Assembly: GCA_030148165.1 (NCBI GenBank)
Contig: JASBTZ010000013.1
Coordinates: forward strand, 1-64,000
Source: Bacteroidota bacterium
GTDB taxonomy: Bacteria; Bacteroidota; Bacteroidia; Flavobacteriales_D; Crocinitomicaceae
Direction: 5' to 3'
DNA length: 64,000 nucleotides
Within the stretch, counting starts at the first letter, position 1. The number at the start of each line of letters is the position of its first letter. Made by a program: the position numbers and the translations under genes. Of this stretch, positions 1 through 64,000 are shown piece after piece. The notes under the pieces were generated by a model. The model ran no database searches and was not told the DNA's origin. It worked only from the letters and a program-made list of their open reading frames with translations.

Positions 1-1
1 A

Positions 2-196
2 TCGAATGAAGGATCAACTGAAGTGTATAGTTACGAGATCACTGATGTGAACGGAAAAGTGGTAAGTACTGAGGCGAATGCTATTAACGGTACTGAAACT
101 GAAGAAATCAGCTTAGAAGGTCTTGAGCCGGGTGTTTATATGATCCGAGTTCATAACGATAACGCTGAGAAATCGTTCAGAATTGTAAAACAATAG
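2..196 (+). CDS. T9SS C-terminal sorting domain, 3' end of a secreted protein (partial)
   Basis: An open frame enters from the left edge and ends at a TAG. It encodes about 64 residues that read as a Por secretion system C-terminal domain. It has the typical 'DVNGKVV' strand, a 'LEPGVYMIRV' strand and a terminal 'KSFRIVKQ'. Such domains route proteins through the type IX secretion system to the cell surface, where they are cleaved. The upstream part of the protein lies outside the window, so its function is unknown. A strong hairpin terminator follows 20 bases later. Confidence 0.85.
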   Translation, partial: SNEGSTEVYSYEITDVNGKVVSTEANAINGTETEEISLEGLEPGVYMIRVHNDNAEKSFRIVKQ

Positions 197-214
197 ATCG
201 AATTATTGATCAGG

Positions 215-241
215 AAAGGGAGGCTGAAGCCTCCCTTTTTT
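215..241 (+). terminator. Rho-independent terminator
   Basis: A perfect 10-bp stem (AAAGGGAGGC / GCCTCCCTTT) with a TGAA loop runs into a T tract. It lies directly after the partial T9SS gene and before nbaC. Confidence 0.92.
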
Positions 242-248
242 TTATACA

Positions 249-256
249 TACTTTTG
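249..256 (+). promoter_or_regulatory. Bacteroidota -7 promoter box for nbaC
   Basis: TACTTTTG is an exact match to the Bacteroidota TAnnTTTG element. It lies 24 bases before the chosen nbaC ATG and just past the preceding terminator. No clear -33 TTTG is visible. It supports the start at 281 over the longer ORF from 206. Confidence 0.55.
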
Positions 257-280
257 CTAACTTTATGTCAAACAAATGAT

Positions 281-805
281 ATGAAAGAACCATTTAACCT
301 CCAACAATGGATCGATGAAAACAGAGATCTTTTAAAGCCCCCTGTTAGTAACAAGAATCTCTATGTAGAAGCCGGTGATTTTATCGTAATGATCGTTGGC
401 GGTCCTAATGCACGTAAAGACTATCATTTCAATGAGAGTGAAGAGCTGTTCTATCAAATAGAAGGTGATATCACCGTGCGCGTACAGTTGGATGGAAAAC
501 CTAAGGATATCATTATTAAAGAGGGTGACATATTCTTGCTGCCCTCCAATATACCTCATTCTCCTATACGTGGGGAAAATACGGTTGGTCTTGTGGTAGA
601 ACGAGTTAGAAAAGATACGGACCTAAGTGATGGATTGATGTGGTTCTGTGATGAATGCAATCACAAATTGCACGAGTTCCGTTTTCCATTAAACGATATT
701 GAGCATGATTTCCTTTCACGATTCCGTGAATTCTATGGTTCGGAAGATTTGAGGACTTGCGACAATTGCGGACACGTCATGGAGACTGATCCTCGTTTTG
801 TTTAA
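281..805 (+). CDS. nbaC: 3-hydroxyanthranilate 3,4-dioxygenase
   Basis: This cupin enzyme opens the ring of 3-hydroxyanthranilate with O2 in the kynurenine route from tryptophan to quinolinate and NAD, or to 2-aminomuconate. With the start at 281 the protein is 174 residues, the usual bacterial length. The iron ligands His49, Glu55 and His93 and the substrate-binding arginines Arg45 and Arg97 sit where the characterised Ralstonia enzyme has them, with a constant offset of two residues. The C-terminal rubredoxin-like second metal site is present (CDEC at 123-126, CDNC at 160-163). The ORF-track start at 206 adds 25 residues that overlap the terminator and promoter, so I rejected it. No other kynurenine genes are visible here. 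The stop shares a TTAA palindrome with the stop of the convergent neighbour. Confidence 0.95.
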   Translation: MKEPFNLQQWIDENRDLLKPPVSNKNLYVEAGDFIVMIVGGPNARKDYHFNESEELFYQIEGDITVRVQLDGKPKDIIIKEGDIFLLPSNIPHSPIRGENTVGLVVERVRKDTDLSDGLMWFCDECNHKLHEFRFPLNDIEHDFLSRFREFYGSEDLRTCDNCGHVMETDPRFV

Positions 806-3800
806 CGTAGGAGGTTTACGTGTCCAACGTATTTGTATTCTTTCCCATTAATTCCACGTACACTTAGCTTCCATACGTACGTGCCATCCTGGCAATTATT
901 CCCTTCGTATGTGCCATCCCAATATTCATCTATATCATTCAGGGTACAGATCAACTCTCCCCATCGGTCAAATATGAGTAGTTCGAAGGAAGATACATTC
1001 CCACCTTCAACCTTGAAGTAAGTATTGACTGAATTATCACCTCCAGGAGTAAATGTATTTGGCACATATATGATCGGGTCGTAAAAAATATTGACCGTAT
1101 CAGATGCAGAACATCCATTGATATCCGTATAGCTGGCGATATAGGTGTAGTTTTGATCCGGGTTTGCTGTTGGATTACTGCACACAACACAAGTTAAATA
1201 TTCAGCCGGATCCCAAACAATAGGACCTGGTGTAGACGTCGTTGCCGATAATGGTACGAGATCTCCTACAAAAACATAGGCATCCGGGCTAGCTTGAATC
1301 CATGGTTGTGGGTAAAGATCAACAAATACAGAATCAATTGACACACAGCCATTCATATCGGTACCCGTCACATAGAACATGGTGGGTTGAGCAGGTGTGG
1401 CGTGAACAAGCGAACTTATTGGGCTATCCAGATAAGCAGACGGATTCCATTGATAACTCACTCCACCCGTTACCATAAGCGTCGCAGTTTCTCCTGGACA
1501 AATGATGGTATCGTACATGGCTTCAATGAGTGCCGAAGTAACGTCGATAAAAACACTGTCAAGTACAGATCCACAGACATTGCTAAAGTTACAATAGTAG
1601 TACATATCATCTACAGGAGACACCTCAACAACGTTCGTGTCGACCGCAGAAATATTGGAGTTTGGCGACCAGAAATACATATCTGCTCCTGAAACTGTTA
1701 TTGTTACACTTGAACCCTCACACATAGATAGTGTATCCGGAATTATCGGTTGTGGCGGGTCAAAATACACGTCAACAAATACTGATTCTTCGAGTACACA
1801 ACCATTAGCTGTGGTGATGGTTACCATATAGGTGATATCGTTCGTTGGAGTACATGTTGGGTTCGCAACGTTCGGATTACTCAAATAATTCGCTGGCGAC
1901 CATTGGTATGACACTCCTCCGGTAGCAAGCAGGTCTATACTCGAACCAATACAAACAACGGTATCGTCAGTTATTGTAGAAGTTCCCAAATAAGTCTCCA
2001 ATGTCACATAGGCTGTATCAATTCCACAGGTGTCCGAAATGATTACCGTAAAGGTCGTCGTAGAATCTACTGTAGCCGTTGGCATTGATAACGTTGAGTC
2101 GTCAAGATACTGAGCCGGAGTCCAGGCATAAGTTGCACCACCATAAGCTTCAAGCTGATAAGAATCTCCCGGACATATCGGTCCAGGCGGTGTTACTACT
2201 CCACCAAGGAAGTCACCTATTTCAACAATAATATCAATTGAGTCAGGTGTAAAACATCCATTTGTATCTGACACCACCAAAGTCGCATAATACGTTCCAG
2301 GTCCAGGATACAAGTGTGATGGATTTTCCTGAGTTGAGGTCGTTCCATCACCAAAGTCCCAGAAATAAGCATTGCCGTTTGAACTGGTATTGACAAAGTC
2401 GACACTATTTGGCAGACAAACAACCGGATTCGGATCTGTTACAAGCGCTTCGATCTGACTCAATTCAAACTTGAACGCAGCCATGTTACAGTTGCTGCTT
2501 AAATTTGTTTCCGACCAAACTCCCGGCGTGGATGTAAATCCGTTAGGATTACCCCCACACGCTCCACATACCGCATGGTATATACGTCCCGATTTATCGA
2601 ATCTACTTGTTCCGCCATCAACATGATTGTAACTACTTGTAGTGCCTCCCATAAACGTGGCATATTTTAAGAGTGTCGCGTCTTGTCCGAGAACAGCAAT
2701 CCAGAAATTACTTCCGTTTGTTGTTGACTGATAGGCAGCATTATTTGGACCACTGGTTACAGGAAATCCATTCGATGATGAATTGACAGCCTGACTCACG
2801 CCGGGGTTCGCGTTAAGTACACCACCCCAACCTGACAAGTATATGTCATAGCAATCTGAAACCAGAAATGCTGTTGGTGAGATTTCAACATTTCCTGTGG
2901 AAGCTCCAACCATCGTCTTCCATAATACGGTTGATAGATTGGAATTGAATTGCCAGATAAACTGACCTGAATTGGCATTTCCGTATTGTCCTGCAGTGAT
3001 ACCAAGATTGGATTGTGTCTGTCCTAGAACATATACCTTGTTATCCAGATCGAGTTGAACAAAGTACGTCTGATCGTATTCATTTAATCCAATGTAAGAT
3101 CCTGAAATAATCATACCACTGCTTGCCGTAAATCTGGCTATATATCCATCTCTGTCTCCATCAAAGGTCAAATCTGCACCGGAGTTAAATGGCAATGAAC
3201 TTGAAGATGTTCCTCCGACCAAATAAACCTCTCCGGCCGAAGATACTTCAAGAGCATTCCCTGTCTCAATTCCCGAGCCACCGAAATATGTAGACCAGGT
3301 AAGTGTATTCAGTGTTTGAGGCATTTTGAACATCACCGCATCTTGCGTTCCATTTAATGAATTCTGTGTTCCCATTACAGTCGGGAAATCACTGGATTGA
3401 GTCATGGAAGCAACGTACACGTCGTTGTTGGCATCGAGAATGATCTCTCCACGGAATTGATCACCATAGTTGAACTGAAGATTTGAATTGTTCAACCCAT
3501 CGTTATTACTCCCACCAATATAAGTTGAAGCCAATAAAGCGGATCCGTCCGAACTCAATCTTGCTACGTATAGATCTGACCCCGCAGTGAATCCTAAACT
3601 ATTCGTCTGATTATTTGGTATCGAAGGGCCTCCATTGTAGGAGTTATCATAAGGGTTCCCCGCCATTGGGAAATTACTGGATGATGTGATTCCAAAAATG
3701 AACAATTCACCATTGTCTGCTGCTACGATACTATTCGGAGTTTCAGATTCCGATCCCCCCAAATATGTCGAGTAGATCAATGCTGTTCCGTCATCCGTAA

Positions 3801-4689
3801 ATTTCGTTATTGCTACATCTATTAATCCGCCATTGGGTGATGAATCATACGCACCCGGAGTTGTCGGATATCCCAATCCGAAAACGACACCACCTCCGAA
3901 TAAATTTCCATCGACGTCAGGTGCAGCAGTAAAACCCCAGTTATCAGCAGTAGAACCACTAAATGTAGAAAAAGTAAGACTCGGGTCAATTACCAAATCC
4001 TTCGTCTGATCGTATCCTTCCGGAAAAACATAGCTGATCTGATTTCCTTGTAGTGAGAATCGAACCTCAACATGTTTTTTGCCATTCTCTCCTACTGTCC
4101 AGGCAATAGGTGCGGTTTCAATGATTTCGCCGAATCTGTTAGCGATATGAAGATTTCCATCTTCATCAATCTGAACATCACTCTGGCCTATCAATTCGTT
4201 TCGGATCAATTGCGGCGATACTCCAGGGTGTACCACAAACGAATACTTAAAGCCGCCATCGGAGCCATCCATGACCATGTCGATGCCCTCGTAGTAATCA
4301 ATCAACGTTATTTGTGCAAATGAATACAGCTTAGATTTCCATTTTGACTGATCATTTCCGAGAAGGTAATTTCGGTAAAACCCTGATTTTTTATTCTCTG
4401 TAGCCTGGCCTTGCCAGTCAGATCCTATAAACTTGCTCTTGATCACATGTGTTTCAAGCAATTCATTTTCATGATGATCGTCTGAATCGTGTGAATGTCC
4501 ATATAATTCGTGAGCATTGTTCAAATGAAAAGTAAATCCATCCTTTTCGATAAGCATTTCACCGGTGTGAAGTTCTACTTTGTACTCAATACGGTCATCC
4601 CACTGGCCTGCATTTGGATGCATCCATACCTCTTGTCCAAAAGCAGTAATTGAACTAAGAATAACGGTTAGTAAAAGCCAACTTTTCAT
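802..4689 (-). CDS. SBBP/PKD-repeat surface protein with gliding-type (type B) T9SS C-terminal domain
   Basis: A 1295-residue secreted protein. It begins with a signal peptide (about 1-18, ending FGQ). A DUF7948-like N-terminal region follows, then an SBBP beta-propeller region (about 240-700) with recurrent 'YSTYLGGS'-like motifs. A PKD domain (about 800-870) has the 'FWDFGDGTTS' core. At least four Ig/PKD-like modules of about 90 residues come next, each opening near 'ICPGD/VCIGSS' and holding 'YxWSPxxYL'. The end is the gliding motility-associated C-terminal domain ('YVPNTFTPGGDNSVN', 'IFDRWGELIC'), a type B T9SS signal that usually leads to PorV-independent, often SprB-like, surface display. 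An adhesin or motility-track role is inferred. The PKD-type modules resemble those in the tandem giants at 25-35 kb. Confidence 0.88.
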   Translation of the reverse strand: MKSWLLLTVILSSITAFGQEVWMHPNAGQWDDRIEYKVELHTGEMLIEKDGFTFHLNNAHELYGHSHDSDDHHENELLETHVIKSKFIGSDWQGQATENKKSGFYRNYLLGNDQSKWKSKLYSFAQITLIDYYEGIDMVMDGSDGGFKYSFVVHPGVSPQLIRNELIGQSDVQIDEDGNLHIANRFGEIIETAPIAWTVGENGKKHVEVRFSLQGNQISYVFPEGYDQTKDLVIDPSLTFSTFSGSTADNWGFTAAPDVDGNLFGGGVVFGLGYPTTPGAYDSSPNGGLIDVAITKFTDDGTALIYSTYLGGSESETPNSIVAADNGELFIFGITSSSNFPMAGNPYDNSYNGGPSIPNNQTNSLGFTAGSDLYVARLSSDGSALLASTYIGGSNNDGLNNSNLQFNYGDQFRGEIILDANNDVYVASMTQSSDFPTVMGTQNSLNGTQDAVMFKMPQTLNTLTWSTYFGGSGIETGNALEVSSAGEVYLVGGTSSSSLPFNSGADLTFDGDRDGYIARFTASSGMIISGSYIGLNEYDQTYFVQLDLDNKVYVLGQTQSNLGITAGQYGNANSGQFIWQFNSNLSTVLWKTMVGASTGNVEISPTAFLVSDCYDIYLSGWGGVLNANPGVSQAVNSSSNGFPVTSGPNNAAYQSTTNGSNFWIAVLGQDATLLKYATFMGGTTSSYNHVDGGTSRFDKSGRIYHAVCGACGGNPNGFTSTPGVWSETNLSSNCNMAAFKFELSQIEALVTDPNPVVCLPNSVDFVNTSSNGNAYFWDFGDGTTSTQENPSHLYPGPGTYYATLVVSDTNGCFTPDSIDIIVEIGDFLGGVVTPPGPICPGDSYQLEAYGGATYAWTPAQYLDDSTLSMPTATVDSTTTFTVIISDTCGIDTAYVTLETYLGTSTITDDTVVCIGSSIDLLATGGVSYQWSPANYLSNPNVANPTCTPTNDITYMVTITTANGCVLEESVFVDVYFDPPQPIIPDTLSMCEGSSVTITVSGADMYFWSPNSNISAVDTNVVEVSPVDDMYYYCNFSNVCGSVLDSVFIDVTSALIEAMYDTIICPGETATLMVTGGVSYQWNPSAYLDSPISSLVHATPAQPTMFYVTGTDMNGCVSIDSVFVDLYPQPWIQASPDAYVFVGDLVPLSATTSTPGPIVWDPAEYLTCVVCSNPTANPDQNYTYIASYTDINGCSASDTVNIFYDPIIYVPNTFTPGGDNSVNTYFKVEGGNVSSFELLIFDRWGELICTLNDIDEYWDGTYEGNNCQDGTYVWKLSVRGINGKEYKYVGHVNLLR

Positions 4690-4858
4690 TGAGTCTGAAA
4701 ATACAATAATTTGAGGATATTTTTGTCATGATCTTTTCCGTAAACCAAAATCTCCTCTATTTCTCTAGTTATAAGTCGTTTTCAAACGAAAAAGGTTGCC
4801 AAAAAGCACTCCTTATTTCGACATAATTTAAACGGTTTAATAGTCTTTAGATTATACG

Positions 4859-4866
4859 TAAATTTG
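4859..4866 (+). promoter_or_regulatory. -7 promoter box for the purF operon
   Basis: TAAATTTG matches TAnnTTTG. A weak TTTA lies 19 bases upstream in the -33 position. The predicted transcript would start near 4871, downstream of the ORF-track start at 4864, so it favours the ATG at 4891. Confidence 0.55.
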
Positions 4867-4890
4867 TGTCGAAATTATTCAGTTCATACT

Positions 4891-6792
4891 ATGAGTGATC
4901 CTATCAAGCACGAATGTGGAATTGCACTGCTTCGTTTAAAGAAACCATTACAATACTATGTCGATAAATACGGTACCGCATTTTACGGACTGAATAAGCT
5001 CCATCTCCTGATGGAAAAACAACACAATCGCGGGCAAGACGGAGCCGGTGTGGCTAACATCAAGTTCGATATGAAACCGGGTGAAAGATATATCTCACGC
5101 TATCGTTCGATTGACAGTAAACCAATACAGGACATATTTGACCACATTAATGGACGCTTTGCCAAGATTCAGGAAAAGAACCCTGAATTATTGAAGGATG
5201 TTGAATACCTGAAAAAAAATGCAGGATTTACAGGCGAATTATTCCTGGGTCACTTAAGGTATGGTACTTTCGGTCAGAATTCAATTGAAAGTTGTCACCC
5301 TTTTCTAAGACAAAATAACTGGATTACAAGAAACCTGGTGGTAGCAGGAAATTTTAACCTGACTAATGTAGATGAGCTCTTTGATGTTTTACTTCATGTA
5401 GGCCAGCATCCGAAGGAAATGTCTGACACTGTAACAGTACTTGAAAAGATCGGTCATTTTCTGGATGTAGAAAATGAAGAAATGTACAATCAACTCAAAC
5501 CTAAGGGCCTAAATAATATGGAGGTCTATCAGCAAATTGCTAAAGACCTTGATATCGAACGAATTTTGAAGAAGGCTTCTGAAGATTGGGATGGTGGCTA
5601 CGCAATGGCTGGGCTCTTTGGACATGGCGACGCATTTGTTCTCCGGGATCCGGCAGGAATCAGACCTGCCTACTGGTACGAAGATGATGAAGTTTGTGTT
5701 GTGACTTCGGAAAGACCGGTGATTCAGACAGCATTTAACGTAAAGAGTTCTCAGGTAAATGAACTTAAACCCGGACATGCTCTGATCATCAAAAAAGATG
5801 GGCACATTGCGCAAAGATTAATCAATAGCTCGTCAGATCATAAAAAATGCTCCTTTGAGCGTATTTACTTTTCCAGAGGAAGTGACGTTGATATTTACAA
5901 TGAAAGAAAGCAACTGGGGAAAAATATAGTTCCACAAGTGCTGGATTCAATCAATGAAGATTTGGATAATTCGGTCTTTTCATTCATTCCGAATACAGCC
6001 GAAGTTTCTTTCTATGGAATGATAAAAGGATTGGAAAATTATTTAAATCACAAAAAAATTCAACAGATCATTGATCTGGGTCCTAATCCGCTACCTGAAA
6101 AGATTGAAAAAATACTATTGCAACGTGCCCGGATTGAGAAGATAGCCATTAAGGATGCTAAACTTCGAACGTTCATTACCCAGGATGATTCAAGAGACGA
6201 CCTGGTAGCACACGTCTACGATATTACCTATGGCAGTATCAAACCTGGGAAAGACAACCTTGTCATCATTGATGATAGCATTGTAAGGGGAACCACATTA
6301 AAACAATCCATCCTTAGAATTCTCGACCGATTGGAACCTAAAAAAATTGTCGTGGTGTCATCCGCTCCACAGATCAGATTCCCTGACTGTTATGGAATTG
6401 ACATGGCTAAAATGGGAGATTTTGTCGCCTTTGAAGCTGCTGTTTCATTACTTAAAGAGCGAGGAATGGAAAATATTATCGAGGAGGTCTATAACAACTG
6501 TAAGAATCAGGAAAAACTTGCAAAAGAAGATATCCAGAATTATGTGAAAGATATTTACGAACCCTTTACTTACGAAGAAATATCCGCCCAAATTAGTAAG
6601 CTTCTTACACCTGAAAGTATTAATACGGAAGTTGAGATCATCTATCAAACTGTCGAAAACCTCCATCGTGCTTGTCCTGATAATAAAGGTGACTGGTACT
6701 TCACCGGAGACTATCCTACCCCTGGAGGTAATAAGGTGGTGAATAAAGCATTCATCTACTGGAAAGAAGGACGAAACGAAAGAGCCTATTAA
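4891..6792 (+). CDS. purF: Amidophosphoribosyltransferase (long Bacteroidota form)
   Basis: It transfers glutamine amide nitrogen to PRPP, the first committed step of purine synthesis. With the ATG at 4891 the protein is 633 residues. An eight-residue propeptide precedes Cys9 (HE-CGIA), the expected N-terminal nucleophile of the class II glutaminase. The glutaminase domain (about 9-300) has 'NRGQDGAGVA' and 'GHLRYGTFG'. The phosphoribosyltransferase domain has the PRPP loop 'VIIDDSIVRGTT'. It is about 120 residues longer than E. coli PurF because of insertions typical of the Bacteroidota form. Bacteroidota can carry a second, shorter PurF, so this copy could be a paralogue with a different acceptor. 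It is the first gene of a tight operon with a histidine kinase and gpmI. Confidence 0.85.
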   Translation: MSDPIKHECGIALLRLKKPLQYYVDKYGTAFYGLNKLHLLMEKQHNRGQDGAGVANIKFDMKPGERYISRYRSIDSKPIQDIFDHINGRFAKIQEKNPELLKDVEYLKKNAGFTGELFLGHLRYGTFGQNSIESCHPFLRQNNWITRNLVVAGNFNLTNVDELFDVLLHVGQHPKEMSDTVTVLEKIGHFLDVENEEMYNQLKPKGLNNMEVYQQIAKDLDIERILKKASEDWDGGYAMAGLFGHGDAFVLRDPAGIRPAYWYEDDEVCVVTSERPVIQTAFNVKSSQVNELKPGHALIIKKDGHIAQRLINSSSDHKKCSFERIYFSRGSDVDIYNERKQLGKNIVPQVLDSINEDLDNSVFSFIPNTAEVSFYGMIKGLENYLNHKKIQQIIDLGPNPLPEKIEKILLQRARIEKIAIKDAKLRTFITQDDSRDDLVAHVYDITYGSIKPGKDNLVIIDDSIVRGTTLKQSILRILDRLEPKKIVVVSSAPQIRFPDCYGIDMAKMGDFVAFEAAVSLLKERGMENIIEEVYNNCKNQEKLAKEDIQNYVKDIYEPFTYEEISAQISKLLTPESINTEVEIIYQTVENLHRACPDNKGDWYFTGDYPTPGGNKVVNKAFIYWKEGRNERAY

Positions 6793-6794
6793 AA

Positions 6795-7682
6795 ATGAAA
6801 GGCAGAACGGCGATCATATTCTATATACTAAGCGTCTATGTAGTCGTTCAATTCATCTGGTGGGGATACCATCTAATTGAGTTAACGAACGAATTAAATA
6901 AGGAGTCCGAGCTCATCGCTAAACGGGTAACCATGATAATCGGTGAGGGAGCAGTTTTTTTATTACTTCTACTGGTAGGTATATGGCAAATCAGAAGATC
7001 AATAAGGAAAGAACTGGCTCTAAGTGATCGTCAAAAGAACTTTTTGCTCTCTGTAACCCATGAACTCAAAACACCTCTGGCAGCAAATAAACTATACCTG
7101 CAAACGATTGAGAAGCGTGATCTGAATGAAGAACAGAGAAACGAACTCCTGGCGAAAGCAATTGAAGAAAACGTTCGACTCGAACGAATGATTGACAATA
7201 TTCTTAATGCCAGCCGACTCGAAAACAACGTACTTACGCCTGATAAAGAAGAATTTGATCTCGAACAAATGATTTCTGGTATCAAGAATCGTTTTGAAGC
7301 AGTTTGGAAATCTTCACGAATTGAAGTGCACTGCGAAAAGGGCTTACAGATCACAACTGATCGCTTCATGCTGGAAACTATTATTTCAAATCTTGTAGAG
7401 AATGCGTTGAAATACGGTGGTGACAAGCCTGTTGAAATATATGCGCGTCGTGAAAACAACCGCTATGTTCTAGGCGTAAAAGATCAGGGAAAGGGTATCG
7501 ATAAGCAGTTTAAAGCAGATGTTTTTAAAAAATTCTACCGTATCGGTAATGAAGAAACCCGGACGCAAAAAGGAACCGGATTAGGCCTTTACATAGTCAA
7601 TCAGCTTGTGAGAATGTTAAATGGTAACATTCAATGCCGGGATAACGAGCCGATGGGTAGCGATTTTCAAATAACTTTGTAA
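6795..7682 (+). CDS. Orphan sensor histidine kinase
   Basis: A 295-residue membrane kinase with two N-terminal transmembrane segments (about 5-25 and 47-65) around a loop of only about 20 residues. The DHp helix follows with the phosphoacceptor His89 in 'VTHELKTPL'. The HATPase domain has an N box ('NLVENALKYGG'), a G1 box ('DQGKGI') and a G2 box ('GTGLGLYIV'). The tiny extracytoplasmic loop suggests sensing within the membrane or from inside the cell. No response regulator is adjacent. The gene starts 2 bases after purF stops, and gpmI begins 1 base after it ends, so all three are almost certainly co-transcribed. A link to central metabolism is inferred from this context only. Confidence 0.9.
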   Translation: MKGRTAIIFYILSVYVVVQFIWWGYHLIELTNELNKESELIAKRVTMIIGEGAVFLLLLLVGIWQIRRSIRKELALSDRQKNFLLSVTHELKTPLAANKLYLQTIEKRDLNEEQRNELLAKAIEENVRLERMIDNILNASRLENNVLTPDKEEFDLEQMISGIKNRFEAVWKSSRIEVHCEKGLQITTDRFMLETIISNLVENALKYGGDKPVEIYARRENNRYVLGVKDQGKGIDKQFKADVFKKFYRIGNEETRTQKGTGLGLYIVNQLVRMLNGNIQCRDNEPMGSDFQITL

Positions 7683-7683
7683 T

Positions 7684-9213
7684 ATGTCACGAAAATTAGG
7701 ACTTATCATACTGGATGGATGGGGAATCGGAGATCGAAGCAAATCCGATGCGGTTTTCAATGCAAACACACCATTCATGGACCATTTGATGGCCTCTTAT
7801 CCAAACGCCACCTTATTAACCAGTGGAGAAAACGTTGGATTACCAGCTGGTCAAATGGGAAATTCTGAGGTTGGCCACCTCAACATTGGAGCAGGTCGAA
7901 TCGTCTATCAGGAGCTGACTCGAATTAATAAATCGATTCGAGATCGTGACTTCTTTGAAATTCCAACTTTACTCGAAGCTTTTGATACAGCAAAAAAACG
8001 TGGGTCGAAGCTGCATTTTATGGGACTTGTTTCAGAGGGAGGTGTTCATTCTTCTCAGGAACATCTTTATGCCTTATGCCATCTTGCTAAGGGGAAAGGA
8101 ATTGAAAATGCATTCATCCATGCATTTACGGATGGTCGTGACTGTGACCCGAAAAGTGGACTTGGATTTATTCAAAAACTCGAAGCTGAAATCGAGCAAA
8201 CAGGAGTTCAGATTGCCTCCGTGATTGGTCGTTACTACGCGATGGACAGAGATAACCGTTGGAATCGCATTCGCAAAGCCTATAACCTGATGGTTCGGGG
8301 ACAGGGGCAGCCATTTGGTTCAGCTGAAGAAGCAATTACCACATCCTATCAAAATGATATAACTGACGAGTTCATTGAAGCTTCGGTGATTGTGAAAGAT
8401 GACAAACCAATCGCAACTATTGACGAAGGTGATGTGGTCATTTGTTTCAATTTTAGAACGGACCGTCCAAGACAGATCAGCATTGCTCTGACACAAAAGG
8501 ACCTTCACGAGTACAATATGGCGAAATTGGATATCTCCTATTACACCATGACTTCTTACGATGATAGCTTTAAGAATATTGGTGTGATCTTCGAAAAAGA
8601 CAATTTGAAAAACACTCTTGGAGAAGTTCTTTCACTAAAAGGTCTGAATCAGGTTCGTATTGCCGAAACGGAGAAATATCCTCATGTTACTTTTTTCTTC
8701 AGTGGAGGAAGGGAGCGTACTTTTGATCATGAGACCAGAATTCTGGTAAATTCTCCAAAAGTTCCTACATATGATATGCAACCCGAAATGAGTGCATTCG
8801 AAGTGCGAGACCAGATTGTCGAATACATCAAGACAAACGCACCGGATTTCATTTGTCTCAATTTTGCTAATCCGGATATGGTAGGGCATACCGGTGTTTA
8901 TGACGCCATTATTAAAGCAGTTGAAACGGTGGATTCATGCTTGAAAGATGTCGTTGAAACTGGGCAGGAAAATCATTACGAATTCATTATTATCGCTGAT
9001 CACGGTAATGCGGATAATGCAATAAACGAAGATGGTAGTCCGAATACGGCTCACTCATTAAATCCGGTACCCGTGATTTTCGTTACAAAAGAAACTGAAT
9101 TTCAACTTTCAGATGGTATTCTGGCAGATGTCGCTCCTACTATTTTAAGCCGTTTTCATATTGATCAACCGGAGGAAATGACAGGCAGCTCTCTGCTTTA
9201 CGTTAGTCTTTAA
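7684..9213 (+). CDS. gpmI: 2,3-bisphosphoglycerate-independent phosphoglycerate mutase
   Basis: It interconverts 3- and 2-phosphoglycerate in glycolysis and gluconeogenesis through a phosphoserine intermediate and two Mn ions. At 509 residues it has the normal length. It has the N-terminal metal site (Asp11 in 'ILDGWG'), the phosphoserine Ser61 in 'GQMGNSEVGH', the inserted transferase domain with 'HAFTDGRDCDP', and the C-terminal metal motif 'IIADHGNAD'. It is the last gene of the purF operon. Its 3' end overlaps the convergent rfaE2 by 11 bases, with no terminator visible. Confidence 0.97.
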   Translation: MSRKLGLIILDGWGIGDRSKSDAVFNANTPFMDHLMASYPNATLLTSGENVGLPAGQMGNSEVGHLNIGAGRIVYQELTRINKSIRDRDFFEIPTLLEAFDTAKKRGSKLHFMGLVSEGGVHSSQEHLYALCHLAKGKGIENAFIHAFTDGRDCDPKSGLGFIQKLEAEIEQTGVQIASVIGRYYAMDRDNRWNRIRKAYNLMVRGQGQPFGSAEEAITTSYQNDITDEFIEASVIVKDDKPIATIDEGDVVICFNFRTDRPRQISIALTQKDLHEYNMAKLDISYYTMTSYDDSFKNIGVIFEKDNLKNTLGEVLSLKGLNQVRIAETEKYPHVTFFFSGGRERTFDHETRILVNSPKVPTYDMQPEMSAFEVRDQIVEYIKTNAPDFICLNFANPDMVGHTGVYDAIIKAVETVDSCLKDVVETGQENHYEFIIIADHGNADNAINEDGSPNTAHSLNPVPVIFVTKETEFQLSDGILADVAPTILSRFHIDQPEEMTGSSLLYVSL

Positions 9214-9721
9214 GCTTTGAAATGATATTGGTCGTTGAGTGTCCCTCTACAAATGGAATCGCTACGACTTCGCCGCCGTATGATCGGACTATATCAGATC
9301 CAACGATGTATTTTTTATCATTGGAATCGGTCACATTCGGGTCGTAATCAGCCCCTTTTGCTAAGACTGCTGGCTTAATCGCCTGAATCAAATCGAAAGG
9401 CGTGTCTTCGCTGAACAATATAACCAGATCAACCATTCCCAAGCCGGCAAGTACAAACGCACGATCACTTTCCTCATTTACGGGTCGATCCTTTCCCTTT
9501 CCCTGTTGTCTGATTGATGAATCCGAATTCAAGCCAACAACCAATCTTTGTCCATAAGATGCCGCTTCAGCCAGATAGCTCACGTGACCGCGATGCAGGA
9601 TATCAAAACAACCATTGGTGAAAACCACTTTATCGCCCTTTAATTCCCAACCTCGAATGATAAAGATTGCCTCTTCCAATGAAACGATCTTGTTCACGAT
9701 AAAGTCACTACGTTTCGACAT
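9203..9721 (-). CDS. rfaE2: D-glycero-beta-D-manno-heptose 1-phosphate adenylyltransferase
   Basis: A nucleotidyltransferase of 172 residues that activates heptose 1-phosphate with ATP to ADP-heptose for the lipopolysaccharide core. It corresponds to the C-terminal half of E. coli HldE. It carries the cytidylyltransferase-like signature 'NGCFDILHRGH', with HxGH at 43-46, and the closing 'GHSTTNIISKL'. The separate kinase half (RfaE1) is not in the window. It is the last gene of the panC-panD-flippase-rfaE2 operon, 3 bases after the flippase-like gene. Confidence 0.94.
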   Translation of the reverse strand: MSKRSDFIVNKIVSLEEAIFIIRGWELKGDKVVFTNGCFDILHRGHVSYLAEAASYGQRLVVGLNSDSSIRQQGKGKDRPVNEESDRAFVLAGLGMVDLVILFSEDTPFDLIQAIKPAVLAKGADYDPNVTDSNDKKYIVGSDIVRSYGGEVVAIPFVEGHSTTNIISKLKD

Positions 9722-9724
9722 CTT

Positions 9725-10684
9725 TTAAACTTTAATTCTGCGTTGAATGATAAATAATGAGATTAACCCAAGTACGACGATCAGTAATGTTTGGATCACC
9801 CATACAAATATACCATAAGCAGCGAAATCAATTTCGTATAGGAAAAGTACCTGCGTTACCCAGGCCGGATATGCACCTAGTCCTCCGGGTAATATGGCAA
9901 TGGCAGCAGCGCCAACGATGAATGCCCCGAATACACACTCGATGGGCATATTTTTCGTTTCCTGAAAAGCCTGAGCTGCAACCCAGATCATACCAACGTA
10001 ACAAACCCAAATAAAAATAGTGTGAAGGAGAAAGGCCCATTTCTTTTTCATGGTCCAGATCGATTTCAACCCTTCCAAGAAGCCTTTAATCTTGTCATTC
10101 AGGAATTTTCGAATCTTTTCTACTTTAATGTATAAGACTAATCCGACAGCTCCCATCACAATTCCCGCTCCTCCAATTATCCAGATCCAATTAAATCCGG
10201 ACTGGTCGTTCGTTTCCGTAATTTCTTTGAATTGGTCTGTATTGATCTGCAAATAACCCGAAATAAGAAAAACAAGACCAAGCATGAGCACATCAATAAC
10301 TCTTTCAATGATTATCGTGGCAAATCCTTTCTCAAATGGAACATCTTCAGCGGAGGCTAGTAATCCTGCTCGGGCAACTTCACCTGAACGCGGAACTGTA
10401 TAATTAATAATGTAACCCGACATGACGGAGTAAAATGAACTGCTGAATCGTGGTTTGTAACCCAGCGGTTCGAGAAGGAATAACCAGCGATAAGCTCTGC
10501 TCATGTGACTCAGAACGGCAAGTAAAAGGCTCAAAATCACCCAAAAGTAATTCGCTTCAAAAATGGCGTTGTAGGTCTGATCGACATCCTTCTGAGTAAG
10601 CCCACTGATAAAATACCATGTCAGGTACACACCGATACCGGCAGGTATAATAATCTTTAATGACTTAATGATCTGTCCTTTCAA
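9725..10684 (-). CDS. Lysylphosphatidylglycerol synthase TM-region / UPF0104 family membrane protein
   Basis: A 319-residue integral membrane protein with about seven to eight hydrophobic segments. It resembles the flippase-like N-terminal part of MprF and YbhN/UPF0104 proteins. Visible family features are the early 'SRAYRWLFLL' and 'NYTVPRSGEVARAG' motifs and a late glycine/proline-rich 'LPGGLGAYPAWV'. It lacks the C-terminal aminoacyltransferase domain, so it is more likely a lipid or undecaprenyl-type transporter than a lysyl-transferase. It lies between panD (2-base gap) and rfaE2 (3-base gap). That order is, as far as I recall, common in Bacteroidota and links it loosely to envelope synthesis. 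Confidence 0.85.
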   Translation of the reverse strand: MKGQIIKSLKIIIPAGIGVYLTWYFISGLTQKDVDQTYNAIFEANYFWVILSLLLAVLSHMSRAYRWLFLLEPLGYKPRFSSSFYSVMSGYIINYTVPRSGEVARAGLLASAEDVPFEKGFATIIIERVIDVLMLGLVFLISGYLQINTDQFKEITETNDQSGFNWIWIIGGAGIVMGAVGLVLYIKVEKIRKFLNDKIKGFLEGLKSIWTMKKKWAFLLHTIFIWVCYVGMIWVAAQAFQETKNMPIECVFGAFIVGAAAIAILPGGLGAYPAWVTQVLFLYEIDFAAYGIFVWVIQTLLIVVLGLISLFIIQRRIKV

Positions 10685-10686
10685 AC

Positions 10687-11037
10687 TCAGTCTAAACGGT
10701 TAGTGCTCTCATTTGGAAATACAAGAGTTGGTTTGAATGTTTTCGCTTCTTCAAAATCCATAAACCCATAGCCAATAATAATGACAATATCTCCCACTGA
10801 AACGCGTCTTGCGGCCGGTCCATTCATGCATATCTCTCCGGATCCTCTCTCTCCTTTTATTACATAAGTCTCCAACCGCTCTCCATTATTGATGTTCACT
10901 ATTTGGACGCGTTCACCTTCAATAATATTGGCCGCTTCCATAAGATCCTCATCAATTGTAATACTTCCAATATAATTGAGGTCCGCTTGTGTTATTCGAA
11001 CCCGATGAAGTTTTGATTTAACTACTTGTACTAACAT
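10687..11037 (-). CDS. panD: Aspartate 1-decarboxylase proenzyme
   Basis: A pyruvoyl enzyme that makes beta-alanine from aspartate for pantothenate synthesis. At 116 residues it has the normal length. The self-cleavage site is Gly24-Ser25 ('NYIGSIT'), where Ser25 becomes the pyruvoyl group. The substrate-binding Lys9 ('SKLHR') and the '[12 protein letters not shown]' and 'IIIGYG' motifs are present. It follows panC after 50 bases, so the two enzymes that feed and join beta-alanine are co-expressed. Confidence 0.97.
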
Positions 11038-11087
11038 CTTACCAATGATTGCTTCGCAAATTTACGGTATTATTCGCAAATGCAAGG

Positions 11088-11933
11088 CTATGTAAGTTGC
11101 ATATTATCGATGAGCCGGACCCCATTGCAAAACGCGGCAATGCATGCGCGTGCGCCCGGCACCCATTCGTTCAGGAAACGCAATGTGTGAGGATGTACGA
11201 TTTCGAAGTATTCAAGCTCTAAAGTGGAATTTTCGAAATTTCGCTTAACCATTTCCTTGATTTCGCTAATTGAATGATCTTTTGCAAGTTCCTTTGCTTT
11301 TGAAAGTGAGTTATAGATGACAAGTGCGTCTTGTTTATCCTTCTCACTTAACCTGAAATTACGGCTACTACTGGCTAAACCCGAATTTTCTCTAATAATA
11401 TCACAACCCACTACTTCTTTCTCTAAACCGCATTTTTCGACCATGAACCTCATTATAGCAAGTTGTTGATAATCCTTTTCGCCAAAATAAGCTCTTGTGG
11501 GATGTAAGATTTCATAGAATCGATAGATAACATCTACCACACCTTGAAAATGGCCAGGTCGAAATTCCCCTTCCATCGTTGTTGCTAATTCGCCGAGATC
11601 GATATTTACAGACGTGAAATCCTTCGGATAGACATCATCTACTTCGGGTATAAAAACAATTACCTGACTGCCGTAATGGTCAAGCAGAGCAAGGTCTTCC
11701 TCTATTTTTCGAGGGTATTTCTCTAAATCCTCCGGATTGTTGAATTGTTTCGGATTAACAAAGATGCTCAGCACCGTAATGTCATTCTCCTCGTTCGATC
11801 GGTCGATCAGAGATAAATGCCCATGATGCAACGCTCCCATTGTCGGAACAAAACCAATATTTTGATCCTGGAATTCCGATTGAAGAAAATTCTTTATCGA
11901 ATTTGCTGAATAAAACGTCTTTAATTTACCCAT
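11088..11933 (-). CDS. panC: Pantothenate synthetase
   Basis: It ligates pantoate and beta-alanine with ATP. The ATG at 11933 gives 281 residues (starting MGKLKTF), the usual length. The ORF-track start at 11957 would overlap the -7 promoter box at 11955-11962, so I rejected it. Catalytic features are the HIGH-like 'MGALHHGHLSL' (His36-His39), 'KDYQQLAIM' and the KMSKS-equivalent 'GLASSSRN'. It is the first gene of a four-gene reverse-strand operon and is divergent from the glycogen synthase-like gene. Confidence 0.95.
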   Translation of the reverse strand: MGKLKTFYSANSIKNFLQSEFQDQNIGFVPTMGALHHGHLSLIDRSNEENDITVLSIFVNPKQFNNPEDLEKYPRKIEEDLALLDHYGSQVIVFIPEVDDVYPKDFTSVNIDLGELATTMEGEFRPGHFQGVVDVIYRFYEILHPTRAYFGEKDYQQLAIMRFMVEKCGLEKEVVGCDIIRENSGLASSSRNFRLSEKDKQDALVIYNSLSKAKELAKDHSISEIKEMVKRNFENSTLELEYFEIVHPHTLRFLNEWVPGARACIAAFCNGVRLIDNMQLT

Positions 11934-11954
11934 TTCTCCCCGAGTAGAAAGGCA

Positions 11955-11962
11955 CAAAACTA
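11955..11962 (-). promoter_or_regulatory. -7 promoter box for panC operon
   Basis: On the reverse strand this reads TAGTTTTG, an exact TAnnTTTG match 21 bases before the panC ATG. It lies 33 bases from the oppositely directed box of the glgA-like gene. Confidence 0.6.
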
Positions 11963-11972
11963 TCCGTTTTTG

Positions 11973-12003
11973 TTGAAGTTCCGCTTTTTTTTCTATATTT
12001 TTG
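11973..12003 (+). promoter_or_regulatory. Bacteroidota -33/-7 promoter for the glgA-like operon
   Basis: TTG at 11973-11975, a 20-base spacer and TATTTTTG at 11996-12003 fit the TTG / TAnnTTTG architecture. The ATG follows 25 bases after the box. Confidence 0.65.
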
Positions 12004-12028
12004 TAAGGTTAAAATCAATTCACATTTC

Positions 12029-12850
12029 ATGGATAAAAAGAAAGTACTATTTATCTCGCAAGAGGTAGCACCTTTTTTGCCAAAATCTGAAATAGCAACG
12101 TCTATTCGAAATTTAGCTCAGGGGATTCAAGAAGGAGGAAAAGAAATTCGTGTGTTCATGCCTAGATTCGGCGTGATCAATGAAAGAAGACATCAATTGC
12201 ACGAGGTGATACGCTTATCAGGTATGAACATGATCATCGATGATAACGATCATCCGTTAATCATAAAAGTGGCATCTATTTCTGCAGCAAGAATGCAGGT
12301 GTATTTCATTGACAATGAAGAATACTTCAAACGAAAAGCTGTTGTAACGGATGACAAAGACAATGAATTCGAGGATAACGACGAAAGAAGTATGTTCTTT
12401 TGCCGTGGAGTTCTTGAAACAGTAAAGAAACTCGGATGGCAGCCTGATGTTATTCACTGTAATGGATGGATGACATCTTTGATGCCTCTTTATATTAAAG
12501 AACTCTATAAAGACGACCCACATTTCGAAAACACGAAAGTGGTTTATAATATGTTCGACAAAGGCTTTAACACAAATTGGGATGATCGATTTAGTGAAAA
12601 ACTTAAATTTGATGGCTTCTCTGAAGAGGTGGTAAAAGACTTTGAACAGGTAGATTATAAAAGCTTAAGTGAAGCTATTGTGAAATATGTTGACGGTCTG
12701 AGCGTTGGAAGTGAAGAACTAAGCGATGATCTACGTGCTGTATTCGACGGTGCTGACTGTCCAAAACTGGACTTTGTTGCCGAAGAAAGTCACACTAAAG
12801 AGGTCTCGGAATTTTTAGACAAGATAATTGAAGCAGAAGTTTTTATATAA
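12029..12850 (+). CDS. Glycogen/starch synthase-like protein, N-terminal GT5 domain only
   Basis: 273 residues that align in outline with the first Rossmann domain of glycogen synthase ('VLFISQEVAPFLPKSE', 'VIHCNGWMTSLMPLYIK'). The second Rossmann domain that binds the nucleotide sugar in full-length GlgA (about 480 residues) is absent. The hallmark KTGGLADV loop is replaced by 'LPKSEIATSIRNL', so the glycine-rich ADP-glucose contact is missing. Short proteins of this kind divergent from panC are, to my knowledge, common in Bacteroidota, so this is a family trait and not a fresh truncation. Glycogen synthase activity is doubtful. It is the first gene of an operon with a DUF4270 lipoprotein and glmS. 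Confidence 0.8.
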   Translation: MDKKKVLFISQEVAPFLPKSEIATSIRNLAQGIQEGGKEIRVFMPRFGVINERRHQLHEVIRLSGMNMIIDDNDHPLIIKVASISAARMQVYFIDNEEYFKRKAVVTDDKDNEFEDNDERSMFFCRGVLETVKKLGWQPDVIHCNGWMTSLMPLYIKELYKDDPHFENTKVVYNMFDKGFNTNWDDRFSEKLKFDGFSEEVVKDFEQVDYKSLSEAIVKYVDGLSVGSEELSDDLRAVFDGADCPKLDFVAEESHTKEVSEFLDKIIEAEVFI

Positions 12851-12854
12851 AAGA

Positions 12855-14168
12855 ATGCTAAACAAACCAACTATGTGGCGGAAAGGTTTATTTCTTTCCG
12901 CTACTTTTTTATTAGCTGTTTTGGTCCTTCCGGCCTGCAAAAAGAAAGAAACTCAGATAGGTGGCAATACCATCGATCAGTCCGAATTATTAAACTCAGG
13001 AGGAATAGACACGTTTTCGTTGACCACCTTCACCATCGAAATAGACTCGGTTGTAACAGACAATGCGGCATATGGAATGCTTGGGTCATATCATGATCCG
13101 GTATTTGGAACCATGAGCGCAGAGATTTACACGCAGTTTAGATTATCCGGATTGAGCCCGAATTTCGGAACGGATCCTATCGTGATCGATTCATTTGTGG
13201 TAGGCCTGGTTTACGCTAATTATTACGGCGAAGTCGGTAATCAGACTTTCGAAGCATATGAAATTAACGATGTCAATGGACTTTCAATGGATACTGCCTA
13301 TTACAACACCTCATCCCTGGCAACTACGGGAACCAATCTCGTTCCGCCTGGTATGGAAGTAATTAATGCGGATCCTGCAGAAGTCACTGTAATAGGTGGA
13401 GACACGGTGGGCTCCCAACTCAGAATTCATTTGGATACGGCATTGGCAAGAACGATGATTGATGAAGCAATCATGAATTCAACTACGTTCGAAAGCAATG
13501 AAAACTTTGTGGATTACTTTAAAGGTCTTCACATTAAGACAATGAATGGGTTCCAGGCTTCAGGAGAAGGGGCAATCTTTTATTTTGACCTGAACGATGC
13601 TTCGTCAAAAATGACTATTTACTATACTCAAAATGGTGATCAGAAAGCCTTTGATTTCTTAATTAATTCACAATGTGTCGATTTCAATCATGTTGAAGTA
13701 GATTATACCATGACGGATGTTGAAAATGTAATTGCAGACACCGTTTCGGGTCAGGATCAGTTTTATGCACAGGCCTTTAAAAGTAGAGCGGTAGTAAGGA
13801 TCCCTGGATTGGATAAAATTCCCGCAAATGCTGTCATACACAAAGCATTATTGGAATTGCCTGTACAATATCAAACAGGAACGGCATATGATCCGGGTGG
13901 CGTATTGACAACTGTTGTTAGAGACCAGGAAGAAAGTGAATTATTCTATGCCATTGCTCCTATTTCTTCTTATGATGACTATAGAAAGAGTTTTATCGTG
14001 GATCTTCGTGGTCAGGTTCAGAACATTATTAATGGCACTACAACTAACGACGATATCATTTTATACCCGAGTCTTTTTATTTCTTCAGCGAGCAGAATTA
14101 TATTCAATGGTCCAGATACCGGTAATAAAGCCAAACCAATACTTACAATCATTTATACTGAATTTTAA
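12855..14168 (+). CDS. DUF4270-type lipoprotein
   Basis: A secreted lipoprotein of about 437 residues. The ATG at 12855 (MLNKPTMWRK) gives a clean signal peptide ending in the lipobox 'VLPAC'. ATG 12873 is an equally plausible start, and the ORF-track start at 12828 overlaps the upstream gene. The body is beta-rich and resembles DUF4270 lipoproteins, which occur in this same position between the glgA-like gene and glmS in Bacteroidota. Function is unknown. It starts 4 bases after the upstream stop, and glmS starts 6 bases after its own stop, so it belongs to this operon. Confidence 0.82.
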   Translation: MLNKPTMWRKGLFLSATFLLAVLVLPACKKKETQIGGNTIDQSELLNSGGIDTFSLTTFTIEIDSVVTDNAAYGMLGSYHDPVFGTMSAEIYTQFRLSGLSPNFGTDPIVIDSFVVGLVYANYYGEVGNQTFEAYEINDVNGLSMDTAYYNTSSLATTGTNLVPPGMEVINADPAEVTVIGGDTVGSQLRIHLDTALARTMIDEAIMNSTTFESNENFVDYFKGLHIKTMNGFQASGEGAIFYFDLNDASSKMTIYYTQNGDQKAFDFLINSQCVDFNHVEVDYTMTDVENVIADTVSGQDQFYAQAFKSRAVVRIPGLDKIPANAVIHKALLELPVQYQTGTAYDPGGVLTTVVRDQEESELFYAIAPISSYDDYRKSFIVDLRGQVQNIINGTTTNDDIILYPSLFISSASRIIFNGPDTGNKAKPILTIIYTEF

Positions 14169-14174
14169 AGCCTT

Positions 14175-16019
14175 ATGTGTGGAATAGTAGGATATATTGG
14201 AGATAAGGATGCTTATCCTATTCTAATAAAAGGATTAAAAAGACTTGAGTATCGAGGATATGACAGTGCAGGTGTAGCTCTGTTGAGCAACAATAGAATC
14301 AATGTGTATAAAAAACAAGGTAAGGTAGCCAATCTCGAAGATCACGCAACGGATAAGGACACTTCCGGCAACGTTGGTATCGGTCATACACGTTGGGCCA
14401 CGCATGGTGCTCCAAATGATGTTAATGCTCACCCTCACTATTCAGAATCAGAAAATATTGCACTAATCCATAATGGTATCATTGAAAACTACGACTCTAT
14501 TAAACAAGAGTTGATTAATAAGGGCTATTCATTTAAAAGTGATACTGACACGGAAGTACTCTGTTTTTTAATCGATGATATCCAGAAGAATACTGGAGTT
14601 AACATCGGAGAAAGTGTCCGACTGGCTTTGCATCACGTTGTTGGGGCTTATGCCCTGGTTGTGATGTCAAAAGACGATCCGGGAACCTTGATAGCAGCTC
14701 GTAAAAGTAGTCCGTTAGTTGTCGGTCTCGGAAAAGACGGAGACTATTACCTGGCTTCAGATGCGACGCCAATTGTAGAGTATACCAAAAAGGTGGTTTA
14801 TCTGGATGACGAAGAGATCGCTGTGGTTAGACCGGGCGAAGAGCTTAAGATTTATGGTATCGACGACATCGAAAAAACACCTTATATCCAGGAATTGGAG
14901 TTACACCTTGAAGAGCTTGAAAAAGGCGGCTATGATCATTTCATGCTGAAGGAGATTCATGAACAACCCAGATCAATTCGGGATTGCTTCAGAGGTCGAT
15001 TGAACACCGATAGTGGCTGGGTATCACTCGGAGGTATTAAAGAATATGAAAATAAGATAGCCAATGCCGACAGGATCATAATGGTGGCTTGTGGAACATC
15101 CTGGCATGCCGCATTAGTCGGTGAATATTTATTTGAAGATTTGGCGAGAATAAATGTTGAAGTAGAATACGCTAGTGAATTCCGTTATCGTAATCCTATC
15201 ATTACTGAAAATGATGTGGTCATTGCCATCTCTCAGTCAGGTGAAACAGCGGACACCCTGGCTGCATTGGAATTAGCCAAATCAAAAGGAGCTACAATAC
15301 TTGGTATTTGCAACGTAGTCGGATCGTCTATCTCAAGGGTTACTGATGCCGGTTCTTATACGCACGCTGGACCTGAAATTGGTGTTGCTTCAACAAAAGC
15401 GTTCACCGCTCAGGTAACCGTTCTAACACTCATGGCTTTAGCACTTGCCCACAAAAAGGGTACACTGAGTGAAACTAAGTTCAGAACTTTGTTGTCTGAA
15501 TTAGAAGCTATTCCTGAAAAAGTGCAGAAAGTGCTTGATGAAAATGATAAGATCGAATTTATTTCAGGACAGTATAAAGATGCTACAAATGCACTCTATC
15601 TTGGAAGAGGAAACTCATTCCCTGTTGCATTGGAAGGAGCGTTGAAACTAAAAGAGATTTCTTATATCCACGCGGAGGGATACCCTGCTGCAGAAATGAA
15701 GCACGGACCTATTGCTTTAATCGACGAAGAGATGCCTGTTTTTGTTATTGCAACAAAAGGAACTTCGTATGAAAAAGTTGTTTCCAACATTCAGGAGGTG
15801 AAAGCTCGTAAGGGTAAGATCATAGCCATTGTGACAGAAGGAGATACGCAAGTGGCTGAATTAGCTGACCATGTCATCGAAATTCCTGAAACAGACGAAC
15901 ATCTCGTACCTTTACTAGCAACGATTCCATTGCAACTACTTTCGTATCATATAGCTGTTATGAGAGGCTGCAATGTCGATCAACCACGTAACCTTGCCAA
16001 ATCTGTAACGGTTGAGTAA
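14175..16019 (+). CDS. glmS: Glutamine-fructose-6-phosphate aminotransferase (isomerizing)
   Basis: It makes glucosamine 6-phosphate for peptidoglycan and lipopolysaccharide. At 614 residues it is full length. The N-terminal class II glutaminase starts with the nucleophile Cys2 ('MCGIVGYIG') and has 'GHTRWATHGAP'. Two SIS domains follow, with 'VACGTSWHA', 'ISQSGETADTLAAL' and the C-terminal 'NLAKSVTVE' tail. No glmS ribozyme is visible upstream, because only 6 bases separate it from the DUF4270 gene. Its last 8 bases overlap the downstream alkyltransferase-like gene. Confidence 0.98.
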   Translation: MCGIVGYIGDKDAYPILIKGLKRLEYRGYDSAGVALLSNNRINVYKKQGKVANLEDHATDKDTSGNVGIGHTRWATHGAPNDVNAHPHYSESENIALIHNGIIENYDSIKQELINKGYSFKSDTDTEVLCFLIDDIQKNTGVNIGESVRLALHHVVGAYALVVMSKDDPGTLIAARKSSPLVVGLGKDGDYYLASDATPIVEYTKKVVYLDDEEIAVVRPGEELKIYGIDDIEKTPYIQELELHLEELEKGGYDHFMLKEIHEQPRSIRDCFRGRLNTDSGWVSLGGIKEYENKIANADRIIMVACGTSWHAALVGEYLFEDLARINVEVEYASEFRYRNPIITENDVVIAISQSGETADTLAALELAKSKGATILGICNVVGSSISRVTDAGSYTHAGPEIGVASTKAFTAQVTVLTLMALALAHKKGTLSETKFRTLLSELEAIPEKVQKVLDENDKIEFISGQYKDATNALYLGRGNSFPVALEGALKLKEISYIHAEGYPAAEMKHGPIALIDEEMPVFVIATKGTSYEKVVSNIQEVKARKGKIIAIVTEGDTQVAELADHVIEIPETDEHLVPLLATIPLQLLSYHIAVMRGCNVDQPRNLAKSVTVE

Positions 16020-16365
16020 GACTATCAGTCTCAACGATAAGAACAAAGACTTCTTCCACAGTGTGTACGAAGTCGTGAGACTTATTCCGAAAGGTAGAGT
16101 TACCTCATACGGCGCCATTGCAAAATATTTGGGTTCTGCCCGTTCCAGCCGAATGGTCGGATGGGCTATGAATAATGCACACGATCTAAATGACGTCCCC
16201 GCACATAGGGTAGTAAATAGAAATGGATTGTTAACTGGCAAAATGCATTTCAGCACTCCATTAACCATGGAAAACCTTCTCAAAGAAGAAGGGGTTGTTG
16301 TGTTGAATGATCAGATTGTAAACTTCGCTCAAGTTTACTGGGATCCAAACCGTGAATTATTGTAA
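16012..16365 (+). CDS. Alkyltransferase-like (ATL) DNA-repair protein of the MGMT family
   Basis: 117 residues forming an MGMT DNA-binding domain: 'VRLIPKGRVTSYGAIAKYLG', the arginine-finger region and the active-site helix. The alkyl-accepting Cys of the usual PCHRV motif is Ala64 here ('VPAHRV'). It therefore cannot self-alkylate. Family members of this kind bind O6-alkylguanine and hand it to nucleotide excision repair. The well-known ATLs have Trp at this position, and Thermus TTHA1564 also has Ala. Translation starts at a TTG inside the glmS stop region (8-base overlap), so the two are coupled. The 3' end overlaps a convergent lipoprotein by 9 bases. Confidence 0.9.
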   Translation: MSKTISLNDKNKDFFHSVYEVVRLIPKGRVTSYGAIAKYLGSARSSRMVGWAMNNAHDLNDVPAHRVVNRNGLLTGKMHFSTPLTMENLLKEEGVVVLNDQIVNFAQVYWDPNRELL

Positions 16366-16617
16366 TTCACCAAAAATTTCCATTAGGAATGTATCTTCAT
16401 TCCCTGACAATTTTGCCAAAAAGAAAATTTGTTGTTCAATTTCGCGAATTTCGCTTACCAGATGTTGATCCGGCGAAGAAAAATTACTTTCTTCAATAAG
16501 CGTCATTTGCTCCTTCAACTCTTTCGCCTCCTCAAGGCGTTCCTGATATTCGGATGTACACGAAGTCATGTTCAGTCCGAAAAATAGTAGTAGTACACTA
16601 AAGGTCAAAAACTTCAT
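16357..16617 (-). CDS. Small lipoprotein of unknown function
   Basis: 86 residues with a hydrophobic signal peptide and the lipobox 'MTSC' (Cys20). The mature part is short, charged and helical, with 'ERLEEAKELKEQM'-type heptads, and ends 'IFGELQ'. I recognise no family. A TTACTTTG sequence, one base off TAnnTTTG, ends 5 bases before the ATG. Confidence 0.7.
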   Translation of the reverse strand: MKFLTFSVLLLFFGLNMTSCTSEYQERLEEAKELKEQMTLIEESNFSSPDQHLVSEIREIEQQIFFLAKLSGNEDTFLMEIFGELQ

Positions 16618-16703
16618 AGATGCAAAGTAACGACACTATGTTGGATGTCGCAAATAATGTGATAATAACTACGCGATAAATATTCAATAGGTTACACGAA
16701 ATA

Positions 16704-16757
16704 TTCGATGGATCATCGAAAATCGCTTTTTAAGCCCGAAATACCGCTAAAAGCGAT
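16704..16757. repeat. Two inverted repeats upstream of the SDR gene
   Basis: TTCGATG-GAT-CATCGAA (16704-16720) is a perfect 7-bp inverted repeat. It is followed by ATCGCTTTT (16722-16730) paired with AAAAGCGAT (16749-16757). They occupy the -60 to -20 region of the gene starting at 16778, so they could be operator sites or a weak terminator for nothing visible. Confidence 0.45.
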
Positions 16758-16777
16758 AAAGATCTTAAATTCGTAAC

Positions 16778-17791
16778 ATGAATATTGTGACAGGTGGAAC
16801 AGGATTATTAGGCTCACACTTACTCTTTGAGCTTAGCCAGTCTGAGCTGCCTATTAAAGCCATGTATCGTAAAAAAAGTCGGATTGATCTGGTTAAAGCA
16901 GTATTCCAATACTATGACCCGGATAACGGCGATTCAAAATTTCAAAAGATCCAATGGGTAAAAGGAGATATCCTCGACATCCCCTTTCTAGAAGACTTTA
17001 TTGAAGAAGGGTCTACTGTTTATCATTGTGCTGCTTTGGTTTCTTTCAATCGCAAGGATTTTAACGAGTTGTTAGCTATGAACAAAACGGGTACAGAAAA
17101 TATCGTAAATATCTGTTTGTCCCAAAATGCAAAGAAACTTTGCTATGCCAGTTCAACTGCAGCTGTCGTAGGTGACAATACGATTCAGGTCAATGAAAAA
17201 CTTCAATGGAAAAAAACACCGGAAACAAGTTGTTATTCGATATCTAAATATGCCGCTGAACGAGAGGTTTGGAGAGGAATGGAAGAAGGTCTTGATGCCG
17301 TAATTGTTAACCCCTGTGTGATATTGGGCGCCGGGGATTGGAATGAAAGCTCGTTAACAATATTCAAGACGGTGAGTAAGGGACGGTCTTTTTATCCTCC
17401 CGGTTCAAATGCAACCGTTGACGCACGAGATGTTGCAACGATCATGGTAGAGTTGGTTAAAAAGGATATTAGCAACGAACGATTTCTGTGTATCGGATCA
17501 AATCAAAGTTTTAAAGAGCTCATCACAGAGATAGCTGATCAATTAAACGTCAGAAAACCTTCAAAAGTGATCAGTAGATGGCAGGCGAATTTGGTGCGCG
17601 CATTGCTGTCATTTGCTTCGTTATTTACCGGAAAGCGGCCGGCGATGACAAAAGAAACGGTCACCAGTCTGTTTAGTGATAAGCAATACAATAATCAAAA
17701 AATTGTTCAGACCCTTGATTATTCGTTTTATTCACTCAATGAGCAGGTTGAAAATGCTGTTCGCGGTCAAATTCAATCAAAGAATTCGTAA
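16778..17791 (+). CDS. NAD-dependent epimerase/dehydratase (extended SDR family)
   Basis: 337 residues of the extended short-chain dehydrogenase fold. It has the Rossmann motif 'TGGTGLLG' (5-12), 'YHCAALVS' near residue 82, the catalytic Ser in 'CYASSTAAV' and the YxxxK pair Tyr153/Lys157 ('YSISK'). It resembles dihydroflavonol reductase-like or nucleoside-diphosphate-sugar epimerase proteins, but the substrate cannot be read from the sequence. A near-match -7 box (TAAATTCG) ends 4 bases before the ATG. The 3' end overlaps the convergent neighbour by 19 bases. Confidence 0.9.
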   Translation: MNIVTGGTGLLGSHLLFELSQSELPIKAMYRKKSRIDLVKAVFQYYDPDNGDSKFQKIQWVKGDILDIPFLEDFIEEGSTVYHCAALVSFNRKDFNELLAMNKTGTENIVNICLSQNAKKLCYASSTAAVVGDNTIQVNEKLQWKKTPETSCYSISKYAAEREVWRGMEEGLDAVIVNPCVILGAGDWNESSLTIFKTVSKGRSFYPPGSNATVDARDVATIMVELVKKDISNERFLCIGSNQSFKELITEIADQLNVRKPSKVISRWQANLVRALLSFASLFTGKRPAMTKETVTSLFSDKQYNNQKIVQTLDYSFYSLNEQVENAVRGQIQSKNS

Positions 17792-18675
17792 TCAAAGAAG
17801 CGAAGGATCATCATGAAATTAGTGCTCACCTGACGAGTAATAACCGTTGCCAGTAATTTCGACTTACTGTTATAGATGATCTGATAATCCGTAATAAATT
17901 CTCCATTCTTATACAGGTGCTTTTCAATCAGATTTCCGTAATCATCATATTCGAACAACCATTCTTCTAAATATCCTTCGGAGCGATTGCTTGATTTTCT
18001 GACTGCTCCCAATAAGCCCTTTTCATTATACTCATATTGGTAGGTATAAACCTTAGAGGTCATTTTTATTCGTTCAATGCGCTCTACCAAATAACCATCT
18101 TCATTATAATACATGATCTCCTCGAGGTATGGGAGATCGTAATTGTTGAACTTCGTTCGTTTTGTCTGACCATCATAGATCGAGTATTCAAATCGCTCGT
18201 TGTTGAAGGCTAAGGTCTTTGTTATATTACCCATGCTGTCAATCACTTCACGTACAATCTCTTCACGTATGACTCTGTCCGTGGAATCATAATGATAAAT
18301 AGTAGTTAGATAACCTTCCTGGTCCGTTTTCCTGTGTTTGATCAGCTGATTATTATCATTGTAATAATATTTGTTCCAGGTAGTATCAATGGTGCCATCA
18401 TCTTGTCTCGTCTCAAAAGTTGCTATTAACTGGCCCTTCCTGTTGAACTCATAGGCATAATTGTATTCCGTTGTTTGCATAGGTTCGTCGCGTTTCTTGT
18501 AGACATAAGTCCCTTTGAGCTTTTTAAGTTTGTTTTCCTTTACAAAATCAGCGTTAAAGAAGGGTTTGTCGGTGAATGCATAACCCATCCGGTTATCCAG
18601 CACCTGGCTATAGGAACATATGGAAATAAAAAATATACTGATCAGAATAAATCTCACGATACAAAAAAAATGCAA
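17773..18675 (-). CDS. Secreted YD-repeat-like protein of unknown function
   Basis: 300 residues with a signal peptide ending near 'CSYSQ'. The mature chain is a string of imperfect repeats of about 20-30 residues of the type 'YYNDNNQLIKH', 'YNEDGYLVER', 'YEYNEKGLLG' and 'YDDYGNLIEKHLY'. This is the pattern of YD (Rhs-like) or YwqK-type beta repeats. The first codon in the track is TTG; a GTG at 18657 would give a tighter signal peptide, so the start is uncertain. No toxin domain is present, so it is not an Rhs effector. It may be a cell-surface or periplasmic beta-repeat protein. Confidence 0.7.
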   Translation of the reverse strand: MHFFCIVRFILISIFFISICSYSQVLDNRMGYAFTDKPFFNADFVKENKLKKLKGTYVYKKRDEPMQTTEYNYAYEFNRKGQLIATFETRQDDGTIDTTWNKYYYNDNNQLIKHRKTDQEGYLTTIYHYDSTDRVIREEIVREVIDSMGNITKTLAFNNERFEYSIYDGQTKRTKFNNYDLPYLEEIMYYNEDGYLVERIERIKMTSKVYTYQYEYNEKGLLGAVRKSSNRSEGYLEEWLFEYDDYGNLIEKHLYKNGEFITDYQIIYNSKSKLLATVITRQVSTNFMMILRFFDYEFFD

Positions 18676-18721
18676 TTTTAGATTGTCACTTCACTAACGA
18701 AGGAAATGTTATTAAAAGTCT

Positions 18722-20734
18722 TTAATGGATAACGAGATCCATCGCTTCAGATACACTTTCGACGGGAGCGTGACACGTCCCATGTGTACATACATAAATC
18801 CTGCCTTGTTTTGAACTTCTTCCAGAAAAGACCGGCAAGCTCTCGTCATTCGAATCATTATAACAAATCAGTGCTTTCGTGATCGGCGCTTGTTGAAACT
18901 TTTCCGCAAATTCTCTCGCACTTTCACCCGTACATACGATTTCGTAGAACCCATAAACAAAGTGATTAAGCAAGATTGCCCAGTTAGAGTAACCGGCACC
19001 ATAATGTTCCATTCCCTCATAGACGTTTGCCAACATTTGTTTAGAAATTGACATGTAGGAAGGATTGTTCAATAGCAATGACAAGTAATATAGGTTTCTA
19101 GCCATTACCGAATTACTGGATGGAATAACGTTGTCGCTCAACTCCATTTTTCTTGCTATTAACTTACTATTAGATGGTGTATAGTAGAACATCCCTGATT
19201 TTTCATCCTGAAAGTTCTTCAGGCAGTATTGCATCAGAGAATCTGCGTATTCGATATATGAACTGTTACCCGTGGTTTCGAAAGCCGTGATGAATGCATC
19301 AATTACGTGAGCATAATCTTCCAGTACTCCTGGTATCTGTCTATCTCCTACCTCACCAGATCTGATCACTTGAAAGTCTTCCATGACCCTGGATTTAATC
19401 CATGTTGCATTACTAACAGCAAGGTCTAAGAAGAGGTCATCGCTAAAGACCTGATGGGCTGTCAACAAGCCCTTCAAGGTCATCGCATTCCACGATGTCA
19501 ACAATTTATTATCGAGTCCCGGTCGAATACGACCATCCCTGGCATCGAGTAACAACTGATTCACCCGATTGATGTTGTCATACAATTCGTCTATCGTCCA
19601 ACTCATCTTTTTCGCGAACTCTTTGTCGGATTCTGTTCGCAGGAGGATATAATAGCCATCCTCCCAGTAAGCTCGATTATTAATTGAGTAAAACGCTTTA
19701 ACCCACTGATATTCTTTACTCAACACTTCTTTAAGCTCTTCTTCTGTCCATATATAAAACTTCCCCTCTTTGCCTTCCGAGTCAGCATCCAAAGCAGAAT
19801 AAAAAGCACCTGAATCATCCCGCATTTCCCTTATCAGCCAATCTATGGTTTGATAAACAACTTGCTTGTAAAGCGGTTTTTGAAAGACTTTGTAGGCCGT
19901 AGAATATAGGGTGATGAGTTGACCATTATCATAGAGCATTTTTTCGAAATGTGGTACTTTCCAGAGCATATCGACCGAGTATCGGGCAAAACCTCCACCA
20001 ATCTGATCGTAAATCCCTCCCATGGCCATTTTATCGAGCGTATTTTCTACGTGATTCATGATGTGCTCGTCATCGCTGTGCAGTGCATACTCGAGTAGAA
20101 ATTCGTAATTGCTTGGTAATGGGAATTTAGGAGCTTTCGTTGGCCCACCATGTTCATTATCAAATCCTTTCGACCATCGCAAAATCATTTCATTCAATTT
20201 CTCCTCTTGAAAAGGCCTGATTTCATTTGGTTCTGTAATCAATTCACTTTTGATGATTCCCTCGTGCAACTGCGATGCATATGATTCCATACGAGATCGT
20301 TCATTCTGAAATGTTTGATTCAGTGATTTCATAATATGCATCCATTGATCTTTCTGGAAATAGGTCCCTCCATAGACAGGTCTGCCATCCGGTAAAGTAA
20401 AACAGTTTAACGGCCAACCCCCTCTCTGTGTCATCAATTGAACAGCAGTCATGTACACCTGATCCACGTCCGGGTGTTCCTCCCTATCCACCTTAACATT
20501 AATGAATAGCTTATTTTGAAGTGCTGCAACCTCTTCATCTTCGAATGATTCATGTTCCATCACGTGACACCAGTGACAAGAAGAATAACCAATGGAAATT
20601 AAAACCATTTTATCTTCTTTTTCTGCCTGCTGAAAAACATCCGGACTCCAGGGAATCCAGTTTACCGGATTATGTGCATGTTGCTGGAGATAGGGCGATG
20701 ATTCATTTATTAGATCGTTAGTGTATTTTTCCAT
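18722..20734 (-). CDS. Thioredoxin-domain protein of the YyaL/DUF255 (SPATA20) family
   Basis: 670 residues. The N-terminal thioredoxin-like domain (about 1-165) has '[10 protein letters not shown]' and the CxxC site Cys53-Cys56 in 'SSCHWCHVM', then '[16 protein letters not shown]'. The rest is an alpha/alpha-barrel related to glycoside hydrolase folds (cellobiose 2-epimerase/AGE-like), with '[14 protein letters not shown]' and '[15 protein letters not shown]'. Family members are widespread and poorly characterised. No signal peptide is visible, so it is cytoplasmic. It is monocistronic and divergent from the SGNH-MBOAT cassette. Confidence 0.92.
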
Positions 20735-20860
20735 AATTTGATCGCCTTGAGTATAGCACAGTACGTGGTGGAGTTATCCCCTGTTAATTCTTGATAAAAT
20801 TAAGGTCTGAACTCAGGCTGTGCTTCAAAGCTCCTTAAATTTATAGTTTATTCTTACAAC

Positions 20861-22342
20861 TTGAAAGAAGTACGTGCATATCAGGTGTTGCTATTCATCG
20901 CGGGAATCCTGCTTATCCTCTCGCCTGCAGTCTATTTCATGCCAGATGATGGTGTAAAGATTGCTGGTATGCAGTTCAACTTTTTAACGCAAGAGAATTT
21001 TATTCATCCGAAGAAACAGGAAAAAGCTGACATAACCGACATTATTGCCGATATCGATACCAGTATGGTAATCGAGGATGACCCGTTAGTCAAGCATCAA
21101 AATGGATCCCATGGCGAGCTTGGCGCACCAAATGGAGGTAAACTGATCGATTCTGCAGCTACATCTCTTCAAATGAATGATGCCGGACTTAAAAACTTGT
21201 ATTCCTTCTTTGAAATCCTGAAGAAGGTATCCGCCAAAAAAGAAAAAATATCCATTCTTCATTACGGTGATTCTCAAATTGAAGGTGATCGTATGACTGG
21301 GTATATTCGCGAACGCATACAAAATCAGTTCGGTGGAAATGGTCCGGGATTAATTCCCGCAACAAACGTATACAGTACAGTGGCATTTGAGCAAAGCTAC
21401 TCAGAGAGCTTTGTTCGTTATACCGGTTTTGGCGGTAACGCTCTGCAGAGTAAAAAGTATGGGGCAATGATTTCCGTTGCCAGATTTACACCGGAATATG
21501 AACTCGATAGCACATTAAGCAATGCAGATACACTCGTTGAGCAGAGCGGATGGATCGAAATTGCACCTTCCAGATCGGCTTATAGACGGGCACGCACGTA
21601 CAACAATGTCGTGATGCATTACAACAGTTGTATTTTACCTACTAAGCTCCATGTCTATCAAAATGGGACGCTCATTCACGAAGAAGATTTAATGAATGAT
21701 GGAGAACAACACGTCTTTCGTTTATCCTTTCCTGATACACCCGGAAAGTTGAGATATGAGTTCAAGGGTAAAATGAGTCCGAATATTTGTGGATTCTCTC
21801 TGGAAGGTGATTACGGAGTACAGGTTTCTAACATCGCCATGCGGGGCTCGAGCGGAACCGTTTTTGGTCGTGTAGACCAAAACGTACTAAGGTCCATGTA
21901 TGAATCGCTTAACACTGAATTAGTTATCATGCAATTTGGAGGTAATTCCGTTCCTTTCTTTGAGGATAGTGCATCGGTGGAAAGCTTTGCTCGTTACTTT
22001 AAGAGTCAGATTAATCGAATAAAGAGACTCAACGATGGAGCAATGGTCATCGTAATAGGCCCTAGTGATATGTCTGTTCTTGAAGATCAGATATATGTTA
22101 CGTACAAGTTTCTTCCCTACTGTGTGGAACAGATGAAAAAAGCAACAAAAGACGCGGGTGCTGCATACTGGGATCTGTTTGCTGCTATGGGCGGTGAAAA
22201 TTCAATGCCTTCCTGGGTTGAAAAGGGTCTCGCGGGAAAAGATTATATACACTTCAGTAATGCAGGATCAAAAATAGCTTCACAGCTATTCTACGACGCC
22301 TTTTTAGCTGAATACAGTAAATGGGAGAAGAACAAACCTTAG
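20861..22342 (+). CDS. Membrane-anchored SGNH hydrolase-like protein of an O-acylation cassette
   Basis: 493 residues starting at a TTG. A single N-terminal transmembrane segment (about 8-27) anchors it. The SGNH core begins near 128 with the nucleophile block 'HYGDSQIEG' (Ser138), has a block III-like 'MQFGGNS' and the catalytic pair 'DYIH' (Asp461, His464). The insertion of about 180 residues between the first blocks looks beta-rich. It is followed, with a 1-base overlap, by a second SGNH protein and then by an MBOAT acyltransferase. By analogy with AlgJ/AlgX or PatB it probably transfers or removes acyl groups on an exported glycan. The substrate is unknown. Confidence 0.8.
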   Translation: MKEVRAYQVLLFIAGILLILSPAVYFMPDDGVKIAGMQFNFLTQENFIHPKKQEKADITDIIADIDTSMVIEDDPLVKHQNGSHGELGAPNGGKLIDSAATSLQMNDAGLKNLYSFFEILKKVSAKKEKISILHYGDSQIEGDRMTGYIRERIQNQFGGNGPGLIPATNVYSTVAFEQSYSESFVRYTGFGGNALQSKKYGAMISVARFTPEYELDSTLSNADTLVEQSGWIEIAPSRSAYRRARTYNNVVMHYNSCILPTKLHVYQNGTLIHEEDLMNDGEQHVFRLSFPDTPGKLRYEFKGKMSPNICGFSLEGDYGVQVSNIAMRGSSGTVFGRVDQNVLRSMYESLNTELVIMQFGGNSVPFFEDSASVESFARYFKSQINRIKRLNDGAMVIVIGPSDMSVLEDQIYVTYKFLPYCVEQMKKATKDAGAAYWDLFAAMGGENSMPSWVEKGLAGKDYIHFSNAGSKIASQLFYDAFLAEYSKWEKNKP

Positions 22343-23685
22343 TGAAGCTGATCATCAATATATGTGCATTATTTGTAGCCCAGATTAGTCTGGCTCAGGA
22401 CACAATTATGCCCATAATTGATTCCAGTGCTTTTGTGCTTCGGTGCGACTCATTATCTGCTTATCATTTTCCGGATTTCAGAAATATGGATACCAGTCTT
22501 AAAACGAGCCGTTCATTCGTTGATTACGGGAAAAACAATTACCGATTTTACACAAAAGAAAGCCCAAATTTCCATCAATTGTATGAATCGTTTACGCAGA
22601 TGGTAGACAAAAAAGAAGGGAAGCTAAACTTTTATCACATAGGTGGTTCTCACTTACAAGCTGACATTTACTCAAATGATGCCAGGGAGTTCTTACAGGA
22701 AAACTGGGAAGGAATTGGCGGAGAACGAGGCTGGGTATTTCCGTTCGATCTTGCCAAAACGAACAATCCCGGAAACTATGAATTCTCTTCACCAAATTCA
22801 TGGACACCTTATCGATGTTTACCTCATAAACCCGCGAAATACGATGTTGATTACGGAATCATGGGGGCTATGGTGACTTGCGACGACTCGATAATCACGG
22901 TTAAATTTGAATTTGACCGTACAACTAGTAAACCGCCTTTCAATCATATACGGGTATTTCATAACATTGGTGAGTTTCCTTACTGGATGCATTTCGGTGA
23001 GGCTGAGATTTTGGTCCTTGGAGTTGATCACAATCCTGAAGTAGGTTACACCGATATTTATTTTACGGACCCGCTCGATTCCTTCAATCTGCAGTTTCAG
23101 CGAACCACAAAGTCAGCACCTGAATTAGAGATCTATGGTTTCACTTTAATGAATGACCAGCCAGGCGTTTCGTATACATCAATAGGAATCAATGGTGCAG
23201 GGCTTTATACCTATCTCGATAATGTCCGATTCGAAGAACAATTAAAAACATATCCACCTGATTTCTTTGCGTATTCCGTTGGTACGAACGATGGAAATGT
23301 TCCGTACGCTGACTTCGATCCACAAGAATATAAAGCAAACCTGGAAAAGTTGATGCAGATTGCGCTTCGTGCTAATCCGGATTGCGCCTTGTTGCTGACA
23401 GTGCCAAACGACTCTTATTATCGACGTAGGTATTACAATCGTAATATCGCAAGGGAACGAAGCGTCATAATAGAACTCGCCGAAAAATATAAAATGGCTG
23501 TATGGGACATGTACGGTATCATGGGAGAACTAGGTTCAAGCAAAACCTGGAAATACAAAGGACTTATGCGTAGTGATCTTGTGCATTTTACACACGAAGG
23601 ATATCATTTCAAAGGAGAATTATACATTGATGCCTTTCTAAAATTTATGGATCAAATGAAGGCTTGTGAAGACACCATGCCATAA
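22342..23685 (+). CDS. Secreted SGNH hydrolase-like protein of an O-acylation cassette
   Basis: I start it at the GTG at 22342, whose G is the last base of the upstream TAG stop. This gives 447 residues with a clean signal peptide ending 'ISLAQ'. The ORF-track ATG at 22321 adds seven polar residues inside the upstream gene. The SGNH blocks are 'YHIGGSHLQ' (the usual Asp of GDS is Gly102; Ser103 kept), 'VGTNDGN' (block III Asn) and 'SDLVHF' (Asp412, His415). It is about as long as its upstream neighbour, with the same block order, and is probably an old paralogue. An O-acetyl transferase or esterase role on surface polysaccharide is inferred from the MBOAT neighbour, 2 bases downstream. Confidence 0.8.
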   Translation: MKLIINICALFVAQISLAQDTIMPIIDSSAFVLRCDSLSAYHFPDFRNMDTSLKTSRSFVDYGKNNYRFYTKESPNFHQLYESFTQMVDKKEGKLNFYHIGGSHLQADIYSNDAREFLQENWEGIGGERGWVFPFDLAKTNNPGNYEFSSPNSWTPYRCLPHKPAKYDVDYGIMGAMVTCDDSIITVKFEFDRTTSKPPFNHIRVFHNIGEFPYWMHFGEAEILVLGVDHNPEVGYTDIYFTDPLDSFNLQFQRTTKSAPELEIYGFTLMNDQPGVSYTSIGINGAGLYTYLDNVRFEEQLKTYPPDFFAYSVGTNDGNVPYADFDPQEYKANLEKLMQIALRANPDCALLLTVPNDSYYRRRYYNRNIARERSVIIELAEKYKMAVWDMYGIMGELGSSKTWKYKGLMRSDLVHFTHEGYHFKGELYIDAFLKFMDQMKACEDTMP

Positions 23686-23687
23686 CA

Positions 23688-25385
23688 ATGGAAGAAAGTA
23701 ATTACATATCAGAATACTTCAACAGGTTCATGAATATCTTTTCGACTGAAGTTGGAGATGGAAGTTCAATGGTATTCACTAAGCTTGATTTTTGGCTTTT
23801 CTTCTTACTGGTGATGGTCTTCTTTTCATTCTTTCACAAGAACAAATTGATCAGAAGTATTTATCTCACAGCTATTAGCTGCTTCTTCTTCTTTAAGACA
23901 TCCGGATTGTACGTGATACTGTTGGGCGTGAGTGTCACGGTTAACTTTTTCCTCGGTCAACGGATATATGAATCCAAGTCTGAATTACGGCGGAAATGGA
24001 TCATCGCATTCTCCGCCATTTTCAATATTCTCATTTTAGGATATTTCAAATACGCTTATTTCTTTACTGACTCATTCAACGAGATGTTCAATACGGATTT
24101 TGAACTCGTGAATCACTTTGCGCAGTTCGGAAACAGTTTCTTTGGAGAAGGAACATTTGTCGAGCGAATTCTATTGCCGGTAGGTGTCTCATTCTTCACT
24201 TTCCAGAACATCAGCTACGTAGTTGATATTTATCGAAAGGAGATAGAACCAGTTAAAAATTACTTCCATTATTCGTTCTTCGTTACCTTCTTCCCTCAGC
24301 TGGTAATGGGTCCGATTGTTCGTGCAAGAGACTTCATTCCGCAAATCAGTAAAGCTTACAGGCTTACGAAAGATGAGTTCAGCTGGGCGATCATCCAGAT
24401 CGTCACCGGCTTGTTAAAAAAGATTGTTATTGCGGATTATCTCGCTGTTCATTTCGTTGATAAAATCGCAGATGCACCTGATGGGTATCCCGGTTTTGTC
24501 AGTATCCTAGCTATGTGGGGCTACTCTCTTCATATCTACGCAGATTTCTCAGGGTACACCGATATTGCCATTGGTCTCTCGAAGCTTATGGGCTTTTCGT
24601 TAAAACCAAACTTCAATTCTCCTTACAAGGCTAGAAGTGTAGCTGAATTCTGGCGGCGATGGCATATGTCCCTTGGAGCCTGGCTGAAGGATTACCTGTA
24701 CATTCCATTAGGAGGAAATCGAACGGGAGGAACAGGATCATATATAGCCATCTTTGTCATATTTGTCTTTCTGATTTTCATAACACAATGGTATGAACTG
24801 ATCTATATCTACATAGGCCTAAGCTGTATATATCTCTTAGGTGTAATGCTGATCACCGATTTTAAGCGTTATGTTCATCGCGACCTCAATCTAATCATTA
24901 CAATGGTCGTCGGTGGCCTGTGGCACGGAGCCAGTGAGAATTTTGTGATCTGGGGAGCAATGAACGGTTGTGCGCTCGTTATCTACAAATACTGGAGGAA
25001 GATCAGTTTCTATGAAAACAGCAATGTCTGGATCGCAAATTTCTGGAAGATCTTCGTCACCTTTAATTTCATTACCTTCACACGAATTTGGTTTAAACTC
25101 GAAGACGACGGTCAACCATTGGTGATGCTTGATCAGATTTGGAATCATTTTGACTTTACCTGGGAATCTTTTGTAGTGGTCTTGCAAACCTATCAATCTG
25201 TCTTCTGGATTATGCTTGCAGGATTTATTGTGCACTGGTTGCCGGATAAAGTAAAAGCCTTATATGAAACTGCTTTCAAACGAATGCCAATGCCTGTTCA
25301 GGCAATTTCAGTAGCAATTATTGTCTTCCTCATGTACCAGGCTGTTTCCAGCGAAGCTCCACCATTTGTCTATCTCCAATTCTAA
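23688..25385 (+). CDS. MBOAT-family O-acyltransferase (AlgI/DltB-like)
   Basis: 565 residues with about ten to twelve membrane segments. Family motifs visible include 'LPVGVSFFTFQNISYVVDIYR', 'FFPQLVMGPIVRARDF', 'FWRRWHMSLGAWLKDYLYIPLGGNR' and the catalytic His413 in 'VVGGLWHGASENF'. Such proteins pass acyl (often acetyl) groups across the inner membrane to SGNH partners, which then modify alginate, peptidoglycan or another polysaccharide. It is the last gene of a three-gene cassette with two SGNH proteins. The only terminator after it is shared with the convergent giant gene. Confidence 0.93.
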   Translation: MEESNYISEYFNRFMNIFSTEVGDGSSMVFTKLDFWLFFLLVMVFFSFFHKNKLIRSIYLTAISCFFFFKTSGLYVILLGVSVTVNFFLGQRIYESKSELRRKWIIAFSAIFNILILGYFKYAYFFTDSFNEMFNTDFELVNHFAQFGNSFFGEGTFVERILLPVGVSFFTFQNISYVVDIYRKEIEPVKNYFHYSFFVTFFPQLVMGPIVRARDFIPQISKAYRLTKDEFSWAIIQIVTGLLKKIVIADYLAVHFVDKIADAPDGYPGFVSILAMWGYSLHIYADFSGYTDIAIGLSKLMGFSLKPNFNSPYKARSVAEFWRRWHMSLGAWLKDYLYIPLGGNRTGGTGSYIAIFVIFVFLIFITQWYELIYIYIGLSCIYLLGVMLITDFKRYVHRDLNLIITMVVGGLWHGASENFVIWGAMNGCALVIYKYWRKISFYENSNVWIANFWKIFVTFNFITFTRIWFKLEDDGQPLVMLDQIWNHFDFTWESFVVVLQTYQSVFWIMLAGFIVHWLPDKVKALYETAFKRMPMPVQAISVAIIVFLMYQAVSSEAPPFVYLQF

Positions 25386-25406
25386 ATTGCGATTAGTACA
25401 GGGGTC

Positions 25407-25434
25407 AAAAAAAAGCCTCCGGACAGGAGGCTTT
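25407..25434 (-). terminator. Rho-independent terminator of giant gene A
   Basis: Stem AAAGCCTCC / GGAGGCTTT with a 5-base loop. On the reverse strand it runs into seven T residues. It lies just past the stop of the 1658-residue gene and may also act on the converging MBOAT transcript. Confidence 0.88.
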
Positions 25435-25457
25435 ACAACAACCGTTTGATGTGCTAG

Positions 25458-28400
25458 TTATTGTTTAGTTATTTTCTCAAACTTGATGATCTCATTCTGA
25501 TTATTCAGCACTTTTACGATGTAAATACCGGTGCTTACATTCGAGAAGTTATCAATCATGTACGTTTTCTTATCTGGTGATAATTCAATTTCTTCAACAA
25601 TCGTCTTACCGGAAATATCGGTGATTAAAATTGTATGAACCCCATCGTTCTCATCATTGAAGTCAATGAACAGATCTCCGGAAGTTGGATTCGGATAAAT
25701 CTGTATATCCGGACCAATATTTGTGTTGATCGCAATGACTTCTGAATAAGACGCCGATCCATTGAAATCAATCTGTTTTAGACGATAGTAGTTCATTCCT
25801 TTCAATGGTGCATTGTCCGTCAAGCGATAAGAATTTGTAACACTACTATTTCCTGCTGCATCAACCTGACCGATATCCTTGAAAGCATATCCATCTTCAC
25901 TTCGCTGAACCAGGAAGAAATCGTTATTGATCTCTGTAGCCGTAGTCCAATATAAATCATTCACATCGCCATTATTCTCTCCGGCAAAACTCATGAGTTC
26001 TATTGGCAATGGGTTACATATAATGATATTTACGGTATCGTAAACCGTACAAATACCCCCCGTTACCTCAACCACATACTGTTGATCAACCAATGGTGTA
26101 GCTGTTGGGTTGGCAATATTTGGATCATCCAAGCTAGTCGCAGGTGTCCAAGTATATGTCGGAGATACCGGTGGCGGGTCATAAATTCTAAGGCGAATAT
26201 TTGGTCGATACTGATATACATAAACCGGGTCAAGACTACAACCACTTGAACCAGGACCTCCTCCTGACAAGTTCTGATAGTTTCTCATGGTCGTACCAAA
26301 ACCGGGTGAATTATGATAATAATGATTCGCATAACTTATGGCTGAATTGTTATCGAAACATGTTTCGATAACAATATTCGATGTTCCATCCCAGTCGAAT
26401 GGTTGAGAGAGAATAAAGGTGTTCCAACCAACAGCCACATTATAATTCTGAGGCCCCCAAACCGGCCCAACTGTTGGAAGCCAACCATTGGCTGCTACCA
26501 ATGTGTTTTCGTTTGTACAACCAATGCTAATCTGGAAGTCATTGAAAGCACCAGTCGTAAAATTGGAGAGAATATTAAATGAAAGTTCCGTTATTGTTCC
26601 AGATTGGAATCCTGCAGCTTGTAAATCAGATGCATGGTATAAGAACTGGTACTTAACGTCAGAATAAGACCCATAGAATGGTCCGTATGTTGACGTTGCA
26701 GTAGTTCCCGTACCAACGAGATTCAAGGTGTTTGGTCCTGAATAACCAGCTGTATTCAAACCACAAGGAATCGTAGTTGGAACTGGTCCTGTAAACAGCG
26801 CGTTTAAGTTATACGAATCTCCCGGACAAATCATTGTGTCCGGAGCAGCAGTTACACTGTTAGAAGGATCTATCGCAACCTGAACCTGGGAAGTTGAAGG
26901 ACATCCCGGATTCGCCGGATCCGTAACAGTTAAGGTATACGTTGTTGTTCCTGTAACAGTAGCTGTTGGATTCTGTATACTCGGGTCGGAAAGTCCTGTT
27001 GAAGGCGACCACGAATAGGTGGCTCCACCACCCAAAGTTGCATTACACATTGTAAATCGCATATTAGGTCTAACAGTTGTTCGTGTACCAGTGGCGTTGT
27101 TACAAGCACTGCTTAATGTTGTATTGTAATACATACACCTGTAATACGGAGAGGTAGTCGAATAATAGGTGTTCTCTGATCCAATGTGGTCATCGTGATG
27201 TGCACAGAACTGAACCACAATATTCGATGATCCATCCCAATCGAAACCGGTAATATTGAAGGAATTCCAACCATTCGCGGTAGTGTAATATGGGTTATAA
27301 TACACCTGCGTTAAGGACGATACCGGAATAAACGAAGTAGTCGTATATTGCTCTTGAGTCGTACATCCCATCCAAATTGTTAAATCATCGTATGAACGAG
27401 CAGTTCCCGTTGACACATTTAGTTCCAACATAGTAATTGTACCGGCAGTGAATCCCATTGTGGTTAACTCATCAGCACTAAAAATATATTGCTTCTTATT
27501 ATAATACGTTGAAGCTGAAGTCGATCCATAAAATGGCCCATAAGACGAGGTAGCTGTTGTTGCGGTTCCACTAACACCTGTGCTAGAAGCACCCGTACAA
27601 TTTGCGTAATTAACTCCACAGTTTCCTGTTGCAGCAACCATGTCTAATTGAACTACATCCAACGGACAAACCGTATCAAGATTTGCTAAAGCCGCTATTG
27701 GAATTCCACCTACTTGTACAGTAACACTGTCCAATTTATTACAGAATCCATTTGAAGTTGAGATGTAATAGGTTGTTTCACCAGTAGGAGAAACTGTTGG
27801 ACTCGAAGCTGACGGATTTCCAAAAGCTCCCGCCGGTTCCCAGCTATAGGTATATGGTCCTGGGCCACTCGCTCCAGCGTTCAACGTAGTGGTTTGTCCA
27901 TAACACAAACTGATCGGACTAGCCGTTGGACTCAATGTATAATCCGGACTTACATTAATCTGTGCAATACCTGATCCTGTACATCCATTTGCCGTAACAT
28001 CCAATACGTAGGAAGTTGAAGACGTTGGTGACGCAGTAGGGTTTGCAATTGTCGTTGAACTCAACCCTGTACCAGGAGACCATGAATAAACTGGTGAACT
28101 GGCATCTTCAACACAGAGTGTCATTCTAATATTTGGTCTGTTAGTTACCCGCGTTCCCGTAGGTGTTGAACATCCCGTTGTAAGGGTCGTGTGATAGTAT
28201 AGACATCTGTACGCTGGAGAAGTTGAATGGTATAAGAACGAATCTGATCCTTCATCATTTGTGTTGTCCTCGTCTGCACATATCTGTATTACCAGATTCG
28301 ATATTCCATCCCAATCGTAATCAGCGATGTTAAATGCACACCATGTGTTGTTTGGTGGATTGTAGTTATCACCCGACCAAACTAATGTCATACTTGATGT

Positions 28401-30434
28401 CGGGATAAAAGAAGTCGTCAGATACTGATCCTGAGTGGTACATCCAATCCAGATATCTACATTGTCATACTGGTATATATACGACGTTGTTGATCGTAGC
28501 GCAAGCGTTTTGATCGTACCACCATAGTAACCCATCGCATTCAACTCTGCAGCTGTATATATGTACTGGGTCTTATTCGTATAATTACTCGTAGTTGACG
28601 TGGATCCATAGAATGGTGTGTAAGATGTTGTTCCTGTGCTGGATGTTCCGATATCAACAATATTATTCGTACCGGTACAGCCTGAACTTGGTCCGCAAAC
28701 CACCGGGTAAACATATGCCTCTGTTACGAATGGAACCGATTCACCTTCACAAATATCAATTGACGACGGTGTAATCGTAACCGTTGGCCCAACTCCTGAT
28801 ACTATGACATCTGCAGTAATCGTTTTTGTACATCCATCGATCGATGTTACAACTGCCGTGTAGGTTGTCGTCGTTAAAGGATTCGCCAATGGGTTTACAA
28901 TATTCGGATTATTCAATGTCGACTGAGGTGTCCAGGTAACCGTATACGGTCCCTGATTACCCGTAATATCGAGCTGTGCTATTTCATTTGCACAAATGCT
29001 CTGCGATGCTGGTGTTGCTAGTGGCGTAAAATCAGGTACAACAATGACTGTTACCGTATCTTCGTTTGGACAAGTACCAACGAGGTTACCTGTAACTATA
29101 TACTGTTGAGTTGATGGCGGATCTGCTATTGGGTTTGGACAATTCGTACAACTTAAACCAGTTGCAGGAGACCATGTATAAGATCCTGCACCATTGGCTT
29201 GTAGCTGAGTCGTCTGTGATCCACAAATAATAGGGTCCGGTCCTGCCCAGACACCCGTGGCAATCGAGAATTCGACAGCGAAACCGGAGGTTCCCATTAC
29301 CGGACAACCATCATCGGCCGCCACAAAGGTGACGACGGATCCTGTATATCCGGGTTGGGCTGTCCAACAGAAGGTTCCCGTTGCAGGGTTTGTTCCTGTT
29401 TGAACAAATGTTGCTCCCGGTAGTAAGGTTGTACCATCTGTAGTTATTGTGATGATATCCGCAGGATTGACCGCATCTTGAAAGACGACATCAAAACAAA
29501 TATCATCTCCCCAACAGACACCTACCTCCTGTGGCCCAAGTTGAGCTCCGGTTCCTGTAACATTTTGTATTCCTCCTACTGGATTGGATGGAGGTGTATT
29601 GTTACAGGCCATTACCTGTATCTTGAAATCATGAACGATGCTGGCAATCAGGTTTCCATTTGCATCAAATGATTCTATTAGAATATTTACTACATAATCA
29701 CCGGTTGTTGGCTCATTAAAACTGATACATCCTGTTAACGGATCCAATGTAAAGTTGCTTAGTGGTGAAGTAGTTGACCATGGCGCATTGAAAGCGATTG
29801 GTGTTCCCGCTGCTCCCATTGGGGGAATCATTGTGAAATAGGTACTATCTCCTTCCGGATCTGCTATCGTCAAACAATAGTTGAATGTTGTGTTCGCACA
29901 AGCATAAGGCATCGGAATTGATGTAACCTGAGGTGAACTGTTACATGGAGCTGTTTGGGTATTCATGACTGTCTCCACATACATATTGTTTCCAGTACCA
30001 CCTGTCATGTTGGTAGATGCGTCACGACAACATAAGTCAAAGGAAATTGTCCAGCTATCACAATCAGCAGGTAAAGTAATCGTCGCTTCATAGGTATACT
30101 TCCAAAGGCCCGGACTCGTACCACCGGAACAATCCGATGTTGCAGAAGCACATAACTGGTTCACATCTTCTGCCTGCCCAACCTGATTAAAGATTGGCAC
30201 AACCGGATTCACCAAACCGCAGTCATTCGTCAACGTAAAATAAGTTGATGACATAGTTGCCGGGTGTGTCCCGGGACAAACGCGATATAGCGTCAGTGTA
30301 AACGTATAGGTTAGTGGGTTATTCGGATCACAAGTATATGTGATATTTGCTCCTGGTATGTGGGTTGCAAATGCTTTGTTGCTATATCCAACCCCGATCA
30401 GTAGGAATAAAGCGAATAGTAGTAATTTTCTCAT
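25458..30434 (-). CDS. Giant modular T9SS-secreted surface protein A (tandem paralogue)
   Basis: 1658 residues. Signal peptide 1-23 (ending KAFA). A conserved N-terminal domain of about 250 residues with 'LYRVCPGTH' and 'DLCCRD' follows. Then come Ig/PKD-like modules ('TYSWSPATGLSDP', 'PDTMICPGDSYNL') that alternate with three copies of a 190-residue module at about 578-773, 938-1128 and 1223-1416. Each copy opens with a Cys/Gly stretch, contains 'QYIYTAAELNAMG' and 'WDGxSNxV', and closes with 'RPNIR'. An fn3-like segment (about 1480-1570) and a type A T9SS domain ('PNPTSGDLFIDF', 'YIVKVLNNQNE') end it. It is rich in Cys and Thr/Ser. It is a neighbour and duplicate of gene B; an adhesin or structural surface role is inferred. 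Confidence 0.88.
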   Translation of the reverse strand: MRKLLLFALFLLIGVGYSNKAFATHIPGANITYTCDPNNPLTYTFTLTLYRVCPGTHPATMSSTYFTLTNDCGLVNPVVPIFNQVGQAEDVNQLCASATSDCSGGTSPGLWKYTYEATITLPADCDSWTISFDLCCRDASTNMTGGTGNNMYVETVMNTQTAPCNSSPQVTSIPMPYACANTTFNYCLTIADPEGDSTYFTMIPPMGAAGTPIAFNAPWSTTSPLSNFTLDPLTGCISFNEPTTGDYVVNILIESFDANGNLIASIVHDFKIQVMACNNTPPSNPVGGIQNVTGTGAQLGPQEVGVCWGDDICFDVVFQDAVNPADIITITTDGTTLLPGATFVQTGTNPATGTFCWTAQPGYTGSVVTFVAADDGCPVMGTSGFAVEFSIATGVWAGPDPIICGSQTTQLQANGAGSYTWSPATGLSCTNCPNPIADPPSTQQYIVTGNLVGTCPNEDTVTVIVVPDFTPLATPASQSICANEIAQLDITGNQGPYTVTWTPQSTLNNPNIVNPLANPLTTTTYTAVVTSIDGCTKTITADVIVSGVGPTVTITPSSIDICEGESVPFVTEAYVYPVVCGPSSGCTGTNNIVDIGTSSTGTTSYTPFYGSTSTTSNYTNKTQYIYTAAELNAMGYYGGTIKTLALRSTTSYIYQYDNVDIWIGCTTQDQYLTTSFIPTSSMTLVWSGDNYNPPNNTWCAFNIADYDWDGISNLVIQICADEDNTNDEGSDSFLYHSTSPAYRCLYYHTTLTTGCSTPTGTRVTNRPNIRMTLCVEDASSPVYSWSPGTGLSSTTIANPTASPTSSTSYVLDVTANGCTGSGIAQINVSPDYTLSPTASPISLCYGQTTTLNAGASGPGPYTYSWEPAGAFGNPSASSPTVSPTGETTYYISTSNGFCNKLDSVTVQVGGIPIAALANLDTVCPLDVVQLDMVAATGNCGVNYANCTGASSTGVSGTATTATSSYGPFYGSTSASTYYNKKQYIFSADELTTMGFTAGTITMLELNVSTGTARSYDDLTIWMGCTTQEQYTTTSFIPVSSLTQVYYNPYYTTANGWNSFNITGFDWDGSSNIVVQFCAHHDDHIGSENTYYSTTSPYYRCMYYNTTLSSACNNATGTRTTVRPNMRFTMCNATLGGGATYSWSPSTGLSDPSIQNPTATVTGTTTYTLTVTDPANPGCPSTSQVQVAIDPSNSVTAAPDTMICPGDSYNLNALFTGPVPTTIPCGLNTAGYSGPNTLNLVGTGTTATSTYGPFYGSYSDVKYQFLYHASDLQAAGFQSGTITELSFNILSNFTTGAFNDFQISIGCTNENTLVAANGWLPTVGPVWGPQNYNVAVGWNTFILSQPFDWDGTSNIVIETCFDNNSAISYANHYYHNSPGFGTTMRNYQNLSGGGPGSSGCSLDPVYVYQYRPNIRLRIYDPPPVSPTYTWTPATSLDDPNIANPTATPLVDQQYVVEVTGGICTVYDTVNIIICNPLPIELMSFAGENNGDVNDLYWTTATEINNDFFLVQRSEDGYAFKDIGQVDAAGNSSVTNSYRLTDNAPLKGMNYYRLKQIDFNGSASYSEVIAINTNIGPDIQIYPNPTSGDLFIDFNDENDGVHTILITDISGKTIVEEIELSPDKKTYMIDNFSNVSTGIYIVKVLNNQNEIIKFEKITKQ

Positions 30435-30581
30435 GGTTATAGTTTTCCTAATAGGAGTACGCTATTATTTGTAATTCGTTGCTTTTCAGTTTAGTAATGC
30501 ACGATAAAAATAACCAATCATCACGTTTTATTAGTTTGATGTTGGTTTCTTAACGCATCCGTCGGTGGCGTGTTAAATGAA

Positions 30582-30611
30582 AATTGCCCCCTGAAAATTC
30601 AGGAGGCAATT
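30582..30611 (-). terminator. Probable terminator of giant gene B
   Basis: A near-perfect 13-bp hairpin (AATTGCCCCCTGA / TCAGGAGGCAATT, one mismatch) lies 26 bases past the stop of gene B. The T tract on the reverse strand is short, so it may terminate poorly and allow some read-through to gene A. Confidence 0.65.
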
Positions 30612-30637
30612 AGATGTATTGAAAACTATACTATAAA

Positions 30638-33600
30638 CTATTGTTTTGTAATCTTTTCTAGCTTAACTACTTCGTTTTGTCCATTCACGACTTTCACAAT
30701 ATATACCCCCGAACTTAACTCAGAGAAGTTTCCGATGATATATGTTTTCTTATCTGAAGAAATATCCATCTCCTCGGCGATTGTTTTGCCTGAGATATCT
30801 GTAATCAGAACCGTATGTGTTCCACTTTCTGCGTCCTCGCTAAAATCTAAGAACAAGTCGCCAGAAGTAGGGTTCGGATAGATCTGAATATCTTTCAGAC
30901 TATTTGTATTAAGCGCAATTACTTCTGAATAAGACGCCGTTCCGTTAAAGTCTATCTGCTTCAGACGATAGTAGTTAATTCCATCCAATGGATCTGTGTC
31001 CGTTAATCTGTAATCTTGCTGCGATGTACTGTTTCCAGCCGCATCAACCTGACCAATTTCTTCGAAAGCATATCCGTTATCACTTCGCTGAACGAGGAAA
31101 TAATCATTGTTAATCTCCGTTGCAGTTGACCAATAAAGGTCATTGACCATGCCATTATTCTCTCCATTGAAGCTCATTAACTCCATCGGTAAAGGATTAC
31201 AGATGATTATATTAACCGTGTCATAGACCGTACATAGTCCTCCCGTAACCTCAACAACATACTGCTCGTCAACCAGCGGAGTTGCTGTAGGGTTTGCTAC
31301 GTTTGGATCACTCAATGAAGTTGCCGGAGTCCAAGTATACTGCAGTGTCGCCGGTGGTGGCGGATCACATACTCTGAATCGAGTTAATGGACGGTTTACA
31401 CTATTAGTTCCACCAGCAGTGTATGGACACGCAGCCGTAACATCACTGTAGTAATATCTTGATGAATTAAAGGTTGTTGTTGTCCATGGAGACGTACAGT
31501 TATTTGTATAAGAAAATGCCAGATTATCGTAACAGATTTCAACTACCAGATTTGAAACTCCATCCCAGTTATATGGTGTATCAAATACAATCTGATTCCA
31601 TCCAATAGTAACCGTATGTGTATATGGATTCTTCACCTGAGTTAATCCTGATTCCCATCCAGTCAATGAAGTGGTATTGGTACACTTCATGGAAACCCGA
31701 TAACTATAATAAGTCGAGGTACCATTTATACTTTGGACGTTAAATGCTATTGCATTCATCTTTCCGCCCTGTATACCCATAGCATTTAATTCAGCCGCTG
31801 TGTATAAGAACTGATGTTTTGCATTTCGGTACCAGTTTCCAAACGGTGCCGGCCATGTAGTTGTACCATTCTGTCCCGTCTGAGACCCAATAATGTATAA
31901 GTTATTAGGTCCTGAACAAGCTCCTGCTACTCCACATGGAACAGAAATAGGATTGATCGGTCCACTAAACACGGCATTCAGGTCATATGAATCTCCAGGA
32001 CAAATCATGGTGTCTGGTGCTGCATTCACTGCATTCGAAGGATCGATTGCTACCTGAATCTGAGATGTTGATGGGCATCCCGGGTTTGCCGGGTCAACTA
32101 CCGTCAAAGTATAGGTAGTCGTACCTCCAACCGTTGCCGTTGGATTCGGCATACTAGGGTCTGAAAGTCCTGTTGAAGGTGACCATGAATAAGTCGTTCC
32201 CGCTCCTAAACTAGAACTACACATTGTAAAGCGCATGTTTGGTCTATTGGTCACTCGTGAACCAGTCGCATTGCTACAAGCGCTACTTAAAGTTGTGTTG
32301 TAATACATACATCTGTAGGCAGGAGTCGTTGTCGTGTATCTACAGCTTTCTGCTCCAATATGATCGTCGTGGTGAGCACAGAACTGAACCACAATATTAG
32401 ACGCCCCATCCCAGTCAAAACCTGTAATAGCAAAAGTGTTCCAGCCAGTAGCTGTCGTGTAATAAGAATTATAATAAACCTGTGTTAATCCTGAAACCGG
32501 TATAAACGAAGTTGTTGTATACTGATCTTGTGTCGTACAACCCATCCAGATCGTTACATCATCGTAAGATCTACCTGTACCGGTCGACACATCTAATGCA
32601 AGCTCTGTAATCATTCCTGCCGTTAATCCCATCGCTGATAATTCAGCCGCTGTAAATATGTACTGTTTCTTATTATAATATGTCGATGCCGAGGTTGATC
32701 CGTAGAATGGTCCGTACGTAGTAGTTGCAGCAGTATTCGTACCACTAACACCTTGAAGAGGGCTACCTGTACAATTGGCATAATTAACACCGCAGTTTCC
32801 TGTCGCAGTTAGCATATCGAGCTGTACAACATCCAATGGACATACGGTGTCCTGATCTGCTATTGCTGAAATAGGTACGCCACCAACATTTACGGTAATA
32901 CTGTCTAATTTATTACAGAACCCGTTTGAAGTGGATATATAATACGTTGTTGGACCTGTTGGTGTTACTGTTGGGTTTGCCGTTGTAGGGCTACCGAATG
33001 CGCCTGCCGGTTCCCAACTATAGGTATATGGACCTGGACCACTAGCACCTGCCGATAAATCCGTTGACTGTCCATAACAAATGCTTATTGGACTAGCTGC
33101 AGGATTCAAGGTATAGTTAGGGCTAACGTTAATTTGAGTAATTCCGGATCCTGTACATCCATTCGCTGTTACATCAAGAACATATGATGTTGAAGTCGTT
33201 GGTGTTGCAGTTGGATTCGAAATATTTGGGTTAGATAAATCTGTCGACGGAGTCCAGGCGTAAGTAGCACCACCGGCATCTTCCACACAAAGAGTCATTC
33301 TAATATTTGGTCTGTTAGTTACCCGTGTTCCCGTTGGTGTTGAACATCCCGTTGTAAGGGTCGTGTGATAGTATAGACATCTGTACGCTGGAGAAGTTGA
33401 ATGGTATAAGAAGGACTCGGATCCGGACAAGCCATTGTTATCTTCATCAGCACAAATCTGAATCACAATATTGGAAATTCCATCCCAATCGTAATCCGTA
33501 ATATTAAAGGCACACCAGGTATTATTTGGTGGGTTATAATTGTTTCCGGACCAAACCAATGTCATACTTGACGTTGGGATAAAAGACGTTGTCAGATATT

Positions 33601-35605
33601 GATCTTGCGAGGTACAACCTATCCAAATATCCACATTGTCATACACATACGTGTAAGAAGTAGTTGAACGAAGCGCAAGGGTTTTGATCGTACCTCCATA
33701 GTAACCCATCGCATTCAACTCTGCTGCCGTATAGATATACTGAGTCTTATTGGTATAATTCGTTGTATTAACTGTTGAACCATAAAAAGGTGTATAGGAT
33801 GTTGTCGCAGTACTTGAAGTTCCTACATCAACAATATTATTTGTCCCTGTACAACCAGAACTAGGTCCGCAAACTACTGGATAAACATATGCCTCTGTTA
33901 CTAATGGAACCGATTCACCCTCGCAAATATCAATTGACGATGGTGTAATCGTAACCGTTGGTCCAACACCTGAAACGATAACGTCCGAGGTGATTGTTTT
34001 TGTACAACCATCCACCGATGTAACCACCGCGGTATAGGTAGTTGTACTCAATGGGTTTGCTAATGGGTTAACTATATTCGGATTGTTTAGTGTCGCCTGT
34101 GGCGTCCAGGTAACTGTATATGGTCCCTGGTTACCCGTAATGTCCAATTGTGCTATTTCGTTTGCACAGATTGTCTGAGATGCTGGAGTTGGTACCGGTG
34201 TAAAATCAGGTACCACAATGACTGTTACCGTATCTTCATTAGGACAAGTACCAACAAGGTTACCTGTCACTATATACTGTTGGGTTGATGGCGGATCTGC
34301 AATGGGGTTGGCACAGTTTGTACAACTTAGCCCTGTTGCAGGAGTCCAAGTATACGATGCCGCTCCGTTTGCTTGCAACTGCGTCGTCTGTGATCCACAA
34401 ATAATAGGGTCCGGTCCTGCCCAGACACCCGTAGCAATCGAGAACTCGACGGCGAAACCGGAGGTTCCCATTACCGGACAACCATCATCGGCCGCCACGA
34501 AGGTGACGACGGATCCTGTATATCCCGGTTGAGCTGTCCAACAGAAGGTTCCCGTTGCGGGGTTTGTTCCTGTTTGAACAAATGTTGCTCCCGGAAGTAA
34601 GGTCGTACCATCCTGAGTAATGGTAATTACATCAGTAGGGTTGGCGGCATCTTGAAAGACGACATCAAAGCAAATATTATCTCCCCAACAGACCCCGACT
34701 TCGGTCGGCCCTAGTTGCGTTCCTGTACCGTTCACGTTGGATATACCACCGACGGGATTGGAAGGTGGAGTATTGCTACAGGACATTACCTGTATCTTGA
34801 AATCATGAACGATGCTGGCAATCAAGTTTCCATTTGCGTCAAATGATTCTATCAGAATATTCACTACATAATCTCCAACCGTAGATTCATTGAACGATAT
34901 ACATCCAGTTAAGGGGTCTAACGTAAAGTTACTTAATGGTGAAGTAGTTGACCATGGTGCGTTAAAAGCAATTGGTGTTCCCGCTGCTCCCATTGGGGGA
35001 ATCATTGTGAAATAGGTACTATCTCCTTCCGGATCTGCTATCGTCAAACAATAGTTGAATGTCGTGTTAACACAGGCATAAGGCATCGGAATTGAAGTAA
35101 CCTGCGGCGAATTATTACACGGTGCAGTCTGTGTGTTCATCACCGTTTCAACATACATATTGTTACTTGTACCACCTGACATATTCGTCGACTGGTCACG
35201 ACAACATAAGTCGAATGAAATTGTCCAGCTGTCACAATCAGCAGGTAAGGTAATTGTTGCTTCATAGGTATACTTCCATAGACCCGGACTCGTACCACCG
35301 GAACAATCCGATGTTGCCGAAGCACATAATTGGTTCACATCTTCAGCCTGACCAACCTGGTTAAAGATCGGTACAACCGGATTCGCCAAACCGCAATCAT
35401 TCGTCAACGTAAAATACGTCGATGACATAGTTGCTGGGTGTGTACCGGGACAAACTCGATAAAGTGTCAGGGTGAATGTATACGTGAGCGGGTTGTTTGG
35501 ATCACAAGTATAAGTGATGTTCGCTCCAGGAATGTGAGTTGCAAAAGCTTTGTTAAAGCCTGCCCCGATAAATAACAACAGGGCTAATAGTAGTAGTTTT
35601 CTCAT
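30638..35605 (-). CDS. Giant modular T9SS-secreted surface protein B (tandem paralogue)
   Basis: 1655 residues with the same domain order as protein A: signal peptide (ending KAFA), N-terminal 'LCCRD' domain, alternating Ig/PKD-like modules and three 190-residue modules, an fn3-like segment and a type A T9SS domain. Modules 1 and 2 and the first 500 residues are almost the same as in A. The third large module (about 1220-1410) is a different subtype, with 'GSQTGQNGTTTWPAPFGNWY' in place of A's 'GTGTTATSTYGPFYGS'. It lies directly upstream of gene A, with its own leader and terminator, so the two can be expressed separately. The likely origin is a tandem duplication followed by module exchange. 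Confidence 0.88.
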   Translation of the reverse strand: MRKLLLLALLLFIGAGFNKAFATHIPGANITYTCDPNNPLTYTFTLTLYRVCPGTHPATMSSTYFTLTNDCGLANPVVPIFNQVGQAEDVNQLCASATSDCSGGTSPGLWKYTYEATITLPADCDSWTISFDLCCRDQSTNMSGGTSNNMYVETVMNTQTAPCNNSPQVTSIPMPYACVNTTFNYCLTIADPEGDSTYFTMIPPMGAAGTPIAFNAPWSTTSPLSNFTLDPLTGCISFNESTVGDYVVNILIESFDANGNLIASIVHDFKIQVMSCSNTPPSNPVGGISNVNGTGTQLGPTEVGVCWGDNICFDVVFQDAANPTDVITITQDGTTLLPGATFVQTGTNPATGTFCWTAQPGYTGSVVTFVAADDGCPVMGTSGFAVEFSIATGVWAGPDPIICGSQTTQLQANGAASYTWTPATGLSCTNCANPIADPPSTQQYIVTGNLVGTCPNEDTVTVIVVPDFTPVPTPASQTICANEIAQLDITGNQGPYTVTWTPQATLNNPNIVNPLANPLSTTTYTAVVTSVDGCTKTITSDVIVSGVGPTVTITPSSIDICEGESVPLVTEAYVYPVVCGPSSGCTGTNNIVDVGTSSTATTSYTPFYGSTVNTTNYTNKTQYIYTAAELNAMGYYGGTIKTLALRSTTSYTYVYDNVDIWIGCTSQDQYLTTSFIPTSSMTLVWSGNNYNPPNNTWCAFNITDYDWDGISNIVIQICADEDNNGLSGSESFLYHSTSPAYRCLYYHTTLTTGCSTPTGTRVTNRPNIRMTLCVEDAGGATYAWTPSTDLSNPNISNPTATPTTSTSYVLDVTANGCTGSGITQINVSPNYTLNPAASPISICYGQSTDLSAGASGPGPYTYSWEPAGAFGSPTTANPTVTPTGPTTYYISTSNGFCNKLDSITVNVGGVPISAIADQDTVCPLDVVQLDMLTATGNCGVNYANCTGSPLQGVSGTNTAATTTYGPFYGSTSASTYYNKKQYIFTAAELSAMGLTAGMITELALDVSTGTGRSYDDVTIWMGCTTQDQYTTTSFIPVSGLTQVYYNSYYTTATGWNTFAITGFDWDGASNIVVQFCAHHDDHIGAESCRYTTTTPAYRCMYYNTTLSSACSNATGSRVTNRPNMRFTMCSSSLGAGTTYSWSPSTGLSDPSMPNPTATVGGTTTYTLTVVDPANPGCPSTSQIQVAIDPSNAVNAAPDTMICPGDSYDLNAVFSGPINPISVPCGVAGACSGPNNLYIIGSQTGQNGTTTWPAPFGNWYRNAKHQFLYTAAELNAMGIQGGKMNAIAFNVQSINGTSTYYSYRVSMKCTNTTSLTGWESGLTQVKNPYTHTVTIGWNQIVFDTPYNWDGVSNLVVEICYDNLAFSYTNNCTSPWTTTTFNSSRYYYSDVTAACPYTAGGTNSVNRPLTRFRVCDPPPPATLQYTWTPATSLSDPNVANPTATPLVDEQYVVEVTGGLCTVYDTVNIIICNPLPMELMSFNGENNGMVNDLYWSTATEINNDYFLVQRSDNGYAFEEIGQVDAAGNSTSQQDYRLTDTDPLDGINYYRLKQIDFNGTASYSEVIALNTNSLKDIQIYPNPTSGDLFLDFSEDAESGTHTVLITDISGKTIAEEMDISSDKKTYIIGNFSELSSGVYIVKVVNGQNEVVKLEKITKQ

Positions 35606-35635
35606 GTTCAGTTAGTTACTAGCAGCAAATAGCCG

Positions 35636-35650
35636 CCTTGCTTCGCAAGG
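35636..35650. repeat. Short hairpin between paaZ and giant gene B
   Basis: CCTTGC-TTC-GCAAGG forms a perfect 6-bp stem in the leader of gene B. No T tract follows on either strand, so it is not a classical terminator. Confidence 0.5.
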
Positions 35651-35679
35651 TAGAGAAAATACTAATACGGTTTAGTAAA

Positions 35680-35693
35680 TGTGAATATTCACA
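35680..35693. promoter_or_regulatory. Perfect palindrome TGTGAATATTCACA upstream of giant gene B
   Basis: A 14-bp perfect palindrome lies 75 bases before the B start codon and 57 bases past the paaZ stop. It is flanked by AAA and CGCATTT, which extends partial symmetry. Its size and symmetry suit a dimeric regulator site. The regulator is unknown. Confidence 0.5.
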
Positions 35694-35749
35694 CGCATTT
35701 AGTTATCAAACATGAAGATTTGGCGAATATCCGAATTTAGCCCTAATGA

Positions 35750-37801
35750 CTATTTCGTTTGGTCCAGTTTTCGCACCATTGTTAAAATCGTAGCAATACC
35801 TACAGTTTCGCCGGTTTCATCGTAAATATCGACTAAAAATTTGACAATTCCTTTTGCGATATCCTCTTCATCGCGCTTTTCCTGATCGATTTTTTCCTTA
35901 ACTGTGAACCTTACACCAATTGTTGAACCCGGATATACAGGCTTAGTGAATCTTGCCTCATCGATTCCATAATTCAATAAAACCGGCCCTTTCTTGGGGT
36001 CAACGAATAATCCGGCGGCTTTCGATAAGATGAAATAACCGTGAGCAACGCGCTGTTCGAATATGGTTCCATCAAGTGAAGTCGCATCTACATGAGCATA
36101 AAAATTATCACCTGAAACATTTGCGAAATTGACAATATCAGCTTCTGTTACCGTGTGTTTATGCGTAAACACCGTGTCGCCGACGTTAAGTTCTTCGAAA
36201 TGCTGTCTAAATACGTGTGGATTAGCTTCCGGTTGAGCTGCACCAACCTGAAATTGTTCAGTAATTTCTGTAATGGTCGTTGGATGTCCCTGGATGGCAG
36301 TCCGTTGCAGATAATGCAATATTCCACGTTTACCACCCATTTCTTCACCTCCACCCGCTCGACCCGGTCCGCCATGTGTCAACAAAGGCATTGGAGAACC
36401 ATGTCCGGTCGATTCTTTAGCACATTCCTTATTAAGAACCAAGATACGGCCGTGCATGCTGGCAGCACCCAGAACAAATTCTTTAGCTTCATTATCATCC
36501 GGAGTAACGATGGATGAGACGAGGGATCCTTTACCCATTCTTGAAATCTCTATCGCCTCTTGTAAATTCTTGTAGGGCATGATCGTCGAAACAGGCCCAA
36601 AACATTCAATGCTGTGAACATCTACCTTATTAAATGGATCGTCATTTCTGAAAAGTATCGGTGAGAAAAATGCTCCTTTGTTCTTATCTGCTCCTACCAC
36701 CTCAAAATTGTCCATGTCACCAAAGACAATTTCCTGGGATTTATTTAACAATTCGACATTTTCCCGAACCCGTTCAACCTGGGTCAGTGTAGCCAAAGTC
36801 CCCATTCTAACACCTTCTACCGATGGGTCGCCTATCATTGTCTTTGCCAATCGCTCAGAAATTGCCTTCTGTACCTCATCCATCATATTCTCGGGAACGA
36901 TAATTCTTCTGACAGCAGTACATTTTTGTCCTGCTTTAACAGTGATTTCCTTTGTTACTTCTTTGATAAAAAGTCCAAATTCTTCCGTATCCGGCGTAGC
37001 TTTTTCACCTAGAACAGATGCATTTAATGAATCAGCCTCCAGGTTGAACTGGACTGATCTTTCAACAATATGTGGCAATCCTTTTAATTTTTTACCCGTG
37101 CTTGCACTTCCCGTAAATGTTACTGTATCTTCACTGTCTACATGATCTATCACACCTCTTCCTAATCCGCAGATCAATTGAAGCGAGCCTTCAGGGAGAA
37201 TATTTGAAGCGATGATGTCACGCACCATTACTTCAGTTAAGTAACATGTGTATTCCGAGGGTTTCACAATACATGGAACTCCAGCCATCAGATTAACCGC
37301 AATTTTTTCGAGCATTCCCCAAATCGGGAAGTTAAATGCATTGATATGTACCACGACTCCTTGTTTCGGCACCATGATATGATGACCAATAAAAGTACCC
37401 TCTTTGGATAGAGGTGCCGCTACTCCATCCACATAATAAGGAAGATCCGGAAATTGTCTTCTCAATGATGCATTAGCAAAAAGATTTCCAATACCTCCTT
37501 CAATGTCAATCCATGAATCAACCTTTGTTGCGCCAGTCCATGCACTGACCTCATAATACTTATCCTTTATCGATATCAAATGCAGCGCCAATGCTTTTAG
37601 CATTCTACCACGTTCCTGAAAAGTCATCTTCCGCAAAGCCGGTCCGCCAGTCTTTCGACCATATTCCAGTATGGCTGCATAGTCCAATCCTGCGCTGGAT
37701 GCTTCACCTAACTGTTCGCCAGTTATTGCGTTATATAGCTTTGTTTCAACTCCTTCTCCGTCAATCCATTGACCTTGAACATAGTTTTGATATCGCTGCA
37801 T
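35750..37801 (-). CDS. paaZ: Oxepin-CoA hydrolase / 3-oxo-5,6-dehydrosuberyl-CoA semialdehyde dehydrogenase (PaaZ type)
   Basis: 683 residues with both PaaZ domains. The N-terminal aldehyde dehydrogenase (about 1-520) has catalytic Cys294 ('GQKCTAVRR') and Glu255 ('NLEADSLNAS'), one residue off the E. coli numbering. The C-terminal MaoC-type R-hydratase (about 530-680) has 'NVSGDNFYAHVDA'. PaaZ opens the oxepin-CoA ring and oxidises the aldehyde in aerobic phenylacetate degradation. No other paa gene is nearby, so this copy either works with a remote cluster or serves another CoA-aldehyde. It is divergent from a SpoIIAA-like gene. Confidence 0.93.
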   Translation of the reverse strand: MQRYQNYVQGQWIDGEGVETKLYNAITGEQLGEASSAGLDYAAILEYGRKTGGPALRKMTFQERGRMLKALALHLISIKDKYYEVSAWTGATKVDSWIDIEGGIGNLFANASLRRQFPDLPYYVDGVAAPLSKEGTFIGHHIMVPKQGVVVHINAFNFPIWGMLEKIAVNLMAGVPCIVKPSEYTCYLTEVMVRDIIASNILPEGSLQLICGLGRGVIDHVDSEDTVTFTGSASTGKKLKGLPHIVERSVQFNLEADSLNASVLGEKATPDTEEFGLFIKEVTKEITVKAGQKCTAVRRIIVPENMMDEVQKAISERLAKTMIGDPSVEGVRMGTLATLTQVERVRENVELLNKSQEIVFGDMDNFEVVGADKNKGAFFSPILFRNDDPFNKVDVHSIECFGPVSTIMPYKNLQEAIEISRMGKGSLVSSIVTPDDNEAKEFVLGAASMHGRILVLNKECAKESTGHGSPMPLLTHGGPGRAGGGEEMGGKRGILHYLQRTAIQGHPTTITEITEQFQVGAAQPEANPHVFRQHFEELNVGDTVFTHKHTVTEADIVNFANVSGDNFYAHVDATSLDGTIFEQRVAHGYFILSKAAGLFVDPKKGPVLLNYGIDEARFTKPVYPGSTIGVRFTVKEKIDQEKRDEEDIAKGIVKFLVDIYDETGETVGIATILTMVRKLDQTK

Positions 37802-37840
37802 AATTTATTATTTTTAGGATGCTAAAGATAGCCATTATTC

Positions 37841-38272
37841 ATGACCGCTGAAAAAGAACATCTTAATCTTTTCGGGGGACAACTTATTGCACATGAGAGT
37901 GTGAAAGGGGTTGAATTCCATTTGTTTGATAATAGAATCTTCTATGTCAAATTGCCTCGCTATGAAAAAATAGGAACGGACGTCATTCAGCTGGGTTATG
38001 ATTTTTTAGACCGAAACGGTGGAGGACAATTTTACAATGTTTATCATTTCGGTTCATTTGCAGATGTAGAAGCTGAAGTTCGAGAATGGGCTGCAGATCC
38101 TGAAGGAAACGATTACACCATTTGTGACGCTTTAGTGATCGATAGTCTTGGACAAAAAATTATCACTGATTTTTATATGCGCTTCAACAAGCCAATCAAA
38201 CCAACCAGAGCGTTTTTCTCATTGGAAAAAGCGAAAGACTGGATCTTTGAGCAAATAGAATCTACCGAATAA
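37841..38272 (+). CDS. SpoIIAA-like/STAS-like protein (DUF7793 type)
   Basis: 143 residues without a signal peptide. The alternating beta-alpha pattern ('KGVEFHLFDNRIFYVKLP', 'CDALVIDSLGQKIITDFYMRFNKP', 'RAFFSLEKAKDWIFEQ') is that of the small STAS-like proteins of Bacteroidota. In these, a 'PxRAFFxLExAxxWL' tail ends the domain. No phosphorylatable Ser motif of anti-anti-sigma factors is evident. Function is unknown. It has an AT-rich near-match -7 box (TATTTTTA) 24 bases upstream. Confidence 0.7.
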   Translation: MTAEKEHLNLFGGQLIAHESVKGVEFHLFDNRIFYVKLPRYEKIGTDVIQLGYDFLDRNGGGQFYNVYHFGSFADVEAEVREWAADPEGNDYTICDALVIDSLGQKIITDFYMRFNKPIKPTRAFFSLEKAKDWIFEQIESTE

Positions 38273-38312
38273 TTCATTTTCCTTACTTTTATTTGATTCA
38301 ATCAAACTGACA

Positions 38313-39353
38313 ATGAAAGGAACTGTACTACTATTATTTCTATTTATGACTTCAATTTTAAATGCTCAGTCGGACAGCAATGTCGTTCTTGTTATACACG
38401 GTGGTGCAGGAACTATTCTTAAGAAGAATATGACACCAGAAAAAGAAAAAGCTTATAAAGCGAAACTGGAAGAAGCCTTAAATGCAGGGTATGAGGTGTT
38501 AAAAAACAATGGATCCAGTGTGGATGCGGTTCAGGCCGCCATCAACATCATGGAGGATTCTCCTTTGTTCAATGCCGGAAAAGGCGCTGTTTATACAAAT
38601 AAGGAAACCCAGGAAATGGATGCATCGATTATGCGAGGAAATGATAAGAATGCAGGAGCTGTGGCAGGTGTTCAAACCATTAAAAACCCGATCAATGCAG
38701 CCAGAGCTGTAATGGAAAAATCAGAACATGTGTTACTGACTGCAGATGGGGCTGAAGAATTTGCCGCAAAGTGTGAGCTGGAAATAGTCGACACCTCCTA
38801 TTTTAGAAGTGATGTTCGATTACGTCAATTAAAAAGAGTACAGGAGAAAGAGAAAACAGTATTGGATCACGATGGCGATCAGGGTGAGGTGGATTCATCA
38901 GAAGATGAATTCAACATTGATTACATTGAAGACAAAAAATTCGGGACAGTTGGAGCTGTCGCTTTGGATCAAAATGGAGATCTGGCGGCAGGCACTTCAA
39001 CAGGCGGAATGACTAACAAGCGTTACAACCGGATTGGAGATTCACCAATCATAGGTGCGGGAACGTATGCAGACAATCAAACTTGTGGTGTCTCCTGCAC
39101 AGGTCACGGTGAGTATTTTATACGCAATGTCGTAGCTTATGATGTCTCCGCTATTATGAACTACAAAGGAGTCTCTTTGGATACGGCAGCAAATGAGGTC
39201 ATTGATAAACAAACCGAATTCGGTGGTACCGGTGGTCTTATTGCATTAGATAAAGATGGAAATGTTGCTATGCCTTTCAATACAGCCGGCATGTACCGTG
39301 GCTATGTTAAGAAGGATGGATCAATCTACATCGGCATATACGGAGAGGAATAG
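38313..39353 (+). CDS. iaaA: Secreted isoaspartyl peptidase / L-asparaginase (Ntn hydrolase)
   Basis: 346 residues. Signal peptide 1-18 (ending LNAQ) sends it to the periplasm. The precursor cleaves itself at Gly211-Thr212 ('KKFGTVGAVAL'), and Thr212 becomes the nucleophile of the beta subunit. The alpha subunit has 'VLVIHGGAGT' and 'FNAGKGAVYT', and the beta subunit has 'GGMTNKRYNRIGDSPIIGAGTYAD' and 'GHGEYFIR'. It hydrolyses isoaspartyl dipeptides and asparagine. A charged linker ('DQGEVDSSEDE') precedes the cleavage site. A near-match -7 box TACTTTTA lies 21 bases upstream. Its stop lies 1 base from the convergent Dus gene. Confidence 0.93.
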   Translation: MKGTVLLLFLFMTSILNAQSDSNVVLVIHGGAGTILKKNMTPEKEKAYKAKLEEALNAGYEVLKNNGSSVDAVQAAINIMEDSPLFNAGKGAVYTNKETQEMDASIMRGNDKNAGAVAGVQTIKNPINAARAVMEKSEHVLLTADGAEEFAAKCELEIVDTSYFRSDVRLRQLKRVQEKEKTVLDHDGDQGEVDSSEDEFNIDYIEDKKFGTVGAVALDQNGDLAAGTSTGGMTNKRYNRIGDSPIIGAGTYADNQTCGVSCTGHGEYFIRNVVAYDVSAIMNYKGVSLDTAANEVIDKQTEFGGTGGLIALDKDGNVAMPFNTAGMYRGYVKKDGSIYIGIYGEE

Positions 39354-39354
39354 C

Positions 39355-40347
39355 TTATACCAGTTCGAACTGAGCTTCGTGTTCTTTAATAAAATCGAGT
39401 GTTTCTTTAATCTCGTTTAGATCAAATGAAGTAACTAGTTTTATTCGATATGGTTTAAATCCTGCAATACCTTTAAAGTAATTCGTATAGTGCCTTTTCA
39501 TTTCCGCAATCGCCAATGTTTCACCTTTCCACTTGATGCTCATCTCCAGATGCTCGCGAGCCATTTCAACTCTATCATTGATGGTTGGTTTCGATAAATG
39601 CGATCCCGTCTTCGCGAAGTGTTTGATTTCATTAAATATCCAGGGGTAGCCTATACTCGCTCGACCTATCATGATACCATCAACACCATATCGCTCCTTG
39701 TAATCAACTGCTTTTTCAGGCGTATCTATATCACCATTTCCAAATACGGGAATTTTCATTCTTGGATTTTCCTTTACAGCGGCAATCAGTGACCAATCTG
39801 CATCACCCTTATACATTTGCTTACGCGTTCGTCCATGAATAGAAATCGCTTCAATTCCAACGTCCTGCAATCGCTCGGCAACTTCAACGATATGTTTGGA
39901 TTGCTCATCCCATCCGAGTCTGGTTTTTACTGTTACAGGAAGCTTGGTCGACTTGACTATCTCCTCCGTCATTTTAACCATCTTGGGAATATCCTGTAAA
40001 ATCCCCGCTCCTGCACCTTTACAGGCTACTTTCTTCACGGGACAGCCATAATTGATATCAATGATGTCCGGATTGGTCTTCTCTGTAATCTCGGTAGCCT
40101 GTTTCATGCTCTCGATATCATAACCAAAGATCTGAATCCCAATTGGACGCTCATACTCGTAGATATCGAGCTTTTGCACACTTTTCGCGGCATCACGAAT
40201 AAGACCTTCCGATGAAATAAATTCCGTGTACATCAGGTCTGCACCATGTTTTTTACAAAGTGCCCTGAACGGGGGATCACTAACATCCTCCATTGGTGCC
40301 AACAGAAGTGGGAAATCACCTAATTCGATATCGCGAATACGAACCAT
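39355..40347 (-). CDS. dusB: tRNA-dihydrouridine synthase (DusB-like)
   Basis: 330 residues of the FMN-dependent Dus fold, which reduces uridines in the tRNA D-loop. Motifs are 'LLLAPMEDVSDPPFRALC' (FMN site), the catalytic Cys102 in 'INYGCPVKKVACKGAGAG', 'VKTRLGWD', 'SIHGRTRKQMYKGDADW' and 'GNGDIDTPEKA'. A perfect -7 box TATCTTTG ends 4 bases before the ATG. The conserved N-terminus fixes that start, so a leaderless mRNA is predicted. Confidence 0.95.
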   Translation of the reverse strand: MVRIRDIELGDFPLLLAPMEDVSDPPFRALCKKHGADLMYTEFISSEGLIRDAAKSVQKLDIYEYERPIGIQIFGYDIESMKQATEITEKTNPDIIDINYGCPVKKVACKGAGAGILQDIPKMVKMTEEIVKSTKLPVTVKTRLGWDEQSKHIVEVAERLQDVGIEAISIHGRTRKQMYKGDADWSLIAAVKENPRMKIPVFGNGDIDTPEKAVDYKERYGVDGIMIGRASIGYPWIFNEIKHFAKTGSHLSKPTINDRVEMAREHLEMSIKWKGETLAIAEMKRHYTNYFKGIAGFKPYRIKLVTSFDLNEIKETLDFIKEHEAQFELV

Positions 40348-40351
40348 GGCG

Positions 40352-40359
40352 CAAAGATA
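40352..40359 (-). promoter_or_regulatory. -7 promoter box with 4-base spacer to the dusB ATG
   Basis: The reverse strand reads TATCTTTG-CGCC-ATG. The box is an exact TAnnTTTG. If transcription begins 4-7 bases after it, the mRNA starts at or next to the AUG. Confidence 0.55.
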
Positions 40360-40381
40360 GTTCTTTTAATAGCCAATTATA

Positions 40382-43057
40382 TTACCCTTCTAGTTCGAAC
40401 TCTTCCTTTTTTGCCTCCTCAGCTTCTTTCTTCCATTGATTAAGCTTCTTTTTCAGGCGACCTTCTTTTCGAGGTGTCGTTATTTCAATTAGTGTATCTA
40501 TCTGATTTAACGGATCCACATCCAGCTCCAGGGTCTCGTGATCTTTCTTCTTACCACGAATAAAGGTCTTCACGGTAGAATCATTCTTGAAAAGACCGAA
40601 TTCACTCTTCAAAATACTTTTTACTTCCTTTTTTTCCTCTTCTTTCTTTTCCTTCCGCTTATCGCGATTTGTTGCTTTATCCCATTCAATAATTGGATTA
40701 TCCAAATCACCATACATTCGTAAGAAGACGAATTTCCCGGTGCCGTCATCCTCTATCTCGCCAAACTTACTTTGTTCTCGTTCTTTCAAATCTCTGAATC
40801 TAAAGCCAAAACGATAGTCAATCTTATTCGAAAAGGTATGTTTGCCGGAAGCCTCGAGATCTAGTGCATTTGATTTGATTGACATTGTCGGAATAGTGAT
40901 CACACTGTTTTCTATATACATGTTGTTCTTCAGCTCTTCAAATCGAAGATCCATGAGCTTTTTCTCAAATGCGTCAATATTGTCCTTCCCGATTGCCATT
41001 CTTGCTGCGGAAGTACTTCTCAGGCTTTCAGTAATGTCTTTAAATGCTCCTACATTATACAATCGACCATCCTGTACTTCTATCGCTATATTTGCTTTAA
41101 TGGCATCGTAAATGATTCCTCCTCTGAAATCGAAAGGTGCTTCTAAATTCATGCTTGCAATAGCCGTTCCGGTAATGTTATTACTTGTGATGATATCCTG
41201 CTGAAAATTATTCCATTCTTTGAAAATCTGTTTGAAATTAATATTTCTGGAAGCAGCCTGACTGCTGATGTAGAAGAATTCCGGGCGACGTTCTTCGATC
41301 GTGAGAGTTCCGTTAATGTCAGCACCACCTGACGTGAGCGAGATCCTGGGAAAATGAATGGACCGTTTACTCACCACCATGTTACCACCTATATTCAGAA
41401 AATCATGCGATTCATAAATGAGGCGCCCAACCTTCAGGTATATTTCACCTTCAATATCGTCAGGTAGTAGAAATGTGCGTTGCTGTTCAACCTTTTCCTC
41501 TTTTGACTCCGTGCCTAGGTCGGCCAAATCAACTAACTTACTTTTTAGTTCGACATCGGCCTGCAGGTTGCCCCGTTTACTCAAGTAAGAGATTAGCGAA
41601 CGAAATGCACCATTCAGAACGAAATCCGATCGGCCAATTGTTAGACTGATATCATGCAAGCCCAGTTCATCTCCTCTTAGATAGGTCATTCCCCTGATCG
41701 ATTTGAATACTCGCTTATCGTTCCGGAATTGTGCGTCTACCCCATTTAGACGCATGTTACCATTACATTTATCTATTCCATATGCCAGTTTGCCATTATC
41801 GAGTTTTTCGGCGGAAATTTTGAATTGAGAAGAAACATCTACCGTTCCACGTAATTGTTCAAATTGTTTTAACCCAAAAATTGACTTTAATATGGCAAGG
41901 TTTATCAAGCCATCAGCATTTCCCTCGTAGACCGGTTTTTCGAAATTACTAAGCAGCACATTTCCGCGAAACAACCCACCTTGAGTCCGAAAAGAAATTT
42001 CATTAAGAGCCAATGATTCTCCGGTTATTGCATCATGATTGGTATAGTTCCCGTCAAGTTTAAGATTGGTTAGAACAACAGCGGTTGACGGATCCTTTAG
42101 TGTTGCATCTTCTATTCCGAAATGACAATCAATATCTGACCCTTGTTCGGACTTTGTATCACCATTGATCGACAAACCGAAAATCAGGTTTCCATCACCA
42201 GAAAACTTCCTGACTTCAGCACCTTCTTCAAAGGCCAACTTATTGGCAACATCATCAATTTTCAGATCCTTGCCTTCTAAACTAAAATCGTAAATGCTAT
42301 CCTTTACAAATCCTTCAAAGTTGAATGGAAGTTCCGCAATACTTATAGCAGATGCCGGAATAATCACGGAATTCGAATCTGTATTAACCTGTATTGTTAA
42401 ATCGAGAATTGCATCTTTATCTTTGACCAGTTTGATCTGTTTACTTTGGGCCGAAATGATATTAAGCTCACTGGTAGCCTTCGCATTGAATACCGATTCG
42501 CTCAGAGAACCCACTAGATCCATCGATTTAATAGTGGTATAATAATCCTGACCCGTGGCTTCATTTGAATATCTGAACCTGAATTTTTCGAAGGAAACTT
42601 CTTCCAGATCCATTTTAATCGCTTCCTCTGAAGCCTCATCTGCCGGCTTGAAAATGTCATAGTTCGATTCCCCTTCTTCATTTACCTTCAGTGATAAAAC
42701 ACCGGGTTTGACCTCGATAGACTTGATCTTATAATCTTCGTTCCAAAGATCCCAGGGATCGAATTTGAATCGCAAGCGATCAGAATATAGTAATGTGTCT
42801 TCTCTCGTGGCCCCTGGAAAATTATCCTGCACGAAAACCTGATTCAGATCAATTGACATGTTAGGGAAAGAGCCCCAAAAGGTTAGGTCAACTTCATTCA
42901 CATAAACCTTCGATTTCAAATGACCATTTAACTTATCGATTGCCAACTGACAGATATCATCCTTAAAAAAGTATAGGACCGCCGTGATCAGCAGAACAAA
43001 TCCTAACACGATTCCAAAGAACCATTTTAGGATACGAAAAATTACTTTTCTGGACAT
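40382..43057 (-). CDS. AsmA-like inner-membrane protein
   Basis: 891 residues. An N-terminal anchor (about 8-30) is followed by a long beta-rich body typical of AsmA/TamB-like proteins, now thought to act in lipid transport between the membranes. The N-terminal part has 'LNGHLKSKVYVNEVDLTFWGSFPNMSIDLNQVFV'. The C-terminal AsmA_2-like region includes 'GGIIYDAIKANIAIEVQDGRL'. A charged tail rich in Lys and Glu ends the chain. It is transcribed from its own promoter, back to back with the PfkB gene, and dusB follows 34 bases later on the same strand. Confidence 0.85.
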   Translation of the reverse strand: MSRKVIFRILKWFFGIVLGFVLLITAVLYFFKDDICQLAIDKLNGHLKSKVYVNEVDLTFWGSFPNMSIDLNQVFVQDNFPGATREDTLLYSDRLRFKFDPWDLWNEDYKIKSIEVKPGVLSLKVNEEGESNYDIFKPADEASEEAIKMDLEEVSFEKFRFRYSNEATGQDYYTTIKSMDLVGSLSESVFNAKATSELNIISAQSKQIKLVKDKDAILDLTIQVNTDSNSVIIPASAISIAELPFNFEGFVKDSIYDFSLEGKDLKIDDVANKLAFEEGAEVRKFSGDGNLIFGLSINGDTKSEQGSDIDCHFGIEDATLKDPSTAVVLTNLKLDGNYTNHDAITGESLALNEISFRTQGGLFRGNVLLSNFEKPVYEGNADGLINLAILKSIFGLKQFEQLRGTVDVSSQFKISAEKLDNGKLAYGIDKCNGNMRLNGVDAQFRNDKRVFKSIRGMTYLRGDELGLHDISLTIGRSDFVLNGAFRSLISYLSKRGNLQADVELKSKLVDLADLGTESKEEKVEQQRTFLLPDDIEGEIYLKVGRLIYESHDFLNIGGNMVVSKRSIHFPRISLTSGGADINGTLTIEERRPEFFYISSQAASRNINFKQIFKEWNNFQQDIITSNNITGTAIASMNLEAPFDFRGGIIYDAIKANIAIEVQDGRLYNVGAFKDITESLRSTSAARMAIGKDNIDAFEKKLMDLRFEELKNNMYIENSVITIPTMSIKSNALDLEASGKHTFSNKIDYRFGFRFRDLKEREQSKFGEIEDDGTGKFVFLRMYGDLDNPIIEWDKATNRDKRKEKKEEEKKEVKSILKSEFGLFKNDSTVKTFIRGKKKDHETLELDVDPLNQIDTLIEITTPRKEGRLKKKLNQWKKEAEEAKKEEFELEG

Positions 43058-43061
43058 ATAA

Positions 43062-43069
43062 CAAAGTTA
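43062..43069 (-). promoter_or_regulatory. -7 promoter box with 4-base spacer to the AsmA-like ATG
   Basis: The reverse strand reads TAACTTTG-TTAT-ATG, an exact TAnnTTTG. The spacing predicts a leaderless or near-leaderless transcript. Confidence 0.55.
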
Positions 43070-43208
43070 ACGGGAAAGGCATCGGGCTTTTTTCTTACTC
43101 TCCTACAGTTATTAACGCAGCGCTGTTGGGATATGTTACTAACTATTACTGATTTTAACACTTTTTCGTCATTTGTGTCTATCCTACAAACGCGCATTAA
43201 TTATAGGC

Positions 43209-43239
43209 TTTGCTGTCACTCAATTTGTTCTTAACTTTG
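43209..43239 (+). promoter_or_regulatory. Consensus Bacteroidota promoter of the PfkB operon
   Basis: TTTG at 43209-43212, exactly 19 bases, then TAACTTTG at 43232-43239. Both elements match the Bacteroidota -33/-7 consensus perfectly. The ATG lies 21 bases after the box. Confidence 0.8.
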
Positions 43240-43260
43240 TCCGAACATTAATTCTTTAAA

Positions 43261-44190
43261 ATGAGTTTACTTACAGTAGGATCAGTTGCGTTTGATGCCA
43301 TCGAAACACCATTTGGCAAGACGGATAAAATCATCGGTGGTGCCGGAACATACATCGCGTTAGCTGCGTCCTTTTATAACAATAGACAAAATATTGTTTC
43401 AGTTGTTGGAGAGGATTTTCCAAATGAAATGTTGGAAGAATTGAAACGCCGAAACATCGATATATCAGGTATACAGATCAAACGAGGAGAAAAAACTTTT
43501 TTCTGGTCAGGTAAATACCACAACGATATGAATTCCAGAGACACATTGGTTACCGAGTTAAACGTGCTCGAGCATTTTGACCCAATTGTGCCTGAATCGT
43601 ACCAGGGAACGGAGTATTTAATGCTTGGGAATTTGAGTCCGCAGGTACAGAGACAAGTGATCGAACGACTGACGGAACGCCCAAAGCTTATTGCGATGGA
43701 TACCATGAATTTCTGGATGGATATTGCGCTGGATGATCTCAAAGAGACACTAAAGCTCATCGATGTATTAATTATCAATGATGAAGAGGCGCGACAGTTA
43801 TCCGGAGAATACAGCCTGGTTAAAGCCTCAAAGATTATTCGTGAAATGGGTCCTCAATACCTGATCATTAAGAAAGGTGAACATGGAGCACTCCTTTTCC
43901 ACGAATCAAAAATGTTCTTCGCGCCTGCTTTGCCTTTGGAAGAGGTTTTTGACCCAACGGGAGCTGGAGATACCTTCGCAGGTGGATTTATGGGTTATAT
44001 TGCAAGCACGGATGATATATCTTTCGAAAATATGAAACGCGCTATCATTAATGGTTCTGCACTTGCCTCCTTCTGTGTTGAAGAATTTGGCACTGAACGA
44101 CTGATGAATATTACTGCTAAAGACCTGGAAGAGCGAATTGAAGAGTTCGTTTCATTAACGAATTTCGACATGATTCAAATAATCAGCTAA
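43261..44190 (+). CDS. PfkB-family sugar or nucleoside kinase
   Basis: 309 residues of the ribokinase fold. The N-terminal glycine motif 'KIIGGAGTYIALAAS' and the C-terminal 'DPTGAGDTFAGGF', with catalytic base Asp237, are present. The short lid and an 'LIINDEEARQLSG' segment place it with uncharacterised Bacteroidota PfkB proteins. The substrate cannot be read; ribose, fructose-type sugars and nucleosides are all possible. It is the first gene of an operon with a DUF349 protein (3-base gap) and a membrane protein. Confidence 0.9.
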   Translation: MSLLTVGSVAFDAIETPFGKTDKIIGGAGTYIALAASFYNNRQNIVSVVGEDFPNEMLEELKRRNIDISGIQIKRGEKTFFWSGKYHNDMNSRDTLVTELNVLEHFDPIVPESYQGTEYLMLGNLSPQVQRQVIERLTERPKLIAMDTMNFWMDIALDDLKETLKLIDVLIINDEEARQLSGEYSLVKASKIIREMGPQYLIIKKGEHGALLFHESKMFFAPALPLEEVFDPTGAGDTFAGGFMGYIASTDDISFENMKRAIINGSALASFCVEEFGTERLMNITAKDLEERIEEFVSLTNFDMIQIIS

Positions 44191-44193
44191 ATT

Positions 44194-45897
44194 TTGGATG
44201 CCAACGCTTATATAGAAAAACTTAAACAACTCGCTGAGCAAGAAGATTTGCTTGGAGTTAATCACGAGGTAAATGAACTTCGTTCCAAGTTTGACGATTA
44301 CGTCATTGAAGAAGAGCGAAAACTGCAGGTAGCACAGCTTGAAGCAGAGGAGAAGGGAGAGTCAGCTCCTGAGGCAAACGGGGATTTTGGTAAGGAGGAA
44401 TTTTACGAAATCTATCAAACCTATAAATCAAAGCGTAAGGAACTGGTAGACCAAAATAAGGCGGTAGAATTAACCAATCTCAAGCAGAAAAAAGACCTCA
44501 TTCTACGCTTGCAGCATGTTATATCATCAGAGGAGAATATTGGTGCAGCTTTTGCTTCATTTAAGGAAATTCAGGAACAATGGTCTTCCATCGGAGCTGT
44601 TCCAAGGAAGGAACGCAATGATGTTCAAGCTGAATATTCACGTCTGGTTGAAGACTTTTTCTATAACATCAAGATTTATAAAGAACTTCAGGATCACGAT
44701 CTACATCGAAATAAACAATTAAAATCTGATGTGATTGATGGATTGAAGGGGCTGAACAAAGTAGAATCAATTAAGGAAGTCGAGACAAGCCTGAGACAAC
44801 TTCAAAATGATTGGGAAAACATTGGTCCTGTTCCTAATGAAGAATGGGAGGAATTAAAAGGGGCTTATTGGACAGAAGTACGATCGATCTATGAACGAAT
44901 TAATCGTTTCTATGAGGACCGAAGAAGTCAGCAAAAGCAAAATATAGACAGCAAGAAAAAGCTAATTGAAGAAACGAATGCCATTGTTGAACGATGCAGT
45001 GAATTTGATACGATCAAACTCTGGGAAAAAGAAACCAAACAGATTCTTGGAATCCAGGAGAAATGGAAAAGTATCGGCTTTGGTCCAAAAAAGGAGAATA
45101 ATGCAGTTTGGAAAGAGTTCCGAGGACTTTGTGATACATTTTTCGCTGCAAAGAAAGAATTCTATAAGTTAAAGGAAAAGGACTTCGATGCTGTAGCCGC
45201 TGAAAAGGGTACTTTGATTGAAAAAGCAAAATCATTGCAGACATCGACCGATTGGAATGAAACGAGCTCTGAGCTGATCAAGCTTCAAAAAAAATGGAAA
45301 AAACTTGGTCACGCAGGCAGAAAGAATGAACAAAAGCTCTGGAAAGAATTCCGAGCTGCCTGTGATGCATTTTTCAATGCCAGAAAAAAGCACTTCGAAG
45401 AAGAAGAAAAACAGTATTTGATCAATCTGAAGGAGAAAGAAAAGCTCATTAGTGAACTTGAAAAACTAAAGCTCCCTGCAAGTAAAAATGATGCCATAGA
45501 GAAATTAAAAGCGATTGGAACGAAATTTAATTCTATTGGCCATGTTCCGAGAAAAGACAAAGACAGAATTTTCAAGTCTTATAAGAAAGTAAGAGATGAG
45601 AAATACGCTTCTCTGAAACTAGATGCAGAAGAGAAGAATAAAGTGATTTTCGAAGCTAAACTTGACGCACTGTCCTCCGATACGGCTTCCGAAAACCAGA
45701 TATACAAACTGAAACAGGATATTCGCAAGGAAATCGATCACTGGCAAAAAGAAATCCTTCAATTGGAGAACAATCTTGGATTCTTCGCAAATTCAAAGGG
45801 TGCTAATCCACTGAAGGATCAAGTACAACAAAAAATTGACGCCGCCCGCGTGAAAATTGAAGAGGCCAAAGCAAAGCTTAAAATGATCCCGAAATGA
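44194..45897 (+). CDS. DUF349 coiled-coil repeat protein
   Basis: 567 residues, translated from a TTG. Five DUF349 repeats of about 75 residues are visible. Each is centred on a 'WxxIGxVPxxE' turn ('EQWSSIGAVPRKERND', 'NDWENIGPVPNEEW', 'EKWKSIGFGPKKENN', 'KKWKKLGHAGRKNE', 'TKFNSIGHVPRKDKD') followed by long charged helices. The protein is highly basic and acidic and cytoplasmic. The molecular role of DUF349 is not established. The last four bases (ATGA) overlap the next gene, which indicates translational coupling. Confidence 0.92.
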   Translation: MDANAYIEKLKQLAEQEDLLGVNHEVNELRSKFDDYVIEEERKLQVAQLEAEEKGESAPEANGDFGKEEFYEIYQTYKSKRKELVDQNKAVELTNLKQKKDLILRLQHVISSEENIGAAFASFKEIQEQWSSIGAVPRKERNDVQAEYSRLVEDFFYNIKIYKELQDHDLHRNKQLKSDVIDGLKGLNKVESIKEVETSLRQLQNDWENIGPVPNEEWEELKGAYWTEVRSIYERINRFYEDRRSQQKQNIDSKKKLIEETNAIVERCSEFDTIKLWEKETKQILGIQEKWKSIGFGPKKENNAVWKEFRGLCDTFFAAKKEFYKLKEKDFDAVAAEKGTLIEKAKSLQTSTDWNETSSELIKLQKKWKKLGHAGRKNEQKLWKEFRAACDAFFNARKKHFEEEEKQYLINLKEKEKLISELEKLKLPASKNDAIEKLKAIGTKFNSIGHVPRKDKDRIFKSYKKVRDEKYASLKLDAEEKNKVIFEAKLDALSSDTASENQIYKLKQDIRKEIDHWQKEILQLENNLGFFANSKGANPLKDQVQQKIDAARVKIEEAKAKLKMIPK

Positions 45898-46559
45898 ATC
45901 GATTTATAAATGCCACACTTCTTTTCGTTGCATTACCTACTCTGTTTCTTACTATAACAGTTGGACTCGATCTCCCGGTTCGCTTTATGAGAGTAACAGG
46001 CTCTAACTTTCCTTATCACGAAGAGATCTTTCTTGGGCTGGGTTTGTTCATTCTTATTCTGAACATCAGAAGAAGTGTGCGACGGTGGATGGGAATGCGC
46101 GTCGTAAGCAAAAAGGATAAGTTTAAATGGAATATTGCTGTCAGCTCTAAACGAACCAAAAGAGTGTCCACTTATCTGATACTTGAATCGACCGTAATGT
46201 TGGTCCTGGCTTTCGGATTACTCACACTTACCGACAAAGCGTGGATGCCAGCAATTGGATTCGCTTATGGCGGACTTGATGGACTTCTGTTTATGCTGAT
46301 CGGTATAAGGGGTAAAAGATACCGTGTAGGACTTTCATCTAAAGCTTTAATCGTAGCTGATCGCGAGGTAACTCTGCTTTACTTCACCGGACTGCGAGAA
46401 GTTACTGTTCATCAGGATAGTATCTATTTTGACTATATAAAAGGTCTCCAGCTATTGTTTCCACTGGATTGTATACCTGAAGAAAAACGAGATGAGTTTT
46501 TTCAGCATTTGGAGAATTCTACAAATCGTGATAAGGTGTACTTCCGAATGAAAACCTGA
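45894..46559 (+). CDS. Membrane protein of unknown function
   Basis: 221 residues. Four hydrophobic segments are visible (about 5-25, 45-60, 97-113 and 120-138), followed by a cytosolic beta-rich domain of about 80 residues ('GLSSKALIVADREVTLLYFTGLREVTVHQDSIYFDY'). That tail resembles PH-like YdbS/YcxB-type domains, but I do not recognise a named family. Its ATGA start overlaps the DUF349 stop. It ends 2 bases before the convergent vWA gene. Confidence 0.75.
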   Translation: MNRFINATLLFVALPTLFLTITVGLDLPVRFMRVTGSNFPYHEEIFLGLGLFILILNIRRSVRRWMGMRVVSKKDKFKWNIAVSSKRTKRVSTYLILESTVMLVLAFGLLTLTDKAWMPAIGFAYGGLDGLLFMLIGIRGKRYRVGLSSKALIVADREVTLLYFTGLREVTVHQDSIYFDYIKGLQLLFPLDCIPEEKRDEFFQHLENSTNRDKVYFRMKT

Positions 46560-46561
46560 TT

Positions 46562-47983
46562 CTAGTATCGAAAAGTAAGCAAGCGAATAGCCTGATTCAG
46601 ATTTTGCTGAGCATCCGACAGTTTTTGAATCGGAATAAAGTGACCTCCACCCAGCTCAGCTGCTTCCCTCATTTCTTCCTCATCTACTGACTTATTCTTG
46701 ATTCCCACCACCGACATATGGATACCTTTCTTGGCATATCGACGCACATATTTCTTATAATCCTGTGATTGACGATTAAAGGCTCCGTCTGTAATAACAA
46801 TGACGTGATTCACCCCGCCTTCTATATAACCGCGTTTTGCCTGTTTGAAGCCCATTTTAATTCCTAATCCTCCGGCTGTAAAACCAAATGCCTTAAGATC
46901 ACCCACCTCCTCATTGATTTTTTCTTTATCGGCACCAGAGGTTGGTTTTAGCATTACCTGCGCATTTGATGAATAGGTCACAATACCAATTTTATCCTGT
47001 GATCTTAACATATCTACTAGTTGATACAGGGAGTACTTCATCAGTTCAAGTTTATCTACTTGTTTCATGGAGGATGAGACATCTAGAACGAATACGACAT
47101 TGACCGGTTTAAAATATTCGTCGTCAAAGTTATCCTTCTCAAGCTCTTCTAATGCCGGGGGCAATTCTTCTACTATCGGAGTAGTTTCTTCCTGTGCAAG
47201 TTCTTCTTCAATCTCAATTTCAATTTCTATTTCTTCCGCCTCTGGTTCTATCTCTACAACCACCACATCATTCGTGTCGACAGGTTCTTCGATTATCACC
47301 GGTTCCGGATCACGCTCCAGTTCGAGAATGACATAGTTTCTTTTAAAGTTTATGTAAGCACCTAGCTCAGCCGGTTTATATCCTTCGTGAACTGCATAGA
47401 AATAGGACAAACCAAGTGTTGCGTTTTCCTTAATCTTTCCGTTTCTGTCGGTTACTTTGGTCCAGATTACCCTTCCATTCTGTATCAATCGAACGGCTGA
47501 CTTAGACAATTCTTCCCGGGTTTCTTTATCCACTGTTACAACAGTGAGGTCGAAGCTGTTTGGGTCTCTGCCACCAGGACGATCGTCAAAGTTTGGACAT
47601 GCGGTAAAACTGTTTGTGTTCGTTTCCGGAGCTTCACTCAGATTTCCCGTCAACTTAATCTCCACTGCTTCGTTTCGATCACTTGTAAAGACTTCGACTT
47701 TGTAGTTAAATCTACCTTTCTCTTTTGGGTTAACCTGAAGACGAAGGACAATCGAGCTATCCTTCTCTATGAATTGATTGGAATTAATATATACAACTTC
47801 ATATGGCTTCTTTACTGACAGCAGCCATTCTTGTTTGTTACCGGTGTTCGTCAGGATAAAATCAACGTAGCGTGCAGAATATGGCTCGAGATCACCGAAA
47901 TCATGCTTAGTCTTATCAAAGCTTATCTGTGCAGACAGAAAGCCTGATACAAGAATGAAAACATATAACAGAAGTGATCGCAT
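46562..47983 (-). CDS. von Willebrand factor A-domain surface protein
   Basis: 473 residues. A signal peptide (about 1-18, ending 'LSAQ') is followed by an immunoglobulin-like DUF1573/ASH-type domain ('KTKHDFGDLEPYSARYVDFILTN'). A carboxypeptidase-like beta domain (about 150-225) and an acidic linker of alternating Glu-Ile come next. The C-terminal vWA domain (about 295-470) has the MIDAS motif 'DVSSSM' (Asp301, Ser303, Ser305), 'FTAGG' and 'ITDGAF', so metal-dependent protein binding is likely. It has no T9SS domain and is probably periplasmic. The partner is unknown. Confidence 0.88.
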   Translation of the reverse strand: MRSLLLYVFILVSGFLSAQISFDKTKHDFGDLEPYSARYVDFILTNTGNKQEWLLSVKKPYEVVYINSNQFIEKDSSIVLRLQVNPKEKGRFNYKVEVFTSDRNEAVEIKLTGNLSEAPETNTNSFTACPNFDDRPGGRDPNSFDLTVVTVDKETREELSKSAVRLIQNGRVIWTKVTDRNGKIKENATLGLSYFYAVHEGYKPAELGAYINFKRNYVILELERDPEPVIIEEPVDTNDVVVVEIEPEAEEIEIEIEIEEELAQEETTPIVEELPPALEELEKDNFDDEYFKPVNVVFVLDVSSSMKQVDKLELMKYSLYQLVDMLRSQDKIGIVTYSSNAQVMLKPTSGADKEKINEEVGDLKAFGFTAGGLGIKMGFKQAKRGYIEGGVNHVIVITDGAFNRQSQDYKKYVRRYAKKGIHMSVVGIKNKSVDEEEMREAAELGGGHFIPIQKLSDAQQNLNQAIRLLTFRY

Positions 47984-48013
47984 ATATCAATATAGTACAA
48001 AAAGCAGACCTAA

Positions 48014-48775
48014 TCAGCGCAAACAATAGCCCAAAAGCGTTTCAAGAAACTCTCCCGGTGCTTCCGCGTGAACCCAGTGTCCTGCCTCATCAATCGTTTT
48101 CAGTTCCATATCCGGAAAGTATCGCTCCAAATCTGAGACATCACTATCCAAGATATAATTTGATTCAGAACCACGAATGAAGAGAGTTGGAACAAAGACC
48201 TCCTTAAATGGAACCGGAGATAAAATGTCACTCATTTCGCGTTCCAATACCTCAACGTTCATGCGCCACGCCAATTGTCCTTTCTCCTTCCAATATAAGT
48301 TCTTTAATAAGAATTGTTTCACCCCATTGGAATCAATGTATTGAGAAAGTTCATCATCTGCCTGACGACGCGAGTTGACATTATCCAGTTTAACACTGTG
48401 AATTCCTTCAAGAATATGTTCATGGTGCATTGGGTATTCTTTAACACCAATATCAACAATTACTAACTTCTCCAGCATTTTTTCGTGTTTCTGAGCAAAA
48501 TGAGCCGCAACTTTACCGCCCATCGAATGACCAATTAAAATAAACTCATCCAGTTCAAGATCAGTAGCTAGTTCATAAATATCATCAGCCATTAATTCGT
48601 ACGAGAATTCATCGCTCCAGTCTGACCTGCCATGATTGCGTAGATCAACGAGGATCACCCTGAAATAATCCGCAAGTTTCTTCGCGTGCGACTGCCAGTT
48701 ATCCGAAAAGCCAAACAATCCATGCAGGATCATGAGTGGCTTTCCCTCACCTAATTCGCGATAATAGAGTTTCAT
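48014..48775 (-). CDS. Alpha/beta-hydrolase (YbfF-like esterase)
   Basis: 253 residues of the alpha/beta-hydrolase fold. The oxyanion motif 'LHGLFGFSDNW' is followed by 'DLRNHGRSDWSDEFSY', the nucleophile elbow 'IGHSMGGKVA' (Ser84) and the catalytic His233 in 'DEAGHWVHAEAP'. The 'LHGLFGS.DNW' and 'DLRNHGRS' pattern is that of YbfF-type acyl-CoA or ester hydrolases. No signal peptide is present, so it is cytoplasmic. It has an exact -7 box TATTTTTG 17 bases upstream. Confidence 0.9.
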   Translation of the reverse strand: MKLYYRELGEGKPLMILHGLFGFSDNWQSHAKKLADYFRVILVDLRNHGRSDWSDEFSYELMADDIYELATDLELDEFILIGHSMGGKVAAHFAQKHEKMLEKLVIVDIGVKEYPMHHEHILEGIHSVKLDNVNSRRQADDELSQYIDSNGVKQFLLKNLYWKEKGQLAWRMNVEVLEREMSDILSPVPFKEVFVPTLFIRGSESNYILDSDVSDLERYFPDMELKTIDEAGHWVHAEAPGEFLETLLGYCLR

Positions 48776-48792
48776 TCGATTTTCTTGAGCTA

Positions 48793-48800
48793 CAAAAATA
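48793..48800 (-). promoter_or_regulatory. -7 promoter box for the esterase gene
   Basis: The reverse strand reads TATTTTTG 17 bases before the ATG, directly after the T tract of the terminator of the upstream glycine-rich gene. Confidence 0.55.
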
Positions 48801-48807
48801 ATGGAAA

Positions 48808-48831
48808 TAAAAAAGGGGACTTACGTCCCCT
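48808..48831 (-). terminator. Rho-independent terminator of the glycine-rich T9SS gene
   Basis: Stem AGGGGAC-TTAC-GTCCCCT; on the reverse strand it is followed by six T residues. It lies 22 bases past the stop at 48853. Confidence 0.88.
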
Positions 48832-48852
48832 CCTTAAATACACATCAAACTA

Positions 48853-51708
48853 TTATTTGATTATCGAGAGCTTTTTGACTTCTCTGCGATCTCCTTGAGT
48901 AAACACTACCTGATAAAGACCTGATGATAGATCTCTTACTTCAAGTGTTGACTGCATTCCTTCATAAACATCAGTAAATGTTTTAGAACTTACTGTCTGT
49001 CCAATATCATTAACCAATGCCACCGTTAATGGTATATTTTCATTCTCACCCAGGTAAGTGAAATTCACATATGAATTCGTTGGGTTAGGGAAAGGGTTTG
49101 AAACCATATCGCCTTCCAATACTTTATTTCCTGAAACCGAAATTACATCGAAGAATTCTCTTGTACCATCGAAATCAGTTTGTGAAAGTCTGTAATACGT
49201 CAGTGGGAAGAATGGATTTGGATCTCTCAATTCATAATATCTTGCCTGAGATGTCGTACCAGAACCATCGACATAGTCAACTACTTCCCAGTTAATTCCG
49301 TCTACACTTCTTTCAACTGTAAAGTAATCATTATTGATCTCCGAATTCGTAGACCAGAATAGCTTATTGGTGCTTCCCTGGTTAATTCCATTAAATGAGC
49401 TCAACTCAACCGGAGCGAATACCGGTGTACAATCCAATGTACCTGTACCACCAATTACCATATCGATAACCGGCTGTGGACCTCCATTCTGGTAGATATT
49501 TACAACCATGGCGTATGTTTCACCAGCTTGTACCTGAAGAGGTATAATCCAACCGTCTCCTTCTTCGCCTTCATAACTTCCGCCGTCTCCAATTGTAGTA
49601 CTCTGACCAGTCACACCATTCATAAAATAGTTACTTACGTCAGCCTGGGTACACAAGACCGGACTATCTCCCGTATTTTGTGGACAAGGCGGCACATCAT
49701 TCGTAGATGGGCCGTAGATCGCAAAGTTATAATCCTGCCCTCCAGGACCGTTGAAGCTAAATTCAACTGAACCATTGGTCAATGCCGTAAAGTAGAACCA
49801 TTGCGATGCAACCTCTCCTACTTCATCGAAACAACCACCTGTTCCAATTGACATGTCTTCATTTACGTTACCAATGTTTTCTGTTGGATAGAGACCAGAA
49901 GCACAAATCCATGTTCCGCACTCTCCAGGACAATCCGTACCCGTACAGATGGAATCATTCACACCCGGTGTAGCAGAACAAGATACTGTTGCTTGCCATC
50001 CAGTGGCAGTAACAGCATTATCTGAAGCAAAAATAAATGTCAAACAACCATCTGGTGTAGAAGATGTTATAATTAAGGGGTTAACACTTCCTGAATACTG
50101 TCCAATTATATAAGAACTATCGTAATTCCCGTCTAATACTGTCAAGAAATCTCCCATCGTTGCTGATCCTGAACCAGCAGGTTCTGTGTTGAAGAAGTTT
50201 GCACCCGTCGAGAAATCAACAGTTACATACTGACCAGGTGTTGATGGACAAATAATATAGGTAGATGTTGTATTGTTCTGATAGTTACCACCAGCTCCTC
50301 CCGGATCATACCAGGTCTGTGTAGACGGACAGTTTATTGTTGTCGATCCAGGTAGAATATCTCCTACAACAGTACCAACCTGCATTGCACAAAGATTATA
50401 TTGTCCTTCGAGGCCGTTCTGTTCCCATACTCTTACATAAATTGTTTCACCTGGCGTACCAGAATAAGTTAACTCAGCTATATCGGCAGGTGATGACGCT
50501 GCATCACACCCTGCATGCTGGATATCCAAACAATTAGCCCCTTCAGAATATATGGCGAGTGCCATTTCCATACCATTACCAGCGGCTTGTGTTGCATTTA
50601 TAGTAACAGTCCCCGATGCAGGAACAGTCACTTCATACCACGCATCATTACCTTGGTAATTACCACAGCCTGGTTCTACCATACCGGTAGAATTAGTAGC
50701 GTCAATATTTGAATACGTGGTATAAGTACAAGATCCAATGTTCACAGTAAGTGGCACATCAACTCCTCCACAAGGTTCGTCATTACACAAGAGAGGATAA
50801 CAAATTGTCACCGTATCACCTAGTGTTTGACATCCAGCTTGAGTAAACACCCATGCTATTGTGGCACATGTTCCAGGTGTTGCTATAGAAAGAGTTGCAT
50901 TAGGGTCATTCACATTAGAAATGGTTGGAGAACCCGAAATTATTACCCATGTTCCTGTCCATGCCGGATCCGGTGTGTTAGCCTGCAATGTTGTTACGTT
51001 ACAAGTAACCGGATATGGTCCTCCTGCATTTGGGTATGGATAAGGAGGTGTAAATTCAACGATTACTGCACCGTCTGCACCAACACCACCTGATGGGTTA
51101 ACACCACCACTTTTTGGTCCTGATCCGCCGCCGCCGCCGCCATAGGGTCCACCAGGACCACCATTTACACCAGCTCCACCACCGGAGCCACCGCCGCCAC
51201 CGAATGGACCGCCGGTATTACCGCCGCCGCCGCCGAAATTAGAATTTCCGTTTCCGCCAGTACCACCAGGAATAGGTCCAGCCCATCCGGAACCAGTACC
51301 TCCGCCTCCACCAAGGCCTCCAAAGTTGTCTCCTAATCCTCCAAGGCCTCCACTGGCCCACATAACTCCACCATTCCAATTCGACTGGCTTCCGTTACCA
51401 CCGTTAAATCCACAGCAGCCCGCAGCTCCTCCTGATCCAACCTCATATGGGAATACTTGTCCAGGTGTAACAGGGAAAGTCCAGGATACATATCCTCCAC
51501 CGCCTCCGCCGCCACCGGCAAGACCATTATCATTGGAACCACCTCCACCACCGCCGCCTCCATAGAGGTGAACAGTAATGAAAGTAACATCACAGGGAAC
51601 CGTGAACGTTCCCGGTCCAGGTGTGTTATCGATGTAGTACTGCTGAGCACTCCCGGTGGAGTAGAACAGTAGCGCAATCGAAACGCAAAGTGTAGTTAAA
51701 AATTTCAT
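48853..51708 (-). CDS. Glycine-rich T9SS-secreted surface protein
   Basis: The real start is the ATG at 51708 (signal peptide MKFLTTL..., ending GSAQ), which gives 951 residues. The ORF-track start at 51840 adds 44 residues of leader. A glycine-rich domain (about 23-235, runs of up to eight Gly) opens with 'TFTVPCDVTFITVHLYG' and closes with 'GADGAVIVEFTPP'. This is the pattern of bacterial Gly_rich domains, thought to form packed polyglycine II helices. Several beta-sandwich modules follow, with CUB-like ('TMGDFLTVLDGN') and lectin-like features. A fn3-like segment ('VELSSFNGINQG') and a type A T9SS domain ('NPFPNPTNSYVNF') end it. An adhesin role is inferred. Confidence 0.87.
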   Translation of the reverse strand: MKFLTTLCVSIALLFYSTGSAQQYYIDNTPGPGTFTVPCDVTFITVHLYGGGGGGGGSNDNGLAGGGGGGGGYVSWTFPVTPGQVFPYEVGSGGAAGCCGFNGGNGSQSNWNGGVMWASGGLGGLGDNFGGLGGGGGTGSGWAGPIPGGTGGNGNSNFGGGGGNTGGPFGGGGGSGGGAGVNGGPGGPYGGGGGGSGPKSGGVNPSGGVGADGAVIVEFTPPYPYPNAGGPYPVTCNVTTLQANTPDPAWTGTWVIISGSPTISNVNDPNATLSIATPGTCATIAWVFTQAGCQTLGDTVTICYPLLCNDEPCGGVDVPLTVNIGSCTYTTYSNIDATNSTGMVEPGCGNYQGNDAWYEVTVPASGTVTINATQAAGNGMEMALAIYSEGANCLDIQHAGCDAASSPADIAELTYSGTPGETIYVRVWEQNGLEGQYNLCAMQVGTVVGDILPGSTTINCPSTQTWYDPGGAGGNYQNNTTSTYIICPSTPGQYVTVDFSTGANFFNTEPAGSGSATMGDFLTVLDGNYDSSYIIGQYSGSVNPLIITSSTPDGCLTFIFASDNAVTATGWQATVSCSATPGVNDSICTGTDCPGECGTWICASGLYPTENIGNVNEDMSIGTGGCFDEVGEVASQWFYFTALTNGSVEFSFNGPGGQDYNFAIYGPSTNDVPPCPQNTGDSPVLCTQADVSNYFMNGVTGQSTTIGDGGSYEGEEGDGWIIPLQVQAGETYAMVVNIYQNGGPQPVIDMVIGGTGTLDCTPVFAPVELSSFNGINQGSTNKLFWSTNSEINNDYFTVERSVDGINWEVVDYVDGSGTTSQARYYELRDPNPFFPLTYYRLSQTDFDGTREFFDVISVSGNKVLEGDMVSNPFPNPTNSYVNFTYLGENENIPLTVALVNDIGQTVSSKTFTDVYEGMQSTLEVRDLSSGLYQVVFTQGDRREVKKLSIIK

Positions 51709-51718
51709 AGCAATATAG

Positions 51719-51730
51719 TTGTGTGTGTGT
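51719..51730. repeat. Short (TG)n dinucleotide tract in the 5' leader of the glycine-rich gene
   Basis: Five and a half TG units (AC on the coding strand) lie 11 bases before the ATG at 51708. The tract is short, so slippage would be infrequent. Confidence 0.5.
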
Positions 51731-51978
51731 ATTTCTGTTGTTGTCGGATTTATAATGTACGCATAATATTTGAAAGTGTTACATGTTTTTTTCAAATATT
51801 CTGACGTAACGATACAACCCGTTACATTAAATAAACTCATTTTGATTTAAAAAGGTTACGTTAAATGAATAACCCTCCGTAGATATTGAACTAAACAGGT
51901 TTAGGGTTTAACATTTCGTTAAACACCGCTATTTGCTAGACGAACATAAATATTGCGCCTATTAATAAGGAATTAGGC

Positions 51979-52491
51979 TTATATCAGATACTGTGTTATC
52001 AGCTCAAATAGGTTGGGGACCTCTAAATTTGTGGTTATGGCCTTAACTTTGGGCTCTTCCGAAGATGTTTCATTCGAGTCTTCACTTAATTGATTTTCAG
52101 ACGAGTAAGCCTCTGACCCCATAGAGCGGGCGCTGAATTGTCCGTCATTGATTTCTGAAATTAGTGCCAAAATCTTATCGGCATCAATTTTATCCTTATC
52201 GAAGTAGACTTTTGCATAGTTAGTTGCCCGATCCTCGGAAAAGTCAAAATCAACTTCAGAAATCGCATCCGTACCGTATAATTCCTTTCGGATAGTACCT
52301 CCACATCCCATTTTACATACCATTCCATCAATCTCCAGGTTTAAAATTCGATCAGCACTAACCACAATGGTTTCCGTTTGATTAGTAACGGAGTTTTGAT
52401 CTTGATGGGATACCTGAGATGAATTTTGCTGGCTGCATGCTATTAATGCTAATGCACAGCTGAATGATAGTGTTCTTGAAAGGATATTCAT
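51979..52491 (-). CDS. Lipoprotein with a heavy-metal-associated (HMA) domain
   Basis: The ATG at 52491 gives 170 residues with a lipoprotein signal ending 'LIACSQQ'. The ORF-track start at 52512 overlaps the -7 box. The HMA domain (about 47-115) has the metal loop 'GMVCKMGCGGTIRKEL', with a CxxxC spacing in place of the usual CxxC. A Ser/Glu-rich tail follows. It would bind a soft metal such as Cu or Zn at the outer side of a membrane. No metal transporter is adjacent. The CxxxC form also occurs, as I recall, in other Bacteroidota HMA proteins. Confidence 0.85.
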   Translation of the reverse strand: MNILSRTLSFSCALALIACSQQNSSQVSHQDQNSVTNQTETIVVSADRILNLEIDGMVCKMGCGGTIRKELYGTDAISEVDFDFSEDRATNYAKVYFDKDKIDADKILALISEINDGQFSARSMGSEAYSSENQLSEDSNETSSEEPKVKAITTNLEVPNLFELITQYLI

Positions 52492-52509
52492 ATCAATGTG
52501 TTGGACCAC

Positions 52510-52517
52510 CAAAAATA
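52510..52517 (-). promoter_or_regulatory. -7 promoter box for the HMA lipoprotein
   Basis: The reverse strand reads TATTTTTG, exact, 18 bases before the ATG at 52491. Confidence 0.55.
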
Positions 52518-52563
52518 CAACATTTTCAAGCCTCCTTCATGAAAATATTGTTAAATCTTATAC

Positions 52564-52571
52564 TAGCTTTG
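52564..52571 (+). promoter_or_regulatory. -7 promoter box close to the engB start
   Basis: TAGCTTTG is exact and ends 7 bases before the ATG, which predicts a leader of zero to three bases. Confidence 0.5.
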
Positions 52572-52578
52572 TGTTGTT

Positions 52579-53175
52579 ATGAAGATCAAGGAAGCAGTTT
52601 TTGTTATTTCGAACACAGATCTGTCGAAATGTCCGCAAGATGGTAAGCCCGAGTATGCCTTCATCGGAAGATCCAATGTCGGTAAATCTTCGCTGATCAA
52701 TATGCTTACGGAGAAAAAAAATCTTGCGAAAACTTCAGGAAAGCCGGGAAAAACACAGCTGATCAATCATTTCCTGATAAATGAGGAGTGGTACCTGGTC
52801 GATTTGCCGGGTTATGGGTATGCCAAGGCTTCTAAAACAAGTCGCGCTCAATGGGAAAAATTCATTTCAGATTACCTAACCAAAAGGAAACAACTCATAA
52901 ACGTCTTCGTTTTACTGGATTCGAGACTGGAACCACAAAAGATCGACCTTGAATTCATGAATTGGTGTGGGGAAAAGGAAATTCCATTTTCGATGGTCTT
53001 CACCAAGATAGATAAGCTTTCGAGCTCAGCTCTTCAAAAAAACCTAGCAAAGTATAAAAAGGAAATGCTCAAATATTGGGCTGAATTGCCTCCGGTGTTT
53101 ACCACTTCGAGTACTTCAGGATTTGGAAGGGAAAAATTGTTGAATTATATCGAATTAATCAACAAAAATCTGTAA
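52579..53175 (+). CDS. engB: Ribosome biogenesis GTPase YihA/EngB
   Basis: 198 residues of a TRAFAC GTPase needed for large-subunit assembly. G1 is '[10 protein letters not shown]' (30-39), G3 is '[11 protein letters not shown]', G4 is 'TKIDKL' and G5 is near 'TSSTSGFG'. The '[11 protein letters not shown]' switch I is typical. Length is normal. It is monocistronic and divergent from the HMA lipoprotein. Confidence 0.97.
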
Positions 53176-53243
53176 TCACAGTCCACTTGGGATAAAAGTC
53201 ATTTATTAGCTATTTTGGTGATATTAGTTACATTATAACTCAT

Positions 53244-53262
53244 ACAAATAGCCGATATTTGT
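53244..53262. promoter_or_regulatory. Inverted repeat ACAAATA-GCCGA-TATTTGT upstream of the persulfide dioxygenase gene
   Basis: A perfect 7-bp inverted repeat with a 5-base centre lies 27 bases before the ATG at 53290. It may be an operator or a leader hairpin. No clear -7 box separates it from the start. Confidence 0.45.
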
Positions 53263-53289
53263 CCTATAGGAAATGAAAAAACCGATATT

Positions 53290-54690
53290 ATGATAGTAGA
53301 ACAATTATATACCAAATGTCTCGCGGAAGCAGCTTATTACATCGAAAGTGACGGTGAAGCGGCTGTTATAGATCCGCTTAGAGAGACAGAACCGTATTTG
53401 GAAATTGCTCGCAACAACGGTGCAGAGATCAAATACATTTTTGAAACGCACTTTCACGCAGATTTTGTTTCGGGTCACATTGACCTTTCTAAAAAGACAG
53501 GAGCTGCGATCGTCTACGGACCAACGGCGAATCCTGGTTTTGAAGCGATAACAGCAAAAGACAATCAAGAGTTTAAGATCGGTTCCGCGACCATTCGAGT
53601 AATACACACACCTGGTCACACTCAAGAGTCAACTACCTACTTGTTGATAGATGAAAATGGTAAAGAAACAGCACTTTTTACAGGAGACACTTTATTCTTA
53701 GGAGATGTTGGAAGACCGGACTTAGCTGTGAAAACAGATCTTTCTCAGGAAGATTTGGCAAAGATGCTTTTCGATTCTCTTCGCAATAGAATAATGAAAT
53801 TCGATGATGATATTATCATATATCCTGGCCATGGTGCTGGTTCTGCTTGTGGAAAAAATATGAGCTCAGAAACTATTGGTACGTTGGGAGAGCAAAAACA
53901 AACGAATTATGCCTTGCGAGCTGACATGACCAAAGAGGAATTTGTGAAAGAGGTAACAGAAGGAATTCTTCCTCCACCACAGTATTTCCCTAAAAATGCA
54001 GTCATGAATAAAATGGGATACGATTCTTTTGATGAAGTACTCAGTAAAGGCAGCAGAGCCTTGAGTCTGGATGAATTCAAAGAAGAAGTAAGCAATGGGG
54101 CATTAATTCTTGATGTTCGCAACCAAAATGACTTCGTTAAAGGATTTATTCCTAATTCACTCTTCATTGGTTTGAATGGAACATTCGCCATGTGGGTAGG
54201 TGCGCTGATTGAAGACATCAACCAACCAATCGTCTTAATTACACCAGAAGGAAAAGAAGAAGAGGCCGTAACAAGATTATCACGAGTGGGATATGACAAT
54301 GCTGTCGGTTATCTCGATGGCGGCGTAATGACCTGGGCAGAAGCGGGAGGAGAGCTTAATACGATCACTAATATTTCAGCTGCTGATCTAGCGGAGAAAC
54401 ATGGTGATGTGGAAGTAGTAGACGTGCGAAAACCTGGCGAATACGAATCAGAACATGTAGTAGATGCCATTCATTATCCATTGGATTACATGAATGACGA
54501 TCTAAACAAACTGGATAAAGACAAAACGTATAATGTACATTGTGCAGGGGGATACAGAAGTGTGATCGCTATCTCACTCCTTATGCAAAACGGGTACAAA
54601 CACCTCATCAATGTTCTGGGCGGCTTTGGTGCCATGAAGGAAACGAACATTCCTAAAACAAATTATGTTTGTCCAACGGAATTAAAATAA
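53290..54690 (+). CDS. Persulfide dioxygenase-like metallo-beta-lactamase fused to two rhodanese domains
   Basis: 466 residues. The N-terminal MBL domain (about 1-240) has 'ETHFHADFVSGH' (His54, His56, Asp58; the usual next His is Phe) and 'HTPGHTQES'. That fits the single-iron persulfide dioxygenase (ETHE1/Blh) subgroup. The first rhodanese domain (about 255-355) has no Cys in its loop ('ITPEGKEEEA'), so it is inactive. The second (about 365-460) has the active Cys418 in 'VHCAGGYRS'. The protein should oxidise glutathione- or other persulfide sulfur and move sulfur to a thiol. No sulfide:quinone reductase is nearby. A terminator follows. Confidence 0.93.
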   Translation: MIVEQLYTKCLAEAAYYIESDGEAAVIDPLRETEPYLEIARNNGAEIKYIFETHFHADFVSGHIDLSKKTGAAIVYGPTANPGFEAITAKDNQEFKIGSATIRVIHTPGHTQESTTYLLIDENGKETALFTGDTLFLGDVGRPDLAVKTDLSQEDLAKMLFDSLRNRIMKFDDDIIIYPGHGAGSACGKNMSSETIGTLGEQKQTNYALRADMTKEEFVKEVTEGILPPPQYFPKNAVMNKMGYDSFDEVLSKGSRALSLDEFKEEVSNGALILDVRNQNDFVKGFIPNSLFIGLNGTFAMWVGALIEDINQPIVLITPEGKEEEAVTRLSRVGYDNAVGYLDGGVMTWAEAGGELNTITNISAADLAEKHGDVEVVDVRKPGEYESEHVVDAIHYPLDYMNDDLNKLDKDKTYNVHCAGGYRSVIAISLLMQNGYKHLINVLGGFGAMKETNIPKTNYVCPTELK

Positions 54691-54709
54691 AGAATAACAA
54701 GTATTGAGC

Positions 54710-54738
54710 AAGCCGGTCCAATAACGGGTCGGCTTTTT
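54710..54738 (+). terminator. Rho-independent terminator after the persulfide dioxygenase gene
   Basis: A 10-bp stem AAGCCGGTCC / GGGTCGGCTT (two G-T wobbles) with a 6-base loop and a T tract. Confidence 0.82.
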
Positions 54739-54778
54739 CTTTTCAGAACAGTATTGTCATTTATATCGACCTTTCAAT

Positions 54779-54786
54779 TATTTTTG
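54779..54786 (+). promoter_or_regulatory. -7 promoter box with 4-base spacer to the glyS ATG
   Basis: TATTTTTG-CCAC-ATG, with an exact TAnnTTTG. A TTG lies 22 bases upstream, slightly beyond the best spacing. A leaderless transcript is predicted. Confidence 0.55.
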
Positions 54787-54790
54787 CCAC

Positions 54791-56329
54791 ATGGTACAAA
54801 AGGACGATAATCTAAAAGACATTATTTCGCATTCTAAGGAATACGGATTTGTCTTTCCTTCATCTGAAATATACGATGGGCTTGCTGCAACCTATGACTA
54901 TGGTCAGCTGGGTGTTGAACTCAAGAATAATATCAAAGAATACTGGTGGAAAGCAATGGTTCACATGCACGAAAACATTGTGGGCGTTGATTCCGCAATT
55001 TTCATGCATCCTACAACCTGGAAAGCTTCTGGTCACGTAGATGCTTTTAATGACCCACTCATTGACAATAAGGATTCCAAAAAAAGATATCGTGCCGATG
55101 TATTGTTAGAAGAATTTGTCGAAAAAATTCGCCAGAAGATTCAGAAGGAAGTAGAAAAAGGAAAAAAACGCTTCGGCGACGATTTTGATGAAGAGCAATT
55201 TCTCGCAACCAATCCTAATGTACTGCGAAATCAAAAGAAAATTGAAGAGACGGAAGAACGCATGAGAGCAGCACTGGAAAGTTCTGATCTAGAGGCTATC
55301 TATAATTTGATTGTTGATCTCGAGATAGTTTGTCCGGTATCCGGATCTAAGAACTGGACAGAAGTTCGACAGTTCAACCTCATGTTCTCAACCGAACTGG
55401 GCTCTGTGGCCGGAGATGCAGCGACCATATACCTGAGACCGGAAACGGCGCAGGGGATTTTCGTGAACTTTCTTAACGTTCAGAAAACAGGTCGCATGAA
55501 GATTCCTTTTGGAATTGCACAAATCGGAAAGGCTTTCAGAAATGAGATCGTTGCCCGTCAGTTTATATTCAGAATGCGTGAATTTGAACAAATGGAGATG
55601 CAATTCTTCGTTCGTCCCGGAGATGAAATGAAGTGGTATGATTACTGGAAAGAACAGCGTATTAATTGGCATAAAGCGCTCGGCCTTGGAGAAGATCGGT
55701 ATCGTTTTCACGATCATATGAAGCTTGCACATTACGCCAATGCTGCCTGCGATATAGAATATGATTTCCCAATGGGATTCAAGGAATTGGAAGGTATTCA
55801 TTCGCGGACAGATTTTGACTTAAAACAACACGAAGAGCATTCCGGGAAGAAGTTGCAATACTTCGATCCGGAATTGAATGAGAGCTACGTACCTTATGTT
55901 GTCGAAACTTCTATTGGATTGGATCGAATGTTCTTAGCCGTATTGAGCAGTTCATATAAAATGGAAGATCTGGGTGACGGTAAACAGCGAGCACTTCTTT
56001 CGATTCCTCCTGCTCTCGCTCCATATAAAGTTGCTATTATGCCTTTGACGAAAAAGGATGGGCTTCCGGAAAAAGCAAGAGAAATTATGGATGCCATGAA
56101 ATTGGACCTTAATTGTATTTATGATGAAAAGGGTGCAGCGGGTAGACGCTATAGAATCCAGGATGCAATGGGAACACCGTACTGTGTCATGGTCGATCAC
56201 CAAACATTGGAAGACAACACCGTAACCATCAGAGATAGAGATACGATGGAACAGGAACGTGTTAACGTTGACGATTTACATCAGATTATAGGAGACAAAG
56301 TAGCTATGCACAAACTGCTTACGTCTTAG
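54791..56329 (+). CDS. glyS: Glycyl-tRNA synthetase (alpha2 type)
   Basis: 512 residues of the class II, eukaryote/archaeal-like homodimeric GlyRS. It starts with 'ISHSKEYGFVFPSSEIYDGL'. Motif 2 is 'FRNEIVARQFIFRMREFEQMEMQFF', with 'LRPETAQGIFVNF' just before it. Motif 3 is near 'VVETSIGLDRMFLAVL', and the anticodon-binding domain begins at 'LAPYKVAIMPL'. The conserved N-terminus supports this ATG. Its 3' end overlaps a convergent small membrane gene by 11 bases. Confidence 0.97.
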   Translation: MVQKDDNLKDIISHSKEYGFVFPSSEIYDGLAATYDYGQLGVELKNNIKEYWWKAMVHMHENIVGVDSAIFMHPTTWKASGHVDAFNDPLIDNKDSKKRYRADVLLEEFVEKIRQKIQKEVEKGKKRFGDDFDEEQFLATNPNVLRNQKKIEETEERMRAALESSDLEAIYNLIVDLEIVCPVSGSKNWTEVRQFNLMFSTELGSVAGDAATIYLRPETAQGIFVNFLNVQKTGRMKIPFGIAQIGKAFRNEIVARQFIFRMREFEQMEMQFFVRPGDEMKWYDYWKEQRINWHKALGLGEDRYRFHDHMKLAHYANAACDIEYDFPMGFKELEGIHSRTDFDLKQHEEHSGKKLQYFDPELNESYVPYVVETSIGLDRMFLAVLSSSYKMEDLGDGKQRALLSIPPALAPYKVAIMPLTKKDGLPEKAREIMDAMKLDLNCIYDEKGAAGRRYRIQDAMGTPYCVMVDHQTLEDNTVTIRDRDTMEQERVNVDDLHQIIGDKVAMHKLLTS

Positions 56330-56555
56330 AATGCTTTCGCTGACGATACATTCCAACCAAAACTACAATTAAAAATACCCAGGGTGCACTGTGAAGGACC
56401 AGGTCAAACCAGTCCATTCCGGTCATTGTACGGCCTAACCACAGATTTTTAAACTGTTTCCAGATATGTGCATGTGGGTAAAAAGGAGCTAATCCCAACG
56501 TCAGACACAAAATAATTGCTAACTGGAGATGCTTATTCATCGATAATCTCTTCAT
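56319..56555 (-). CDS. Small two-helix membrane protein
   Basis: 78 residues, or 73 if translation starts at the second Met (56540). Two hydrophobic segments (about 9-25 and 53-71) flank a polar loop with 'HAHIWKQFKNLWLGRTMTGMDWFD'. The first 23 bases overlap the 3' end of the sterol desaturase-like gene, so the two are coupled. No family is recognised. The aromatic loop may pack against the hydroxylase, but this is inference. Confidence 0.7.
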   Translation of the reverse strand: MKRLSMNKHLQLAIILCLTLGLAPFYPHAHIWKQFKNLWLGRTMTGMDWFDLVLHSAPWVFLIVVLVGMYRQRKHSKT

Positions 56556-57447
56556 TTCCTTTTCTTCTTTCTTTAAAAGGTTGGACTATATGCTGGAAAA
56601 AACCTGTAGGATAATTCTCAATGTCCTCAAATCCGAGTTCAATGTCGCGGCCACTGGACGGTATGTAATTCGTGCCGAATAGATAATCCCAGACACTCAG
56701 CGTTATTCCAAAATTCATCCCATGTGGATGTGATTTCGGTAATTCTTTTGCGTGATGCCAGATGTGCATTTTAGGATTATTAAAAATATACTTCAATGGG
56801 CCATAGTCCCACCCTACATTAGCATGGTTTAAATGACCGATCGTCGTTGCGAAAAAGTAGATGTAAAAAGCCTGACGAATATCAAAATTAAAGAGGTATG
56901 CGATAAAGGTGAATTTGAATACCTGATAGACAACGGACTCCATGAAATGGAAACGCAAATGAGCTGCAAAACCCATTTCGGTAACAGAATGATGTACTTT
57001 GTGGAATTTCCAAAGGAATTTATTCCGATGTAGGATCACATGTACACACCATTGCACAAAATCGTAGAGTAGAAAGTACAGGACGAATTGTACCCAATGT
57101 GGTAAATGTGAAAGGTCGATCAAATGTTCCGCAGGCAATCCGATCAGAGCCATCAACTTTCCAAATAACAAAAAAGTCGTTTTGGATAACGCAGCAAACA
57201 CGATCAGACCGAATAAAAAGTAATTGAAGAACATGTAAAAGGTATCGATCCAGAAATCTCTGCGTATCAACGGTTGTTTCTTTCGCCATGGGAAGAATAT
57301 TTCCAGGCTATAAACGACAATGGAAACAACGATTAGGAAGTAGAATCCGTTCGGGAATTTGAAGGGATCGGTAATAGCTCCCCAGAGATAGTTCCAGTAT
57401 CCCGTATAGGTTTTCTCTATGAGCTCCAAGACCTCCTGCATCATCAA
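56533..57447 (-). CDS. Sterol desaturase / fatty acid hydroxylase superfamily membrane enzyme
   Basis: 304 residues with about four to five membrane segments. The di-iron histidine clusters are present: 'HVILH' (His136, His140), 'FHKVHHS' (149-153), 'HLNHAN' and 'HIWHHAKE' near 237. Bacterial members hydroxylate or desaturate lipids such as carotenoids, fatty acids or sphingolipids, and the substrate here is unknown. It lies 3 bases after a rhodanese gene and overlaps the small membrane gene downstream. Confidence 0.92.
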   Translation of the reverse strand: MMMQEVLELIEKTYTGYWNYLWGAITDPFKFPNGFYFLIVVSIVVYSLEIFFPWRKKQPLIRRDFWIDTFYMFFNYFLFGLIVFAALSKTTFLLFGKLMALIGLPAEHLIDLSHLPHWVQFVLYFLLYDFVQWCVHVILHRNKFLWKFHKVHHSVTEMGFAAHLRFHFMESVVYQVFKFTFIAYLFNFDIRQAFYIYFFATTIGHLNHANVGWDYGPLKYIFNNPKMHIWHHAKELPKSHPHGMNFGITLSVWDYLFGTNYIPSSGRDIELGFEDIENYPTGFFQHIVQPFKERRKGNEEIIDE

Positions 57448-57450
57448 CTT

Positions 57451-57744
57451 TTAATCCAGGTATTTGAGCATTTTTGTCCATGGACCACCATTGTATGCCT
57501 CAACTCCGGCAGCTTTTAATTGTCCTTTGGCAGCTCCTGAACGCATTCCGGATGCACATACAACAATCACGGGTACCCCGAGACTCTTAATTTGTTTAAT
57601 CTTGCCTGGAATTTCCCCAAGCGGAATGTTTTCAGATCCTGGTGCCGCACCTCCTGCGTATTCACCCGGATTTCTCACATCGATAATAACCGCTCCTTCA
57701 TTGAGCAGTTTCTTGTAGTCGGTTTTCTTGAAGAGTCCTAACAT
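57451..57744 (-). CDS. Single-domain rhodanese-like protein
   Basis: 97 residues. 'GAVIIDVRNPGEYAGGAAPGSENIPLGEI' is the rhodanese first half, and 'VVCASGMRSGAA' holds the active Cys63. It is cytoplasmic and GlpE/PspE-like, a sulfurtransferase of unknown acceptor. It is the first gene of a small operon with the desaturase-like gene. An exact -7 box TAGATTTG lies 18 bases upstream. Confidence 0.92.
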   Translation of the reverse strand: MLGLFKKTDYKKLLNEGAVIIDVRNPGEYAGGAAPGSENIPLGEIPGKIKQIKSLGVPVIVVCASGMRSGAAKGQLKAAGVEAYNGGPWTKMLKYLD

Positions 57745-57762
57745 AATGCGAATTAATTTCTA

Positions 57763-57770
57763 CAAATCTA
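57763..57770 (-). promoter_or_regulatory. -7 promoter box for the rhodanese-desaturase operon
   Basis: The reverse strand reads TAGATTTG, exact, 18 bases before the ATG at 57744. Confidence 0.55.
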
Positions 57771-57802
57771 ATGACAGAATAGCGGTAAATCTGTAACCAA
57801 AG

Positions 57803-58114
57803 TTACTCTTTCGTTTTTTGAAGGTAGACGCGATATCCAATCAGCGCTGGAATACCGAAAATAAATATCACTGCTGTAACCATGCCGCTTGTGGTCAAAT
57901 GAAAATCAATGATTGTTTCCATGTTTTCTTCCGAATGACCGATCCCTACAAAATAAGAAAGACTCAATGAATGAGGCTCGGTAACTTGTGTAGCACCAAC
58001 TTGATGGATTATTTCACCATCGAATAATTCGATCGGTATAAGAAATAATACCGCACTGATCACTATTGAAATAGCAATAGCATATGCGATTGATTGTTTT
58101 ATCTCAGGTTTCAC
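57803..58114 (-). CDS. Small two-helix membrane protein of unknown function
   Basis: The ORF-track ATG at 58159 shares bases with the start codon of the divergent glycosyltransferase and lies upstream of an exact -7 box (58133-58140). I therefore start at the GTG at 58114, giving 103 residues. Two membrane helices (about 8-27 and 73-93) flank a loop of about 45 residues ('HQVGATQVTEPHSLSLSYFVGIG'). No family is recognised. Confidence 0.65.
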   Translation of the reverse strand: MKPEIKQSIAYAIAISIVISAVLFLIPIELFDGEIIHQVGATQVTEPHSLSLSYFVGIGHSEENMETIIDFHLTTSGMVTAVIFIFGIPALIGYRVYLQKTKE

Positions 58115-58121
58115 CTTGTAA

Positions 58122-58152
58122 TTTGTATAGAACAAAGTTACTCTTATTTTTA
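58122..58152 (+). promoter_or_regulatory. -33/-7 promoter of the glycosyltransferase gene
   Basis: TTTG (58122-58125), 19 bases, TATTTTTA (58145-58152, one base off consensus). The ATG follows after 5 bases, so the mRNA may be leaderless. Confidence 0.55.
58133..58140 (-). promoter_or_regulatory. -7 promoter box for the small membrane protein
   Basis: The reverse strand reads TAACTTTG, exact, 18 bases before the GTG at 58114. It lies inside the divergent glycosyltransferase promoter. Confidence 0.55.
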
Positions 58153-58157
58153 CAGGC

Positions 58158-59264
58158 ATGAAGTCGAAACTTGGCTATTTATGTGGCTCCGTGAGCTGGG
58201 GTGGACTGGAAATGAATCACGTTCGAAATGCTAAATGGATGCAGGAGCGCGGATATCAGGTGTGTTTTCTTTGTGTGAATGATTCTCCGGTAGCAAAATA
58301 TGCAAACGAGCAAGGTGTTCCGACTCATTTCATTGAAAGACATAAGAAATACTATGATTTCAAAAAGGCTTCGAAACTGGCTGATTATTTACTTAAGAAT
58401 GAATACACACATGTGTTGATCAGGTCGAATGAGGACATGTCAATTACTGCTGCTGTAAAGCGCAAGCTAGGAAAAAAGATCTTCACGGCTTACTTTATGG
58501 AAATGCAACTAGGTGTCAAGAAGACCAACCTCTTTCACACCATTCGATACAGCTATATTGATCTTTGGTCTTGCCCTTTGAATTGGCTTGCAGAACAGGT
58601 TGAAACGATGACCAAATTTAAAAATCAACTGGTTGTCATTCCATCGGGAATAGATCGCTCATCCTTTAACATCTCCATCTCCCAAGAAGAAGCCAGAAAG
58701 TTACTCGACCTACCTTCCGGGAAAAGAATTTTTGGACTTATTGGCCGGTTTGATCCACAGAAGGGTCAACTTTTATTACTTGAAGCTACAGAACTTGCTA
58801 AGAATAAAGATTTTCATGTGGTTTTACTCGGTGAGCCAACTGTTAATGAAGGAAACGACTACTTTGAAGCCATGAAGGCGAAGATCGACTCAGAAGGACT
58901 AAATGGTCGTGTTTCTATTCGTCCATTCATGCAAGATGTTTCTCCTTTCTTTCGAGCTGTCGACTGGTTTGTGATGGCTACCAAGGCAGAAACCTTCGGT
59001 ATGGTGACAGTCGAATCCCTAGCTTGCGGCACGCCTGTATTAGGAAGTAATGCGGGTGGAACTCCGGAAATACTAACCGGAGGCGAAACCAAAGGAGGGG
59101 TACTTTTTGAAACACTCAATTCAAAAGATCTGGCAGCTAAGATTGATCAAATATGCCAGGAAGAATTGCAAATTCCCGAAAAACAGCTAATGGAAATGGC
59201 GAAAAAGTATGATCACCATAGGGTTTGCGAAATGGTCGAAAAGGCACTTCAGGTAACTGTTTGA
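58158..59264 (+). CDS. Glycosyltransferase family 4
   Basis: 368 residues of the GT-B fold. The N-terminal domain starts 'LGYLCGSVSWGGLEMNHVRNAKWM'. The C-terminal domain has 'GLIGRFDPQKGQLLLLEA' and the E-x7-E type motif 'KAETFGMVTVESLACGTPVLGSNAGGTPEIL'. The protein is cytoplasmic or membrane-peripheral, and its sugar donor and acceptor are unknown. It is probably in lipopolysaccharide or exopolysaccharide assembly. No polysaccharide cluster surrounds it. Confidence 0.93.
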   Translation: MKSKLGYLCGSVSWGGLEMNHVRNAKWMQERGYQVCFLCVNDSPVAKYANEQGVPTHFIERHKKYYDFKKASKLADYLLKNEYTHVLIRSNEDMSITAAVKRKLGKKIFTAYFMEMQLGVKKTNLFHTIRYSYIDLWSCPLNWLAEQVETMTKFKNQLVVIPSGIDRSSFNISISQEEARKLLDLPSGKRIFGLIGRFDPQKGQLLLLEATELAKNKDFHVVLLGEPTVNEGNDYFEAMKAKIDSEGLNGRVSIRPFMQDVSPFFRAVDWFVMATKAETFGMVTVESLACGTPVLGSNAGGTPEILTGGETKGGVLFETLNSKDLAAKIDQICQEELQIPEKQLMEMAKKYDHHRVCEMVEKALQVTV

Positions 59265-59307
59265 TAATCTTTTCAGTATAATGTCGTTAGATTAGCACGT
59301 ACTGCGG

Positions 59308-60858
59308 ATGAATCTGTACTCAAATAAACAAAAATGGAAGATCGTTCTTCTTGTCTTTGCCCTGCTTTTAGTAGGTGCATCGCTATTTGTGTCCAATGAG
59401 ATTGTATCAAAAGTAGCTCAACGCGAAAAGGATCGTGCACAGCAATGGGCCGGCGCTATTAAAAAGAAAATCGAGCTGGTGCGTCTCACGAATAACACCT
59501 TTTCGAAGCTTCGTGAAAACGAACGAAAGAAAATGGAAGTCTGGATCGATGCCACCAAGGAAGTATCGAAAGCAACAAGTCTGGATGTTCAGATGAGCTA
59601 TGAATTCCCCTTAAAGATCATAAGCGAAAACAAAGATATCCCCGTTATCGTCCTCGATGACGATCAACTCGTATCCGGTTTTAGAAATCTGGATTTTGAT
59701 ACAAGCGATTTAAGAACGGCATACCCGGATATATCCTCCAGGGAACTGACTCAGTTAATGGAAGACTCTCTGGTTGCCCTGGCTAATTCCTGGAGTAAAA
59801 AAAACCCTTCCTTCACCATTGAGATTTATGAAGGCTTATTCATGACCTATTACTACAACGATTCAAAAGAAATTGAGCGACTCGAAACGGAACGAGATTC
59901 TTTAATCCAGTCTTTCAATAACGATCTTATAAATAATGAGAGTCTGGTTCCGGTCTTACTGGTCGATTCTACATCGAAAGAGATCATCGGAACTAATGTA
60001 GCGGAATACAATGACCCGAAAAAGGTAGACCAGTATATCAGCGATATGTCTGCAGCCAATACTCCAATCATCATCGATTTTAAAAGTGGCCAAAAAAGCA
60101 TTTTGTACTACGATAATAGCCCGGAATTGAAACAATTACAGTATTTCCCTTATATCCAGTTTCTCTTGATCGGATTGTTTGCACTGATTGGGTACATCAT
60201 CTTCAGTACATATCGAAAGGCTGAACAAAATCAGGTTTGGGCAGGAATGGCAAAGGAAACTGCTCATCAACTCGGAACTCCTTTATCTTCCCTCATGGCT
60301 TGGATTCAGATGTTGGAGTCTCAGGATATCGACCCGATGGTAACTCAGGAAATGCACAAAGATGTTGACCGATTGAATAAAGTGACAGACCGCTTTTCCA
60401 AAATCGGTTCCGGTGCACAAATGGATTGTGATAATTTAAGTGAGACGGTTGATGGTGTTATGAGCTACTTAAGACCACGCATATCGGATAAGGTCGACGT
60501 ACTTACTGAAATTCCTATGAATGTTGTAGTGAAGCACAGTCGCTCTCTCTTGGAATGGGTAATCGAAAACATCTGTAAAAACGCCGTTGATGCAATGGAG
60601 GGTGAGGGAAAATTAAAGGTGTCCATTGTCAAAAATAGCGACTGGGTCCACATTGATATTACCGATAACGGTAAAGGAATTCCTTCGAATCAGTTTAAGA
60701 CCATCTTCGAGCCGGGTTATTCAACGAAAAAAAGAGGTTGGGGTCTTGGACTTTCTCTTGTAAAAAGAATCATTACCGAGTACCACAAAGGCAAAGTATT
60801 TGTGCTCGAATCACAGGTCAACGAGGGAACCACTTTCAGAATTAGTTTGCCCTTATAG
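59308..60858 (+). CDS. Orphan sensor histidine kinase with large periplasmic domain
   Basis: 516 residues. The first membrane helix is at about 10-30, and the second at about 278-300. They flank a periplasmic sensor of about 250 residues with charged helices ('KEIERLETERDSLIQSFNNDL'). There is no HAMP domain. The phosphoacceptor is His320 in 'AKETAHQLGTPLSSL'. The HATPase has 'ENICKNAVDAM' (N box), 'DNGKGIP' (G1) and 'GWGLGLSLVKRI' (G2). No response regulator is adjacent. The stop overlaps the convergent T9SS gene by 6 bases. Confidence 0.93.
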   Translation: MNLYSNKQKWKIVLLVFALLLVGASLFVSNEIVSKVAQREKDRAQQWAGAIKKKIELVRLTNNTFSKLRENERKKMEVWIDATKEVSKATSLDVQMSYEFPLKIISENKDIPVIVLDDDQLVSGFRNLDFDTSDLRTAYPDISSRELTQLMEDSLVALANSWSKKNPSFTIEIYEGLFMTYYYNDSKEIERLETERDSLIQSFNNDLINNESLVPVLLVDSTSKEIIGTNVAEYNDPKKVDQYISDMSAANTPIIIDFKSGQKSILYYDNSPELKQLQYFPYIQFLLIGLFALIGYIIFSTYRKAEQNQVWAGMAKETAHQLGTPLSSLMAWIQMLESQDIDPMVTQEMHKDVDRLNKVTDRFSKIGSGAQMDCDNLSETVDGVMSYLRPRISDKVDVLTEIPMNVVVKHSRSLLEWVIENICKNAVDAMEGEGKLKVSIVKNSDWVHIDITDNGKGIPSNQFKTIFEPGYSTKKRGWGLGLSLVKRIITEYHKGKVFVLESQVNEGTTFRISLPL

Positions 60859-63800
60859 ATTTTGCATATCCACTGCTCGCATGGATATAAAGGCTTTCAG
60901 AACGACATCGCCGATATCGGGTACTTCTACATGGATTAAATATAACCCGCTTGCTATAGGAATATTCGCGTGATTAACCAGCGTCCAATCCAGGTAGGTA
61001 ATCGGACTATCCTTTTTAAAGCTCTTGACCAATTTACCCTGTGAATTATAGATTTTAATATTACAACGCTCCGGAAGATTCGTGATCTTAACTCTGGTAT
61101 CGAGTTTGTTTCGCTCATATTCTGAGTATGCGTAATATGGATTCGGAACAACATTAATAATGCTTAGTGCATCCGCCAATTGGTCCGCAACTCCCACTTC
61201 CGTAGCAATGTCATCCATGTTCCAGGAATACATTGGTTTCCCGTTATTTTGTCCCGTAGCGTTAAAGTTCTTATACTCTTTATTTAAACGGAGCTTGATC
61301 TCTACGTCGGTTGATAATATATCTTGGCCTGGCGTTAAGTACGGATAGGCGATCCAACTTAAGGACCCATATGTAAATCGCTTCTCCGGAGCATTATTCA
61401 TTTCAACAAGTAACATATTCTGATATAACACATTCGTCACCGCATTTTCAACTGTTGCCGGATCGTACGCAGGATGATCATATCCCAATAAATAATTATT
61501 TGTACTCTTATTATTGTAGCTAAATACATATACAGGGTGCATTCCTCCCATCACCGGATTACCCAATGCATTAAACACTTTATCTGATGGATTCCAAATC
61601 ATGTCGCCTCCATTATCAGAAATAAGGAATGAATTCTCTCCAAAGGCCATGTATAATCTCGCTCCCGATTCCAAATCGATCGCGTAACCAGGAAACCATC
61701 CTAAACCAGTTGTCCCCGAACCATCTGGATTACCATTCTTGTCAACAGATGTACTTTTACGCATCTCGCCCGGTTCGGCATTGCCAATATTCAATTGAGC
61801 ATCCCTTCCCAATTCAATAACCGGACATCGGGTCCACTTTGACTTATCATTCGTAATAACGATATCAACGCTTGGGCAAAAACTAATTGACGCAGCATTC
61901 TTTGCAGATGCCGGGTTCGGGTAGTTGAAATATGCCAATGGCATGTAATCCGCCTGATATCCGACCAATCGATGAGGCGCGATCCCTCCCGATAACACAT
62001 TCTCATATAAAGCTGTTGGATCCGCATTCAATTCGTCCCGATAGTTACATGGATTCAGCCAGTCCTCAGCCGGTGCAGGTGTACAATCAACCAGTGGGTC
62101 TGGATCATATGTTCCAGATCTAACCCAATTCGTTGGGAAGAACTGGTCATCATCTTCGATAAATGACATCCAACGTTTTGAGCTATCCGAGAATTTAATG
62201 TCTGCACTGATAAAATCGGTCGTTCTGGCCTCAACGCCACCAACTGCACCCTCCGGTAAAAAATACTTAACCTGATTGATCTGCACGGAAACACCCCATT
62301 GCGGTATCAACTGCTCGTTGTCTGAAGCAATCGTTAGTTCAGAGCTTACTGATTCAAGCAACGGTCCATTCTCATACGCATAGCGATTGATGACCCAGGA
62401 TGCGGTATCTGCCCCATTACTGTTCGTAGGATTGAACTCTTCAAATACACATTCGAAATAGCCATTCGCCACGTTAAGTGGATCGATTACCTTAATGTTG
62501 ATAGGCCCCGAACCATATTCATACGTTGGCGTATTTAAATAACCATTATTAATGATATAATCTTTCGAGCCTTGTGTCAATTCAAGTGCACGTCCACCGT
62601 TACCGTATCCATCCAATCGTGTTATTCTTGGACTCGAACCATATTGAATTTGTTGTAACGTTCCATTTGCTTCCGGACTCGGGTTATGCGGAATCCCCGA
62701 TTGTACTCTGATTTCACCAATGGCAGCTTTTCTACTTGCGATGTACGGTTTTTGCTGACCATCAATTAACAAGGGATCATTCGGATCATACTCTTTGTAG
62801 TTGTTGTAAGCATATGCTACCGCCACAAAATAATAAGTCTTGAAGTTAATCAGTGTTCGGTCCCCCTGAGCAAATGCATCTTCTTTAATGCTGAAGCTGT
62901 GTTTAATACCATCATCTGCTCCATCCACTTTTTCAACAGGGATTGCGGCCTGAATGTGTTCATCAAATTCAAAATTGATCAATCGACCTACACCATCTTT
63001 TACATCACACTGCGCTATCAATCTAGCCTTCGTAGGATCTTCAATATCAGAAACTGAAGCACTCTCATCCTTCAATTGATAGATCTGATATCCTTGAAAA
63101 CGATAATTCTTATCTGCTGTAGAGTCAGCTGCAATAAAGGGGTCAAATTCGATATACTCCTCTTTATAATTATTGGAACTGATTGAATTACTAATAGTCA
63201 ATATCAACTCGTTCTCCAATTCTTGAATGGCAAGCTCCGGAGCGTGAGGTGCGTCGAGCACCTTAAAGCAGTTCTCAAATAATGACTGCGCCTTGTCGTC
63301 TGCACGTTGAAGTGCTTCCACCGAAGCAAAGGGATCTCCGCCTGCTGAACGCGCCCATACTACTCCAACAGTAATGTTGTTAACGGCTCCAGGCTTGAGA
63401 ATAAAAGGTCCTGCAGATTGAACAAACCTACGGTCATACGGAGGATTGTTTGCCGTCTGTTCAGTCCAGGTTGCCTGTGGTACACCATCCGTTCCCCAAC
63501 CAAGAGGATCAGTGTCTCCCGGGAACATGAAGTCACACTCAACATTCGGATCAGCCTGTGGATCTGAAATATGTCCTGATCCACCATAATAAAACGGGGT
63601 TCCGTCTTTCCAGAATCCTCTCAGATAATTGTAATAATCTGCAGCAGATATAGGGTCCGTCTGATTGATATTTCCAGCTCCAACATTACTGTAGTACAAG
63701 AAACGACGCATTCCGTATCGCTCGTTGTCCACGATACCATCACCATAACCGATTCCGTTTAATGCTTCACCCGGACCAATACCAAAGGCATTGTCAATGC

Positions 63801-64000
63801 TGTCGTTGTCCTGATAAGGCCCTTCAAAAAAGTCCACTCCAACTGCCGGAGGGCTAGTCCCGTATCCTAAGAATCCCGAATTGTCTGCATCAAGGTTATC
63901 TCCATTGTAGTAATACCCCAGACCTCTGTTTACATCACAACCGACATAGTCGTCAAAAGGATCACCTAATGCACCATCTGTAAAACAACCGAAATAAGTA
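60853..64000 (-). CDS. Large secreted T9SS-type protein (partial; 5' end outside window)
   Basis: The ORF-track start at 63837 is an internal GTG. I read the frame upstream to the right edge and found no stop, so at least 1048 residues are encoded and the N-terminus is missing. The chain holds repeated Asp/Gly/Asn-rich beta segments ('YYYNGDNLDADNSGF'). The C-terminus is 'VVPNPYYAYSEYERN', then 'DTRVKITNLPERCNIKIYN' and 'IASGLYLIHVEVPDIGDVVLKAFISMR'. This is a sorting-domain-like ending seen in many Bacteroidota surface proteins, though with an extra tail after the usual last strand. Function is unknown. Confidence 0.85.
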   Translation of the reverse strand, partial: TYFGCFTDGALGDPFDDYVGCDVNRGLGYYYNGDNLDADNSGFLGYGTSPPAVGVDFFEGPYQDNDSIDNAFGIGPGEALNGIGYGDGIVDNERYGMRRFLYYSNVGAGNINQTDPISAADYYNYLRGFWKDGTPFYYGGSGHISDPQADPNVECDFMFPGDTDPLGWGTDGVPQATWTEQTANNPPYDRRFVQSAGPFILKPGAVNNITVGVVWARSAGGDPFASVEALQRADDKAQSLFENCFKVLDAPHAPELAIQELENELILTISNSISSNNYKEEYIEFDPFIAADSTADKNYRFQGYQIYQLKDESASVSDIEDPTKARLIAQCDVKDGVGRLINFEFDEHIQAAIPVEKVDGADDGIKHSFSIKEDAFAQGDRTLINFKTYYFVAVAYAYNNYKEYDPNDPLLIDGQQKPYIASRKAAIGEIRVQSGIPHNPSPEANGTLQQIQYGSSPRITRLDGYGNGGRALELTQGSKDYIINNGYLNTPTYEYGSGPINIKVIDPLNVANGYFECVFEEFNPTNSNGADTASWVINRYAYENGPLLESVSSELTIASDNEQLIPQWGVSVQINQVKYFLPEGAVGGVEARTTDFISADIKFSDSSKRWMSFIEDDDQFFPTNWVRSGTYDPDPLVDCTPAPAEDWLNPCNYRDELNADPTALYENVLSGGIAPHRLVGYQADYMPLAYFNYPNPASAKNAASISFCPSVDIVITNDKSKWTRCPVIELGRDAQLNIGNAEPGEMRKSTSVDKNGNPDGSGTTGLGWFPGYAIDLESGARLYMAFGENSFLISDNGGDMIWNPSDKVFNALGNPVMGGMHPVYVFSYNNKSTNNYLLGYDHPAYDPATVENAVTNVLYQNMLLVEMNNAPEKRFTYGSLSWIAYPYLTPGQDILSTDVEIKLRLNKEYKNFNATGQNNGKPMYSWNMDDIATEVGVADQLADALSIINVVPNPYYAYSEYERNKLDTRVKITNLPERCNIKIYNSQGKLVKSFKKDSPITYLDWTLVNHANIPIASGLYLIHVEVPDIGDVVLKAFISMRAVDMQNL

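Follow-up and report, generated by a model that had tools for sequence, protein, structure and literature searches.

The tandem genes and their neighbours

The window analyzed here is a stretch of 64,000 nucleotides of contig JASBTZ010000013.1 from a bacterium of the Crocinitomicaceae (Bacteroidota), whose assembly comprises 3.5 Mb in 18 contigs. On its minus strand lie, head to tail, two open reading frames of 4968 bp (gene B, 30638 to 35605) and 4977 bp (gene A, 25458 to 30434), exactly where the original prediction, made from the DNA letters, had placed them. In the direction of transcription gene B comes first; it encodes a giant T9SS surface protein of 1655 amino acids, recognized as an open reading frame and by its tail in Pfam and NCBIfam. 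Gene A, the downstream copy, follows after a gap of 203 bases and encodes a giant T9SS surface protein of 1658 amino acids that in a full-length alignment is identical to B in 1330 of 1647 residues (81%). Both proteins indeed have the same order of domains, from the signal peptide through to the T9SS tail.

The gap between B and A contains, 3′ of B, a terminator-like hairpin of 13 pairs with a T-rich tail (30582 to 30611, minus strand), and a second one of 9 pairs with a T-run is found 3′ of A (25412 to 25434, minus strand). Both were found by consensus match; the terminator scan as a whole gave results near chance, the hairpin after B having the longest stem in the scan. Promoter scans gave signals at or below the chance level.

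Upstream of the pair is a gene for a PaaZ-like aldehyde dehydrogenase/MaoC protein. Downstream lies a convergent GDSL-GDSL-MBOAT set (20861 to 25385, plus strand), which ends 72 bases from gene A and apparently serves the O-acetylation of a surface polymer. The window encodes further large surface proteins on the minus strand: a 1295-residue T9SS type B protein with DUF7948, PKD and Ig_7 domains (802 to 4689) and a 995-residue type A T9SS protein with a glycine-rich and a CUB domain (48853 to 51840), the codon bias of which toward that of ribosomal proteins (1.10) is the highest among the window genes tested.

Predicted export by the type IX secretion system

Both proteins end in a type A T9SS sorting domain, in B at residues 1575–1648 (30662 to 30883, minus strand; PF18962, E = 1.2e-11) and in A at residues 1579–1651 (25482 to 25700, minus strand; PF18962, E = 6.7e-11). 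The scores of A and B, respectively, are above the curated cut-offs of both families: 36.7 and 34.7 bits for TIGR04183 (cut-off 23) and 42.8 and 45.1 bits for PF18962 (cut-off 27). The signal peptide, MRKLLLFALFLLIGVGYSNKAFA with cleavage before TH, was read by eye; in the model residues 2–15 form a helix. The same genome encodes SprA (2430 bits), GldK (557 bits) and the PorU sortase (1247 bits), again with scores above the curated cut-offs. A and B would be exported by Sec and then by the T9SS through its SprA pore, PorU would trim the type A tail, and the proteins would be held on the cell surface, to which they are probably anchored.

Modules nested in an Ig-like stalk

The first 400 residues (34405 to 35605 in B, signal peptide included, and 29234 to 30434 in A, where they are 94% identical to those of B; minus strand) are predicted by AlphaFold to form a chain of Ig-like/cadherin-like beta-sandwiches (pLDDT 85), and Foldseek aligns this model with multi-Ig and cadherin chains.

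A W-x-P strand marks six Ig-like repeats in each protein, which follow the N-terminal chain and are located in A at residues 421, 501, 785, 865, 1142 and 1429. The Cys of the first strand and the Trp are 17–21 residues apart in the three module-free repeats of each protein and 219–226 residues apart in the other three, because a module of about 200 residues is inserted between them. The modules are therefore nested in Ig hosts and are not beads on a string. The insertion point is one and the same loop of the host, the one that follows the first Cys strand and precedes the Y-x-W-x-P strand.

In B the core of module 1 (residues 575–776, 33278 to 33883) splits an Ig-like domain of residues 559–828 (33122 to 33931), that of module 2 (residues 934–1132, 32210 to 32806) one of residues 920–1188 (32042 to 32848) and that of module 3 (residues 1220–1416, 31358 to 31948) one of residues 1200–1469 (31199 to 32008). 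The corresponding positions in A are residues 576–777 (28104 to 28709) within 560–829 (27948 to 28757) for module 1, residues 935–1133 (27036 to 27632) within 921–1189 (26868 to 27674) for module 2 and residues 1220–1421 (26172 to 26777) within 1201–1473 (26016 to 26834) for module 3, all on the minus strand. The predicted number of three copies per protein was correct; the copies, each of about 200 residues, match the module profile with E-values of 4e-69 to 1e-95, the profile having been built from these six copies themselves plus those of a relative in the congeneric genome G003. Their description as rich in Cys and Gly is loose: the modules contain 2–4% Cys and 7–11% Gly, and Thr, Ser, Tyr and Asn dominate.

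The nested arrangement extends beyond the pair. The flanks could be read for 48 module copies, 39 of which come from outside the window pair and G003. The upstream Cys is present in 46, the strict downstream Ig strand pattern in 35 and both in 33, and most of the remaining copies have, by eye, the same layout with other spacing. Exceptions are short proteins with an N-terminal module (loci L076, L077, L078 and L090) and a protein with a PNGase F C-terminal domain (L085), in which the module is near a LamG domain.

Age of the duplication

The two genes had been thought to result from a recent duplication, the first 500 residues of the proteins being nearly identical. The near-identity is real (about 94% over the first ~575 residues), and it is the age that has to be revised. 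Over the first ~575 residues only 57–61% of the four-fold degenerate sites match between A and B, a figure that drops to 48% for module 1 and to 31–36% for the next three segments (residues 778–1219), where about 32% is expected for unrelated sequences; an exception is the segment before the tail (residues 1476–1570) with 64%, counted over only 28 sites. A change point in four-fold identity is located at residue 806 (0 of 1000 shuffles gave an equally strong one), beyond which the identity is 35%, mostly near the chance level of 32%. For the N-terminal part dS is about 0.76, becoming saturated farther on, and dN/dS over the first 560 codons is about 0.05, indicating strong purifying selection. 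From these values it follows that the duplication is old and that the N-terminal half has been strongly conserved. Perhaps this half was homogenized later than the rest by gene conversion. An assembly duplicate as the source of the pair is excluded because the two genes differ at 40–65% of their four-fold sites.

That the proteins are diversifying, as had also been proposed, holds for one module slot, the third; elsewhere strong purifying selection prevails.

Module lineages and the third slot

A tree of 58 module copies unites modules 1 and 2 of A, B and the G003 protein with the module of a Vicingaceae relative in one clade (support 100/100), which suggests that modules 1 and 2 arose by duplication within the protein before the A/B pair came into being. 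The third modules belong to a separate lineage. A's copy groups with the third module of the G003 protein (99/96), and B's copy is placed among single-module proteins of other genomes and species, with which it shares up to 60–62% identity.

Between A and B the third modules are only about 35–37% identical and the flanking halves of the Ig host about 85%, so that identity drops sharply at the module borders. Either B acquired its third module by exchange or this module evolved very fast in the A/G003 lineage. Exchange was favoured by 27 log units; since the AU test did not reject a tree with the third modules of A and B as sisters (p = 0.116), exchange is the favoured reading of these sequences and not a proven one.

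Sequence relatives of the module

The original prediction could not assign the module to a named domain, and we could not either: it is covered by no Pfam, NCBIfam or PDB sequence family. A Pfam scan of 57 module members yielded only PKD in at most four members and one DUF5412 at E = 0.003, an NCBIfam scan of the same members yielded no match, and a PDB sequence-profile search with the module gave no credible one. Two significant PDB profile matches were rejected: with IcmE no single stretch passes and the match looks like a repeat artefact, and Hoc aligns with the Ig part rather than with the module. Among 50,697 phage records there was no sequence relative of the module, and a phage origin of the module is in this respect without a match. 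The best 10 of 24 plasmid records contained only partial matches of the tail and Ig type. In a broad literature search, which is weak evidence, no description of the module was found; the nested module thus looks undescribed so far.

The module is not peculiar to the A/B system. It is present in 140 of 199 genomes and in 50 of 62 genera sampled of the order, and in a phylum-wide sample a profile of Ig host plus module matched 40 of 297 genomes, several of them via the Ig part alone. A module restricted to one lineage was therefore ruled out: it is frequent in the order and spread in Bacteroidota.

The PNGase F C-terminal domain protein mentioned above (L085, 4113 to 7529) carries the same module beside its LamG domain. 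Open reading frames of similar length (about 1140–1170 amino acids) with one N-terminal module occur in many genomes and families of the order; the own genome contains one of them (G000:C14:1106550-1106948, 1161 amino acids). In genomes of group f3 a 757-residue PKD/GEVED protein has an N-terminal module, and its gene is located, divergently, a few kb from that for a single-module protein of about 1380 amino acids (L076, 1091 to 11589; L077, 505 to 11004).

Predicted fold of the module

An AlphaFold model of the Ig host plus module, calculated with the 57-sequence alignment, is almost all-beta (pLDDT 88, pTM 0.82), and the module is accordingly predicted to be a beta-sandwich. The best Foldseek matches of this model in the PDB include the central fibre of mycobacteriophage Douge (8zdp, E = 3e-4), polyvinyl-alcohol esterase (9kr1), the Bxb1 tail tip (9d93) and the lectin-like domain of Cwp84 (4d59; probability 1.00 over 204 columns, TM 0.35/0.25, rmsd 7.1, the Ig host being included in the query); lower in the list are lectins and one carbohydrate-binding module but also the PHR domain of MYCBP2. 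The TM-scores are low, 0.29–0.37 of the query for the first five matches. Viral models were matched best by a protein of an uncultured Caudovirales phage (E = 1e-9, TM 0.54, 16% identity). Measured against known domains, the module thus has no close solved relative (best PDB TM about 0.37), and its fold class can nevertheless be recognized.

The Douge central fibre (gp20) and related phage tail proteins give the best PDB E-value, and domains of this fibre bind glycans of mycobacteria (PMC13033339); gp20 shares, however, only 9% identity with the module and has a low TM-score. The Cwp84 domain is a beta-sandwich of similar size, named lectin-like because its DALI matches were mostly carbohydrate binders, its own binding not having been demonstrated (PMC4089489); it is 8% identical to the module, is not nested in an Ig domain and is attached to a protease. 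The grappling-hook protein GhpA of Aureispira (9flx, 9fly), like A and B a giant surface protein of Bacteroidota, matched weakly (E about 0.1, probabilities 0.12 and 0.08), indicating no more than a shared content of beta-sandwiches. From the matches to phage fibre and tail proteins, the esterase and Cwp84, our best guess is that the module is a glycan- or polymer-binding head. It counts against this reading that Ig-like and jelly-roll folds also match many proteins that do not bind glycans.

Proposed function

We propose, with a probability of roughly 60%, that A and B are old, divergent, paralogous adhesins whose nested modules are multivalent heads binding glycans or other polymers. In each protein Ig-like beta-sandwiches would make up a rod, with three beta-sandwich modules of about 200 residues projecting from it as side heads, and the three heads would give each molecule a three-fold avidity. 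Because the third heads are unlike, the two genes would provide two related but different binding specificities; that A and B differ in specificity we infer from this divergence. Of the two roles originally considered, surface layer or adhesin, the latter is plausible for tandemly encoded T9SS cargo, and nothing tips the balance toward the former.

It is nevertheless worth asking whether A and B could be the two subunits of an S-layer, packed in a lattice like TfsA and TfsB of Tannerella forsythia, which are likewise large, tandemly encoded T9SS surface proteins. The two genes, tfsA and tfsB, putatively constitute an operon and are equally expressed (PMC3354324), and the layer is lost in T9SS mutants (PMC4175972). 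Compared with the published descriptions of TfsA/TfsB, A and B are close paralogues, acidic (pI 4.05 and 4.10) rather than basic (pI 7.8 and 9.9; PMC3354324), and a separate terminator-like hairpin follows each gene, that of B lying between the two. Their codon bias toward ribosomal proteins is only 1.07–1.08 times the window background, below that of the CUB domain-containing T9SS protein of the window (1.10) and of most ribosomal genes (1.02–1.35, all taken from one region of the genome). A search of 33 congeners yielded a relative of more than 40% identity in G003 alone, which would be odd for an S-layer. The modest codon bias, the separate hairpins, the acidity and the rarity of close relatives in the genus together make an S-layer unlikely.

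Equally to be weighed are adhesins of the SprB/RemA type, which in Flavobacterium johnsoniae are large T9SS cargo on the surface and would be moved along the cell by the gliding machinery. GldK and SprA are encoded in the genome, RemA has a lectin domain (PMC11205867), and L087, a relative that shares the N-terminus and has a single module, contains SprB-like repeats and ends in a type B (CHU_C) tail. The tails of A and B, however, are of type A, and such cargo is delivered to PorV/PorU rather than to PorP/SprF-like anchors (PMC11205867); moreover, a Pfam scan of A and B detected neither SprB repeats (PF13573) nor a Pfam lectin domain, the lectin-like module, unnamed and inserted in Ig domains, being a different one. 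A role in gliding therefore appears improbable.

That A and B are polysaccharide-scavenging proteins, which hold polymers for neighbouring enzymes instead of attaching cells, is suggested by the module in the PNGase F C-terminal domain protein and by the fold match to a polymer-binding esterase (9kr1), but is quite improbable, since among the neighbours examined there are the GDSL/MBOAT set and the PaaZ-like enzyme and neither a SusC/SusD pair nor a glycoside hydrolase.

For the adhesins that we propose, the class is already known; new are the nested, unnamed and widespread module and the divergent third slot. More tentatively, the module might be a lectin-like cassette used across Bacteroidota, placed in a fixed Ig loop, where the exchange of a whole module would change the specificity and leave the stalk otherwise unaltered; we regard this extension as possible but doubtful. 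Bacteroidota export very many T9SS proteins, the ligands of which are mostly unknown. For annotators, a recurrent head of about 200 residues that is absent from the family libraries and occupies one fixed position in an Ig stalk is a new domain awaiting a name; for biochemists it is a well-defined unit for expression and screening. If the slot truly takes exchanged modules, it would provide a simple route to new adhesin specificity.

Tandem members of the family in other genomes

The N-terminal family of A and B is found in 28 of 297 genomes of the phylum. Three members lie in a row in Chitinophagaceae bacterium LGM1 (L036) and two in another Bacteroidetes genome (L035), and in three further genomes (G247, G378 and G478) members are adjacent on the same strand; the tandem pairing is thus a habit of the family and not a unique event. 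The own genome contains three more members, distant from the pair. The genes of the two nearest relatives (58% and 60% identity), in G003 and JARGOE01, are both truncated by contig ends.

The tandem proteins of LGM1 (L036, 8032 to 14705) are seemingly identical over the C-terminal ~270 residues and differ in their N-terminal parts, a pattern that is the reverse of that of A and B.
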